DNA of 64,000 nucleotides from Sinohyriopsis cumingii (Eukaryota; Mollusca; Bivalvia; Unionida; Unionidae): positions 16,151,220 to 16,215,219 of the forward strand of contig CM068839.1 of NCBI GenBank assembly GCA_028554795.2. Reading direction: 5' to 3'. This document shows positions 1 through 64,000 of the stretch, piece after piece (within the stretch, counting starts at the first letter, position 1; every line of letters starts with the position of its first letter). A program made the position numbers and the translations under genes. A model generated the notes under the pieces. It saw only the letters and a list, made by a program, of their open reading frames with translations, ran no database searches and had not been told where the DNA came from.

Positions 1-600
1 AAACACAAATTTCATTGACATTCTCAATAATAATGCAAATGTAGCTGTATTTTTTGTGTCTCCACAGCATGGTTAACATGAACTTGCCACATGTTGTGGT
101 CGAGGTAATTTAATACATTAAAAAAATGGTTTAATAATAGATTAATATATTTCTGAATTTACACAGGTTTATTTTCATACTGTGTTACTCTGGTAATTGC
201 ATCTCAGCTGGACAGACTTGATATGTCTTATGGTTATCACCATGCAGTACACTTATATGCAACAGGATTGAGATAGCAAGTGAATGCTTCAAATTTTCAG
301 AAAAAAATAAAAAAAATAATGTTGTTACAACTGTACTACATTTTATTATTTACTTTAGGGATCTTCATCGATAACATTTGTGTGGCTGATTCCAAGTTAC
401 TTGCTCTAGTTTTTGTATTTACATATTTGGATTGCAGTATTTAAAAGTGGTTTATTGATCTTTGCAGAAGATGTTTTCAAATTTTTTTGGGATAAACTGT
501 TTTTAGTAATAGACCAGTAGAACTATTGCAATAGTCTCTCATTGATTAGCATGTTTGTTATTAATTTTCCACCTGTACTACTGTAAGGATTGCCAAAAGC
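1..600. other. AT-rich stretch, no gene seen
   Basis: No open frame with recognisable protein character, RNA gene or repeat structure was seen on either strand. It may be intergenic or intronic. Confidence 0.5.
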
Positions 601-2110
601 TTTACAAGCATCACAAGGTCTGATTGGTCATACATGAAAATGTTGCCCTTTGGAGAGACAATACGGCCAGCATGGCAGTCATCTTGAAAATCTTGCTACT
701 ACTCCTGAAAAGATGGTTATACTGACAAGGAGTTTTCACTAAAAGACTTTTATGATGTCTTGTTGGTAATAAATGAAAATGATTATGATTTGACATGCAG
801 TATATATGCTACATTGACTATCTTGAAAATGAAAATGATTCCTATCTGATACCATGGCATCCATCATAGGAAACCTTGCAATCTCTGTTTCTTCTGAATA
901 GATGGTCATATCAGCTTAGGGTTTTCACTCAAAGATTTCATATAATGTCAGGTTTGTTCCAAATGAACATTTTACCAATCTTACATCAGTTATGGTCACC
1001 ATGGGGTCCATTTTAAAAATGTTATTATTTGCAGCTCCTACTGTAATGATGTTTGATTTTCACTGAAAGACTTCATAAGATGTTGGTCTGAAATAAAAAT
1101 GGTGCCCCTCAGGTATTTAGAATAGTCACCATGTTGACCATCTTGAAAATCTTTCTTATATCAGCATCCTGAATGGATAGTGATATTGACATGGGGTTTT
1201 CACAGAAAGACTTGTTGCAATGTCTTGGTTTTACTAAAGGAAAGTGTTACATATTTTTCATTCAATATGGCCACCATGATGATCATCCTGGAAAAAATCT
1301 TGTTATTGCTGCTAAATGGATGGTCTCCTGTGATCTCTGGTTGGACTTGATAAAGGTACTAATCTGGCATCAACTTTGGCCAATATGATGGCCAGTTTAA
1401 AAATATTGGTATCACTACTCCTCCTGAATTAATGGTTGTAATATTGGATTTTCAATGAAAGACTGAATATGATATAAAATTGGTCCTAAATAAAAAAGAA
1501 CAAGGGTAAGCCTCAGACATTGGCCATGGGAGTATTACATGTATCTTAAATATCCTGAGCAGATGATCATATCAACATGGAGTTTTCACTGGAAGGTTTT
1601 TGATGTTAAGTGGGTCCTAAATGAAAATAGCCAGTATGGATGACAATAGTTACATCTGGAAAACCTTGTTAACAGCCACACATCCTAAATGGATTTTTGC
1701 AATGACATGTTTTTTTATTACTAAAAGACTTATTATGTCTAGTTGGTCCTAGGTGAAAATGGTACCCTTCAGACTTCAATATGGCCTGTATGGAGGCCTC
1801 ATGAAAATCTTGTTATTATTGCTTCTCTATAATGAATGATTTATTTTTACATGGGGTCTTCACTAAAATGATTATGTCAGCTTGGTACTGAATAAAAATG
1901 GTGCCTATTCAGACCTTCAAGATGGTTGCCATATCTTCTTATCACTACTACTTCTAAACGAATGGACATAATTACATGGGGTATTCACCAAAAGATTTCT
2001 TATCACATATGGTTGGTCCTGGACAAAATGATGCTGATCTGACATACAATATGGCTGTCATGGTGGCCATCTTGAAAATGTTTTGACTGGTTATTCTCAC
2101 TGGATGGAAT
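601..2110 (+). repeat. Decayed ~130-bp tandem repeat, block 1
   Basis: About eleven diverged units follow each other. Each carries a recognisable succession of words: an AATGAAAATGGTGCC-like start, an ATATGGCC-CCATG-TGGCCATC centre, CTTGAAAATCTTGTTATT, GAATGGATGGTCATAT, and GGGGTTTTCACTGAAAGACTT. Anchor words such as CTTGAAAATC recur near 683, 1142, 1288, 1656, 1803 and 2071, giving a period of about 110-150 bp. Units differ strongly, so this is an old array. A second block of the same family lies at 8.9-9.8 kb. Short open frames inside it look fortuitous. Confidence 0.8.
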
Positions 2111-2952
2111 TTTGACCCGAATTTATATTTAGCTGCATTCCAGCAAACACATTGATAGCACTCATTGTTTTCAAGGGCAAAGGTCTTGACTTATGTTTTA
2201 GCTCTACCAGCTTGTAAGAACAATGACACAAACAAGTATGAATGGATTTATGTCATTTATCCGAATTTGTGGATGTGTCTAAAGAACACTTTCAGTAATG
2301 TCCCTTCATTAACATTGTTTCTTTTCTCACAAAAATATTACTTACAGATTTAACCAAACTTAGCACGTGGCTGTTCGATGATATTGTCTGAGAGCATCTC
2401 TGTGATCTTCTTTCTATGTTATCTTGTCCAAGGGGAAATGGCCATGACAAAGAAATTTTGCATTTTACTTACAATATCTTGTGAAAATGTTATCTCTGAC
2501 ATATGAAAATAGTTTTGTTTCCAAATTTGGTATGTTGGACAGAGATCTTGGAAACGCTTAATTACGCGTATTTGGACTCCTAGTTTTAAAACCCTAGCAA
2601 GACCTCTGTTGGACTTTGTAAAGAATGTTAGAGGTGGTTTCATTACTCAAAATTCAAAAAAAAGGAAGAAATGGACATATCTAGGTGTTTTTTAATATTT
2701 CTTTGGCCAGTAGAGTAACAGTCCCTTTGAGGGACTCTTGTTTGTTCAAAGAATGAACATAACAAACAATAACTGAATAAGTCACATACTGTGTCATCGA
2801 ATTGTGTAATGCAAGATAACAATACTGATCAGTTGTTTTTTTTAATATTTAATTTGTCATTATTTTTTCGTGTTTTATTGTTGTTTTTAACTGTTCATAC
2901 TGAAATCTGTAACAAAACATTAAGTTTGGAAATCTTTAATATGTAAAGTCTG
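2111..2952. other. No gene seen
   Basis: AT-rich sequence between two tandem arrays. Short open frames on both strands show no recognisable domain. Confidence 0.45.
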
Positions 2953-3456
2953 TGTTACATATAGTCTGGAAAAAGTGTAGTAAAACCTGTCACAAGCAGG
3001 CAACTATTGTTACACATAGTCTGGAAAAAGTATGGTAAAACCTGTCACAAGCAGGCAACTATTGTTACATATAGTCTGGAAAAAGTATGGTAAAACCTTT
3101 CACAAGCAGGCAACTATTGTTACGTTTAGTCTGGAAAAAGTATGGTAAAACCTGTCACAAGCAGGCAACTATTGTTACATATACCGGTAGTCTGAAAAAA
3201 GTATGGTAAAACCAGTCACAAGCAGGCAGCTATTGTTACATATAGTCTGGAAAAAGTATGGTAAAACCTTTCACAAGCAGGCAACTATTGTTACATATAG
3301 TCTGGAAGAAGTATTTTAAAACCTGTCACAAGCAGGCAACTATTGTTACATATAGTCTGGAAAAAGTATTTTAAAACCTGTCACAAGCTGGCAACTATTG
3401 TTACATATAGTCTGGAAGAAGTATGGTAAAACCTGTCACAAGCAGACAACTATTGT
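2953..3456 (+). repeat. Minisatellite, ~56-bp unit, 9 copies
   Basis: Nine head-to-tail units contain TATAGTCTGGAAAAAGTATG, GTAAAACCTGTCACAAGCAG and GCAACTATTG in that order. Differences between units are few (GG/TT in GTATGG/GTATTT, one small insertion ACCGG in unit 5), so the array is fairly young. Confidence 0.92.
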
Positions 3457-5381
3457 AAAAGTCATACTGGCCTTTGAACACAGTGAACTCTAAATGTAGT
3501 TTCACCTTTTGAATGTAGTACTTAAACAGATGCATTGCACTGAGTACCATTATATCTACTGTTATTATTATTATAATTATTATTATTATTGATTTTAGCT
3601 GCAGCTGGCATAATTTTCTATTTAAAGAATTCAGTGTATGTGTAAATTATCATTCACAAATTCTGGTTTAAATTGGGTTTACTTCATTCATTCCTCAGTT
3701 TATTTCAGTTTTTAGAACTCTGCTTTAAATCAGCAAGAAATCACCAGTGTTGGACTTACTTGTTAACATTTTTATGTCACATGGGATGGCTATATGGTGA
3801 TAATCTGTTTGTTTTTCTCGAACTAAAATGCATTTTTCTAATGCAGGTACTTAATTGCGCGTATGGGGATCAAAGCAGACATTTGTATACCACTGTAATA
3901 CTGTTTATTGTGGGGGTTCTTATTGACAATAATTTAATTCCGCGTATCAGGCAGAAATAAGCATTGTTTGAAATCTGAATTTAACTTTTTTCATTATAAA
4001 CAATACATAGGAAGAGTTTACTGTGATCTTGGAGTGTTTCCATGCACACAAGCATGCATCTGAATCATGCATTAACATTTCTTCACATCTACAAAACATT
4101 GGCTTCATATGTGCAGCTCATGTACAGAAATTGAAGCCTGATGCATCCTGTACTGGATTAGGCCTGAGCACTGTTGGGTATCAGTGTCACTCCATTTGTA
4201 CTAATTACTCAATGATAACATAGAAAACCTGTTCTAACATTACTGATGTGTGCTGCTATGTTTATGACACAGGGATGATAATTCCTGTATGGTCACCATA
4301 ATTCACATTGACCATGAGGGGTAGAGTGGCTTCTTCTTACAGCTGTACTAGTATACTTTCAGTACACAGTACTGATCTGGAAAGAAACATGGAGATAAAC
4401 AAATTTTGGAGTGCCATATGGGATTCACAACAAACGTATTAATGGAGGCAATGGTATTTCTTAGGGTTATTTTTATTGAAGAAAAAATAAGACCAACTTC
4501 ATTCTGTGGAAAAAGGAACATAAAGATTTTATAATATTTTGCTACTGAATTTGTCTGTACATTACCATTACTTTTCAGAAATACTGCCGGTAATTGCTAA
4601 CAAGTTGTGGAATTTTTATTTATTTGATAATTAGAGCAGGTTTAACTCAACTGTCTTTTTGTTTTGTATAAATGATAATGACAGAGCAGATAGGGCAGCT
4701 AATGCTTATCAGCAGCCATCCTTTTCAGAATGGAAGACATAGTGCTTTGTGTATTATACAAATTGACATGTCCTGTTTAATTGGCAAATAATACCTGGAA
4801 TGAAAACTTGCCAAACAAGCTTCTGTATATATCAACCCATCATTGGAGAGCTGTGTATAGTTTTATATTGTATATATATAAACTGTGCACTGAAAGTATA
4901 CTAAAACTGCACACGTCACTTAGTTTGAGTAGGTTTTCTTTCCAATGATGTTTTCATTCATGTAGTACAAATCACAAAGATCAGGTGGTTTTGCATTACT
5001 TGTGTAAAGGACACGTATCTGACCCATGCATAACTCTTGAGGGTAAACCTTGACTGAACTGTCTTTCCATTGTCTTCTGCCATTTTTTGTTGAGTGTATC
5101 AAGTCCACACTGTTAGAAAAAAGTTTTTTAATGTTTGCTTGATAAAGCAGCATTTTGATGATGTAATGCCAGAGAAAAGCTTACTTTCTAAAAGAAATGC
5201 AGTTTATATAAAAATTATTGAGTCAGTATTTTAAGGACCTTTCAGTTTTGCCCTTTTTGTTTTACTTTATCTACCCTTAAAGAATGTAAAAATAAAATCA
5301 TGATGTTTTGTCTTGTAAATGAAAATATTTACTTATATTAGGATGGGTTTAAATTTCTCAAGATTTTAGAAATATTTAAGC
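3457..5381. other. No gene seen
   Basis: AT-rich sequence with short open frames on both strands that lack splice context or any recognisable domain. A short (TTA/ATT)n tract lies near 3560-3595. Confidence 0.45.
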
Positions 5382-5627
5382 AAGGGCCTTGGATGGTAAA
5401 GTAGTCTAAAATGCTCACCTTTATCAATCACTGCCATCTCACCCTCTGTCCACATTGGTCTGAGTCTTGGGCTCAACCAGTGTGGGTGTGTGAGAAAGCT
5501 TACCAGTAGCTACACTGTCAGTCGATGGTTTTAACTGGGGTTTTCCAGAATTCTTCCCCCACCAGATACGCTGGCTGCCATGTATAGCCTCTCATATGCA
5601 GAAAAAAGCCACCAGAACAACAAAATT
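5382..5627 (+). repeat. SINE family A (tRNA-derived), decayed copy
   Basis: This is a diverged copy of the family best seen at 13,718 and 62,929. The shared order is ATCACTGCCATCTCACC, a degraded B box (TGGTCTGAGTCTTGG), GAGAAAGCTTACCAGTAGCT, TTCCAGAATTCTTCCCCCACCA, CTGGCTGCCATGTATAGCC and an A/AAC-rich 3' end. The A box is strongly degraded. Confidence 0.8.
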
Positions 5628-5908
5628 TAACCTTTCTATTAGCACAACTTTGCTTTAACTTGCTGGGTATAGCTAGGGATGTGTTGATCTGCCTTAAAAC
5701 ACTGCACATACTAATACTTCATTTTAGGCTACGCATTGTGCCATTGACACTCATTTTCATCTTTGACATTGGAAGGTTGCATTTTTGGTGCCCTAAATGT
5801 GCATAAACCCTAATGAAAATAAAACTGTATAGGTCATAATGGTTGATTTTAGATTGCAGTCATTACTAAAGAAGTGTAACATAATTAGGTGACCCAAAAA
5901 TATCAGAT

Positions 5909-6581
5909 ATTATAATGAACATGGAAACCAATTGAGAAGACATGATTGATGATCATAGAGAGACATTATAATGAACATGGAAACCAATTTAGAACACATG
6001 ATTGATGATCATAGAGAGACATAATGAACATGGAAACCAATGGAGAACACATGATTGATGATCATAGAGAGACATTATAATAAACATGGAAACCAATTTA
6101 GAACACATGATTGATGATCATAGAGAGACATTATAATGAACATGTAAACCAATTGAGAACACATGATTGATGATCATAGAGAGACATTATAATGAACATG
6201 GAAACCAATTGAGAACACATGATTGATGATCATAGAGAGACATTATAATGAACATGGAAACCAATTGAGAACACATGATTGATGATCACAGAGAGACATT
6301 ATAATAAACATGGAAACCAATTGAGAACACATGATTGATGATCATAGAGAGACATTATAATGAACATGGAAACCAATTGAGAACACATGATTGATGATCA
6401 CAGAGAGACATTATAATGAACATGGAAACCAATTGAGAACACATGATTGATGATCATAGAGAGACATTATAATGAACATGGAAACCAATTGAGAACACAT
6501 GATTGATGATCACAGAGAGACATTATAATAAACATGGAAACCAATTGAGAAGTCATGATTGATGATCATAGAGAGGCATTA
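5909..6581 (+). repeat. Minisatellite, 56-bp unit, 12 copies
   Basis: About twelve head-to-tail units contain ATAATGAACATGGAAACCAA and ACATGATTGATGATCATAGA. One unit lacks two to three bases; the others differ by one to three substitutions, some shared by alternating units (GATCACAGA or ATAATAAACA), which suggests amplification of multi-unit blocks. Confidence 0.92.
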
Positions 6582-6809
6582 TAAAGACAAGAAAAATCCT
6601 CAGTAAGAGCACTGCTGCTTTTAAATTCATATCCTGTTATGAAAGGCTGACACTAGCTGGGGTGGTTGGTGGCTGGTATTGATATTTGTTGAAATTTTCT
6701 TGAATAAATGGGAAATTAGTAAGGATATTTGCCACCTTCTTCCTTTTCAATGACCCCACTTATTTGCTTGGTAGGGACTCATGGGCCCCACTTATTCCAT
6801 TCATGAAAT

Positions 6810-6859
<50 letters not shown>

Positions 6860-7227
6860 TAAACCTTAATTGTTTGGACACAATTTTCCACTACTGATTT
6901 AGCATAATGGCATTTTAAAAAAGTTTACTTTGTGATACAGGCAAGTAGCATGCATTTTGGGAGCTCTATTGAAGATGACTCTAGGATATTTTTCATATTT
7001 GAAAATGATCAAAAAATTATATGTGATAATTTGACAACTAAACAAAATGAATATTTCAGTGTATATCCTTTTAACGATCTCAATGAGGTTTTGTATGCCT
7101 TTTAAAATATCTTACAAAAATGTGTAGTTAGTTTAACCACATACAGTTGAAAATTTATGGTGACATGAACAGTATATAAGAATCTGAAAACCTAAACGCA
7201 GATGTGGGAACATACATTAGATTCATG
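6582..7227. other. No gene seen; contains (CT)n
   Basis: AT-rich sequence with a perfect (CT)21 tract at about 6812-6853. No coding signal was seen. Confidence 0.5.
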
Positions 7228-7477
7228 GGTTGACCACCATTCAGAATGCAGGACTCCATCTCCTCATGAGTTGGCAACCAGTTAGGGATTTTTACCTGAC
7301 TTTGTTCGAGTCTTGGACTCGGCCAATGTGGGTATGTGAGAAAGCTTGCCAGTAGCTTCTACTGGGTCGGTGGTTCTTTCCGAGGTTTTCCAGAGTTCTT
7401 CTTCCACCATTTATACTGGCCGCCATGTATAGCCTAGCTTATGCCGAAAAATGACGTTAAACCCTATGATAATAACA
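7228..7477 (+). repeat. SINE family A copy, tail split by a solo LTR
   Basis: The head is degraded (TTCGAGTCTTGGACTCGGCC is the B-box region). The body is clear: CCAATGTGGGTATGTGAGAA, AGCTTGCCAGTAGCTTCT, GGTTCTTTCCGAGGTTTTCC, CTGGCCGCCATGTATAGCC and GTTAAACCCTATGATAATAAC. The AAC-type tail stops at 7477, where an LTR begins, and AACAACAACATAAC resumes after it at about 8468. Confidence 0.85.
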
Positions 7478-8462
7478 TGTTATGTATATTTGGTTTAATT
7501 ATATCTGATTTATTTTATATTTATTTCAATTTAATTATTTGTCAGTTTTAAGTTTTTTTATTTTTCGATACAAGATATTGTAATGTAATTTTATTCACCA
7601 GAGATGATACTTTTTTTTAGAAAATAGTTTGACCTTGACTGTTAGTTTATAAACACCAGGTGTTGATCTAAATCCTGACCTTGTTTCAGAATTTGTAGCA
7701 ACCTTCGTAAGCAAGTTCTGTTTTATTTTAAAATGATTGGTTGTTTCCATGGTCATGATGGGACCTTGTTTTTAAGATATAAACAATTTTTTATATTTTT
7801 TAATTCTTAGAGTAAAAATGATTGGTTTTCGTAAGGGTCACACTGGGTAAACACGGTCACGTGGCCCAGTGTTTCGCAATTCCGGTTTTTCCATTACTGC
7901 GCATTTGTTAGTTTTAATAGAGATGCGTAGAGAGAGATTTCTCAGTTTTGGGCTTTCTACACTGATGTCAGGTTATTTTGTTGTAGCCAGATTTTGAGTT
8001 ATAATTTTCTTCAGATCAGTTGGATTTTAAAAGGATTAATTCTTTTTCTCTGGAAATATTTTGAGGAGTGCTCACACATAAATTTTGGAAAGACATTGCT
8101 TACAAATTTAATTTGGATTTCCAACACCGGAGTGCCATTATTTGTATTTCTACAAGGAACTGTAGATAAGCACAGTATTGACTACAGCATACCGCATCGT
8201 CATCCATCTTGGATTTTCCATCAGGATTAGAACTTGAAATTATTAGAACATTTATTACTAGGACTTTTGCAATTTAATTCGTGGATTATTCTTGGAGTAT
8301 TCTTGGATTAATTTTGGATTTGATTCTTGAGGCCGTAAGTTCTTCTCCTTTTTTCATTTGTACATAATTTTTCCAGGGAAATAAATTATTTTTTAAATTT
8401 TAAGAAGCTTATTGTTTTCACTCTTTCCGTGTTACTGTTTATTCGAGCCTAAACAAGTGACA
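7478..8462 (+). mobile_element. Solo LTR of a Ty3/Gypsy-type element
   Basis: The segment begins TGTTATGTATATTTGG and ends with GAGCCTAAACAAGTGACA, so it has TG...CA borders. It matches, in the other orientation, the LTRs at 27.4-28.3, 29.5-30.7 and 44.7-45.5 kb; examples are GAGATGATAC, CACCAGGTGTTGAT, CCAGGGAAATAAATTATTT and the shared end TTACTGTTTATTCGAGC. No element interior adjoins it. The 5-bp flanks are TAACA and TAAGA (4/5 match). A 78-codon open frame inside it is probably not a gene. Confidence 0.8.
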
Positions 8463-8496
8463 TAAGAAACAACAACATAACTTGACTTTAATTGGA

Positions 8497-8790
8497 CCAC
8501 TCCGGTGGGCTAGTGGTTAGAGCGTCCGCCTGGGATGCGAAAGGTCGTAGGTTTGAACCCCGGTCGAGTCATGCCAAAGACTTCTAAAAATTGTACTTGC
8601 GGCTGCCTCGCTAGGCGCTCATCATTAAGAGGTTAGTTTTAGGACTGGTCAGCCTGGTGTCGGGATAATGTAACTGGGTGGGACATGATGATACATGTCA
8701 GCGGCATGATGCCTCAGTGCTAGACATCACTATAAACTGTTGCACTGCAGACGTAGCAATGTGACTGAATTGTTTTAAAGCTACGTTAAA

Positions 8791-8821
<31 letters not shown>

Positions 8822-8823
8822 CA
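8497..8823 (+). repeat. SINE family B (tRNA-derived, conserved body) with (CA)n tail
   Basis: A tRNA-like head carries an A box (TAGTGGTTAGAGCGTCC) and a B box (AGGTTTGAACCCC). It is followed by GAGTCATGCCAAAGACTT and a body with AAGAGGTTAG, GGACTGGTCAGCCTGGTGTC, GGATAATGTAACTGGGTGGG, GACATCACTATAAACTG and AAAGCTACGTTAAAAT, then a perfect (CA)n tail. The second copy at 61,381 matches over its whole length. The layout fits SINEs with a conserved central domain; the exact named domain was not verified. Confidence 0.88.
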
Positions 8824-8929
8824 CATTATGAGCCATGTAATTTCTCCCTCGAACTAAAAACCCGGGCCATTTTTCACATGTGTACGAATTAATTCGATGT
8901 TGATCAGCGACAACATCGTGGTGAATTAT

Positions 8930-9840
8930 AATGTGCACCTGGTCTTAACTGAACAGGTTGCCGCTTTCACATCCAGTAAGGCCACGGCCATCTTGAAAAT
9001 CTTGTTATTGCGATTCCTACTGAATGGATGGTCGTATCAACACGAGATTTTTGCTAAAAGACATCTTTTGATGTCTGGTTGGTGCTAAATGAAAATGGTG
9101 CCGATCTGATGTCCAGTATGGTCGTCATAACAGCCGTCTAGAAAATCTTTTTATCGCTACACCTAATGAACGAAAAGTCGTATTGACATGAGGGTTTTGC
9201 CAAATGACTTCATAGGATGCCGCTTGGTCCTAAGTGAAAAGGGCGGTGATCTGGGGTATAATATGGCTGCAACAGTGACCAGCTCAAACAAAATTGTATC
9301 ACTACTTCTCCTGAATGAATGGTCGTATCATCAAAGGGTTTTTACTGAAAGGCTTCTTGTAATGTTGATCTTAAATTAAAATGGTGCTTAATTAAAGTCC
9401 ATTATATGGGCATCATGAAAATCTTGATCTTGCTACCATTTTAAAGAGAAAACCATTTATGTGTTTTCATGAGATGGGTTAATATGGTGTCTGCTTGGTT
9501 CCAAACGAAAATGGCTGACCTTAAATATTGCCACCATCGTGGTTAATGGTGTCTTGAAGATAATGTTATCTCTACTCCTAATGGATTGCTATTTCAACAT
9601 GGGGTTTTCAACAATAGACTCCTTATAGTACTTAAAATAAAAATGGTGCCATTCGTACGTTTAATATGGCTGATGCTTTCGTGAGAATCTTATTGTCATT
9701 ATTTCCCTGTTCGGATGTTCATTATGACTTGTGGTTTGGACCAGAATACTTATGATGTAGTCTACTTTGGCCTAAATAAATAGAATGCCAATTTCACATC
9801 CACCATGTCCACCAAAGTTGTTTATTTGAAGATATTATTG
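8930..9840 (+). repeat. Decayed ~140-bp tandem repeat, block 2
   Basis: Six to seven diverged units share the words of the block at 0.6-2.1 kb, in the same order and orientation: CCATCTTGAAAATCTTGTTA (8990), GAATGGATGGTCGTAT, and TGGTGCCGATCTGATGTCCA. Anchors recur near 8993, 9143, 9286, 9415, 9552, 9682 and 9823, a period of about 130-150 bp. Open frames of 63 codons inside it follow the repeat and are not taken as genes. Confidence 0.8.
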
Positions 9841-10023
9841 TCACTGAAGAATATCAGATATTGTTTGAATACTTAGCATTTAGAGGAAAAGATAATCTTA
9901 TCTTGAATTCCTGGAAATACTTTTCGCAGGCTTCAGTTCATTCAAAAGGTTTCTTCTTTAAAATAGCATCTTGCTGAATAAGTGGCTATCTTAACAGGAC
10001 AAGTTATCGACTATCAATGCGTT

Positions 10024-10250
10024 TATTTCAACTTCAGATTGCATTCTTTACGTGCTGGACTTGTGTATTTCAACTTCAGATTGCATTCTTTGCGTGCTGG
10101 ACTTGTGTATTTAAACTTCAGATTGCGTTGTTTATGTGCTGGACTTGTGTATTTAAACTTAAGATTGCATTCTTTACGTGCTGGACTTTTGTATTTCAAC
10201 TTCAGATTGCATTCTTTGCGTGCTGGACTTATGTATTTCCCTCTTAGGTT
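10024..10250 (+). repeat. 42-bp minisatellite, 5 copies
   Basis: Five units contain GTATTTCAACTTCAGATTGC and GCGTGCTGGACTTGT. The unit is 42 bp, a multiple of three, so each frame simply repeats a 14-residue pattern; at least two + frames are open through the array. This explains the 76- and 91-codon open frames here without a gene. Confidence 0.9.
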
Positions 10251-12072
10251 GTCATGATATGAACTTTGCCGTCAATTATAGTACCAGACAGTTCGTATCT
10301 GAATGCCGGCCACACTTCCAATACAGGCTGTCTTTTGTACTTTTGTCTCCCATAAGTATGACATACATCTGTTGAGTTGATTGCATTCGTTGTTCTTTAT
10401 ATAATAATTTTGCAATCTTTCCTAACGCTTAGTAAAATACTTGAATACTGTAAATTATTGGTTTAAATCCCTTGTTAAATTCAGGATGGTGTGTGATTAG
10501 ATAATTTTATTCTCCAGGTTAATAGATCAATGTTTTACTTGTACGGGTAGACATATACTTTCAAATCACAAGCGCCGATCGCTTCTTTTTTGTAATACTG
10601 TAATTGACAGTTATCAGCAATGTAACAGACTCTTTTTGTGCTATGATAATTACTCCGGAGTAATTTTAAACAAATTTAAATCGAGCATTTTTTCATAGCT
10701 CAGTGATGTCTGCTTTTCCTTTATGACACCAAGCCTTCGACAATCTTTTAAATCCAAAAAATTTTTGATTATTTTTCCACCTAATACAGTCATTCCGGCA
10801 GCCAAAATTGAAAACACATTTTTACCGGCAGCCAAATTGAAACATTTTGAACATGTCAACATGTTTTCTTTTTCTTTTTCTGTTTCATTTACTATAACCG
10901 ATATGAGGTTAGATGTTTCAGCTATTTCGTAAACATCTACATGTGTATCAAATTAATCTTCAGATATTTAATCGTATTTTTTGCCAGTCAGTTATTAATA
11001 AAACTGACTATCAATCCGAATTGTATTTTACCCGTCTCAGAAAGTGTTTGAAACACTATTTAGAATGTATTCTTCAGCATAGTAAAAAGAATTATTATCC
11101 GCATTTTTTACGCTATTACATGCTTTTTCATAACACATTGAGGCAAATCTATGTATGAGCATCCTTCGAGCATCTGATACCTATTTAAATAGTTTGTACT
11201 GGCAAGCACCTGTGTTGTATTTTCACTGTTTTCGCTTGTCAAATTTCTTATGTGAAAGCTCTAATTAAAGTTCAGTGATGTTAACCATTTCGCTTCCATT
11301 AAGTATATTTGCAGGCCTTGTTCTGGGGCCAAACTGCTTATACTCAGCTCGTTCTCCTCGTTGAGTGAATCACTTCATAAGTGTGATGGTGATGTGTTCC
11401 ATTGTCGATGTTTTCGAATGATATTCTTCAATACGGTTCAGTGCCATTGAAAAATTCGTACGTATCCTGAGTGTTGCCACTTGTTTTAAATGAATCGCAA
11501 GTAATCTTTATAATGATTGTATTTAAATTCAATTGATTTAACATCCTTAATTCTTCTTTTTGTTTGAACCTGTTTTACAGGGGATCTATAAGTTCATCTG
11601 GCTTGTTTTGGTATTAGCATATCAAGTACTGAAGCAATCTGATTAAAAGTGGATCTCAACTGTCTTATGTGAAAATCTGACAGCCACCGCTTAGGATTCA
11701 TGCTCTGGAGACATAGTATTACCTTAATCGCTAATTTTAACAACCAACACAGACAGTGCAAATACTACATGTAGCATAAAATCGATATTTCCTTCTTTAA
11801 TATTTTTCAAATGGCCATGATGAAGAGAGTGGTTAATTTCCACGTTTCAGTTACTGCTAAAGATAGTGTACTTTAGACTAATTCATGGTGACTTCAAAAA
11901 CATGGAAGCAGCAATTTGGTTAGCTGTGTGCTTAGATCATGTACAGTTTCCACAAGCAATATCAAAAGAAATTTCAGCCACATTACATGGAAGTAACTGA
12001 GGTATGCCAATATTCTGTAACTGTACATTTTGAAAATGCAGACGACTTAATGACTTCATTTACTGTCTAAGT
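10251..12072. other. No gene seen
   Basis: AT-rich sequence. Open frames up to 81 codons on either strand show no domain or splice context. Its end (11,851-12,060) is a dispersed repeat listed separately. Confidence 0.45.
11851..12060 (+). repeat. Dispersed repeat, copy 1 (unclassified)
   Basis: It shares with 30,040-30,240 the words GCTAAAGATAGTGTAC, TTAGACTAATTCA, TCATGTACAGTTTCC, TCAGCCACATTA and GAGGTATG, in the same order and orientation. No ends or duplications could be fixed, so the class is unknown. Confidence 0.65.
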
Positions 12073-12262
12073 CAGTGGTTCTCATTCCCGGGTCGCGACT
12101 GAAACCAGGGTCACAAGGATGTTCTTGTGGGTCACGGAGGGTCGCTATGATTTTTTTTTTTTTTTTTTAGTGTGGCCAAAGTTATCAAAATGTGGAAACG
12201 GATTCGTGAGGTTCCGGAATTTTTTTTAAGAGTCGCGGCCCAAAAAAAGTTTGGAACCACCG
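12073..12262. mobile_element. Short non-autonomous hAT-like element, decayed
   Basis: The left end CAGTGGTTCTCATTCCCGGG and the right end GGAACCACCG are imperfect inverted repeats of the widespread CAGTGGTTCTCAA...GAACCACTG hAT type. Internal GGTCGCGACTGAAACC and GAGTCGCGGCCC are typical of such short copies. An 8-bp target duplication was not recognised. Confidence 0.6.
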
Positions 12263-12467
12263 AAACCTGTGAATTGCGCGATGTTACATGTGAACTCAGT
12301 GAAAATTTCGAATCGGTCGTTTAAGGGAGCAATTAAAACTGAGTGTGATTATGTTGAACTTTGTCCATTTTGAGTGATTTTTTTTCTAGCCACAGCTTAT
12401 TAATTATTGTTCCATGTGTATAATGAAGTGCGTTTGTTTGGTCAGTCAGCCATGAATCTCTTATAAT

Positions 12468-12485
12468 TGTTAAAGCTACGTTAAA

Positions 12486-12558
<73 letters not shown>

Positions 12559-12560
12559 AC
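12468..12560 (+). repeat. 3' tail of SINE family B with (CT)n(CA)n
   Basis: GTTAAAGCTACGTTAAAATC is identical to the 3' end of the other family B copies. The head and body are absent, so this is a 5'-truncated copy. A long CT tract and then a CA tract follow. Open frames of 61-75 codons crossing it are microsatellite artefacts. Confidence 0.75.
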
Positions 12561-13717
12561 CTAATATCTATACAAGTACTCATGTCAGTTAGAATCACAA
12601 TGCAGAGTTTACGCTGTGCTTGGTTGATTTTGTTTGGCAAAATACAATGTGTAATGACCAAAATGGATACAGTAACCTCAAGTACGAAAAATAAATGTCA
12701 AGGCACAGGTTTTACCTGGAAAATGTGTTCTTGTTTCCTCAGTGACATGCATTGACTATTATTATACATTGAAATCGGCGAACAAGGAAGTGTTCTTGGC
12801 CTACTTTTCTGCCTATTACGAAAATCTAGGTCAAGTAGCTGAACAAATCACCTAATTCATGTATTTCGCGTGAATTCTGTTAGAATTTGTCAACCTCACA
12901 CCCACCCCATTTTCATGCAATATAAAAAGATCATAATGCGGACGTCTCCTGTGGAATTAAATACATTAAAATCTGCGTGGATACCTACTCTCCTTACTTA
13001 GTCCGTTTGGTCAGTCAGCCATATTGAATACTTATAGATAATTTAAACTTTTTCAAGTTGGCCCCATTATAACATTAAACACTAATTTCTTATGCTGTAG
13101 TAGTACAATAACTATGCTTATAAGTTGAGTTAGAAATATCTTTGCCCATCATGGAACATATCTAAAATCATAAATTCGATATTCGTCTTAAATAGTATGT
13201 ACATTTTAATATTTAAAACACAGTATATAAAATATCGCAGTCAGTACTTGAAAATGAATTCGTTAAAGAAAGAATCTTTTCTGTCGATCTTGATTTGAGA
13301 AAATCCTGATTGCAGCAGTCTGAGTTCTCACAGAGACAAATTTCTCTTCATGAAAATGACATCATTCCTATTGGCAGTTTTATATTTCTATTCCTTGCAT
13401 GGACGTTAATTTATCAATATTGGTTCTTGATGAGAAGACGAAAACAGTCAACCTTATCAAGACTAATCATGGAAAGTTTTCTGTCAGATTGTTAAGCAAA
13501 TGAAACGTTCGTCCATGACACTCATAGTCGAGGTTAGGAAGAATTAAGATCAGTTTAGCTGTAGTGCTAGCGAATCTTCGATACAAATTACCTCTGTTTA
13601 TTAGCGATAAACCTAAGCTGATTTTCAGCTTTCCTCTGTTAGCATATTGCGAAGTAAGGATGGCGTCGACGGTGGTGTCATCAGTGTAGATAATTGCTTT
13701 TTTATGTTTTGTGTTTA
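12561..13717. other. No gene seen
   Basis: AT-rich sequence. Open frames of 61 and 89 codons show no recognisable domain. Confidence 0.45.
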
Positions 13718-13935
13718 GGGGGCCTCGAGTGGCCAAGTGGTCTAAGGCGCTGTCCGTTACGGATCACTGCCATCTCACCTCTGTCCGCGTGGGTTCGAGT
13801 CTCGGATTCGGCTAATGTGGGTCGGTGGTTCTTTCCGGGGTTTTCCCGGGTTCTTCCTCCACCATTAATACTGGCCGCCATGTATAGCCCATCGTGTGCT
13901 GAAAAATGGCGTTAAACCCTACAACAACAACAACA
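13718..13935 (+). repeat. SINE family A (tRNA-derived), good copy
   Basis: The tRNA-like head has A box GAGTGGCCAAGTGGTCTAAG and B box GGGTTCGAGTC separated by a long variable arm, as in Ser/Leu tRNAs. The body has GGTTCTTTCCGGGGTTTTCC, CTTCCTCCACCATTAATACT, GGCCGCCATGTATAGCC and GAAAAATGGCGTTAAACCC, then a (CAA)n tail. It lacks about 30 bp (GTATGTGAGAAAGCTTGCCA region) present in the copy at 62,929. Confidence 0.92.
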
Positions 13936-14454
13936 TGTTTTGTGTTCAAGTGTTTGGATGTCGTGTACATACAGAACAGTACATACACTGTACGTGTTTT
14001 GTTTGTAGTCTGTGGAAAAAATCAGTTTGATACAGAGTTTGCTGAGACGCGTTCATGTGCCATATGAAACGAACCCCTCACCCTCACCCGCAGTTTCGGA
14101 ATTATACCCACCCCCTGTTTCGAAATATAACAGGTTTAATATTTTTTACGAACCCTCTCTGATACGAATTGTAAATATTTTGTGCTGTACAATGTGAATT
14201 GAATTCAACTCAGATTGAACTTTAAAAAGTTTGGTTCAGTTGGACGTCATGAAAACACCCATGTGTCTGATATCGAAGTGCGCATTAATCATCCGTCTTG
14301 AATTCGAGATAACTACATAAGATTAAACGGGTACAGAAAGGTGCGTTTGTATTGAATAGTGTTCCATATTTTGTCCTAGACGGTGGTTTAGGTATACTAC
14401 ATATATTTTTTGGCCAAATTGTTCTATTAAATTTTTACATTCAGTTAAATTCTT
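13936..14454. other. No gene seen
   Basis: AT-rich spacer before the inverted repeat arm. Nothing recognisable was found. Confidence 0.45.
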
Positions 14455-15040
14455 CATAATTTTGAAATTCTTACAAACACCATGATGTATGTAGCAATCG
14501 TATGGGGTCTGTATATGGAGGGGGATTACCGCCATAATTCTATGCATGTATTTTCTAATCTTCCTTGATGCATTATTGTAAATGGCTGCTTGCAAGTGCT
14601 ACTTTCATAATTCTATCAATGTACATTGTAGTTTCATTGATGCAGATTGTACGTGGCAGTTTGCAAGTGCTACTTTCCTTCTGCATTATTGTCAATGGCT
14701 ACTTGCAAGTGCTACATTCATAATTCGTCATGAATTTTCTATTCTTTATTGATGCAAGCTCTAAATGGCTGCTTGAAAGTGCCTAAATCTACTTTCCTTC
14801 TGCGTCATTGTATCTTGCAATTTGCCAACTACTGAATTGATTCTGTAGTTTGTCGTATGGCAAATGCTATGTTAGTTATCCCAAGTCTTAGCATTCTACT
14901 TGCTATATGACAAGTTACACAAGTTGCACCTTCCAAAATCTTGACTATAATGTAACATCAAGCACGTTGCAAGTTAGAATTAAGGAAGTTAGCATAAAAT
15001 GCCTCATTATGACAACAGATGGCGCTGTGACACGCCAATT
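14455..15040 (+). repeat. Long inverted repeat, left arm
   Basis: This arm is the reverse complement of about 17,970-18,570. Shared words, read on + here and - there, include TTTGAAATTCTTACAAA, CTAATCTTCCTTGATGCATT, GGCTGCTTGCAAG, TACTTTCATAATTCTATCAA, GTACGTGGCAGTTTGCA, CTTCTGCGTCATTGTATCTT, GCCAACTACTGAA and CATTATGACAACAGA. Each arm also contains internal 80-110-bp sub-repeats (GCTTGCAAGTG...CTACTTTC). Arms differ by substitutions and small indels, so the structure is not recent. About 2.9 kb lies between them. Confidence 0.8.
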
Positions 15041-15779
15041 TCTTACAATACGATAAATCTCCTGACCCTTGCAAACAAGAGGTTATACCACTTTACGGCA
15101 TTTTTGGGAGTCTTGTTTAAAATATCATTCGAATTAAGTTACAGCAGCTGATGTCTCATAGCATTAACATTCGGAAGAGAGGTGGCCTGTAAGTAGCACA
15201 AAACAAATTAAATGTATCAAATTGTATACAATTAGATGTATTTACATAACGTTATATTTCCGCTGACCCTTCCCACCCCATTTTATTTGAACATTTTGTC
15301 TGTTTAATTTACCGCTGCCGCACGGTGGCAGAAGAGGGTAGCCGCTTACAAGCAAGAATTAAGGCCCTAATTTGTTTATATATTCTCATTCACAATGTTA
15401 TCAGTTTAGAGCATATTTATTATTTTAGAGTGCGAATTCTGCTTTTTGTAGCAGTAAAGACATAAGGTTTGAGCAAATTGCAGATAATTGCACCTTGAGG
15501 CCATGCTTTCGTTTCTTCTTTATTCACGAGAGAGAGTGATTGAGAGGGAGAGAGAGAGAGATTTATAAGTTAGTTTTTTCACAGAATAATAGAAATCACT
15601 AGCCAATTTCTGACTGCAGTTGTAAGATATTTGAGCAGAAAGTAACAGCTACTTTATAAGCATGCAAGTCATTTTAATGTGAGTTATAGGCCTCCAAGTA
15701 CTACTCCTCAGAGAAGACACAAGACTGTATTTTAGAAATTAAAGCCACACAAGTACCAGTTTGTTACTATGTGAAAAAT
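15041..15779. other. Between inverted repeat arms; no gene seen
   Basis: No coding signal. A short GA-rich tract lies at 15,525-15,561. Confidence 0.45.
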
Positions 15780-16420
15780 GGGGTCATTATGAGAAAATGG
15801 AGACACCTGACGTACCTGCTGGTGATGAGTGATCAGTGAGCAATCAAATTGTTGTTCCTAAGTCATATAGACAGGAAATGCATAGTCTAGCCCATGAAAC
15901 TCCTTAAGCTGGTCATTTTGGTGTCAGTAAGACTTACCACAAGATCCTGAATCATTTTTATTTGCCAAAACTTAAAAGTGATGTTTGTAAGTACCATAGA
16001 TCTTGCCACACTTGTCAAATGGTAGGATATCCAAATCAGAAGATATCTTAGGCACATCTGCAACCTATTCCTGCATTTGACCATTTGACAAGCCATTTAA
16101 CAGAAAAATGGTAGACTGTCGGTTCATTACTTAATACCAAGTCAAGCAACCAATACTTGTTGACCATAATGTGTGCGTCCTCAAGATTTCCATAGTCTAT
16201 TCCTTTGAAGAATATTAAAGCAAAAACTGTTCTAAAAGGTTAGGCAGTGTTTTTAACACTTGTTTGCCTCCCCAAATCTGTCCAGCAAATTTTATGTTTG
16301 ATTATTTCCAACAACTTATGCATGAATTAGACATCTAATAGTTTAATTTTTCTATCTGTCACCCTGAAAGTAATGGGGCTAGCTCAAGACAGTCTGAAAA
16401 CACTTTCACCTACCCAGGAT
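15780..16420 (+). pseudogene. Ty3/Gypsy integrase fragment, decayed
   Basis: Conceptual reading on + shows the N-terminal zinc-binding region of a retrotransposon integrase: HETP..AGHFG (near 15,895), then KTYHKILNHFYLP, then CHTCQ (near 16,010), an H-H-C-C arrangement. It is followed by short matches to the core, such as IPLKNIKAKTV (near 16,200) and CHPES (near 16,360). In-frame stops and frame changes break it. A related integrase segment lies on the - strand at 28.8-29.5 kb. No LTR adjoins it here; it sits between the arms of the long inverted repeat. Confidence 0.8.
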
Positions 16421-16800
16421 ACATGTATATCATTATATTGAATCGAACCTTAAAAATGACATTGATCAGTAAAATCATGCATTGTATAATTATCGAGTAA
16501 GATCAGGAGAGTTTTCTTCCCCATATTGGTATTTATCACCAAATGAAAGACCCCATGACTACCCTAAAACAACAAAATACTGTCCCAAGACACCCTCAAC
16601 TACCTAGGATACAGGTAGGCAATTAAATAGAATAAAACCACATAAAAAGACAGTGATCTGTAAAATTCTACCATGTATAATTATCGAGTATGATCAGTAG
16701 AGTTCATTCTTTTGTTGATACTTGCTGAAGACTGTCCTAAAACACACTCATCGACCCAGGATACGTGTATACAATTACAATGACTTAATGAAATATGCAG
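16380..16800 (+). repeat. Decayed ~165-bp tandem repeat, ~2.5 copies
   Basis: Three partial units share AAGACA(G/C).CT, CTACC.AGGATAC(A)GTA, AATTATCGAGTA.GATCAG and AGAGTT. It begins within the end of the integrase fragment. Confidence 0.65.
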
Positions 16801-16849
16801 TTTTGGTGCATTCTCTCTCTCTCTTTCTTTGATCATAGATAATTCACTA

Positions 16850-17060
16850 AACTACTTTCATATTGCAAAGAGCAGCACAATTAACAAGTCAGAATCATGC
16901 GTCACTATATTCATATTTAAAAAATTCTTTAACATTTTATCAATCTTTAAATCTTTAATGTGACAAAGAGCAGCTGAATAATTAGAACCTAAGGGTGCTA
17001 TATTAATATTTTTAAAATTCTTGAACCAAATTATTAATTTTATTTTGGTTTGATAATGGT
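16850..17060 (+). repeat. ~105-bp duplicated segment
   Basis: CAAAGAGCAGC is followed by AATTA..AAG and then by ATATT.ATATTT and AAAATTCTT twice, about 105 bp apart, with divergence. Confidence 0.55.
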
Positions 17061-17969
17061 AAGAATTACAATGAATAAAAGTAAAATCTCCTGTGACATC
17101 TTTTGCCTCTGATTATTTACACTTTTAGAGACAAAAGTTATAAAGGATGCAAACCAGTTTTAAAACTGTTTTTTGTACTTTTTATATATAAATACGTTCA
17201 AAGGTTGAGGTTCTGTACATTAACAATGCAAATTAAGTATTGGAAAACAATCGTACACTAAATCTAATACTTCTAAGCACAAGTAAACATTTTTATCATG
17301 ATAAGAACATTATTTTCCAGTTTGATTATTTCGGTTCTTGCGGCAAAATATATTCCAAAATGAAGGTCATGATAAGAATAAGAACACCTTTAAGGAATGC
17401 TTAATTTTTTAATGTCATTTTACCTATAAACCTTTTTATGTGCTATTGATGTTGCTCTTAAATATTTTATTTTCGCGGGAGCGTATGTACAAGAGTATCA
17501 CAGGAAAAGAAAGACGTCTGTAAGGTGCGTCAAAATGGGTGACGTACAACACAATCCTTACAACCAGGGTTCGTCTGATGAAAGCTCGTTAAGAAGAGTA
17601 CGAGGGAATATATCAGTCATTTCTGATCATTACTTTCCTAAAATAACTAATGTTTTCAAAGTAATGAGAGATATCGCTAAGAAGTAGATTTCTTAAACGG
17701 TGAAGATAAATACTTAAGTGTGTCAAAACTGAGGTTGAAAAAGATGGACCACTCTGCTGTAGTGCATGCATTTTTGTTTCGTAATGTGCTATAAATCACT
17801 TAGATCTTCGAGAAAGCATATGGTTTTAGAGACGATTAAAACTTTGTTGCAAACATACACCTTAAAAAAGGGACTGACAGAGTTATCGACACAAAATGAA
17901 TGCCGTAAAGCTCCATGGGGAGCATTCATTATTTTTGGTAAAGGAAAAACTTTAGAAATTTAGAGCGCC
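17061..17969. other. No gene seen
   Basis: AT-rich sequence between the repeats and the right inverted arm. An open frame of 65 codons shows no recognisable domain. Confidence 0.45.
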
Positions 17970-18570
17970 GTCTGTTGTCATAATGCCATGCTAATCCCTG
18001 GTGTGCCAGTATGACAACAAATGGCGACACGAGTTGGACAATAAAGACGGTACTGATAAAACTTAGTATGTACTTTGTTGCAAGGCCGAATCTGTATGAA
18101 AACAGCAGTTGGAATGATGTAAAGTTTATAAACAGAACATACAAAACTTTTAATAACTGACATAGCGTGTGGCATGCGACAAAATACAGATTCAGTTCAG
18201 TAGTTGGCAAATCGCAAGATACAATGACGCAGAAGGAAAGTAGATTGAAAAACCAGCAAGCAACCATTTACAGTTTGGATCAATGAAAAATAGAAAATTC
18301 ATGACTAGAATGGCGAATGTATCACTTGAAAGCAGTCATTTACAATAATGCAGAAGGAAAGTAGTACATGCAAACTGCCACGTACAATTTGCATCAATGA
18401 AAATACAACATACATTGATAGAATTATGAAAGTAACGCTTGCAAGCAGCCATTTACTTTAATGCATCAAGGAAGATTAGGAAATACACGAATATAATATT
18501 ATGTCGGTAATCCATATCTGTACTCTGTAGGATTACTGCTTTGTGTATTGCTATTTGTAAGAATTTCAAA
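17970..18570 (-). repeat. Long inverted repeat, right arm
   Basis: Reverse-complement partner of 14,455-15,040 (see that entry). The 112- and 65-codon open frames on the - strand fall inside the arm. Parts of them match the decayed left arm but show no known domain, so they are not called genes. Confidence 0.8.
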
Positions 18571-18959
18571 CTTTTCTTCTCCGGGAAATTAAGAGGGGTT
18601 ATACAGAGTCTGAAAGTGTAGGCACCATTTAAATCTGTATTTATGATAAGGGAAATCATTCCTATTTTTAGCGGGAGAAAGGAAACTGTGAAAATTAGCC
18701 TAATCATCGCCCGTTTTTCTATCGACTATTCGTTCTGAGTGAAAGTGCATGACTTTGGTTTCCTCACAAATGTCCATTGAACAACATTGTTTAGGAAACT
18801 TTGATCCCAAGACAAAAGTGGTGACGAATGACTGACATATTTGAAGTTAGCTTTTATGCATGGGACAATGCTATTAGCAGTTGTTGTCGGATAGACTTCA
18901 TATTTGCCTCGAAAGTTTATAAATACTGGCCCTGCTTCAAGATTGGTATATTTTATAGC

Positions 18960-19003
<44 letters not shown>

Positions 19004-19570
19004 GGTATGTGATATTTGTATTTACGTCTCCGCTATAGCTTGTTGGGTTTTAGTGATTACTTATTATTATTAGATTATTAGGATTCCGTTTTCGAAGATG
19101 GGAAGCTATTTCTCAACCCAGATAATTAGAATAATTAGCCAATTTCTAGGAGCAGGCGTCGTAATGTACAGTATTCACAAGACTTGATGAACACTTGGAT
19201 TTCTTTCATAAAATGGAACCTCGCCCCTTAATTACTTAACATAGGAAATTCGCTTGTTAGTTATAGGCATAAGTATTTAGTAATTCGAGAAAGGAATAAT
19301 TGTTTGTTTTGGGTCTTTGGCTTGTTTTGCATTGCATGGCTTAAAGAATTAATATTCGTCTTGGAAAGGCTTACTAATTAGTTACTTAAACGTAAAAGAA
19401 GGAAAACCATGCCAGTGTAAAATAAGGAAAACCATGTCAGTGTGTAATTGGAGTTTCTTGATGAGTGGTCATTGGGTGATTAGTGTAAATTATTTATAGT
19501 AATTCCACTTTTAAGAACCTTTCTGTCTTGCGGTCATTGGAAATTGAGGAGGCCTTGACTTTATGTCAGG
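18571..19570. other. No gene seen; contains (GT)n
   Basis: A perfect (GT)20 tract lies at 18,962-19,001. Nothing else was recognised. Confidence 0.5.
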
Positions 19571-19584
19571 CTGACTCATTTGTT

Positions 19585-19836
19585 GTTGTTGTTGTTGTTC
19601 TGGGGTTTAACGCCATTTTCAGCACAAGATAGGCCATATATGGCGGCCAGTATAACTGATGGAGGAAGAACCCTGGAAAACCCAGGAAAGAACCACCGAC
19701 CCGCGAGAAGCTACTGGCAGGCTCTCCCACGTACCCACGCTAGCCGAGCCTTGGACTCGAACATACGCAGACAGAGGTGAGATGGCAGTGATCCGGAACG
19801 GTGAGCGCTTTAGACCACTCGGCCACTCGGGGCCCC
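19585..19836 (-). repeat. SINE family A, - strand, with 14-bp target duplication
   Basis: Read on the - strand it has A box GAGTGGCCGAGTGGTCTAAA, B box (TTCGAGTCCAAGG) and the body words of the family, ending in (AAC)n. It is flanked by a perfect direct repeat CTGACTCATTTGTT at 19,571-19,584 and 19,837-19,850, the target-site duplication expected of LINE-driven insertion. This is a fairly recent insertion. Confidence 0.94.
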
Positions 19837-19850
19837 CTGACTCATTTGTT

Positions 19851-21040
19851 AATTTGCTCAGCAGTGAGACTACTTGCGTGTAAAAAGAAAGATTTTATGG
19901 CAGCCCTGCGATTTTGGATAGCGTTTATTTTTTTTATTATTATTATTTAAAAAAAACGTAAAGTCAGAATATTCGACATGGCAGCTGGAAAGAAAACTCG
20001 TACACTTGGAAGTTCGCAGAATGTATTGCACTAAAGATCTTTTTCTTCGTTGTAATTTCTATATTAGTATGAACTAATATTAGTTTTTTTTTTTTTATGA
20101 GCCAATGCTGCTTTTGCGGTAGACTAAAGTATGTTTCTAATAGTGGGCAATTCTTTTTCAGTAGAAAAAATTGTTTGAAATCTCCTCTCTCAAGGGTAAA
20201 TTAAAAATGACCAAACTGTGTTTGTCACAAATTCACACCTATTCGAGAGTCATGAATTGATAATTTAGTTTGCTTAATTTTCAACATAAGAATTTTACGA
20301 CGATTTTATAGCTTTCTCCACCCACCCGGTGTCGGTTGTCACTAAGGTGGAAACTTGATATCGTGTCTGTTATTTTATAAACTCTGGAGTTCTGGCAAAA
20401 ATCTCTAGATCTCTAGAAGCTTAGCGACATCGACAGCGATTTATACTCCATATGAGAGCGAGAATTTTAACGAAAGTGTGCATGTAGTCGGTTCTGGGTC
20501 TGAACATTCGGGTTTCGTTATTATTGAAACACCTCGCAAGGTTCTGAGAGAATGACTATAGGAAGTTGGTGTTGGGAAGTTTTTTTTTCCAACCCGAGTT
20601 ATGGGAACAGACGTTATAATAGATAGTTTTCACGAGACTTGCTGATCGCATGGATTAGTTTCATACAATGAACCGTCCCTGATTTCTTACCATAGGAAAT
20701 TCTTTTGATATTTTCATGTATGCGTGTTTAGTAATTTGAGATAGGAATATGTTTTCTTTGTATTGTGCGTTTGGGTCGTGGGTTGTATTGCAGAGCGTAC
20801 AAAATATTCGGCTTGGAAAGTCGTACTAATAAGTCATAAATAATATGAAACAATGAAAACCATGCTAGAGTGAAATTAGAGTTTATTGATGTGTGATCAT
20901 TAGGTGAATAGAGTAAAACTACCTATAACATTCGCCAGTTATAAAACCCTTAAATTGACGATGAAGACGACGACTATTTCTCCAGGTCCTTGGAAACAGG
21001 GGTGACATGCAGTTGTTTGATTCGCTCGGTAGCGAGATCC
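19851..21040. other. No gene seen
   Basis: AT-rich sequence with homopolymer runs. No coding or RNA signal was seen. Confidence 0.45.
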
Positions 21041-21044
21041 ATAG

Positions 21045-21090
21045 CGTGTATGTATGTATGTATGTATGTATGTATGTGTATGTGTATGTG

Positions 21091-21122
<32 letters not shown>

Positions 21123-21210
21123 TGCATGCATGCATGCGTGTGTATGTATGTATGTATGTGTGTGTATGTGTGTGTGTGTATGTATGTATGTATGTATGTA
21201 TGTATGTATG
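21045..21210. repeat. (GTAT)n / (GT)n microsatellite
   Basis: Long GTAT tetranucleotide array interrupted by GTGT and GCAT variants. It creates open frames of 62-99 codons on both strands (Met-Tyr-Val-Cys and His-Thr-Tyr-Ile repeats) that are not genes. Confidence 0.95.
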
Positions 21211-21539
21211 GGTAACATAGCTCAGAATGACAAAAATAAAGGATGTATTCCAGTCTGAAGATGTATTTGTCAGTAAATAAATTAATGTAATCGAATTACA
21301 TGTTCTTTAATTATATTCTTTCTGTTTTATGATTGAAATGACAGTAGTGATCAGAAACACTAACACTAAAATCACAATAACAAACAAATTCAAATAGAAT
21401 TATCATTTGAAAAGGATTATCATTTCTGTTATAAAATTACAGTAATACAATTCATTTGCTTGTATGTAGACCCAATATCATTCTGTGTAAATACTCTGTG
21501 TTATAATATCTTTACTTTGTTTTCTTTGGTACAGAACTT

Positions 21540-21542
<3 letters not shown>

Positions 21543-21609
<67 letters not shown>
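21543..21609. repeat. (TA)n microsatellite
   Basis: Perfect TA dinucleotide tract of about 67 bp. Confidence 0.97.
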
Positions 21610-21616
<7 letters not shown>

Positions 21617-22988
21617 TTAAATTAATTTCTTTTTAGAACATTATAACATTCCCTAACTCTTTTGGGAGCTGATTTGCAAAATTGGGACGCTGTATATACC
21701 GTAATTTTACAAGAACCTGATTCTAATCGAAGGAAAAAGTACTGGTGTGTACAACATTACTGTCTATAGCTATGGATTGCACTATGCCATGTAACACTGC
21801 CCAACTGTGGACATTTTAAAACAGAGATTTAAGACACAATTCATGTTACTACCACTAAATTATTATGTTTCAAGACAAATATGGTAATTATATTTTTGCA
21901 CATTGGGCTACAAATATATTACCAAACACTTAATTCCTTGTGTATGACGAGTAACACTAAACAGTGGCCTCCATTTTAGGGTGCGGGGAAATAAAAGAGT
22001 TCACAATACAAATGTGTCATCTTTGCAGCGATGGTAGTGCAGTTTATTTATTGTTAAGCTGTACTTTTTTCCACGTAAAAACTCATTATATAACGGTTTG
22101 TTACAGTTCAACTACGCTTCACATACCGCTTAGTGCAAACTGATGCTGCGTCCAATACACAAATTGCTTCCAATCAAAGACGACGGACAGTGAACAAAGC
22201 ACAAAATAAAAAATCTTTCTTCTTTCTTCAGTCATGCAGAAAAATTATTTTTCAAAACATCGTACTGAACTTGTTCTCAATATACCCATATTTACAAGGA
22301 TTTTCTAGAATAAGTATTGTATGTGTAATTGGCAGCATTCAAACAGTGTAAAAAAAATGATGTGAAATAAATGCTTGCTTTGCTTTATATACACACACTT
22401 GATAAGAGAATGGTGCATATAAATAAAGCACAACAAATTCCTCCGAAAATGTAAATGCTATGAATTCATGCAACATTTGCAACAATTTTACCCTATAATT
22501 TAGTTTCTGCAGTATCGATGTAAGTTTACTTTATCAATCAGTTATTTAGCAGATACCCTTGCGGCCGTGTTTGTCTGCAAGTTATCGTTTGTACAAATTC
22601 ATGGCATCCATATATTCCAAAAACATGGTCCTTGTTTTTAAGACTTGTATCAAACCTGTAACTAAGTTACACACGACAGTGGTTTATATCTCTTCATATA
22701 GCATGCACAAAACAGCCCGAAACTTTTATTTTTGTACAGATTAATTATCGCCAATCAAAGCACTAAATCATATTTGCATCTCGGTGCTAAGTTATAAGTT
22801 TTTTTTGTTTGATGATTGGCGCATCGTTCTGATGCATCCCAATACAGCGCACACACACACGAATAACCAAGGAAGAACAAGTAACACAACCATTTATAAA
22901 GCACATCATCAGTGACAAGTTTTTTTAAAATTTTGTTTTGCTTGAGTGACGTAATTTGTTTGGGTCTCAGTCGTGGCTAGCTACGATG

Positions 22989-23028
22989 TCGTAGCCTCAA
23001 CTTGATTGTGTTGTGGTTGAGGCTACGA
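22989..23028. repeat. Perfect 13-bp inverted repeat, 14-nt loop
   Basis: TCGTAGCCTCAAC pairs with GTTGAGGCTACGA across a 14-nt loop. It could be a hairpin or a tiny palindromic element. Confidence 0.85.
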
Positions 23029-23672
23029 ACTGATCCCATATCAGGTAATGGAGCAAAAAATATCATCACTAAAGTAAGAAAAACAAACAGTATAGAAATC
23101 AACTACATAAGTATAATCATGCTGTGAAAGAAGTTTGGCTTATTTTGAATTTATTAAGCCCTTATACGATAAAATAAATTGGCATGGTTACTCTAACCTT
23201 ATACTGTACGCCATGACAGATAACGCGAGACTCTCGCCGTGACCCCTTTTCTACGTAAGGCTTGCCAGACCATATTTTGGATATTCTACGCTATATTATT
23301 ATCAATCAAGTGCGAATAATCGCTTCTTGGTGAATTTCAAAGTTGCCGATAAACCGTATTTACTTTTAATGCGCAGAATTTCTGACCCAAACGGCGCCAA
23401 ATTTTTACTAAGATTTGTTTACATTTCCAAATAAGGCGTCAATGTCCTTATATGGCACACAAACAAACAAGGCTGAGAACGGAAGTAATCATTATTTGAA
23501 ATAATATGGAGGACGATCTAAACGAAAATATCGGCTAAAAAAGGTAAACGAGATTTTTCAACTATTTCTACAATAATTTTCGATATTTCCGGTATTAAAT
23601 AAGAGGACAACTCAATTTATTGGATTATATGCAAGGAATATGTTTAAAGTGTTATTATTAGGCTAAGAGAGC

Positions 23673-23695
23673 GCCGGGTGTGAATCACACCCGGC
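23673..23695. repeat. GC-rich 23-bp palindrome
   Basis: GCCGGGTGTGA, one central A, then TCACACCCGGC: an 11-bp perfect palindrome in AT-rich surroundings. It might bind a dimeric protein or be a repeat relic. Confidence 0.85.
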
Positions 23696-23813
23696 TTGCT
23701 CCATTAACACGTATATGCTCATGTTAGTACCCTGTCCACGAGGTACGAGTAAGGGTACCAATATTAGTACTCAGTCGTGGCAAAATCCACATCTTAACCT
23801 CATCAAAAGATGT

Positions 23814-23970
23814 ACGCTGATCGTGGGAAATGGCAGGGTAGCTCAGTAATGTAAAAATTTGTACGATGTGACATTTTCATGCAGAATTTGTTACGCGGAT
23901 CGTGGGAATGGCAGGGTAGCTCAGTAATGTAAAAATTTGTACGATGTGACATTTTCATGCAGAATTTGTT
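23814..23970 (+). repeat. 79-bp tandem duplication, 2 copies
   Basis: Two nearly identical units contain GATCGTGGGAA, TGGCAGGGTAGCTCAGTAAT and CATTTTCATGCAGAATTTGT. Only a one-base indel and a T/G change are evident, so the duplication is recent. Confidence 0.93.
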
Positions 23971-25308
23971 GGTGGTATTTTCTGAGATTTGTTATTAACA
24001 TCATAAGAATCTTTACATCCATTTTACACCTACAATCATCAAAATTGGTATGTGGATACAAGTATTTTACTGTGACCAGGATTGTGCTTTGTCAGCTCGG
24101 CCACTAAGGATAGTTTACTGTATATTGAACACTAGAATCCCTACATCTATCAATTGTTTTATGTTCTCTCATTTTTAGAAATGTTGTGCGCTGATTATTA
24201 CTGCGACATGCTTTTATTTTGTCTTTAAACATGAATTTTGAAGCTGCATCTTTAGTATTGTCTCCAATTCCAATTAAATCTTAAATTAGGTTAAAGTGTA
24301 CATTAACTGTAGCAGTATAATCAATAATGACTATACAACAAGAACTCAGCTTTCTGAAAAAAAAATGTTTCATATTTGTAGAATAGTTTTGACAATTGAA
24401 GGCCATTTGTCGGTCCTTTTACTTTTGGAAAATGCCCGCGTGGTTAGTTCAGTTGTTTATGCAACAACCTTTCTTTATAACGTCAAAGAAAGCATATCCT
24501 GTGGTCTTTTATCTTGCATAATAAATAGTGTGACGTCATCAGACTTGAAGCATCAACACATCGTTCTTTTAAGTGTTACAGACTGCCTGATGGCACTTAG
24601 GAACACCAAGCCTAAGGTAAAGAAGTTGTAGTTTTCTTTGCTTTTGGTTGGAATTACGTGTCAACTTAGTCTTGTAAATTGTAAAGGATTAATGTATTTC
24701 AAATGTTTGAAGATTTTGTTAGAGATGCATAAGTGCACAGTACTTCATAGCTCTTTCTTCTGTCATTACAATCAGTCGATTTTACGTCGTGTAACCTTTG
24801 TACATGCTTCCTATCTTGTTTATGTTACTATCTTGAATGATTTTTTTTTTTCAGGATTGACTTGTGTTAATTGTATTGATGTAGTGCTCTAACATCTGGT
24901 AATATTCACTTCCTTTTAATTGTAAAATTGTATCCCAACAGTCTGTTTGGAACATGGAAGGAACAGAAAGAATCGTGTGGCATGCATTATTACTGTAATT
25001 ACAGTAATGTCCGATCGCTGTTACCAATTATCAGTTTCTTGTAAATTTATTAATATTCCCGTATTGAATTTATTGAATGGCTAATAAGTCAGGTGTATTA
25101 CTGGACCTATCGTGATCTCTTGCCATACAGAATACTGTCCCTGCTGTTAATGAAATGTTAACGTGTTTGAAAAGTTTTACTTTGTAGTAGAATGTGAAAA
25201 AAAATGTTTTATGTTCAGCGACTTACATTTTCACATCATATTTTGTAAATTTTGATGTTCTTTCAGCCATATACAATTTTTGCAGTATCACCACCATTCT
25301 TGCAAATT

Positions 25309-25590
25309 ATGCAGCAGTTTCGTGAAGCCCAGAGGTTGTACAGGTCAATTTTGAACGGAGATGATCCTACTGAAGAGAGAAAGAAGATCTACATTCTTAT
25401 CTACCAGTTCTTGTGTCTCTGTGCCCCCGAAGAACGGTTCAGGTCAAAGGAAATAGAAAACGTTATTTTCGAGACCGCTAAGGCAGACATGTTAACTCCA
25501 CTCAAGGCTGCGAAAGCCTTTAGCCATCTTGAGAGATACTTAACAATCTTGTATAAAACACCTTGGAAAAGGGAATATCACAAACTTAAC
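25309..25590 (+). CDS. SPATA2: SPATA2/tamozhennic-like protein, exon encoding residues 1-94
   Basis: This exon and the one at 35,622 join in phase 0. It ends at a consensus donor (AAC|GTAAGT), and the frame continues across the junction with the family signature: TPWKREYHKLN here, TYSGFF in the next exon, matching the conserved PWK.E....TY.G segment of SPATA2. The start is set at the ATG of MQQFREAQRLYRS; an acceptor-like TTCTTTCAG at 25,258-25,266 leaves open that the exon begins upstream and an earlier start exists. Residues 1-94 form the first part of the PUB-like helical region. In vertebrates SPATA2 bridges CYLD to HOIP of the linear-ubiquitin complex in TNF/NF-kB and necroptosis signalling; that role is inferred by family. 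Upstream exons were not found. Confidence 0.85.
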
Positions 25591-26689
25591 GTAAGTATCG
25601 TACTTGTGCCTACTGTACTACAGATGTGTCTTCTCCTCTTCCTCTACATTAATAATGAACATTTTACCTGTACACATAGATGGACATTCCACTGGAAATG
25701 AGGTATCAAGTTTAGCATATGGGTTAAACAGCCTACATTGCGTCGATATGATGGAAGTTAAAGGTCACATTTCGGAACAACAGGAATATACATTGCTTTC
25801 ACCAGTAGGTGACTGGTAGATTAATAACTTCGTCTTAAGCAAGTAAGATCATATATCCACTCGAAATACATTGTTTTCACCAGTAGGTGTCAGATTAAAC
25901 TAATAACGTCGTCTTAAATAAAATCATGAAGATATAAATACTGTAAGTCAGGGACCATTTGTATTAGATTTTAATCCATCTAGTTTAAATCATTATTCTT
26001 ATTTACAAAGTCGTGCATTGGATTTTGGTAATATTGATTATTTATGATACAGTCATTTTAGACTTTTTGTTTAAGATAATTTTCCATGATTATTCGTGTC
26101 AGAGGAGAAGAGAAACACATTTCATTTTATGATAGTATTATACTTTTAATATTATGCTAGTTGTTCATCATGCAATATGTTATTGACGTAAAAACAAAGA
26201 AATACTCCTGGCCAAACTTAATTTTTTTCTTTCATTGTCTGAAACGAAGATAACATGATCGATAACGAGTACCATTCTCTATCATTCATTTAAGATGCGA
26301 TGAGTGTAGTTTTAGACACTGATTTTTAGAATTTTAGAAGACGTGTTTATTTTTTTACGATAAAATTTGAAGGATAGTTTTAAAATTATTGGCCAGTCGA
26401 AATAACATGGTTTAAATGAAAAAGGGTGTCTGCATTAAATTTAAAAAATGAACAACGTTTACTGTAAGCATGCATCTGGAGGACTCTCGAAGCTGTTAAT
26501 CAGCTTCTTGTTCAACTGGTCATATTGCTGAGTGAGCTTATGGTAAGACAGTGCTTTCATTGCACGTCCTCCTTCATATGTAGTGCGTACAGAGGTATCC
26601 TTCATTATTTGCTTTTTTCAAATTCGTTCTGAGAAAAAAAACTGGACTAATTTCAGCTAAATGTTCAAGATAAAATCCAAGTTTTCAGG

Positions 26690-27399
26690 CCTGTCAAGTG
26701 ATACCATTTCGCTATATCATATGGCCGCCTCTGTTGAAAATAGAGACGTTTTGAAATAGCAGTTCATAAACCGAAGTTAATACTATTGTGACAGAAAGCA
26801 CCACGTCATGAAGGCCTGTCAATCTTTTATCATTAATGCAGATGCGCCAAACAGTTTGGATGCTATTGCTATCAAAATGATGCCAAACTTCCAACAAATA
26901 TGTTCGCTGGTCCTAAAAATATGCAACTTTTAACTTTTTCCAGAGTAATCACCAGTACTTTAGTCCAGATTTGAATGAAAACATTTTGGCAAGAAGGCAT
27001 TTCAACGAATGATGCCGATCCGTTTTCCAGTACGGACATCGTTACCAAAAATAGCAAACCTTTAAATGACTTTGTCAAATTTGACAGAGCAGTCTGAAAA
27101 CACCTTTCAAAGTTAAACAAGTCATGTAGATTAACTTTCAAATATAACTACTGATAAAATAAGAGATATTAAAACCTTTAAACGACTTTTAACAAATGTA
27201 AGCGAATTTGATCTAAAGTATAGTTAGTGTCCTAAAGATATATTAACTTTTCTAATGTGGTGCAGATACCTAAATAGTATGATGGTCGTTACTGAAATTT
27301 ATGAAAAAGTTGAACAACGACCTCGTATTGCCTGCTGAACAGAATGTAACAAATTTTGACCGAATGTCTTGGCATGAAGCCGTTTAAGTTTATACAGCG
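26690..27399 (+). repeat. Decayed ~145-bp repeat family, block 1
   Basis: Diverged units contain GATGCCGATCCGTTTTCCAG, GGACATCGTTACC, AAACCTTTAAA.GACTTT and AAATTTGACAGA. The same words recur in the same orientation in 30.8-31.5 and 33.9-35.0 kb. Open frames here (61 and 89 codons, - strand) follow the repeat. Confidence 0.6.
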
Positions 27400-28312
27400 T
27401 TACGTTTAGGCTTTCAGTAAACGCAAAAGAAAAGAGTGAAGACAACAAGCTTTCTAAAATTTGACAAATAATTTATTTCCCTAGAAAAGCAAAGTAAAAA
27501 TGAGGAAAAGAACTTTTAAAAATGAAATCCAAAAATAATCCAAGAATGATCCAAGAATTATAAATTATTAGCCCTAGTAATAAAATGTTATAATGAATTT
27601 GAGTTCGAGTCCCGATGAAAAATCCAAAATGGAAGGCGATGACTTATGCTATAGCCAGTGTAGTACTGATGTGTTTACATTTGTTTGTTGTACCACAGAA
27701 AATAATATTCCGGTGATTGAATTCTGAATAAAATTTCAGTAAATGTCTTTGTCCAAGAAATCTGTTAGAGCACTTAAAATATTCTCCAGGGAAATGAATT
27801 AATCTCTTAGAATCCAAATAATTTGAAGAAAAATTAAAATGTAACAACAACTGGTCAGAACAGAAGAAAAAAACATTTCAATGTCAAAGGTAAAAAGTCC
27901 AACTCGGATTATTTCTCTAAACTTCGGTATTAAACCTAGCTACTGCGCAAAACAGATGCCCGTATGAGGGTCACGTGATCACTTTCCAGAAACCAATAGA
28001 AACTTTTAAATCTCGTACTCCCATTCAGCATCAATCTCACTCTTATCAATCCCACATTACGAATGAATAAAGAAAAAGAAGTTGCTTACTTGATTCTCAG
28101 TCTAAGTCAGGAACTAGGTCAGCATAAAGATACAAAGTTCTTTTATTAGGTGTTTACGAAAATAACAGTCAGGTCGAACTAATTTCTGGAAAATGTCAAA
28201 TTCCAGTAAACAAAATTACATTACTATAACGTGTAATCGAATAAAAAAAATTAAACATTCAAACAAACAATTAAATTAAATCAAATATAAATTATATCAA
28301 ATATACATAGCA
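27400..28312 (-). mobile_element. Ty3/Gypsy 3' LTR (- strand)
   Basis: Read on the - strand it begins TGCTATGTATATTTGA directly after a polypurine tract (GGGGGAAG at 28,313-28,320) and runs through the words shared with the LTRs at 7.5, 29.5 and 44.7 kb, for example CCAGGGAAATAAATTATTT-type sequence and AAGCTTGTTGTCTTCACTCT. It ends near CCTAAACGTAAC. Length is about 913 bp. The polypurine tract fixes the 5' border and orientation. Confidence 0.85.
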
Positions 28313-29475
28313 CTTCCCCCATAAAGAAAAAGAAAGATTTATATGATAACGCTTTCTTTTTACGATATATTAATTATACGTGAGGTTAAAAAGAACTCAT
28401 ATGAATTATACAAGGTGTACATGAAATAATACATTTCTATGCACGGGAAAGTGCATCTGCTATTAAATTATCTTTTTCTTTGATGTGCCTGAGGTCAGTA
28501 TCATGATCCGGTAACAACAATCTCCACCTAAGTAGTATTTTCTTTTTATTTTTCATCTTGCCGATAAAAGTAAGAGGGTTGTGGTCACTAAACACAATAA
28601 TCGAAGAAGGAGCTGAACAAATGTAAACTTCAAAATGTTGTAATGTCAATATCAAAGCCATACATTCCTTCTCGATTGTTGAATAATTTTTTTGGTGCTT
28701 ATTTAATTTCCTAGAAAAATATCACTCTGGATTATCAATACCATTTTCGTCTTCTTGAATCAAGACTGCTCCAACCCCAACATCACTTGCATCATGTAAG
28801 GGCCGTAATACCTAAACTGAAGAAAATTTTGAAGAATGAGCAAGAGAGACAGAACTCTATTACCAGACTCAAAAGTTCTCTCCATTGTAGTTTTGTCAAA
28901 CCATAATTTAACTTTTGACTTGAACTGCTGAATGTCAAATTCAAGCATAAAATTTTACCCTTGACCCGATTGGACGGATTTGTGAAGGCCAAATTGATTT
29001 ATTTTTTTAAAAATTATTAAAGCTTTTACTGTTGTTTTATATTTAATATTCCTCAAAGGAATTGCCTCTGGAAACCTTGTTGACGTACACTTTATGGTCA
29101 ACCAGTATTGGTTACCTAACTTGGTCTACACAACACTCTCTACCATAATTGTACTAAACGGTTCGTCAAATGCAGGACTAGGTTGCAGATGAGCCTTAGG
29201 TATCATCTGATTGGGTTTTCCTACTATTTGACAAGTATGACAAGATCTACAGTATTTGCAAGCATCGGTTTTGATTTTTGGCCATTAGAAGTTAGTCAAG
29301 ATCTTGTATTACGCCTTATTAATCCCTAAATGACCAGCCAAATGAGTTTCATCGGCCAGACTAAGTATTTTCTGTGTTTAAGATTTTGGAACCACAATTT
29401 GTATGTTCACTGACCACTCATCACCAGCAGGTACCTCGGGAGGTCTCCATTTTCTCATAATAATTGTCGTTTGTC
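28313..29475 (-). pseudogene. Gypsy pol relic: integrase, GPY/F and RNase H in that order
   Basis: On the - strand, from high to low coordinates: a zinc-binding integrase region (GDEWSVN, CRSCHTCQIVGKPNQ near 29,240-29,190), a short core piece, a GPY/F-type segment (KVKLWFDKTTMERTFESG at 28,912-28,859, then RYYGPY), and then an RNase H domain starting near DASDVGVGAVL (28,790) and ending IKEKDNLIADALSRA and a stop at 28,437. The polypurine tract and LTR follow after about 115 bp. Reverse transcriptase is missing between GPY/F and RNase H. Frameshifts and stops are present. The order is not that of ordinary Gypsy elements, where integrase follows RNase H. Confidence 0.85.
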
Positions 29476-30729
29476 ACCCAGAATTATAAATTATTAGTCC
29501 TAGTAATAAAATATTCTAAGGAATTGGAGTTCGAGTCCCGACGAAAAATCCGAAATGGAAGGCGATGACGTATGCTATCGCCAGCTTAGTACTGATGTGT
29601 CTAAATTTCTGTGTTGTACCATGGAAAATAATATTCCGGTGATTGAATTCCGAATAAAATTTTAAAGAGAAAGAATTTCCCCGGGTTTCCTCACTGGTTA
29701 TACTGGCTATTTAAAAAAGACCTTGTATATCTTAGGTATTGTTCAATGAACCTTTAATTCCATTTATTCTGGTGCATGATTAATGGGTGTAATATGGGTT
29801 ATAGACTGTACAGCTTGGCCTTACCACAGATGTGCATCTTTCAAAAACTGCTAGCTCCGCTTGGTCCTTTTCACTTCCTGGACTTCAAAGGTAAATTGCA
29901 TTTTAAAAAAATAGCAGATAACTCTTTTTTTTTATACATTTTCTGTATTACATTTTCTATATGTAGTAATTCATCCATTGCACTTTCAGAAGCTGGTATT
30001 GTCTAGTTGGGCAAAATTCATTTTTCTATTTTAATAGGTGCTAAAGATAGTGTACATTAGACTAATTCAGGCTGATTTTTTTTAGCATACGTGAGCAGTC
30101 ATTTTAGTTGCAGTGTGTTTTGATTATGTACAATTTCCATAAGTACAATATCCAAAGAAATGTCAGCCACATTATATTAAAGTTGCATAGAGGTATGTCA
30201 ACATTCTCTCCACTGTGCATGTTTCAAATGCAAACAACTTCACCTTACATACGCCACTCTCTCAAAAGTACATATTAACTGGTGAGCGCTCCCATAAATA
30301 TTTTTGTCAAAGAATTCTGTATGAGCACTTAAATATTTTCCAGGGAAAAGAATTAATCTCTTCGAATTCAAATAATTTAAAGAAAAATTAAAATGTAACT
30401 CCAACTGGTCACAACAGAAGAAAAAAAAACACCTTTCAGTGTCAAAGGTAAAAAGCCCAACTCAGATTATTTCTCTAAACATTGGTATTAAACCTAGCTA
30501 CTGCGCAAAACAGATGCCCGTATGAGGGTCACGTGATCGTTTTCCAGAAACAAATAGAAGTTTTAAATCACGTACTCACAGTCAGCCTCAAGCTCACTAT
30601 TATCAATCCCACATTATGAATGAATTTTAAAAAAGTTGTTCACTAACATGTAATGGAATTTAAAAAAATTAAACTTTCAACCAGCCATTAAATAAAATCA
30701 AATATAAATTAAATCAAATATACACAACA
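29476..30729 (-). mobile_element. Ty3/Gypsy 5' LTR (- strand), split by an insertion
   Basis: The two parts, 30,729-30,300 and about 29,675-29,476, join into one LTR colinear with 28,312-27,540. It begins TGTTGTGTATATTTG on the - strand at 30,729. Its last ~130 bp are lost, and the integrase relic starts directly after the break at 29,476. The two LTRs thus bracket a 1.2-kb interior from which leader, gag, protease and reverse transcriptase are gone. Confidence 0.8.
29675..30300 (+). mobile_element. ~625-bp unclassified insertion in the LTR
   Basis: It interrupts the LTR between sequences contiguous in the other copies. Its second half (30,040-30,240) matches the dispersed repeat at 11,851-12,060. 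No terminal repeats or target duplication were found. A 76-codon open frame inside shows no domain. Confidence 0.65.
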
Positions 30730-30839
30730 GATGATGCTGATATGCAGTCCAACATGGTTATCTTTATTAAAAATAAAAATTGTTGAACTGCTTCGTCTGA
30801 AGAAAAAGAAAAAGAAAAAACTGCAGGATTCGAATACAT

Positions 30840-31510
30840 TTGAAAGAAAACATCCGGTTATGAAAGCCTTCAAAGATTTTGCAGGTGAGGTCAATTGATT
30901 GTCAAATACGGCCGCTAATAGAAAGAAAAGAAATAGACCTTGAAACGAATGCTAGCAGCAGCAAAAAAAAAAAAAAAAAAAAAAAAGCAAGACAGAATGT
31001 GACCTAATATCACGGAAATCATCATGACTTGGACATTTTTCGAGTTTTTGCAAGTGGTGTAGATACTGTTCATTGTGATAGTCATTACTGAAAATTGAGG
31101 CAAAAGCCTTATAGGGCATCTCATAGCCTGCTCAACAGAATATTCAAAATCTTGACAGCGCGTGTTGGCATGAAGCGTTTTAAGTTTGAACAAATTATAC
31201 TGTTCAGTAATCCAATACGCCTACCGTTACTGAAGTTATTAATAACGTTAAAAGTCTTGTACCCCAAAAAACCGGCCCTTCAGAAACAAGTCAGATTTTT
31301 CTTAAAAATCGTTCTTGTTGGAGGTCTTCAATATATGTATACAAATGACGCCATCAAATTTGGCTCCTTATATTTAGAAAGAAAACCTTCAAACTTCTTC
31401 GCACTAGTATCCCGTGAACATAAGTTCTAAACATTTTGACCGAAAGCCTCCAATTGACTTAGATCGGCCAAGTGATCTTCCATTCGGACATATGGCGTGT
31501 CACTAAGCAA
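30840..31510 (+). repeat. Decayed ~145-bp repeat family, block 2, with A24 tract
   Basis: Units share AAAACATCCGGTTATGAAAG, TTTGCAAGTGGTGTAGATAC, GTCATTACTGAAAATT and CTGCTCAACAGAATATT with blocks 1 and 3. A pure A run lies at about 30,963-30,986. Confidence 0.55.
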
Positions 31511-31720
31511 TCGATCGCAAGGCCTTTGGGGTGTCTTGTTTAGATTCTGATTCGTAGTGCATCAAGTTGTTTCAGTTAAAATTTAATTGGCACGTAGAGC
31601 GTGCTGTACAAATAATTAAATATTGAATTATTCCCTGGATGTTTCTTTCGGTCTGACTCCTTATTCTCTAAACATATTGAGAAAGAAACTTAAGCACCAA
31701 CTCAAAATCGGGAAATGTTA

Positions 31721-32935
31721 TCAGTCTTCGTTCGATAATTTGATTAAAATAAAGTTAGCTTCATATATAATTTTCAGGATTTTCTTTTCTGGAATGATGT
31801 TGACTGTCAATACTTTGGTCCTTATGTGATTGTCGTATCTAAATTTTAGACTTTTCTTTTCTGGAATGATGTTGACTGTCAATAGCATGGTCCTTATGTG
31901 ATTGTCGTATCTAAATTTTAGACTTTTCTTTTCTGGAATGATGTTGACTGTCAATAGCATGGTCCTTATGTGATTGTCGTATCTAAATTTTAGACTTTTC
32001 TTTTCTGGAATGATGTTGACTGTCAATAGCATGGTCCTTATGTGATTGTCGTATCTAAATTTTAGACTTTTCTTTTCTGGAATGATGTTGACTGTCAATA
32101 GCATGGTCCTTACGTGATTGTCGTATCTAAATTTTAGACTTTTCTTTTCTGGAATGATGTTGACTGTCAATAGCATGGTCCTTACGTGATTGTCGTATCT
32201 AAATTTTAGACTTTTCTTTTCTGGAATGATGTTGACTGTCAATAGCATGGTCCTTATGTGATTGTCGTATCTAAATTTTAGACTTTTCTTTTCTGGAATG
32301 ATGTTGACTGTCAATAGCATGGTCCTTATGTGATTGTCGTATCTAAATTTTAGACTTTTCTTTTCTGGAATGATGTTGACTGTCAATAGCATGGTCCTTA
32401 TGTGATTGTCGTATCTAAATTTTAGACTTTTCTTTTCTGGAATGATGTTGACTGTCAATACTTTGGTCCTTATGTGATTGTCATATCTAAATTTTAGACT
32501 TTTCTTTTCTGGAATGATGTTAACTGTCAATAGCATGGCCCTTACGTGATTGTCGTATCTAAATTTTAGACTTTTCTTTTCTGGAATGATGTTGACTGTC
32601 AATAGCATGGTCCTTATGTGATTGTCGTATCTAAATTTTAGACTTTTCTTTTCTGGAATGATGTTGACTGTCAATAGCATGGTCCTTATGTGATTGTCGT
32701 ATCTAAATTTTAGACTTTTCTTTTCTGGAATGATGTTGACTGTCAATAGCATGGTCCTTATGTGATTGTCGTATCTAAATTTTAGACTTTTCTTTTCTGG
32801 AATGATGTTAACTGTCAATAGCATGGTCCTTACGTGATTGTCATATCTCAGTTTTAGACTTTGAGCTTGAGCGTAAATCACATACTCAAAATATTTCGAG
32901 AAACTATCCCTGGCCTCGTCCTTCATTCCAAACAC
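31721..32935 (-). repeat. 72-bp minisatellite, 15 units, open as 404 codons on - strand
   Basis: Fifteen nearly identical 72-bp units span about 31,780-32,860. Read on the - strand they give an uninterrupted 404-codon frame: a 26-residue lead, 15 repeats of 24 residues with the core FRYDNHIRTMLLTVNIIPEK, and an unrelated 20-residue tail. Variation is limited (Ile/Val, Thr/Ala, Met-Leu/Lys-Val), mostly shared by several units, which fits recent block amplification. The array lies in the SPATA2-like intron on the opposite strand. A 72-bp unit without stops is open by arithmetic, and no signal peptide, promoter, splice site or known domain was seen, so it is called a repeat first and a possible repeat protein second. 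Confidence 0.9.
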
Positions 32936-33185
32936 AGCGAACTCTAGCTTTCATTCTACGTTTATCAAAACTTACTAGAGTAACTAAAATAAATTTAAAA
33001 AGCTCCACTTTTGTAAACTTCTTATACATCGAAATTATACAGCCTCGTTTGGCAACTACAGTAGAGTTTTGTTTAATAAAATAAAAAAAATAACGAGATT
33101 CTTAGGTTAGTAAGCTCGAGACGAAACAAGTACCGATAGTGGATTATACATTTAATTATGATGACTCCGATCAGGTTAAGGTCAC

Positions 33186-33186
<1 letters not shown>

Positions 33187-33243
<57 letters not shown>
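33187..33243. repeat. (TA)n microsatellite
   Basis: Perfect TA tract of about 57 bp inside the intron. Confidence 0.97.
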
Positions 33244-33245
<2 letters not shown>

Positions 33246-33849
33246 CTTAGATTTAAGTAGTTACAGACCGAAAAGTTGTTTTGTTTAACAGTCTACACAG
33301 GGGCTGTCAGAAGAACGGTCGTTGTGAAGAAAGCTATATAGAAGACATACGTTCTAGTAATCTTTCAGACAAGAGGTTAGAATTGTATCAGCCACATCTC
33401 TTGGCATCTTGGTAATGCAGGGCCAAAGAAGCGATCTCATACCATTAACTTTTCTTGCAGTCCTTCATATATTTAAATGGAACATAAATACAAAATGTGT
33501 CACAGGGTTGGATAGATTATTATAGTTACACTTTTTCAAGGACGAATGGAATTTTAAATTTTACCTTCATCTTCACGGAAAATTGCTTGTTTGACTGTTT
33601 AAAATACGAAATATGTCTTAGCTGTACGAGGAAATAAGAATAGCTTTTTCAGGTCTAATGATACATGTACATAATGTTTGTGTCTCAGCAGTCGAAATTT
33701 CTTTGCAGATAGCTACGGAGTGTAGGCAGCAGCATGTGATCAGATTTTTTGTCTGGCAAAAACAAAAACGCCATAAAACAAAATCTTAATTAAAGCTTTT
33801 GCCAGAAGCTGGTGATTTAATATAACAGGTGAAGAATACTTACCGGTCT

Positions 33850-34960
33850 CGTTTTTTTAAACTCACCAGGCTGTAAGGCCAATTGAACTTTGGCATGGCC
33901 ATGGATACATCGTGCGTAAACTTGTCAAAACCCATATCACCAATTTTGCGTGATTTGTGCAGATCCTGGTAGGATAGGGTATCAGATTTTTGTAAACGAT
34001 TCCTATCCAACTTCAGATATGGTCGGCGTTACTAAAACTCCAAATAACCGCGCTACAGAACTTGAGATAATTTGACACAAAGCGCTCTGGCACGACGTTC
34101 TGTTGATTATTTTCGTACAAATTTTGTCTTTCTGTCTTCGTTTGTAAAATTAGAACAAAAGTTCATCGACCTCTTGCAACGCTTCTCAACATAATTCTGC
34201 TTAATTGTACAAAAGGCTACATGTTTAAATAAGGAACCTGTCGTAAAAGGCTTTCAAATTTGTACAAAAGATGTCAATCCAAACTAGAATGTGGCCTTGA
34301 ATAATTAAAGTAGACAAAGTTTGAATCGTCTTCTCAGAAAGCTGCTCAACAGAATTTCCCAAAGTTGACAGAAAGCCTCCATGCAAAAATGAGTTTCAAA
34401 TTTGTGCGTACGATGCTGATCCACGGTGACATATTGTCGCCGTTACCACCAATAGATAAACCGTCAAATGATTGAACTGCTTAGCATAATTTGATCCTGG
34501 CATGAACGGCCTTCAAGTTTGTGCAAATCACGCTGTTCTGCCATCATTTATGATCGCGGCTATGAAACAATTTAAAAACCTTTAAGCAAATTATTTATTT
34601 TAAGTAATGCCAACTAAATTTTGACTGAATTTGACAGAAAACATCCTGTCACAAAGTGATTCATGTTTGTGCAAATGATGATCATCCCCTATGAAAATAT
34701 GATGTCGTTATTAAAAAAGAAAAACCTTATAACAAAGCCATCTCAGAATATTCTCAGCAAAATAGTGACCAAATTTGACAAATCCAGGAGAAAAGGGCTT
34801 TCAGTTACGTACTAAATGAATTACAAATTAGCAGCCGTTACTAAAATTAGAAAGACTTCTTCGGAACAGCTGATGAGAATTTTACCAACTTGAACAGAAA
34901 ATGTCCTGGCATAAATGCCTTTCAGTATTGGACAAAGATACTGATGTACCGTTATACGTA
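33850..34960 (+). repeat. Decayed ~145-bp repeat family, block 3
   Basis: Six to seven diverged units share AATTTGACAGAAA, CCTGGCAT-AA..CTTTCA, GTGCAAATGATG.TGATCC, GTCGCCGTTAC-type words and AAAAACCTT. Same orientation as blocks 1 and 2. Confidence 0.65.
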
Positions 34961-35085
34961 GATGAAGGTACAAATATCGACAAGCCTTGAAACAATCGTT
35001 TTAGTAATATATGCGATCAGCTACATGGGAAGAAAATTCTATAGAAAGTGTTCTTCTGATTCAACTTTTTTGTTCTTGCATTTAG

Positions 35086-35275
35086 CTACTGGGCAGTTAG
35101 CAAACTATCCCGGCAAGCCTTTTATTATAATAGTTGCATTTGGCTATTGGGCAGTTAGTTGTCAGCCAGTTAAACTATCCCGATAAGCATTTTATTATAA
35201 TAGTTGCATTTGGCTATTGGGCAGTTGTCAGCAATTAAACTATCCCGACAAGCCTTTTATTATAATAGTTGTTGA
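35086..35275 (+). repeat. ~70-bp tandem repeat, 3 copies
   Basis: Units carry GGCTATTGGGCAGTTAG, AACTATCCCG(A/G)(T/C)AAGC and TTTTATTATAATAGTTG three times with small indels. Confidence 0.88.
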
Positions 35276-35621
35276 CGTGTTAAAAACAAGCCTTGCAACA
35301 TCGATATTTAATTCTAATTTTCAGGAGACGTACTTGCGTCTGGAAGGGTGAGCATTATAGATTTTGAATCAAAACACGACCCTAAACCAAAGATTAATTC
35401 AGGTCATGAACAATCTAGAGACACAAGATTCGTTGACACATCCGTTATAGAGCAATCGCATCAGTAGTGCTAGAATTCATTAATAATTCTGTAAAACAAT
35501 ATCAAAACCACTTTCCTCCTGGAACGTATAGCATAATGCAATACTTCCTGTTATGTAGATTTAATATTATTTATGGTTTTGGCCTTTGAAAGCTCTAATT
35601 TCACTGTTCATTTTTTTACAG

Positions 35622-36965
35622 ACATATAGCGGCTTTTTCCAAACGAATATCACATCCCATCTAAAGTCTGCCGATGTGATATTTCAGTTGATCGGTTATA
35701 GAGAAGAAAGTAATGGTTTATTTGTGTTAACCAAAGAAATTGACAAAGAACAGCAAGCGACTGTTGCTTTTGAATGTTTCGTCGCATCAGTGGAATGCAA
35801 ATTAATACATGACATCCGAGAAAGGTTACTCGCAGAAACTGTATCAATTATGGAAGTTGTTCAGATTCGATTTTCAAACCGAGGGAACCCAGAAAGCATA
35901 GCACTAATTATAAACCATAGACATGGTAAAATCGACACTCCAGTTGGCCAAGCCAAGCCGCAAAAACAAAGGGGATCCCAAGGTGATGTAAAACAGGGAA
36001 TATCAGACGGGGATGATTCATTCAAGGCGCCTTTTCGAGATAGACTACATGAGCACTTAAAAGTGGCACAAAAGCACAGTTCTGTCGGTGATAAGGATAT
36101 ACCTTACATGGACGAGGATTCAGCAGGTAATTTAGCAGAGGGAACGCTTGATGAACATTTACTGGCAAGTCTTCAGTTGATTCAAAAGGACGCAACAAGA
36201 CTATCTGAAGAAAAACCGCATATGCGAGCATCACAGGAATGGTCTTTTGTGAATGAAGAATTGGAAAGAAGAAAGAAAAGTGGCATTCAAGAACACAAGT
36301 TAATTGAGAGGGGTATGGAAACCAGTCAGAAGGTTAAACGAAAAGTTGCAACAAGTCAAGCTCCTTTGGATTTGAAAATTTCATCGGAAGGAAATTTTTC
36401 AGGAGGATTGTCCACTAGTACTGAAATGCAGCGACATGTTCTGCAATCCAACGTAATGGACAGTGTCTTTAGACAACAGGAACCTTATAAATTCCCTACA
36501 ACTCAAGAGGTCCAGATTTCATCTGCTCCTAGCAGGCACTCAGTCAATCTTCCCGCATATTTAAAGCCGCTTTCAAATGCTGGTGGTTTTTCTGCTCCTG
36601 TTATGACAAGATCAACTGATACCATTCTTAGTAATCACCAAAACATCTCTATGTATAAGAAAAAAGCTTCGGCTCCTCCCGCAGCTAGAGAGAAACTTCA
36701 AACAAGTTACTCGGCTCCTATTGCTGTTAGATCAAATGACTTTAAAGAAAGTGTGTGGCATTGTAAACATTGTACCTTTCGTAATTCAGAAGATAAAGTC
36801 ATTTGTGGAATGTGCTATAGGTCACGTGATAATCTGGAAACAGACTCGCCCGCCATGGGGAAAACTTCAAAGGTTTGTGCGAAATGTACCCTTGATAATT
36901 CAACTGATAATGTAATATGTGATGCTTGTGGAAGCGAGCTAAGGAATGTGCATACTGCAGTTTGA
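35622..36965 (+). CDS. SPATA2: SPATA2/tamozhennic-like protein, terminal exon (residues 95-541)
   Basis: The exon follows a strong acceptor and opens with TYSGFFQTN, the second half of the PUB-like region, which continues with VIFQLIGYREE and FECFVASVECKL to about residue 190. A long polar, probably disordered middle follows. Near the C-terminus are two zinc fingers: a RanBP2-type W-x-C-x2-C...N...C-x2-C finger (WHCKHCTFRNSEDKVICGMC at about 36,757-36,816) and a second C-x2-C-x10-C-x2-C finger lacking the Trp (CAKC...CDAC, about 36,880-36,930). RanBP2-type fingers often bind ubiquitin or RNA. The total of 541 codons is close to human SPATA2 (520). Stop TGA at 36,963. Expected in the cytoplasm as a signalling adaptor, by family inference. 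Confidence 0.9.
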   Translation, partial: TYSGFFQTNITSHLKSADVIFQLIGYREESNGLFVLTKEIDKEQQATVAFECFVASVECKLIHDIRERLLAETVSIMEVVQIRFSNRGNPESIALIINHRHGKIDTPVGQAKPQKQRGSQGDVKQGISDGDDSFKAPFRDRLHEHLKVAQKHSSVGDKDIPYMDEDSAGNLAEGTLDEHLLASLQLIQKDATRLSEEKPHMRASQEWSFVNEELERRKKSGIQEHKLIERGMETSQKVKRKVATSQAPLDLKISSEGNFSGGLSTSTEMQRHVLQSNVMDSVFRQQEPYKFPTTQEVQISSAPSRHSVNLPAYLKPLSNAGGFSAPVMTRSTDTILSNHQNISMYKKKASAPPAAREKLQTSYSAPIAVRSNDFKESVWHCKHCTFRNSEDKVICGMCYRSRDNLETDSPAMGKTSKVCAKCTLDNSTDNVICDACGSELRNVHTAV

Positions 36966-37133
36966 ACATTTACACTGGAATGGTAGTTAAAAATCACATG
37001 TATGTGCTCTTTAAGGGTTTCGTACCTACCACGTCTTTCATTTTTTTCCAGTGCTACATTATTTATCATTCAAACACAATGCTCCTGCTAGCCTATGGAA
37101 AATATAAACTATGATTCCTTTCTTTTTTTATAG

Positions 37134-37139
37134 AATAAA
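37134..37139 (+). terminator. Poly(A) signal of the SPATA2-like gene
   Basis: AATAAA lies 169 bp after the stop codon, within AT-rich sequence; no better signal precedes it. Confidence 0.6.
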
Positions 37140-40100
37140 GTAATAAATTGTAGACCGCTATTGACGCTTGCTGAAATCAGCAGAAATGGCTATTTTGTAG
37201 CTCGAATAATTAACCGCAAACGCCTCCTTCTGCAAATCCTCTAACTTTACGTACTTCTTGTTCGCAGGGATTCCTTTGGGATGGACCGTCTTTCGCATAT
37301 ACGGTTAAACTGAATTAACTTTTTGACTAGTCTCCCAATATGACAAATTGCTATATAACATATGTTTTTGTTTGTCTCGCAGTAGTAACATACTCAGGCC
37401 ATCAGATTTTCTTAGTGGTCCATTAAATTTTCAAATGACCACTGGTTTTTTCTTAATTTTGCGTTGCTTTATATAGATATGTGAGCCATAGGCCCATCAC
37501 AAGGACCCATTGGGTTTTCTGAGATATGTTGATCTTTTGTAAGTACATGCAAGTTATTTCCTTTTCTATATAATTTCGCTAAAATGTGAATGATCGGTAT
37601 GGATACTGGCCACCATTATCATGTGCTAAAAAAAATGGCGCCCCCCCTCCCAATAACAGCAATAACAGATTATTTGTACCTTTAGAAAATCTTCATAAAC
37701 GAAAATAAACGAAATTTTCACAGCACATCTAGAGAACGGTTCGTAAATTGAGGTAATTTTCCGTTTAGGGCGATCAGTCTTAAGGGTACCTCAAAATAAG
37801 TTTTATATCGTGAGAACTTGTCTTGATTTTTATTGATAATAAATGCGTGGTGGGGTTGATAATGTATGCGTATGGTTGATATTGCAAGTACCTTCGACTG
37901 TCTCTAATATGTTAGAATACAAAAATAGTAATATTACTGTTGCTTTTACTTTAATTACTTTAATCATAATTTGGTGTATGGCTATTCGGTTTTTCAATTG
38001 ATATATATTTTGCCTGTAGCTTTCAGAGTTGCAATGTATTTTACTGACATAAACAAGTAAGAGGTACATTTCCAAGAAACCGAGTTCTCTCGACTGTCTT
38101 CACCCAGTCATATTTTAAACCCTATTTCAGACGCGAGTGTCATTATTATCATCTCTCGACTATCTTCACCCAGTCATATTTTAAACCCTATTTCAGACAG
38201 GAGTGTCATTATTATCATCTCTCGGCTATGTTCACCCAATCATATTTTAAACCCTATTTCAGACAGGAGTGTCATTATTGTCATCTCACGGTTATGTTCA
38301 CCCAGTCATATTTTAAACCCTATTTCGGACACGAGTGTTATTATTATTTATGAAACTAATATAAATAATAGCTGCAAACGTGCGTCTTTCCATGTGTTCT
38401 GTGTTTTTATATTTTGCAAATTTGCAGTAAAGCAGTAGAGTTCAGAATGATTCCACACAAATGACGATGTGTATTCGAAACAGTAACTTAAAATTATTTT
38501 TCTGATTACGAAGAGAGCGAGTTATTTTTTACTTACTTGTTTTTACAGGAAATAAAGTTATAACAACAGTCCAGAAGATATTTATGTATAATTGTATGTA
38601 TTAATAAAATCCACGACTTGACCACAGTTTGTGGAAGTAAAAGTGTGCGCTGTGTGTTATGGTCTCGTCTCTGTCGTCTGTCTTGTGTCGTCCATTTGTC
38701 AGCTGTTGGTAGGTACTACCCAAATGGGATTTGTTTTAGATCAGGTTTTCACCAAAGCAGATACGTGTATACTTGCACCATCAAGATCCTGGATAAGTTT
38801 CATTTTGAGTTTCGCTACCTTCAAAGCATATAATGAACTCTGCTTAACACGTGTCAGATCAACTCGATTTCACATTAAAGCCTGTTTTATATCATTATAA
38901 TATGAAATGATCATAGTACACGTATTTGAAGTTTTCAACTTTTATCTTCCAAACAAACCCAGCTCTCTCCTCTTTTGTGAGATTTTAAGGAATGGTATGG
39001 TTTTTTCCCCACACCCGATTTATGGAGTCACCGATACTTAATTACTTTCATTTAGTACCTGTCCTTTATAAACTATGTTATTTCTTCTCTACAAACAATA
39101 TATATTGTTGAAACGTATTTTATTGTACAAATGTTCAATACTGATGATACAATAAACGTGTGCAAAGTGGAATAATTTTTGGACAAACAAAACAAATTTC
39201 CCAGTTCAGTTTTGCACACAAAGTTATGCGGAAACTAAAGTAATAGCAAATATGCTACAGTATGTTATTTTAACCACATCCGGATACAATGGAAACCGAT
39301 ACGCTTATTTTTTTAAATCATAATTTTTATTGTTATTTCTTTTTCTCCTCGGCTGAATATTGTTTTGCTGGAGACGAGATGTTGACACATTTTTTCTAGA
39401 GCTGGGTACCACGAACATTTTTGTATAGCGGTATTTCTGAACATATTGCAATTCGTACCACGGTATACCGCATGTACATTAGGGACTAACAATTTAATTG
39501 TTTATGGCGGGGGTTAACACTTTTTTAAGAAAAATTTACGTCGGTCAGCAGTTGGATAAGATATCTTGCTCAGATTTATAGTAATAGTTATAGGTTACTG
39601 CATTTGTATGGGAAAATATGAACAAGATTTTTGGATGAAAATACTGCACGACCTTGGGAGTGAAGTATATCTATCTGACAAAACGAGCATGCCGTATTCC
39701 AGACTAAATACAAAACCGCAGATTCATCATTACACAAAACACACAACCGCAGATTCATCATTACACAACAACAACATTATTAATGCGCACATAACTCCGC
39801 CCAGATAAATTTGAACTTATGAGCGCGCTAGACATAAATTTCGAAAGAAAATGGCGTGTCTAGTTAAAATTTAAATTTGGAGCATATTTTGAATTAATGT
39901 GCATTGCAACAACTTTCCCATTTGATCTGGAATGAATAGAGTTTGGTAAAAAAAAAATTCTTTTGATTCAAAGAAATTTTGTGATTATGGACTGGATTTA
40001 TATGTGACAATTCCACTTGAAATACATCGGATTGAAGAAGCGAGGGAGAAGCGTGTTGACATCTGCAGATGTGTTTCTGTTTCTGTCATTGAATGTTTGA

Positions 40101-40841
40101 AATCATAATGTGGGAAAAATATGAAGTCTTTCAATTGCAATTATCAAAAATTCGCTATGAAATTTAATGCTTATTTCATTTTGAGTGCAGTAAGGAGGAT
40201 GTAATTGAACTTGGAATATATTTGAAATTACAGTACAATTTCGAAATGTGTAATCAAGATTGAAAACCTATGACATGGCTAACCTAATTTGGATTTGCAG
40301 AACTAAAAAAGTAAATTTTGAGGAAATTCAGGAAGTAAAACTGTAAGTGTATTTTTTGCCATTCTTATTACCAGCTAAAGAAGACAAGTTTATTCCTTGT
40401 CACTTGCATGTTATTTGTAAAGACCCTGTCTGGCGTCTGCTGTATAGCTAGCCTAAATGTGAAACATTGTATTAAAAAGGTTAACGCGAAGTGTGCCAAA
40501 TCAGCTGGTATGTGGCAATCCACGAAACATATGGTTTATTTCATTCATAAACAAATTTCATCATCCAAAACGTAAAGCGCCTACTACGATAGTATAAATT
40601 ATTTGATTACAAATCAAAAGTGCTGGTGCCTGCGTCCATTGTTTGTTTACAATAGAAACAAACATGCACGTGAATGGAATATGAAGGTGTGCAATATCGT
40701 AAAATACTGAACGATTCTGACAATGTAAAGTTAACGGAGAAAAAAAATAAGCCTATAATAAAAACATCATATTATATCCATTATATTTTTTGAAATAATA
40801 TTATCTTATTAAAGAAAATAAAGCATCTCCCTTAAAAGAGA
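37140..40841. other. Intergenic, no gene seen
   Basis: Apart from the minisatellite at 38,085-38,347, nothing recognisable was found. Open frames of 60-90 codons occur on both strands without domain character. Confidence 0.45.
38085..38347 (+). repeat. ~66-bp tandem repeat, 4 copies
   Basis: Four units carry CTCTCG(A/G)CT(A/G)T, TTCACCCAGTCATATTTTAA, ACCCTATTTCAGAC and GAGTGTCATTATTATCAT with a few substitutions. Confidence 0.92.
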
Positions 40842-40847
40842 ATCGCA
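40842..40847. repeat. Target-site duplication (left), ATCGCA
   Basis: ATCGCA directly precedes the AGTAGT terminus and is repeated exactly at 55,123-55,128 after the other terminus. Six bp is the duplication length known for Polinton integration. Confidence 0.93.
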
Positions 40848-41144
40848 AGTAGTATAGTGGGATACCCTACTGACAATGGGAAAATACATTACAGATCCCC
40901 CTTGGAAACGTTTACAGACAGGATTTTTCAGACCCCCCCCCGGGAACGTGTACAGACAAGGGGAATATTGGGACTGTATACGGACAAGGGAAAGTGGGGT
41001 TGTAGTATAGTGACAATAAAAATGGAACAGGTGAGGTGACGTCACCATACTGAAGATTGGTAACAATGTAGCAAGGGGCTCATTCAATTTGACTGAACAG
41101 CGGGGAAAAATCTAGAATGCTTGGCGGAGCGGGGCTGGCGGGAC

Positions 41145-41202
<58 letters not shown>

Positions 41203-41338
41203 CACATACAACATACAGACATAGATTGATTAACATCAGTCTATGACAAACAACTATACAACCAATTGAAAATAGTTTAGGCAAGAAAGAAAATCTTTTC
41301 GAGGCATATGAGTGGCCCTGAAAAGGGCCTTTGGGTTT
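40848..41338 (+). repeat. Polinton left terminal inverted repeat
   Basis: Its reverse complement matches 54,657-55,122 along its length, for example GACAAGGGAAAGTGGGGTTG, GTTACCAATCTTCAGTA, CATACAACATACAGAC and the histone-type stem-loop. The outer 170 bp hold five GACA(A/G) motifs (40,872, 40,917, 40,955, 40,983, 41,012). An (AT)n tract at about 41,146-41,200 has expanded only in this arm, where the right arm has just TTATATATG. Confidence 0.93.
41294..41329 (-). terminator. Histone-type mRNA 3'-end signal (left arm)
   Basis: On the - strand: flank CCCAAA, stem-loop GGCCCTTTTCAGGGCC (41,329-41,314; 6-bp stem, TTTC loop), flank ACTCA, then GAAAAGA (41,300-41,294) 13 nt after the stem. This is the arrangement of animal replication-dependent histone mRNAs: stem-loop bound by SLBP, and a purine-rich downstream element pairing with U7 snRNA. 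It lies 24 nt after the likely stop codon of the left terminal gene. Confidence 0.85.
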
Positions 41339-41353
41339 TTTCTTGTTCGTCTT

Positions 41354-42344
41354 CTAATCTCTTCTTTTTTTCCACCAACTTTTTTTCTCTCCTACATTCA
41401 TCTCTTTTCTTCTCTTTCTCCTGTTTCTCCTCCTCTTTTTTCCTTTTTTCGTTCTCTTCTTTTTCTATTTTCTCATTCCACTCTCGTCCTTATTCTGTCT
41501 TCTTCGTCCTCCTTGCCTTCTACTTTTTTCCAGCAGGTCTTTCAATCTTTCCTTCGTCTTCTTTACATTGTCTCCATCTTGGCTATGTGAATGTTATAGA
41601 CACCGGACTCCAATTTCATGATGAATTCCTCCACCATCCCAGGATCGTCTATAGCCTCTTGCAATATCTTCATGACGTCGAGCTGATTTGAAGCCATCTT
41701 CTTTAAGTATTCCGTGTAGAATGGCGCGAATTGTTGTATTGAATTACCGTCGATTTCATGCCAATTGGCAACTTGAATAGTCTCTTTTCTAGAGATTTGG
41801 TTAGCCCTGAGATGGGTTGTTGCTTTGAACTTAAGATGCACATGGTTAATGGTTACATCTCCCAGGCCTGGCACCACAGACAACGGCGGCTCCAGTAATT
41901 GTCCCAATTGACTGTAGCTGCTGAGAGTGCGGAGGCAGCTGGGGTGGTCTCATGATCCCAAGCTTCAGTTTGCGGGACCCTGAAGACTTCCCTCCTCCTA
42001 TTCTGCAGGCATGGATACAGCCTCCTGTGGACCCTGAGGCTCCCGCACTTGCCTCTCCAATTCTTGGAACCAATTCTCTGTTTGTGGGACGACGGCTGTC
42101 TGTGCTGGTAGTGGCTGCGGTGATTGTCTGCGGAGGTGTCCTCACCATCGGTTTGACTTCACAGCGCTGTCTTAGCATCAGGTGAGGCGTGATAATTTCT
42201 TTTCTTCTCCTCTTCTTTCTTTTTCTTCTCATCTTTTTCAAGCCTGGCACTTTCCAGGATTGCCTCCATGGCCAGCTCATTCAGGAGTCGTCTGGCATAT
42301 TCCATGTGCATCTGGAGTTCCAGAAGCTTGGTGAGTCTGCTCAT
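41354..42344 (-). pseudogene. Polinton left terminal gene: charged, Lys/Glu-rich protein (broken)
   Basis: It begins at ATG 42,344 (MSRLTKLLELQMHMEYARRL), 47 nt after a TATAAAGG box. It continues in shifting frames through a Lys/Glu-rich stretch, a middle part open as 114 codons (41,907-41,563; ANWHEIDGNSIQQFAPF), and a second Lys/Glu/Arg-rich tract. A C-terminus KSWWKKRRD and stop at 41,354 precede the histone-type stem-loop by 24 nt. The second Polinton ends its terminal gene with RTWWKKWRS, so the C-terminus is conserved. Several frameshifts break it, so the exact protein is uncertain. The basic, coiled-coil-like make-up could suit a DNA-packaging or virion core protein; that is inference. 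No family is recognised. Confidence 0.6.
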
Positions 42345-42390
42345 CTTTCAGTTGATCAATCAACGATGGGTAGCCAGACTGGCAAGTGCT

Positions 42391-42400
42391 CTCCTTTATA
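42391..42400 (-). promoter_or_regulatory. TATA box of the left terminal gene
   Basis: TATAAAGGAG on the - strand, preceded by CACA, 47 nt upstream of ATG 42,344. Similar boxes precede other genes of the element. Confidence 0.7.
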
Positions 42401-43739
42401 TGTGTGAAGCGCGGACGAGAAGGAAAACACCCCCATTCATTCTTTCAGGAGGTAGACACGGAGAAGGCAGGACCGGAGTATCAGAGGCTCATGAATGGGT
42501 GCAGGCGGGAAAACGGGCAAAGCGTGCTACACGCAGGACCACTACAAAACAACGTGGAGACAACGTGGTAGCTTCCTGCTTTTGTCGAGGAACCCATAAT
42601 GGAAATTAATAAGCTGCTGATATAAAGAAGTCGATGGACAGCCGCAACTGAAAAATTGGAGAAAGGCCAGAACACGAGGCAGCCGAAAGAGGGGTCCCCA
42701 CCAGAAACCAAATGGTAGTAAGCCAGCGATAAAGGACCAGGCTGCCTGAGGCAACAATGTTGCACCACAGGAGTTTAATGGAAATTCACCAGACACAAAG
42801 CTATCCAGAGCCAGTGTTGAGTTGTCACCAGAGAAACATACACCAGAGCAGCCTACCATCCCAGATGATACCTTCGAAAAGCAGAAACAGAAAAAGCAAG
42901 ATTTACTGACATATTGCCTGAATGTATACGGTTTTCACTTGGCTTGAAAACTGTTTTTGATGATATCTTTATTGTTAAGATCCTAATTTGATCTGTTTTG
43001 TTATCACCATCAACATTTTTATGCTTCAAATTTTATTTTGCGTAATACAGATTATGCATACGTCATTCCGACTTTACTGATTGGTTTTTAATTAGTTTGT
43101 CCTATGTACACATTGTACACTAAATTCCATCTTCATAAATGAATCATTTTCAATTTATTTTACTTAGTTCATTAATTGCATAGGTGGCTTACACACAATT
43201 GGTACTTTAATTGTCCATTAAAATAACTGGACTAGATTTGGTTAAGTTTCAGGACCCTGTGCGTTGGTGCCTGCTGCCGGGTACCTCTCCTCTCTTGCTT
43301 CTCCCGTGGCGGAGATGTGGAACCATTTTCACCCGTCCAAATCCAGACGTCCCGATGTGAGACATAGAGCTCTGTGAGCACATAAACGCCTGGGGGATGA
43401 GGCACTAATTCCTTCCCTCAGGATCAATTTACAAGCCTGTCGTGCAGGCATAAACAAGTGGTACATATACATATATATGCACACCACTATAATTCAAATA
43501 GTCATATCATCACCCAAAACAAACATGGAACTCGTGGACCTAAAAGAAACACTCACTTTTTACGTATAAATGCTAACTACAAACAAAAACACACCGACTA
43601 TATTTGACAAGCTACGGAAACGAAATGATTATAGACACACTTCTATTTTTTTTTTACATAAAACAAAGAAATGAAGTGCTTATAGACACGTCTATTTTTT
43701 TTAACTTACTAACATACAATTGGCAATTTAACTAGTATG
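42401..43739. other. Polinton interior without assignable gene
   Basis: Short open frames (61-113 codons) on both strands between 42,268 and 42,860 partly overlap and none shows a known domain; they may be remnants of deleted capsid or other genes. A GC-rich patch at about 43,250-43,450, unlike its AT-rich flanks, may be another insertion (no ends found). The stretch 43,451-43,739 shows nothing. Confidence 0.4.
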
Positions 43740-43776
43740 TCTTTTTCTGAGTATTGGTGTACCCCTGAAAAAGGCT
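43740..43776 (-). terminator. Degenerate histone-type 3'-end signal
   Basis: On the - strand AGCCTTTTTCAGGGGT (43,776-43,761) keeps the TTTC loop and five of six stem pairs (one G/G mismatch, one G-T). AGAAAAAGA (43,748-43,740) follows 12 nt later, matching the spacing in the perfect copies. It lies downstream of the small gene at 43,956-44,153. Confidence 0.55.
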
Positions 43777-43955
43777 GTTCTTGTGGACGGAGAGTTATGG
43801 CAAACTTGTATTGTCTAAGATTCTGTCGCCCCATCTGGCGGCAGGTTTTCCCACAGGATAAGGTCTGCTTCTTCGGAAAGAGAAGGAAGGAGAACTCTTT
43901 TGTGTCTAGACGGCAGTCGACAAGTCCTCTGTCTTGTTGCTGTTGTTCTCTCTGC

Positions 43956-44153
43956 TTATGAAGTCTTTATATCTCCACCCATTCTTCTCTGTTTCTTGAT
44001 TTCTTCTCTGAAGAGCTCTTCTATCAGGTCTTCGGTCACTTTTAACATTCTGACATTCTCTGTCTCTTCAGGTTTGGGTATCAGGGTTTGCCTGACATGA
44101 TGTATATTCACGTAAGCTTCGTTCAGCTTGGCTAGTCTTGAACACATCTTCAT
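43956..44153 (-). CDS. Small Polinton protein, 65 codons, TATA-driven
   Basis: ATG 44,153 (MKMCSRLAKLNEAYVNIHHV) lies 45 nt after a TATAAAGC box, exactly like the terminal gene at 42,344. Its start resembles that gene (SRL.KL.E), followed by an acidic/basic helical part ending KKQRRMGGDIKTS. The two genes may be diverged duplicates. The frame is intact but may be cut short: about 180 nt separate its stop from the degenerate histone-type signal. Function unknown. The in-frame extension upstream of this ATG would run through the TATA box, so it was not used. Confidence 0.55.
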   Translation of the reverse strand: MKMCSRLAKLNEAYVNIHHVRQTLIPKPEETENVRMLKVTEDLIEELFREEIKKQRRMGGDIKTS

Positions 44154-44197
44154 AGGAGGATGAGTCAACAATGGATGATCAGAATGCAGAATGCGTC

Positions 44198-44205
44198 GCT
44201 TTATA
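44198..44205 (-). promoter_or_regulatory. TATA box of the 65-codon gene
   Basis: TATAAAGC on the - strand within ACCATATAAAGCGACGC, 45 nt upstream of ATG 44,153. Confidence 0.65.
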
Positions 44206-44667
44206 TGGTTCAAGAGAGAACGCGATAGAAAACACCCCTTCGATATCTAGAGTCGCAACGTTATGATGATTGATTTGAGGGAGAGGGATAAAGAGAAGTC
44301 AAAGAGCATGTATCATGATAAAAATTTAAAACAAACGACAGACAATTTTTCGAAACACATTTTTATTCAAATAACTAACAACCAACAATTAACCATAAAA
44401 CATTTGTTTCAACCAAACATACAAACATTTATCAAATTACAAACTATTTTTGACAAGGTTGACTACGTTGTGAAATAAAGCTAGACATCCACTGATGGAA
44501 GTCATTGGGCCATTAATGTACACTATGTTTCCTAGCTAAAGACAAAAGATAACCAAAAAGGTAACTAAACCATCGATCTACTTTGTCATCGTTTCTAGAA
44601 GAGTGACGGTCAAAATAAGTCACTAAATATTCTAAGGAATATGCAAGACTGCGTTGATGAAGTCTTA
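44206..44667. other. Polinton interior up to the Gypsy insertion
   Basis: No protein recognised. A 71-codon open frame on + shows no domain. Confidence 0.4.
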
Positions 44668-45557
44668 TGTTACGTGTTTATGCTCGAATAAACAGTAACA
44701 CAAGAAAGAGTGAACACAACAAGCTTTGAAAAAATATAATAATTTATTTCCCTGGAAAAAATATGTAAAAATGAAAAATATGAACTTACGGTTTTAAGAA
44801 TCAAATCCAAAAATAATCTAAGAATAATCTACTAACAAAAAGTCCTAATAACAAAATGTTCAAATGATTTCAATTTCGAGTCCCGACGAAGAATCCAAGA
44901 TGGAAGGCGATGACGTATGCTGTAACCTGTAGTGTTGAAGTCTACATTTCCTTGTAGAAACAAGAAATATCACTCCGGTTTCTTAAATCTGAATAAATTT
45001 TTATAAGAGCTGTCTTTGTTCAGGAATTTCACATAAGCACACGTATTTTCCAGGAAGAAAAGAATTAATCCTTTTGAATCCAAATAATTTGAAATAACTC
45101 TCAACAGCACAGCATACACCTTCCAGCATAAAGAAAAAGCCCAGCTACTAAGAATATCTCTCCACAACATAGATTATATCGTATTCAAAAACGCAAAAGA
45201 GAGTCACCACGTGATCATGTTACAGAAACTCGTCGAAATTATATACTTGTTTAAGATCACGTACACCCATTGCGGCCATGACGAAAACCAATCAATTTAT
45301 TCTAAGAAATAAAAAAATTAAATCAGTAGTCCCATCATGACCTCGACAACAACCAATCATTTTAAAATTAAACTAAAACTTATTTACGTGGTTGCTACTA
45401 ATTTTGAATCAAGATCAGGACCTAGATCAACACCTGGTGTTTACTAAAACGAACAGTCAAAGTCAAACTATGTTCTGGAAAAAGTATCATCTCTAATGAA
45501 TAAATTTACATTACAATAGCAATTGATGAAAAATATAAAAAATGTAAAATGTATGCA
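44668..45557 (-). mobile_element. Ty3/Gypsy LTR (3' LTR of the nested element)
   Basis: On the - strand it runs through the same words as the LTRs at 7.5 and 27.4 kb (GAGATGATAC, CACCAGGTGTTGATCTAGG, AATTAATTCTTTT, CAAGCTTGTTGTGTTCACTC, TTACTGTTTATTCGAGC) and ends at GTAACA near 44,668. The upstream border is approximate because the polypurine tract is degraded. Confidence 0.8.
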
Positions 45558-45649
45558 TAAAGCTTTCTTGTTACCGCACACTAATTATGCATGAGGTTAA
45601 AAAGATCTTGTATAAATTACACAGTGTACATGAAATAATACATAGTTGT

Positions 45650-46343
45650 ACACGGTAAAGCGCGTCTGCTATAAATTATCTTTTCCCTTGATGTGCCTGG
45701 TGTCAAGATGATATACCTGTAACAACAAACTCCATCTCAGTATTTGATTTTTATTTTTCATCTTGCCGATGAAAGTAAAGGAGTTGTGGTCACTAAACTA
45801 AATAATCGAAGAATTAGCTGAACTATGGTAAACATCAAAATGTTGTAATGCCAATATCAAAGCCAAACATTCCTTTTCGAATGTTGACTAATTTCTTTGG
45901 TTCTCATTTAATTTCTTAGAAAAATAGCACAAGGAATGATCAAAACTGCTCCAACCCCAGCATCACTTGCATCAACAGACAATTTAAACGATTGGCTGAC
46001 ATTTTAAGGTATAAGAACTGTCGCGCTTTTAAGTATGACTTTTAACTTCTCAAAAGCCTCCTAACATTTTTCAGGCGAAAGGAACATGTTTTTCTTAATA
46101 AATTCGTAAGGGGTTCAGCAATTATAGATAAATTGGAACAAAATTCCCGACAGTATACGGCCATACCTAAAAATCGCATCAGTTACTTTTTATTAACAGG
46201 CATGGGATTCAGAGATGGCCTTGTCCTTAGCATCTATAGGTTTAACTTTTCCATGTCTCACGATGTCTCCAAGAAAAATTACACTAGCACGGCAGAACTC
46301 ACTTTTAGATAAATTCATTGTCAACCATGCATCAGTGAGTCTG
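45650..46343 (-). pseudogene. Gypsy RNase H and connection region (broken)
   Basis: On the - strand, downstream of the reverse transcriptase: AFEKLKVILKSATVL, then DASDAGVGAVLI (RNase H start), then broken pieces ending in IKGKDN-like sequence near 45,690. The LTR follows after about 100 bp, with no integrase between, as in the copy at 28.4 kb. Confidence 0.75.
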
Positions 46344-47042
46344 TCAAACAATTTCCGAATTTTTTGCTAAATGTTCTTTCCAGATGTCGTTGTAGATGAT
46401 GACATCATTGATGCAAGCATCACAATTGTCAAGACCAGTGGTAATCATATTCATGAGACGTTCAAATGTACTTGGCGACCCTTTGATCCCAAAAGGCATT
46501 ACTTTATATTGGTAAAGTTCATCTGGAGTCACGAATGCCGAAATTTCCTTTGTTCTTGATGTTAGTGGAATCTGCCATAATCCTTTCAGAAGGTCAAATT
46601 TGGTGATATATTTGGCATTCCCGATATTATGAATACGGTCACCGATTCTTGGTAATGGGAATAAATCTGTTTTTGTCACACTATTCACCTTCCTATAATC
46701 AGTACACATACGGAAAGTTTTATCTGGTTTTGGAACAAGTATGCATGGTGAACTCCAGTCACTTTTACTGTGCTCTATAAAATCATTCTCCAGCAAATAT
46801 TGAATTTTTTTTCCCAAGTATTCCTGTTTGAAAGGGTTCATCAAGTACGGGTATTGTTTGACAGGTTTGGAATGTACAATTTCAACGTCATGGAAAATGT
46901 TGCCTGTTCTTGTAGAAACATCTGGAAATAAGTGCACGTATTGTAATGATAACTGTTTAAGTTCATTTCTTTCTTGCTCTTGCAAATGTGAAAGTTTCTG
47001 GTCCAGATCTTTCATAATTTCTGAATTCCGAAGATTTGTCAC
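46344..47042 (-). CDS. Ty3/Gypsy reverse transcriptase fragment
   Basis: An open frame of 232 codons carries reverse transcriptase landmarks: WSSPCILVPKPDKTFRMCTD, then DYRKVN, FPLPRI, KYITKFDLLKG, AFVTP and YKVMPFGIKGSPSTFERLMN. The catalytic Y-x-D-D box is changed to C-I-N-D (in DACINDVIIYNDIW), losing one catalytic Asp, so the enzyme would be inactive. The segment before it (to about 47,220) is broken and joins Polinton sequence; no 5' LTR, gag or protease was found, so the insertion is truncated at its 5' end. It is nested in the Polinton between the 65-codon gene and the ATPase gene. Confidence 0.9.
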   Translation of the reverse strand: MTNLRNSEIMKDLDQKLSHLQEQERNELKQLSLQYVHLFPDVSTRTGNIFHDVEIVHSKPVKQYPYLMNPFKQEYLGKKIQYLLENDFIEHSKSDWSSPCILVPKPDKTFRMCTDYRKVNSVTKTDLFPLPRIGDRIHNIGNAKYITKFDLLKGLWQIPLTSRTKEISAFVTPDELYQYKVMPFGIKGSPSTFERLMNMITTGLDNCDACINDVIIYNDIWKEHLAKNSEIV

Positions 47043-47255
47043 TCAAATATCAGTAGAATCCGATGATATTCCTTCACTTAGATCTTCACCGAGTGGGACA
47101 GGTACAACTAAATTAATTGCATGTTTAACCTGGATATCTCTTTCAATTTATTCCCAGCTTGTGCAGTTACCAGAGATAAGACAAAGAAAGCTCTTGATAA
47201 GGAAGTATTTCTTTAGCTGACACGTGTATTGGTCAAGCTTTTCATGAGGTCAGTT

Positions 47256-47973
47256 TCACTCCTTGTTTGGATCATTGAGAAGGTATTGATCATAGTGATC
47301 CTCTTTTAACCACTCATTCTCTTTATAATCGGGAGTAGTGGGCTTTAAATTCATGAGTAAATGGGCGTCTGGGGTTTGAGTGGCATCGTCGTACGCATGA
47401 GTTAGTCAAGGCGTTCCTAACTGTTTGGGTAAGACTTGCACTTGCGATTTATCTCTAGGGCTTTTAAACAAAACCACATAATGTGCATTGAGACTGATGG
47501 TGTGATGGGCTTTATTTTGTTGAAGCACATTTTGGGTGATGTAAATGACACTGGCATTACGATGATGCCCTTTGCGATTAAACCACAGTTTAATTTCTTC
47601 TTCGTCTTTTTCTAACATGTAGTCGAAAATGACCAGATTGGTTTTTACTGGGGTCAGACACGATCCCGTTGTCTTCACCAGGAATGTCTTCCACAAAGAT
47701 GATGGAATCGCCTTGCCTTTCTCGCAAGAGGCTGTATGCCCATTGCTACTCTTTGTAACACCACACGATCCGTTGAGGTGGAAGATCGATCAAATGATTT
47801 TTATATTCGATCCAACGTTTGACGAATTCGGTTTTGCCTGAACTGCTAGGCCCCACTATTAACATGTTAAAGGGATGGCGAAGATAAAAGGCCTCCCAAC
47901 TGGTGCGATCTAAGTGCTCGTCGATGACTTTGAAAGTGGAGGAAGAAGGAATAGGTACAGCAGATGCAGCCAT
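47256..47973 (-). pseudogene. Polinton FtsK/HerA-type packaging ATPase (frameshifted)
   Basis: ATG 47,973 starts MAASAVPIPSSSTFKVIDEH. The Walker A loop is MLIVGPSSSGKTEFV (about 47,860-47,820). After a frame change near 47,745-47,700 come the Walker B strand LVIFDYMLE and the sensor-like VIYITQN, then SLNAHYVVLFKSPRDKSQ. A second change near 47,405 leads to a C-terminus AHLLMNLKPTTPD...LLNDPNKE and stop at 47,256. This is the genome-packaging ATPase of Polintons and adintoviruses, of A32 type. A TATA box and the upstream gene's AATAAA lie just before it. The Gypsy element begins right after its 3' end. Confidence 0.9.
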
Positions 47974-48020
47974 AGTGCAAGGAATGTCACTTTTGACACG
48001 AAGACAGATAAGACAAGTGT

Positions 48021-48050
48021 CTTTATAATTTTTTTCGGGACAGGTTTATT
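48021..48050 (-). promoter_or_regulatory. ATPase TATA box next to upstream AATAAA
   Basis: On the - strand AATTATAAAG (48,030-48,021) lies 48 nt before the ATPase ATG. AATAAA (48,050-48,045), a likely poly(A) signal for the upstream gene, lies 14 nt before it. The two signals are packed together as in compact viral genomes. Confidence 0.6.
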
Positions 48051-48153
48051 TTTTTAAATAAGAACAACACGAAAGACAAAAATGCATAAAAGCCAAATGG
48101 TTAAGTACAGCGTTAGAATACACATCAAAATGATCAGAGTTGAATATAACAAG

Positions 48154-48632
48154 TTACTGTACAAAATGTTTTGGTAACAAAGGTGTCCTAGGTACAGTGT
48201 GTAATGTTCTTACAGTCTCCACATCGGGTACAGTCACACAGGTGTCCTTCCGGAGTGGCCTTTCGGGAATGTCCATGACAATCCAGTCCTGAAGGAAGTG
48301 GTTTTCCTCGGTGACGGGTTCTTCTAGCACTGTCACTAACACATGTTCAAAAGTTACTTTATTCACTGGTCGTTTGAACTGAGAATCACAACTCTTGGAC
48401 ATAATTGGCCACTTCTTTGGTCCAAGCCTCGAAACTCCAATTTTTATATTCACGTACATCTGTCCAGTGAGGGTGTAAGTCACAAGCTACATACACATCG
48501 ATGTTCACATCTTCAGTACCTAAACGTTGACGAATCTTTCTTTCCCCGTAGAGGTCGAGAAGAATCCATATGAAAATGCAAGGCTTTTAACAAAACGAGT
48601 TTCTTGTGCTCATTTAAAGGGACCACTTTCAT
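48154..48632 (-). pseudogene. Unknown Polinton protein (frameshifted)
   Basis: ATG 48,632 opens MKVVPLNEHKKLVLLKALHF. After a frame change comes DVYVACDLHPHWTDVREYKN and NWSFEAWTKEVANYVQEL, then, after another, FEHVLVTVLEEPVTEENHFL and a stop at 48,154. The text changes frame at least twice, so the gene is broken. A TATA box lies at 48,861-48,870, giving a leader of about 200 nt, and AATAAA lies 104 bp after the stop. No family recognised; a structural protein is possible. Confidence 0.5.
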
Positions 48633-48860
48633 GTTTTATTTGGTGGCAAGTAATGTTGGTAAAGAGTCCACAAGGAATCGGCTGGTAAACGAAACCACAG
48701 AAAGGAACTCACTAAGACACACACCACACGTCGACTCCAATTCAATGGAAACAGTTCTCGTCGTAAGTGTTGGTAATCCTCCACCGTTTGAATACTCTCA
48801 TCAATTACCCTCCACGGAATCTGTTGTACCACCACTGATAAAGGCCGTGGCATGGTAGCC

Positions 48861-48870
48861 CGTTTTTATA
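48861..48870 (-). promoter_or_regulatory. TATA box overlapping a stop codon
   Basis: TATAAAAACG on the - strand, preceded by GAGG. The TAA inside it (48,868-48,866) is also the stop codon of the upstream gene. A 74-codon open frame beginning 16 nt after the box would start before the expected transcription start and is not used. Confidence 0.6.
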
Positions 48871-49165
48871 CCTCTTTTTGTCGGAGGCAATAAGTGTACT
48901 TTCTGCATAGAGATGATCGTACTCCAGTGGCGAGTCTAAATGGTTTGGTCACTAACTTGCACATCACAAGACACCGTTCAGAAGTTTCATCTTGAACTAA
49001 GTTTACGTTGAGCAAAAGATTTTGGTAACCCTCTAACTCTTCCTCTGGAATTCCTTACAGTATGACTACCTTGTAGTAAAAGGAAGCAGTCACAAGAAAC
49101 CAATCTTGCTCGCCCACATCCAGCTTAACAATGTCTGACCACCGGAACACTTTCATCTGAATCAT
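48866..49165 (-). pseudogene. Unknown Polinton protein, ~100 codons, one in-frame stop
   Basis: From ATG 49,165: MIQMKVFRWSDIVKLDVGEQ, then DWFLVTASFYYKVVIL, a stop, then GIPEEELEGYQNLLLNVNLV and on to a terminal stop that forms part of the next gene's TATA box. The single stop within otherwise good coding text suggests recent decay. A TATAAATAAT box lies at 49,335-49,344. Not recognised. Confidence 0.55.
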
Positions 49166-49334
49166 TTGTCTTATAGCATTCAGGTACCAATGGTTTAAAC
49201 ATCGGTGACGTGACAGATGCAGTTGTTCTTGCGTTTCACTTTTATTTTGACCAGCTTTCGGTAAACGCGTTATCTAAACTACACAGGCAAACTACGAATG
49301 TTCTCTTATAAAGTATCCATGGATCATGTCACTC

Positions 49335-49344
49335 ATTATTTATA
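49335..49344 (-). promoter_or_regulatory. TATA box of the ~100-codon gene
   Basis: TATAAATAAT on the - strand, within GGGTATAAATAATGAG, about 170 nt before ATG 49,165. It lies 34 nt after the upstream gene's AATAAA (49,383-49,378). Confidence 0.55.
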
Positions 49345-49382
49345 CCCACGTTAGGGATCACTTCTAATTGTCCTTATTTTAT

Positions 49383-49769
49383 TTACAATCTTCTCCTAGA
49401 GCGAAAGTAATGGACATAGTGAGTAATTTCTGACCACTGCCATTCAGGGTACCGGTCAAAAATGTCAATAAAATCTTCAAATGTAAACAGTATAAAGCGG
49501 AATAATCGGATAAACGCAGTCTTGATCCAGAGAAATCTAACGAGATTGTTGACTTTTTTAATTTTCCTCTTGTGAATTTCTTGACACAAAAGGTCTACAG
49601 TCACCAATGGAGATTTTGCTCTGGCAAGTCCTTGCAAAACATTATTGTAGATCTTCTCTTCCAGATCGTTTGGTATTCCTTGAGTATTACTTTTCAGACG
49701 GGGTTTAAATACTTGTCTCGGCGTTGTCCAATGTTTGACTTCTAGCCAAGCTGGTTTCTTAAACAACAT
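49383..49769 (-). CDS. Unknown Polinton protein, 128 residues
   Basis: Intact frame from ATG 49,769 (MLFKKPAWLEVKHWTTPRQV) to TAA 49,383; the stop overlaps AATAAA (TAAATAAA), a likely poly(A) signal. The protein is basic with an aromatic, helical C-terminal half (FLWIKTAFIRLFRFILFTFE). Its start lies 14 nt beyond the stop of the BIR gene, so both may share a message. No known domain; it is one of the few unbroken genes in the element. It could be a small virion or membrane-interacting protein, but this is a guess. Confidence 0.6.
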   Translation of the reverse strand: MLFKKPAWLEVKHWTTPRQVFKPRLKSNTQGIPNDLEEKIYNNVLQGLARAKSPLVTVDLLCQEIHKRKIKKVNNLVRFLWIKTAFIRLFRFILFTFEDFIDIFDRYPEWQWSEITHYVHYFRSRRRL

Positions 49770-49780
49770 GGTATGCCACT

Positions 49781-50107
49781 TCAATGACTACGTCCCACTA
49801 AAGGTAGGTAGTGACAATGCTGAGAACATCGAGCATGTTCCAGGTAAGCCGAATCTTTCTGATTCCACTCGTAAAGTGACACACCGCAACTGGAGCACTT
49901 GATTTTATTCCCTGTGCCCAAATAGATAAATCCGGCTCTGGCTAATTCTTCGGTGGTAGGTCCTCCCAGATATTAAGGCCATTTTCCTTGGAAAGTTTGG
50001 AATTGACTTTCAAAGTATTCAGGTAATCATACAGGGAACGAATACTCGTCTTTCACAGGTTCATTTCGATGAGAGTACGGTGAAATCCGCTCAATTTTGG
50101 ATGACAT
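49781..50107 (-). pseudogene. BIR-domain (IAP-like) protein encoded by the Polinton
   Basis: From ATG 50,107 (MSSKIERISPYSHRNEPVKD) one frame, with two in-frame stops, runs to TGA 49,781. It shows a full baculoviral IAP repeat: QTFQGKWP, then TTEELARAGFIYLGTGNKIK, then the zinc ligands C-x2-C-x16-H-x6-C (CSSCGVSLYEWN...LEHARCSQHC). The usual Arg at the start of the R-x-TF motif is Gln. BIR proteins block caspases or act in ubiquitin signalling, and insect and mollusc DNA viruses carry them. Here it is single-BIR, about 108 codons, without a RING finger. A role in blocking host apoptosis is inferred from the family; the stops (near 50,035 and 49,995) indicate it is no longer made intact. Confidence 0.85.
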
Positions 50108-50466
50108 CCGTAGGGTGGTAGCTGCATGGTTTCACGTGGAGGATGACAATGATAATGAAAACCAGTAAAGTGTTAAGGTGTTCTGTAACGAGTGGCATCG
50201 CTTTCGCATCCGTCAGGTTTCACACGCACAGCATCACTTTCTCGGTAAGTGTAGTGGTAGTAGTAGTAGTAGTCAAAGCAAAGTTCCCATGATGTGATAC
50301 TGAATCGCTGAGGTCACAGTGTACGGCAGCGCTGTCATCGCAAGGCATAGCTTCGCACTCCACTTGAGAATCCCCGAACTTGAATGAAGTCTGTTTAAAA
50401 GTAATCATCTTTCTCCCTTGGTCTTGGTAGTTACAATTAACTAACGGTCTTGGACGTTGTCCCTTT
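50108..50466 (-). other. Polinton segment between polymerase and BIR gene
   Basis: An open frame on the - strand reads MITFKQTSFKFGDSQVECEA from 50,408 to about 50,220 and ends with a Thr run from an AGT/GTA repeat. It may be a small gene or polymerase read-through; no domain recognised. Confidence 0.35.
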
Positions 50467-53400
50467 TTATAGGCTGACCAATATCGACGTGACCGTAAAG
50501 TTGTTGGGAAGCCACACTCGCTTCTGGTATACGATTTCATACATTTTTTCCAAAGGCCGACTGAAAATTTGGTGTGTGGGTAAACGTGCAATCTTGTGCA
50601 GCACGTAGAAGGTCGCTTTAAAATTTACATCCTGTCCAGACTGCAAGGCTTCTTTCAACACGCCAAAGTTCACCACTCGACTGGTGCGATAATTGAGAGT
50701 CAATCCTTTCACTTTACACTCGGTGTGCACTTCTCCTTGTTTGTTCAGGTATTCGTAATGTAATTTTGGAACCTCCACTAGCAAAAATTAAAAATCTTAT
50801 CGTCGGGGCGCTTGTGCGTCCAGGTTCCAAAACGGTCTCCTTCGATTCTAGGGTTACAGTGACCCAAGCGATCGATGTAGTTGCAACTGTCCGTGTCAAA
50901 GTACAGAACGCGATCCCCTAACAGTTCTAAAACTTCGTACAATTTTAAGCGAGCATGAGATGTCACGTAAGCCACAATGATAACATTTCCAAATTCGTCG
51001 GCTTCTACAAGGTCCAGTTCTTCTTCGCAATTGACTAAGATCAAGTCCTCATGAAGGACATTCGCGTGTTTCGTATATTAGTTGTTCTAGTAAATCATCT
51101 GGAAATAGCAGGATGGTTCTGTCAAATACTCCGTCTTGGGTAAACACGGTCGTTGTGCCAATTTACCCAAAAAGCAATTTGACATCACTTTGGCAAACGA
51201 TCGCCTTCCTTCCTTTTTCTCCACGTGGTCTAAACAAAAGTGTTGCCTTCCTGCTCCCATTATTTCTCTTTAAATTTCTTTTGGTCTTCAGGAGTATGGC
51301 ACCAGGAAGGATAGCTGTTGGCTTCTTGTTTCAGTTTCAAAAAGGCATCCACTTAGTCGGCAAAAATGTGTTTCTGAGTCCCGTCGCCCTTGTGGTATTA
51401 TTCTGTCTTGGGAAAGTGGTAAATTTTGTACACTTGTAACAGTTGGTATCCCAAGTCCAGAGCTTTGAACAATTCCACGCTGACCCACGTTATCGTCAAG
51501 GCGCGTTCTTCCTGGGTGTGCTGACAATGCTGGTCTTGATTGCACATTTCGGCACAAGTACTGCACAATGGAAACATCAGTTTTCCTTGGCAATGGTGAG
51601 GTAAAAAGAGAGGGTACAAGGCTGTGGGAGCAAGACTTTGCACTTGATCATTCCTTCGTATTGTCGAACGTCGTCCAGGTCGATGTGCTCGGTTAGTAAT
51701 TGCAAGTGCCCTGGGGGAAAGTGGCAATATTTGCACACGTAAGGATACATCGAACACACGTCCAAGTATTTGATTTCTTGTCCTTTCTCCTCATTGGGGT
51801 GGTACAGTAAACAGATGCCATTCGTCCGTCCTCCGTACAAATTATCCCGCGGATTCAGTGGGTCCACCAGCATGTAACTTTCCACGATGCGTTTAAACTC
51901 GGGATCGGTTTTCAAACGGTGATCATACTCGTTTTCCCACATTTCCACCACTTGGTATCCTTGCAGTTCTAACTTCAAGCGTCGCTGACAAGTGGTCTCG
52001 TACAAGTCTTCCATGGTCCATTGTAAAAACTGATTTTTAGTGTCACGTTGAGGGTAGCAAAGGGGAAATCAGTGAAAAAAGCATCCGTTAAACTCGTACA
52101 CGATCTTGGAGTTTTCTAAGTTTAAGTCCCAGCCATCCACAGAATACGTTCCGATGGTCTATTTGCCGCCTCCGTTGCGGGCATGTTGAATCCATTTGTC
52201 TTCTTTGTTATACGAGCAATGTAGCCAGCGTAGGGCTTTGACCGAGTATTGACGTTTGACATGGTCGTTTGAAGGCAGATGACAGCTAGGGTGTTTTCGG
52301 GCATGAATCGTTGGCGGTACACTAAGGAACACGCTTTGGCAATGGAGCATGCTTCATTCAAAGGATTGATCCCTCTGTGTTCCGTGAACAGTTCTCGCAA
52401 TTTTCCACAGCAACGCCTTAAAATGTCCACGTCGGAACGACAATACTTTAACATTTCTTCCTGAAAGTCAAAGGGGTCTGAGGTGTGAGTCTGGTACCAA
52501 GCGTAGAATGCTTCTCGTTGTTCATGCACATGTTGTCGGGGTCGTAGTAGTGAGCCTCAGGTGAATGGGGTAGAACGGCGTTTTATTGGCTTCGGTATTG
52601 AAAAAGTGCGGAAAATAGCCTTTGGTCATTTCTGTCATTCCAAACGTTTTAGGTGTTCAACTCAAAAGTAAGGCCAAGTAAATCATCGAATCATTAAACG
52701 GCATTTGTCCCACTTGCATGAAAATGATTTTGGCTCCGTTCAAAGTCACTTTCGGACGTTCGGTACTTTGTTCCATATAGTATCTCATAGGAAACTGTCC
52801 ATCGTATCCCGAGAAATTGTGAGCCATCACCGTGACATGGCGATGGCAATCTCCGTAACGTTCGATGTCGTCTTGGCTCCACGTTTCGTCGCTGGGGTCT
52901 AAGTTCCATTGGGCGAAATCGGCTAGCGTGTTTGGTCCCCGGAAGATTTTTCACGTCCTCCAGGAATCTTGCTGCGGTGAGGACAATGACAAAAGATAGA
53001 TTCTTGGATGCAGTTATCACACGCTCGATGAGCCACGCAGAAATTTGGAAGGTGAATGCCAGTTTCTTGCATGCATTCGAAATCGAAAAAGATGAAATTG
53101 CCTTTCTTCTGTTCATCTTCTTCGTGTTAGGGCTGATATTTTTTAATGTAGCATTCGTGTTCCAAGTCAACGATTTGGTGACAAATGTGACATCGTTTCT
53201 TTCCTGAACATACGTGCGTCTTGGCATTATTGCTATGTATGACTTGTCCACTAGTAGGGCACAATCTCAGGAGTTGACAAGCACTTTCTGATGTGAACCT
53301 TACGTCTTCAGATGTTGTTGGTAACAGGCAGGGCTGACAAAGGTGTGCTGACAAGCAGAGCAATGCACTCGTTCTTGTCCTTCGTCAAGACAGAGTTGAG

Positions 53401-54266
53401 AAGCCAAACATACTGAGCATTTCTGTCCACAATGCTTGTATTGCTCTCCATTGCTATAGCCATAGACACATTTCTCACAGCAATAACCGTATTCCAGGAA
53501 TGCAGCGATACTGGTGATGGCATCGAAATGTTCATCGTGATAATAGACGTGAATGTATTTTCCGTCTTTGAAATGTTTGCCTCGAAACAATAGAGGTCCA
53601 CGCACCTCATGAGGGTGTACATTCAAGGTGTAGCATGAAGCCAAGACGTCTTGCAATTTTTGCATTTCATGAATGCCTCAGGGTGTGTCTTTGGATAGCC
53701 CTGCTTGCTGTAACAGGAGTTTTGCTGTTCTTGGTTATTTGGCTCGGTTCGATTTTTGAATAGTTTGCCGGGCTCATTTCCATTCTACCATCTCGTTCTT
53801 GTCGGCATACGTTCGTCCTACGACGATGGCACGCGCTAAACACATCTAGTATTGAGGGTTATTAATTCGGACGAGACTCTTTTCGGTGCTGCGAAGGTCG
53901 TCCACCAATAACACTTTTTTACGTCCTGTCCCTTGAGGAAGATACACGTGGTCGTGAACAGTGTCGCTTTTCCATCGGTGATGTGAAACTTGTCGTAGGT
54001 TGTTCCACGTGTTGAATCTTGTAAATGACTTTGGAAGATGTCAGTTCTCCTGGGCTGCTAAACTCGATCCAAACGGGGGACTTCAAACTGTCGTGATGAC
54101 TAGAAAATCTCAAGCGATCGTCTTCTTTGGCTTGACAATGACATTTCAGTGTGGTTAACAAAGAATCCCACACCTCGGTGATGAACCCTATGCTTTCTCC
54201 AACGGTTAATGGTGGTGAATTTTGGTTGGATGTAGGATCTCTGGGTCTGGATTCTGGCTCACTCAT
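50467..54266 (-). pseudogene. Protein-primed family B DNA polymerase (broken)
   Basis: Starts at ATG 54,266 (MSEPESRPRDPTSNQ). In order on the - strand: a Cys/His zinc-binding N-terminal region (53,665-53,140; YCCEKC, KHCGQKCSVC), exonuclease I FFDFECMQ (about 53,095), exonuclease II HNFSGYDGQF (about 52,820), exonuclease III YCRSDVDIL (about 52,440), polymerase motifs NLYGGRTNG (51,845), YLDVCSMYPY (51,765) and YFDTDS (50,903-50,886), then KGLTLNYRTS and YQKRVWLPNNF at the C-terminus. Many frame changes and stops divide it into pieces of 60-145 codons. About 1,200 codons in total is usual for Polinton polymerases. It would replicate the linear element from protein-primed ends. Its TATA box is at 54,431-54,440. 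Confidence 0.93.
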
Positions 54267-54430
54267 GTCTTCAAAAACGCTTGCATGAAGTTGAGCTAAG
54301 ACTTCAGCTACTGTGCTAGGCGATAAATCACGTTTCTGCCTCTTACTTTCTTCTCATTTCTCCACGAAATGATGCGATCATTTCATCTTGACTGCAAAAT
54401 ATCAAAAGACTACATTTTGAAAGCCATGGA

Positions 54431-54466
54431 TCCTTTTATATCCATGTCAGACCAGTGTATATAAAG
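54431..54466. promoter_or_regulatory. Divergent TATA boxes: bidirectional promoter
   Basis: TATAAAAGGA on the - strand (54,440-54,431) faces the polymerase gene. TATATAAAG on the + strand (54,458-54,466) faces the right terminal repeat. Only 17 bp lie between them. Histone gene pairs are also often transcribed divergently, but with wider spacing. Confidence 0.7.
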
Positions 54467-54656
54467 GGTCAGTGTTTTCCCTTCCAGTATTCATTTCACT
54501 CTCAAACCGGCCAGAACGATGAAAGAGCCCACATAGATCGAACTTCTCATCAGACCTTTGCGAGGTATCATACGAAAGTTTTCTACAGAGAAGCCGACGG
54601 ACTACTCCCCCTTCTTTCTAGATAAAAGTCAAGATACTTGCTATATATGTTACATA
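54467..54656 (+). pseudogene. Remnant of a + strand right-end gene
   Basis: After the + strand TATA box come a short leader, an ATG at 54,519 (MKEPT then stop), and about 130 bp before the right histone-type stem-loop. No frame is long. The promoter and 3' end of a transcription unit are present, but almost nothing between. The simplest explanation is deletion of a right-end gene, possibly one of the missing hallmark genes. A short non-coding transcript is an alternative. Confidence 0.45.
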
Positions 54657-55122
54657 AACCCAAAGGCCCTTTTCAGGGCCATTCCTATGCCTAGAAAAGA
54701 TTTACTTTCTTGCCTAAAATTTATTTAGTCGGTTGTATAGTTGTTTGCGTCATAGATTAATATCCATAAATCTGTCTGTATGTTGTATGTGTTATATATG
54801 TCTTTATCTTGCCAATCCCGCTCTTCCAAGCGTTCTAGGTTTTCCCCCGCTGTTTAGTCAAATTGAGGTCAGCCCCTTACGGCATTGTTACCAATCTTCA
54901 GTACCATGACGTCACCGCACCTGTTTCGTTTATATGGCCCCTATACAACAACCCCACTTTCCCTTGTCCGTATACAGTCCCAATATTCCCTATGTTAAAT
55001 TCCCATTGTCCGTAAACGTTCCCAGGGGTGTCTGAAAAATCTTGTCCGTAAACGTTGCCAAGGGGGGGGGGGGGCTGTAATATAGTTTCCCCATTGTCCG
55101 TAGAGTATTCCACTATACTACT
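54657..55122 (-). repeat. Polinton right terminal inverted repeat
   Basis: Reverse complement of 40,848-41,338 without the expanded AT tract. Read inward on the - strand it starts AGTAGTATAGTGG and carries GACAA motifs (GGACAATGGGG, GGACAAGATT, GGACAATGGGAATT, GGACAAGGGAAAG). Confidence 0.93.
54665..54700 (+). terminator. Histone-type mRNA 3'-end signal (right arm)
   Basis: Flank CCCAAA, stem-loop GGCCCTTTTCAGGGCC (54,665-54,680), flank ATTCC, then GAAAAGA (54,694-54,700) 13 nt later. Same elements and spacing as in the left arm and the second Polinton. Confidence 0.85.
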
Positions 55123-55128
55123 ATCGCA
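55123..55128. repeat. Target-site duplication (right), ATCGCA
   Basis: Exact copy of 40,842-40,847, directly after the terminus. Confidence 0.93.
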
Positions 55129-55916
55129 GTCGACAATTTATAATAGACACAGTGTTGACATTAGAGAGCTAGGTGATAAAAATAGGAAGTGTTCACAATG
55201 AAGCCTACAATTTATTACATTACGTTATTGGTTTAGTAGGCACTGAAATGAGAGTGGGAGGCCAGCACACATGCCAGATATTTATCATACAGGGTCAGTA
55301 AATATAAACCATTGACCCGACAAACGACAAAACATATTTATTTGACTCAGAAATCATGTAAAATTCAAACGAAAACAATTGCTCACCCGAAATTTATTCG
55401 CAGTATTTCAAATGAATATATATGCTGAACACCTTGGCATGCGCTGAAAAATAACTTTAAATGACTTTTTTCAAAAAAAGGTTTTACAAATTTGCACATG
55501 GTGCGAAAATCTTTCACAACATTCCATTGGGCAACACGTTGACATACGTGACACGTGTCAAACGTGATTTTAAAAATCTAAATTATTGGCTATATTATGT
55601 GCAGGAAATGAGAGTTAAGGGACGAACTATTTAATATTGGAGTAACAGAACAAGGGATTGTCTTTAGGGAGAAAAGAAAACATACCAGCTCCCAACTGGA
55701 TTCAAAACTTTACTTGCCCAGACTTATAATAAAAATAACCTATTATATCCATTATTTTGGTGAAAATAGAAAAATCTATCTAAATATCTTGCTTAAATAA
55801 TTTTTTACAAATCACAACACTATAGATAGTCTCAGCCCCTCTCACCCCACCCCGTTTGGGAAATTAAGTTGTAAGACTCTTTCTCAACAAAACAGAGAAG
55901 CAGCCGAACAGAGCTG
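55129..55916. other. Intergenic, no gene seen; includes a SINE-like body at its end
   Basis: AT-rich sequence. From about 55,790 upward it may be the body and tail of the tRNA-headed repeat whose head is at 55,917-55,989. Confidence 0.45.
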
Positions 55917-55989
55917 ACCTGGGTGGGTATCGAACCCACGGTCTTAGATTGCGAGTTAGACACTACCAACTAAGCTACCGCGGCTGCCA
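55917..55989 (-). repeat. tRNA-like head of a third SINE family (not a functional tRNA)
   Basis: On the - strand: A box TAGCTTAGTTGGTAGTGTC and B box TGGGTTCGATACCCACC, with a perfect T arm. The acceptor stem halves do not pair and the anticodon arm is irregular, so a working tRNA is unlikely. The following - strand sequence (GCTCTGTTCGGCTGC..., down to about 55,800) is probably the SINE body; a single copy is seen. Confidence 0.6.
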
Positions 55990-56428
55990 GTTTAAAACCA
56001 AATGAAGGACTCGACCTATCACAGTATAACCGCATAAACGAAGCTATAAATTTTAAATTGAAATTTTGGATAGATTCCACTAGTCTTTGACCTTCACTAG
56101 TAAAAATATTTATGATGCTGATGTAGCCATTGTAAGAGAATATTGGAAAGTGTAAAAAAATGATTAATGTTAAGTATTTATAAATATATTGTACAAAATA
56201 ATGCTTGAATCATCCAACGGCTTCATGATATTAACCTATTTACTAAGCTTGATTAAAAACGGGTCAGCAAATTAATGTAATGCCATAACTCGAGTGGTCA
56301 GTCGGAACATTCTCTGCCCTTTCCATCGGTGTGAGAAAGAAGCCTCGGATGCAATTCTTCGCTTTTAAGAACTATATTTTGAACTGCTTTGTTGATACTG
56401 GACAATCTTGTAACGGAAGAAAGCAAAG

Positions 56429-56790
56429 TCACAACTGAATAATCTCACCCTTTGCTGTCGTAACCATTGATACACTCCGCCAGAGGCGAATCACCAAACA
56501 CATCAAATTGAGATGTATTTCTACAACTACTTCCAACGTTATTTCAATATCTGACGGAAAGAGCTCAGCGATTTTGCAGTCGTCGATTCGTAAGAAGTCT
56601 TCGAATCGGACGATTGCATGCTTTGGTATAGTGCTATACGGCACAGCAGCACAATTAGTCAAGACGGTGTACAGTGCCTTGCTAATGAACGCACCACAGT
56701 AGCTCACCAGTGCTAATCAAATTGTATGACTTGCACCCGCACCCTTTCGCTCACTAGTCTGGCATTATGATCACTGAGCCACTGTGGTAT
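56429..56790 (-). repeat. tRNA-headed repeat with a 92-codon open frame
   Basis: On the - strand, GTGGCTCAGTGATCATAATG (A-box-like) and GGTGCAAGTC (B-box-like) at 56,787-56,727 form a degraded tRNA-like head. A less AT-rich body follows, containing an open frame of 92 codons (56,707-56,429; SYCGAFISKALYTVLTNCAA). The head suggests a SINE body rather than a gene; only one copy is seen. Confidence 0.4.
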
Positions 56791-56859
56791 CAGCCAGTGC
56801 GATGCAATAACACTTCATTAGTTTGTGTAACTCTCGCTTATAATAAAACTTGGATATCT

Positions 56860-57680
56860 TGATCATATGAGCCTATGTACAAAGTTTGATAAATATTAAC
56901 TTGGGTAGAGTCGCTAAAGTGTTGACAAGTGCAGTCAATAGGATGCAAAATAATCACATTAATATACGCGGATGACTGGTGATCTTGGTAATTTTAGTCC
57001 ACACGTATTTATCAAGTTGTATCAAAGTCGAATCAGACATTATCTTGAGTTGTAACAACTCTAGCCATTCAGATGCGAGGCCATCTTATTATTGTTGAAT
57101 TCGCCCAAGATCTTGATGACAGAAATATATTCCAAGCTTGATAAAAATAGGATCAGAAATATGGTATTATGAGTCGCAACAAACTCGCCTTGTTATTATG
57201 CTTGGATCTCGTTCGTTACAAGGGACAACTATTCTCAAGCCCAGCTATCCTGCACAACTAAAAATCTTTGTTGGGCAAGTAAAATTTCAATTCGATGGTC
57301 CAATTTATAGCTAAAAATATAAATGAAAAGCTTAATTTAATTACCTTTCTCCGGGCATCATCAACCAGGGCTATTAAGTGAAAACTGGAACTGGCGACCA
57401 TGTCATTATTAAACTCTTGAACGATTTTGATATTCCATCTTTGATCAAAACCATATTATAAATTTGGTCATAAGAGTAGTTGGAAATTCAGTCAGTCAGA
57501 CACATGGTCACAATCTTTAATATGACTTGATCCTGCTTGTTATCGAACTTGCATTAGATCTTGATGATATAAGCCAGTGTTCTAAACTCGATACAGATCG
57601 GATCAGAAATATGGCCTCCAGATTTGTAACAAGCCGTTCTTGACGGACATGGGACCAAATCTAAGCTCTATTGGTCTTAC
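56860..57680 (+). repeat. Decayed ~110-180-bp dispersed/tandem repeat
   Basis: AAGCTTGATAAAAATAGGATCAGAAATATGG-like sequence recurs several times in 20-base words (TTGATAAATATTAACTTGGG, ATCAAAGTCGAATCAGACAT, GATACAGATCGGATCAGAAA), each preceded by AGATCTTGATGA-like and followed by TTGTAACAA-like words. Confidence 0.5.
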
Positions 57681-60600
57681 GGCCACGAGAAGTAATGATG
57701 ATGTATGTCACGAGGTGGGATGTGTGATCTCCCACTTCTTGCAGTTTTTAGTTATTGTTATCTAGGAGATGATCGACCACAATGGTATTGCCAAGATCAA
57801 GTAAACAATAAAATATGAAATTAATGGATGGAATAACAGATCTGAGCAGAGATATAGAAAAAATGTACACGAGCCCCCGTATGTATAATAATTTATCAAT
57901 TACATAAACAACATGAAATTGAAAATGACATTTGAATGATTCACTTTCGCTCAGAAATAATTACAAAATTTACGTGAAATTTAGTTACCCGTTCTGTTAC
58001 ATCGATAGAACAAATTTCATCATATTATCGAGAGACAGGTCGAAGTCGTATTGCCAGAATATCAGCATCACCGGTTGCTTCTGGTCTTTTCCAAATCACT
58101 GTTGGTGGTAGGTCTGAGTTGCAGTATCTTTCCTTCTCTGTCTATCTATATCTCTATATATGTCTCCCTTTCTATGGTTTTCGGGCCATCAACAAGTCTT
58201 GGCTGTAAACTATGCTCCTTTCCACTGTGCAATACAGGTTTGGAGCTGTTTTATCCATTGTGCCTTCCAGATCCCTCGCTAGTTTATCAGCAGAGAATTC
58301 CCTCTGTGTATTCTCTGGCTTCGGGTCTCTAAAATTTCGAGACCCCTGTCCCTTTGACGATTTAACGAGAAAATACTTTTCACTAATTGTCGGAACTAAT
58401 TTCCGGCTTGCCTCAGAAACCCAGACTGGCTAATTTTCCGAGGGAGATGGCTAATTTCGCGAGAGAGATTAACTTAAACCTTGAATTTCGTCAGGGGAAC
58501 TCACACTCGTATTTAGTTTAGCCAATCAGGATTACTTTCTCTAACCGCCAAAAATGTTAACACTCCCATCGACATTAGGATAGTCCTGTCTAGCCCGCCT
58601 TTATTAATAACTATTCTGGAACATATAATTTTATGATACCTGTTTCGCATGGGCTACGATTTTCCAAAAATTTTGCTCTGGCTTGTCTCGGCTCTGTCAG
58701 TCCCTACACTTAACTCTACATTAACATATCTGTTAGACCATTATCGAACGGACTCTAATTAAAATTGAATTCATGTCCCAAACAGAGCATATCCAATCCA
58801 TCACAGTCCATAATGTATTGCGTGACTACCCCATACGTGAAACTTAATGGTTATATATCAGGTTGACCACTACATAATGTACTGCGAAATTATCGACAAA
58901 ATTTTCCACCATTGCAACGTAGATTACTGGAAAATTTATTCAGAACCTTGATAATAACATTAATAATAATCGAAAAGAAATAAAACATTGATCTTAATCT
59001 ATGTTGTGGACGGACGCCAAAATGTTCGCTCTGTAGAACTTCTGTCAAGGCGGACTTGAAATTGAAGCGGTATGCAAAATTTGGTTAAGATCTTCCAATT
59101 CCTGTGAAGTTGTGATGCGGAAACCTAAATTCTGGTGAAAATGAACTAATTCCTCAAATGATGAATTTCAAAATGAAAATCCAACTTGTCCTGTCAGTAA
59201 ACCCCACCCCCATTGTTAGAGACTAAGTGGAAAAATGCAAATGCAGTTCTGTTCACGTACCTGCTTCCAAACACTCGTGAGAAACGCGGAGAATGACCAA
59301 TTTGTTAAAATAGCCTTGAAAAGTAATGTCTACAATGTGAACGAACCTTGCATAGGTGAGACTGAGCAAATAAAGTGCACGGGGGAAAAAAAAGTGAAGT
59401 GGCGTTAAGAAGGTGTAAGGGATCAGTGCAGCCATCACGAAGTTGTTGGGATCCCGATACATCTTATTGGTCTGGAGAAAACACTACCTAGGATTCATCG
59501 GTATGAAGCAGAAGACCACATTTAACTGAAATCCATTGATTTCCAGTAAAACTACCTCATGAAAACCAAACTGCTGACAGACTTCATTATTTTGTGAGTT
59601 CAAAGCTTGTACTGCAGGGTTGTAATCAGACGTGCACAAACGTTAGAGACGAAGACAAACAAACAAATATTTTGTAAGGGTAGATTTATCCAGTGTTGAA
59701 GGAGTGTGAACAATCCACCTACGGCGCCGATATGATTTCTGGGCGCAGACATGCAAAGGGCATTATTTAGACCAGTTCATGCTACAACATGTCAGCTAAA
59801 AGTGACCAGAAGTTTTGATAATTTGTTGAAAGTTTGGGTTTAATTCTGGATATAATTCAATTTTATATGAAAAAGTATACATTTTATCTCAGAGTGTTAT
59901 GTAATGAATAATAATATAAGTTTATGTAATGAATCAGATACAGCTGTCCTGCCATAGTTAAAAACAGTTCATTCATGGAACAGTTTGCACATATCTGACA
60001 ACCTTAAAAACTGATTCCTCGTTCTCTTATAAGTTTAAAATAATTTTTCTTTGTTGCGATTTGTTTAAGGATTCAAAAATGAACTTACCGTCAATAGATA
60101 GACTGAATGCGACTTAGTGACATCACAGCAATGCACATGCTGTCGATGTGAATTTTTTTAATTATTAATTCATATCTTTACTTAAACTGGTTAGTGGATT
60201 CGAATAACATTTTAAGGTATAATTGTATTCTCTCAGTAAATTCATTCAAGACGAACGAAAATAACAGATCCTATTCCGTTACGGTGTTTCTACATAACCT
60301 CGGCGAATCGGCTTTTATTGCACCCTTCTATTTCCTCAAAAAATGATCTTACCCTCCAGATTTACTAAGTAGTGACTAACGTTACTTGCATTAAATAGAG
60401 AGCATCATTACAATTTAAGGAAGATAAAAGCGTGATTCGGTCATTTCCAGAAAGGTCATGAATGTACAAAAAGTTAAAGAAATACACAAGGAACTTAATT
60501 AGTAATACCTTTTAGACAGCATTGTTAGTAATATCTAAGTCACATGTTCATAAACACAACTTATAAATTATACTTGAAAATACAACAACAAAAAATTCTT

Positions 60601-61367
60601 TATGGGTCTAAGCACGATTAATGCTCGACAAAGTTGTGCTACGAAGAGATACATTTATGATACATTTATGATGTGTTTTTTAAGTTCTAAAAGCATAATT
60701 CATAATAATTGTTGAACACGATGTATAAACAGCAAACATTGTATTTCTTTTATAGCCCAACGCAATCGAAATATAACCAAACACGAGTAAAATGTAATTA
60801 TATTTTCTTTAAAATGTGTTTATAAGCACTACTAACGCCCCAACAATGACGACTTCATAGCACGACAAAATTACATAGTATTTAATCTGTCGCATTATGA
60901 TCTATCACCGATTGTTCGCCTTTCTGTTCTACACGCTCTGGGAAAGCCCGCTTCGGTACCTCTCAGTTTGGGTATTAGTATAGCTAGATATATGCACGTT
61001 CACGTACACGATCATGATTTGCATAAAATCTCGCGTGGTAAACAATTCGGCCACCAATATTAGAATTGGAATACATACAACCTATCCACACGAGTGTAAC
61101 CTCAAAGTGAAGTTCTCAGTACAGCCACTTATAGGCACTGGCAAAGCTGCTGGCAGACTGATCAATATATACAAGCTAAGTGAAGTTGTATATTATGTCA
61201 CGGTAAAACGGTACCGGCTGTTGTATAAAGACGTATTAAATCAAGAAATAGCATATTTCTGCCTTTAATTCTTAAGGAAGAAATAGCGATTTATCAATAT
61301 AACCAAGAGATTGATTATTCTGGCGTGTCTGTCATTTTCAAGGCGGAATCAAACATATATTGTCTTT
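57681..61367. other. Intergenic, no gene seen
   Basis: AT-rich sequence. Open frames of 69-93 codons (58,051-58,433; 59,253-59,462; 61,014-61,268) have no known domain or splice context. Confidence 0.4.
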
Positions 61368-61380
61368 TTAAATGAGACGA

Positions 61381-61697
61381 CCGCTCCGGTGGCTTAATGG
61401 TTAGAGCGTCCGACTCTGATGCGGGAGGTCGTGGGTTCGATCCCTGGCCGAGTCATACCAAAGACTTACAAAAATGGTACTAACATCTGCCTCGCTTCGC
61501 GCTCAGCATTAAGAGGTTAGTATTAGGACTGGTCGGCCTGGTGTTAGGATAATGTGACTGGGTGGGACAACATGCTACATGTCTGCATGATGACACAGTG
61601 CTAAACATCACTATAAACTGCCACACTGCAGACATCATAGCGATATGACTGAAAAATTGTTAAAGCTACGTTAAAAATCCAAATCACACACACACAC
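61381..61697 (+). repeat. SINE family B, complete, with 13-bp target duplication
   Basis: A box TAATGGTTAGAGCGTCC, B box GGGTTCGATCCC, then the same body as the copy at 8,497 (GGACTGGTCGGCCTGGTGTT, GGATAATGTGACTGGGTGGG, AAAGCTACGTTAAAAATC) and a short (CA)n tail. Perfect flanking repeats TTAAATGAGACGA at 61,368-61,380 and 61,698-61,710. Confidence 0.95.
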
Positions 61698-61710
61698 TTA
61701 AATGAGACGA

Positions 61711-62918
61711 TCGAATTGATAACTGTCAATGTGAAAAACTACTCAAATTATAGCTTGTGGAAGTGCTAATCAATATTTGAGACCTAGAATTACTATTCTG
61801 GGAATATGCATACTTATCATTACACTGGGCCATATACGGGTATGTATATGATAAGTTAAAGAATGGTAAGGCAACAATGGCTTTGTGTTTCACTTTTGCT
61901 TGACTTAACAGGGGTGAGCACACGTTTTTCACGAGCGCTGTTAGATTCAAGTACGAGTTATTTTCACTTACTCGTTAAGAACACTCGTGGACTAAACAGT
62001 TTACGTATCAAGCTTCTGATCAAGACAATGCATGTTTGAATCGCACTCGCCGAAAATAATATTTTTCCATAATAATTGACAAAACATACGGCTTAGGATT
62101 CGTTGTGCATATACATGATAAATTAAACTTACTCTGATGATGTACATTGCTGTCAATTATAATTGCTTAGTACGCATAATTCTTTGAGACCTAATTTGGT
62201 TCGAAACCAAAGACTGTCTGTCGTTTTCACACTAGGGGCTCATATGGTGTTGCACATTCAAGCCGCCGTAATTGACATTTGACCACACACATGGGTTCAC
62301 TGTAACAAATTTAAGTGTAAACTCAAAATCACCAGAATGCTTATGAAACAGTGATTCACAAGCACAGCCCAATCAGGAGGCTGTTTCTTTTCATGCTAAA
62401 TAATTACATCGGTATATATAGTATTTTGAGAGGATTTATGAGCGTATCTGACGCAGGCCTCACATTGCCCGAACTATGGACTGTTTGTAACTTCACAGAA
62501 AAGACTAAATCTCGATTCCACTAAAATGTGTCATACGCACTGGTCATAGGGGTTCAAAACATACGTGATTTTCCAATACGTATCTTGAGCTTCTCTTAAG
62601 AAATTAATTGAATTAAGGAATTATATTGGAACAAGAACGAAGTAAACTCTGTCAAGCTTGTTTTCAAAACGTGGAAAGTCATTGTATGATATTGTGCAAG
62701 AAAATGCAAGTTCGGTTGCGGGTCGCCAGTGAGCTAACCTAGCGAGAAAGACAGTGAATACGTCATCAGTGAAGGTGAATATAACTAGAATCATCATAAT
62801 TAAAGAAATACTTTCAGTATCAACATAGCAATGGCATCCATTCTCAATAACAAATAGAAGAGATTTTATGAAAACCTTTTCTTTTGGTCCAGAGGAGCGA
62901 AATCCATAGCTCAGATAT
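61711..62918. other. Intergenic, no gene seen
   Basis: No coding, RNA or repeat signal was recognised. Confidence 0.4.
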
Positions 62919-62928
62919 ACTAATAATC

Positions 62929-63172
62929 TCCAGAGTGGCCGAGTGGCCTAAAGCGCTCTCCGTTACGGATCACTGCCATCTCACCTCTGTCTGCGTGGGT
63001 TCGAGTCTCGGATTCGGCCAATGTGGGTATGTGAGAAAGCTTGCCAGTAGCTTCTCGTGGTTCAGTGGTTCTTTCCGGGGATTTCCCGGGTTCTTCCTCC
63101 ACCATTAATACTGGCCGCCATGTATGGCCTATCGTGTGCTGAAAAATGGCGTTAAACCCTACAACAACAACA
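62929..63172 (+). repeat. SINE family A, complete, with 10-bp target duplication
   Basis: Best-preserved copy: A box GAGTGGCCGAGTGGCCTAAA, B box GGGTTCGAGTC, CCAATGTGGGTATGTGAGAA, AGCTTGCCAGTAGCTTCTCG, CTTCCTCCACCATTAATACT, AATGGCGTTAAACCC and (CAA)n. ACTAATAATC occurs at 62,919-62,928 and 63,173-63,182. Confidence 0.95.
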
Positions 63173-63182
63173 ACTAATAATC

Positions 63183-63358
63183 CAAAACATTTATAATTAT
63201 TGTATTTGATGCAGCGAATGGACCATGTGGGTTTATCCAGCGCTCAGTTATGAGTCATTTGAGCTCATTTTGGCCGATATTAACTTAAGACACATTTTAC
63301 ATGTTTCCAATTTAATTTGTTGCTGATATTCAGATTATCGTTTGTTTGTGAGACCATA
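63183..63358. other. Spacer before the second Polinton
   Basis: Nothing recognised. The last six bases (ACCATA) would be the left target duplication of the second Polinton; the right copy is outside the window. Confidence 0.4.
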
Positions 63359-63382
63359 AGTAGTGAATGGGGTGAGATTAGC

Positions 63383-63712
63383 GACAATGGGAATTAGCAT
63401 TAAAAACACCCCCTGGGTAAGATTAGCGACAATGGAAATTTAACATGGGCAAAAAACCCTGGGTAAGATTAGCGACAATGGAATTTAACATTGGAGAAAG
63501 GAAAAAAAGGAAATATCCATTTTAGCGACAAAGGCATTCGAACAATGGAAAAAAAATATCGATTCTAGGGACAAAGGCAATTGAACATGGGGAATAGAGT
63601 TTGGGTCTGTCTAGGGACAAGGGGAATTGAACATGGGAATAGAGTTTGGGTTTGTCTAGGGACAAAGGGGAATTGAACATGTTAGAAAAAAAAACTACTT
63701 TAGGGACAAGGG
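63383..63712 (+). repeat. GACAA(N)GG array, 8 copies at ~45-bp spacing
   Basis: GACAATGG, GACAAAGG or GACAAGGGG starts at 63,383, 63,428, 63,474, 63,527, 63,570, 63,616, 63,661 and 63,705 (spacings 45, 46, 53, 43, 46, 45, 44). Most are followed by AATT.AACATGGG. The matching outer part of the first Polinton has five motifs. Confidence 0.9.
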
Positions 63713-63776
63713 GAATTGAACATGGGATTTTAAAAAAAAAAAAATTAAAAATGGGGTAGGCAATCGAAAGGCTATC

Positions 63777-63812
63777 TCTTTTCGAGAAATGTGGGTGGCC
63801 CTGAAAAGGGCC
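63777..63812 (-). terminator. Histone-type mRNA 3'-end signal (second Polinton)
   Basis: On the - strand: flank ACCCAAA, stem-loop GGCCCTTTTCAGGGCC (63,812-63,797), flank ACCCAC, and GAAAAGA (63,783-63,777) 13 nt after the stem. It starts 15 nt after the stop codon of the - strand gene. The ACCCA after the stem matches the usual cleavage region of histone pre-mRNAs. Confidence 0.88.
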
Positions 63813-63827
63813 TTTGGGTTTCTTCTT

Positions 63828-64000
63828 CTAACTCCTCCACTTCTTCCACCAAGTCCTCACTTTTTCCATTATTCCTTTCTTCTTCTTTTTCTCGTCTGGC
63901 ATCCAGTCTGGATGGCCCAAGGCTCTAAACTTTTCCTGGACTTTGATCCAATTCTGATTTAGCCTTTCAAAATCAGCCTGTTTCTTTTTGTTTTCCTGAT
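63828..64000 (-). CDS. Second Polinton terminal gene, C-terminal 57 codons
   Basis: Open from the window edge to TAG at 63,828. The fragment is strongly basic and helical: KQADFERLNQNWIKVQEKFR, LGHPDWMPDEKKKKK, then RTWWKKWRS at the end. The first Polinton's terminal gene ends KSWWKKRRD in the same place, just before the same stem-loop. The frame is unbroken here, so this gene may still be functional. Basic charge and histone-like mRNA end would suit a DNA-binding core protein; no family is recognised and this is inference. Confidence 0.65.
   Translation of the reverse strand, partial: QENKKKQADFERLNQNWIKVQEKFRALGHPDWMPDEKKKKKGIMEKVRTWWKKWRS

Follow-up and report, generated by a model that had tools for sequence, protein, structure and literature searches.

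Putative histone-type mRNA 3′ ends on small genes of a Polinton and a related element

The window, that is, the whole stretch of 64,000 nucleotides (64 kb) that was analysed, contains one degraded Polinton and one end of a second, related element. The degraded Polinton (element 1, 14,275 bp, positions 40848..55122) has AGTAGT...ACTACT termini and is flanked by a 6-bp target-site duplication, ATCGCA, with its left copy at 40842..40847 and its right copy at 55123-55128. Termini of the form (AGT)2//(ACT)2 together with a 6-bp target-site duplication are described for vertebrate Mavericks in PMC8097293. Terminal inverted repeats, as in Polinton/Maverick elements, were also found in element 1, and its inverted-repeat arms differ at 61 of 445 aligned positions. 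The second element (element 2, 63359..64000) is represented by one end with an AGTAGTG terminus and exits the window. The earlier note described the sequence around its signal as widely different from that of element 1, whereas the two match at 81% identity over a block of 85 nt surrounding the signal, and subterminal repeats of 39-64 nt are common to both elements with 77-82% identity. Subterminal repeat units like ATGTTAAATTCCCATTGTC, located at 63359-63730 and 54950-55030 at the ends of both elements, are perhaps protein-binding sites.

Three other features of the window were recorded. An open frame of 404 aa (31721-32935, minus strand) consists largely of a 72-bp tandem repeat, a second one of 459 aa (35586-36965, plus strand) has two CxxC zinc-finger-like motifs near its end as judged by eye, and a dispersed repeat family with copies at 7304-7477, 13759-13932 and 62999-63172 looks SINE-like, also by eye.

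The coding content of element 1 was analysed with Pfam on 30 broken pieces from the window. Family B DNA polymerase (PF03175) was found in two of the 30 pieces, scoring 30.7 bits (cut-off 25.8) in one and, below that cut-off, 21.1 bits in the other. For the piece at 47406-47789, 28 of 31 candidates were homologs and 13 of the 28 carried PF04665, which points to an FtsK/A32-like packaging ATPase; Pfam found nothing in this piece itself, and the adjoining piece at 47746-48045 scored 16.4 bits (cut-off 22.8). None of the 30 pieces matched RVE integrase, and neither capsid proteins nor an adenovirus-like protease were recognised in them. A BIR (inhibitor of apoptosis) domain (PF00653, E 4e-16) lies at 49781-49972 on the minus strand and likely belongs to an anti-apoptosis gene carried by the Polinton. 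A reverse transcriptase fragment (PF00078, E 1.6e-17) at 46344-47042, minus strand, is probably a later retroelement insertion. Judged by its sequence, element 1 is a genuine Polinton, though broken.

The 16-mer GGCCCTTTTCAGGGCC has exactly three matches in the window. Site A (41314..41329, minus strand) and site B (54665..54680, plus strand) lie in the two terminal repeats of element 1, and site C (63797..63812, minus strand) lies in element 2; the three are 438-481 bp from the element ends. In 100 shuffles, GGCCCTTTTCAGGGCC with up to three mismatches was matched 0.10 times on average and at most once. At each of the three sites CCAAA stands 5′ of the stem, GAAAAGA follows 13 nt 3′ of it (41300-41294 at A, 54694-54700 at B, 63783-63777 at C), and TTGCC comes after that (41284-41280, 54710-54714 and 63763-63759, respectively). 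An Rfam scan, independent of the 16-mer search, recovered the same sites with RF00032, the histone 3′ UTR stem-loop, at 42.5 bits (E 3.2e-9) for C, 37.4 bits (E 2.5e-7) for A and 34.8 bits (E 2.4e-6) for B, all above the gathering score of 34. The three perfect copies, their positions and strands, and the CCAAA and GAAAAGA flanks reported in the earlier note were thus confirmed by exact search and by the family model.

The hairpins at A, B and C fold at -10.1 kcal/mol each, a stability only slightly above that of shuffled sequences (z -1.5 to -1.8). Because this margin is small, the identity of the signal rests on the model score and the spacing. CA is the usual cleavage context of histone mRNA 3′ ends; the 5 nt after the stem are ACTCA at A and ACCCA at C, both ending in CA, and ATTCC, without CA, at B. 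Neither AATAAA nor ATTAAA was found on the sense strand between the stem and the element end at any of the three sites. AATAAA is common elsewhere in element 1, so its absence over about 450 nt three times is only mildly unusual. A 22-mer of the signal had no exact match in a collection of prokaryote genomes. The covariance model assigns sites A, B and C to the SLBP-type stem-loop family, and the signal also has its purine element at the proper distance, points in the direction of the genes and lies close to a stop codon.

Two further sites were observed in the left arm of element 1, both on the expected strand and outside the terminal repeats. Site D (43740..43776, minus strand) is a degenerate stem-loop with five of six pairs, GAAAAAGA at the same spacing and TTGCC at 43726-43722. 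Site E (41779..41823, minus strand), an additional copy absent from the earlier note, has a decayed stem with four of six pairs, GAAAAGA at 41789-41783 and TTGCC at 41771-41767. A covariance model built from A, B and C and run over the window scored these three themselves at 72.2, 70.7 and 68.2 bits, E at 24.1 bits (E-value 0.0015) and D at 16.1 bits (E-value 0.2, weak by sequence), and beyond the five sites no match in the window exceeded 12.7 bits. With an ungapped matrix, the 28.7 bits of E were reached by none of 200 random sequences, the largest of which scored 19.5, while the 12.6 bits of D were reached by 30 of 200, and an unrelated place in the window (17424, plus strand) outscored D. 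RF00032 did not list E at E-values up to 1 and did not report D even in a 301-base search up to an E-value of 10. Site E was also matched by blastn from element 2 at site C (E 7.6e-5). Site D is weak and not significant alone by these sequence scores; the degenerate copy proposed earlier at these positions thus stood in its spacing and failed in its family assignment.

Sites D and E form only weak hairpins (-2.9 and -3.8 kcal/mol, vs -10.1 for the perfect ones), and their changes are uncompensated. Damaged stems of this kind are expected in a dead element and are also compatible with lost function. The purine element is kept 13 nt after the stem at all five sites. A joint pattern of TCAGGG, AAAAGA and TTGCC, composed after the sites were known, gave five matches in 64 kb and none in 100 shuffles, and all of its matches lie inside the two elements in gene sense. 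Homology among the five sites seems to extend over some 60 nt and to include TTGCC, which to our knowledge does not belong to the histone signal. The position of D and E in internal units makes the signal more than a terminal feature, although both copies are decayed.

Gene units end at each of the five sites; for A, C and D the stop distance refers to the reading frame that closes closest to the stem. Unit a (43795..44205, minus strand) has TATAAAG at 44205, an ATG at 44153 or 44147 and a broken frame whose stop ends at 43795, 18 nt before stem D. Two homologs of gene a, P0029 and P0030, encoded on metagenome contigs of 2,133 and 1,577 bp, are 81 and 78% identical over 83% of a 65-residue piece, and by this similarity gene a is assigned to a real protein family with two relatives. 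P0030 (pI 9.69) has a basic tail, and its AlphaFold model, weak at a pTM of 0.33, consists of helices at residues 4-22 and 26-74 and a disordered tail. Unit b (41846..42400, minus strand) has TATAAAG at 42400, an ATG at 42344 and two frames that close at 41853 and 41846, upstream of E; at this site, two frames stop 12 and 34 nt before the stem. Its DNA aligns as a paralog with the 5′ portion of unit a, across promoter and gene start (blastn E 9e-11), although the gene a and gene b pieces showed no BLASTP similarity as proteins. GGGGTGTTTTC is kept slightly upstream of the TATA boxes of both units (upstream of 44205 and 42400, minus strand).

The remaining units end at the perfect stem-loops. 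Gene c (41354..41767, minus strand) is a terminal basic ORF with a provisional start, a broken frame and no assigned TATA box; it ends in WWKKRRD, its stop codon at 41354 precedes stem A by 24 nt, and its piece had no homolog in a protein search. Unit d (54460..54680, plus strand) has TATAAAG at 54460 and an ATG at 54519 and ends at stem B, with stops ending 7 and 39 nt before the stem, no intact long frame and no recognisable coding. The terminal gene of element 2 (63828..63998, minus strand, 56 codons in the window) ends in WWKKWRS and its stop, 15 nt before stem C, and its tail has a pI of 10.2. By eye, the genes at A and C thus have similar basic tails, ...WWKKRRD and ...WWKKWRS. The distance from TATA box to ATG is 58 (or 52) nt in unit a, 56 nt in unit b and 59 nt in unit d, these three TATAAAG boxes having been picked out of 18 TATAAA[AG] matches in element 1.

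None of the proteins could be linked to histones. Eight peptide motifs characteristic of histones had no match in the six frames of the 64-kb window, and Pfam found no histone domain in P0029, P0030 or the 30 window pieces. As far as tested, this appears to be a histone 3′ signal without a histone.

The identity of the signal between copies was put forward in the earlier note as a sign of selection, an argument that proved weaker than claimed for one pair of copies and better for another. Sites A and B belong to the two copies of the terminal inverted repeat of element 1 and are therefore not independent, so that the perfect copies represent two elements. An unchanged 22-nt core between A and B has a probability of about 0.03 by chance, and the alignment of the arms shows identical runs of 43, 33, 26, 24 and 21 nt along its length. 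With this probability and with longer identical runs present, selection within the terminal repeats was discounted. Between the two elements, whose ends are otherwise diverged, an uninterrupted identity of 26 nt was observed at the signal; this core is the better argument for selection.

Further cases were searched for in other collections. IMG/VR was searched with the PolB piece, the ATPase alignment A1 and P0030, and no confirmed relative of the element was found; alignment A1 likewise found no relative among prokaryote genomes. Four stem-loop pattern scans of IMG/VR returned 0, 3, 5 and 0 stretches, and all eight were inspected. RF00032 reported a single one of them (L003, 24.8 bits, below gathering); its stem is perfect, but the purine element is absent and its ORFs are phage-type. 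In L001, all six positions are paired, two of them as G-U, and GAAAAGA follows 15 nt on, but a reading frame of 170 aa encloses the whole, and the contig is phage-type. L008 is paired but lacks the purine element, and pairs are broken in L002 and L004-L007. All eight stretches were treated as chance or prokaryotic terminators. The occurrence of a stem with GAAAAGA at 15 nt in the phage-type gene of L001 shows that, in a collection of this size, stem and purine element can come together more loosely by chance. Across the seven IMG/VR scans, pattern and protein together, no further case was found, and the three protein-based scans met no relative of the element either. A 531-base stretch with gene a and site D had no match among phage records, and the PolB piece had none among solved structures.

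In the literature searched, which covered few subscription papers, no report was found of a histone stem-loop or histone mRNA in Polintons or of adintovirus polyadenylation. Papers that bring the histone stem-loop together with SLBP and viral mRNA, or with transposons and U7 snRNA, were unrelated as judged by title and opening of the abstract. In four virus papers searched by term, histones were named only as proteins in one and were absent in three. The locus therefore presents a known RNA signal in a gene class without a prior report, in the literature searched, of using it.

The claim of the earlier note that Polintons carry histone-type 3′-end signals is supported in part, by the RF00032 family assignment, the spacing, the orientation, the genuine nature of element 1 and the like-built end of element 2. 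On the evidence of one 64-kb locus with two related elements, the first of them broken, we consider it fairly likely that these Polintons express some of their small genes as histone-type mRNAs without poly(A), and several small end genes are probably expressed as such messages. It is established for histone mRNAs, in part through PMC5011920, that the hairpin is recognised by SLBP and the purine element by base pairing with U7 snRNP, and that cleavage follows a CA some 5 nt beyond the stem. Bivalve histone mRNAs carry the stem-loop, with the purine element detected nearby in some only, as stated in PMC6210712.

In the proposed mechanism, these Polintons, as integrated elements of adintovirus type, would carry short monocistronic units close to their termini. 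Each unit would encode a small, often basic protein, followed by the stop and, 15-24 nt on, by the histone-type 3′ end; three units open with a TATA box, which an ATG follows at 56-59 nt. RNA polymerase II would transcribe the unit, SLBP would bind the hairpin, U7 snRNP would pair with GAAAAGA, and the RNA would be cut about 5 nt after the stem. In cells that are replicating DNA, this would yield a message that is stable, is translated and carries no poly(A) tail. The analysis establishes the signal by its family score, location, spacing and direction, and with it the extent of element 1 and the gene units; to these the scheme adds SLBP and U7 use, cleavage, S-phase coupling and the absence of poly(A), all of which we infer. 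In a broader form, which we hold to be an even call, a lineage of animal Polintons or adintoviruses would have a gene class, defined from TATA box to histone-type 3′ end, for SLBP/U7-processed, replication-coupled, non-polyadenylated mRNAs; these might encode small DNA-binding or virion proteins switched on when host or viral DNA is copied, and TTGCC might be an extra, undescribed 3′ element.

Several rival explanations were weighed against this proposal. An ancestor may have acquired a host histone gene tail once, with the tail then spread by duplication in the element family and now inert. The homologous appearance of the five sites over about 60 nt with TTGCC included, the duplicate nature of units a and b and the decay of D and E agree with such a history, but none of the eight histone peptide motifs was found in any of the six frames of the window, the signal lies 15-24 nt after the stops of at least two different genes (the A/C terminal gene and, at D, gene a), and the 26-nt core has remained unbroken between two diverged elements while the flanks changed. 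We consider this history unlikely, and yet the strongest of the rivals. The palindrome might instead act at the DNA level near the terminal repeats, in replication, packaging or transposition rather than in RNA processing, as the distance of A, B and C from the element ends (438-481 bp) and the location of A and B in the terminal repeats would suggest. Against this role, D and E lie in the interior of the element, the purine element stands 13 nt after the stem at every one of the five sites, each site points the way of the gene before it, and a DNA palindrome would need no RF00032 flanks, which leaves it very improbable.

Descent of the genes themselves from histones, comparable to the adomavirus Histoid genes, with an inherited 3′ end and proteins that would be viral histones, was given the same low standing as a DNA-level role. 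The basic character of the proteins (pI 9.69 for P0030 and 10.2 for the element 2 tail) fits it, as do the Histoid genes known in adomaviruses, one of which occurs, according to PMC11071296, next to adintovirus-like virion genes in a clam dataset. Pfam found no histone domain in P0029, P0030 or the 30 window pieces, however, and the gene a model, weak as it is, predicts a helix pair with a disordered tail and no histone fold. A chance palindrome has some ground in the 173 hairpin candidates of the window (5 or 6 pairs, TTTH loop), a few of which have a purine run nearby, and in the stem with GAAAAGA at 15 nt inside the phage gene of contig L001. Four further candidates in the window combine a hairpin with a purine run at roughly this distance, three of them overlapping (48039-48061, plus strand; 47635, minus strand). 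The Rfam E-values of 2.4e-6 to 3.2e-9 and the lack of exact 22-mer matches in prokaryote genomes refute chance for A, B and C and render it hardly credible overall; for D alone it may hold.

If the preferred reading, processing of Polinton messages as histone-type mRNAs, is true, a virus-like element uses an ending otherwise known from histone messages, borrows the replication-linked mRNA machinery of its host and may time its genes with it, and an integrated element gains a natural way to tie expression to S phase. Such messages would stay out of poly(A)-selected RNA-seq, and Polinton expression may therefore have been underestimated.

Compared with the histone mRNA 3′ end (RF00032 plus the downstream element), the signals described here have the same six-pair stem, UUUC loop and CCAAA flank, the same ACCCA-like cleavage context at A and C and a purine element 13 nt after the stem, and they likewise follow a close stop codon in small genes, some with a TATA box. 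They differ in that the genes are non-histone by the tests run, the carrier is a virus-like transposon and TTGCC is added after the purine element. Element 1 shares with Polinton/Maverick elements (adintoviruses, polintoviruses) the termini, the target-site duplication, PolB, an A32-like packaging ATPase and the terminal inverted repeats, and departs from them in the histone-type 3′ ends on small genes near its ends and in the presence of a BIR domain. The adomavirus Histoid genes are similar in that animal DNA viruses carry histone-related features, including the clam case with its adintovirus-like virion genes (PMC11071296); in adomaviruses the resemblance to histones lies in the protein, whereas in the present elements it lies in the RNA signal and not in the protein.
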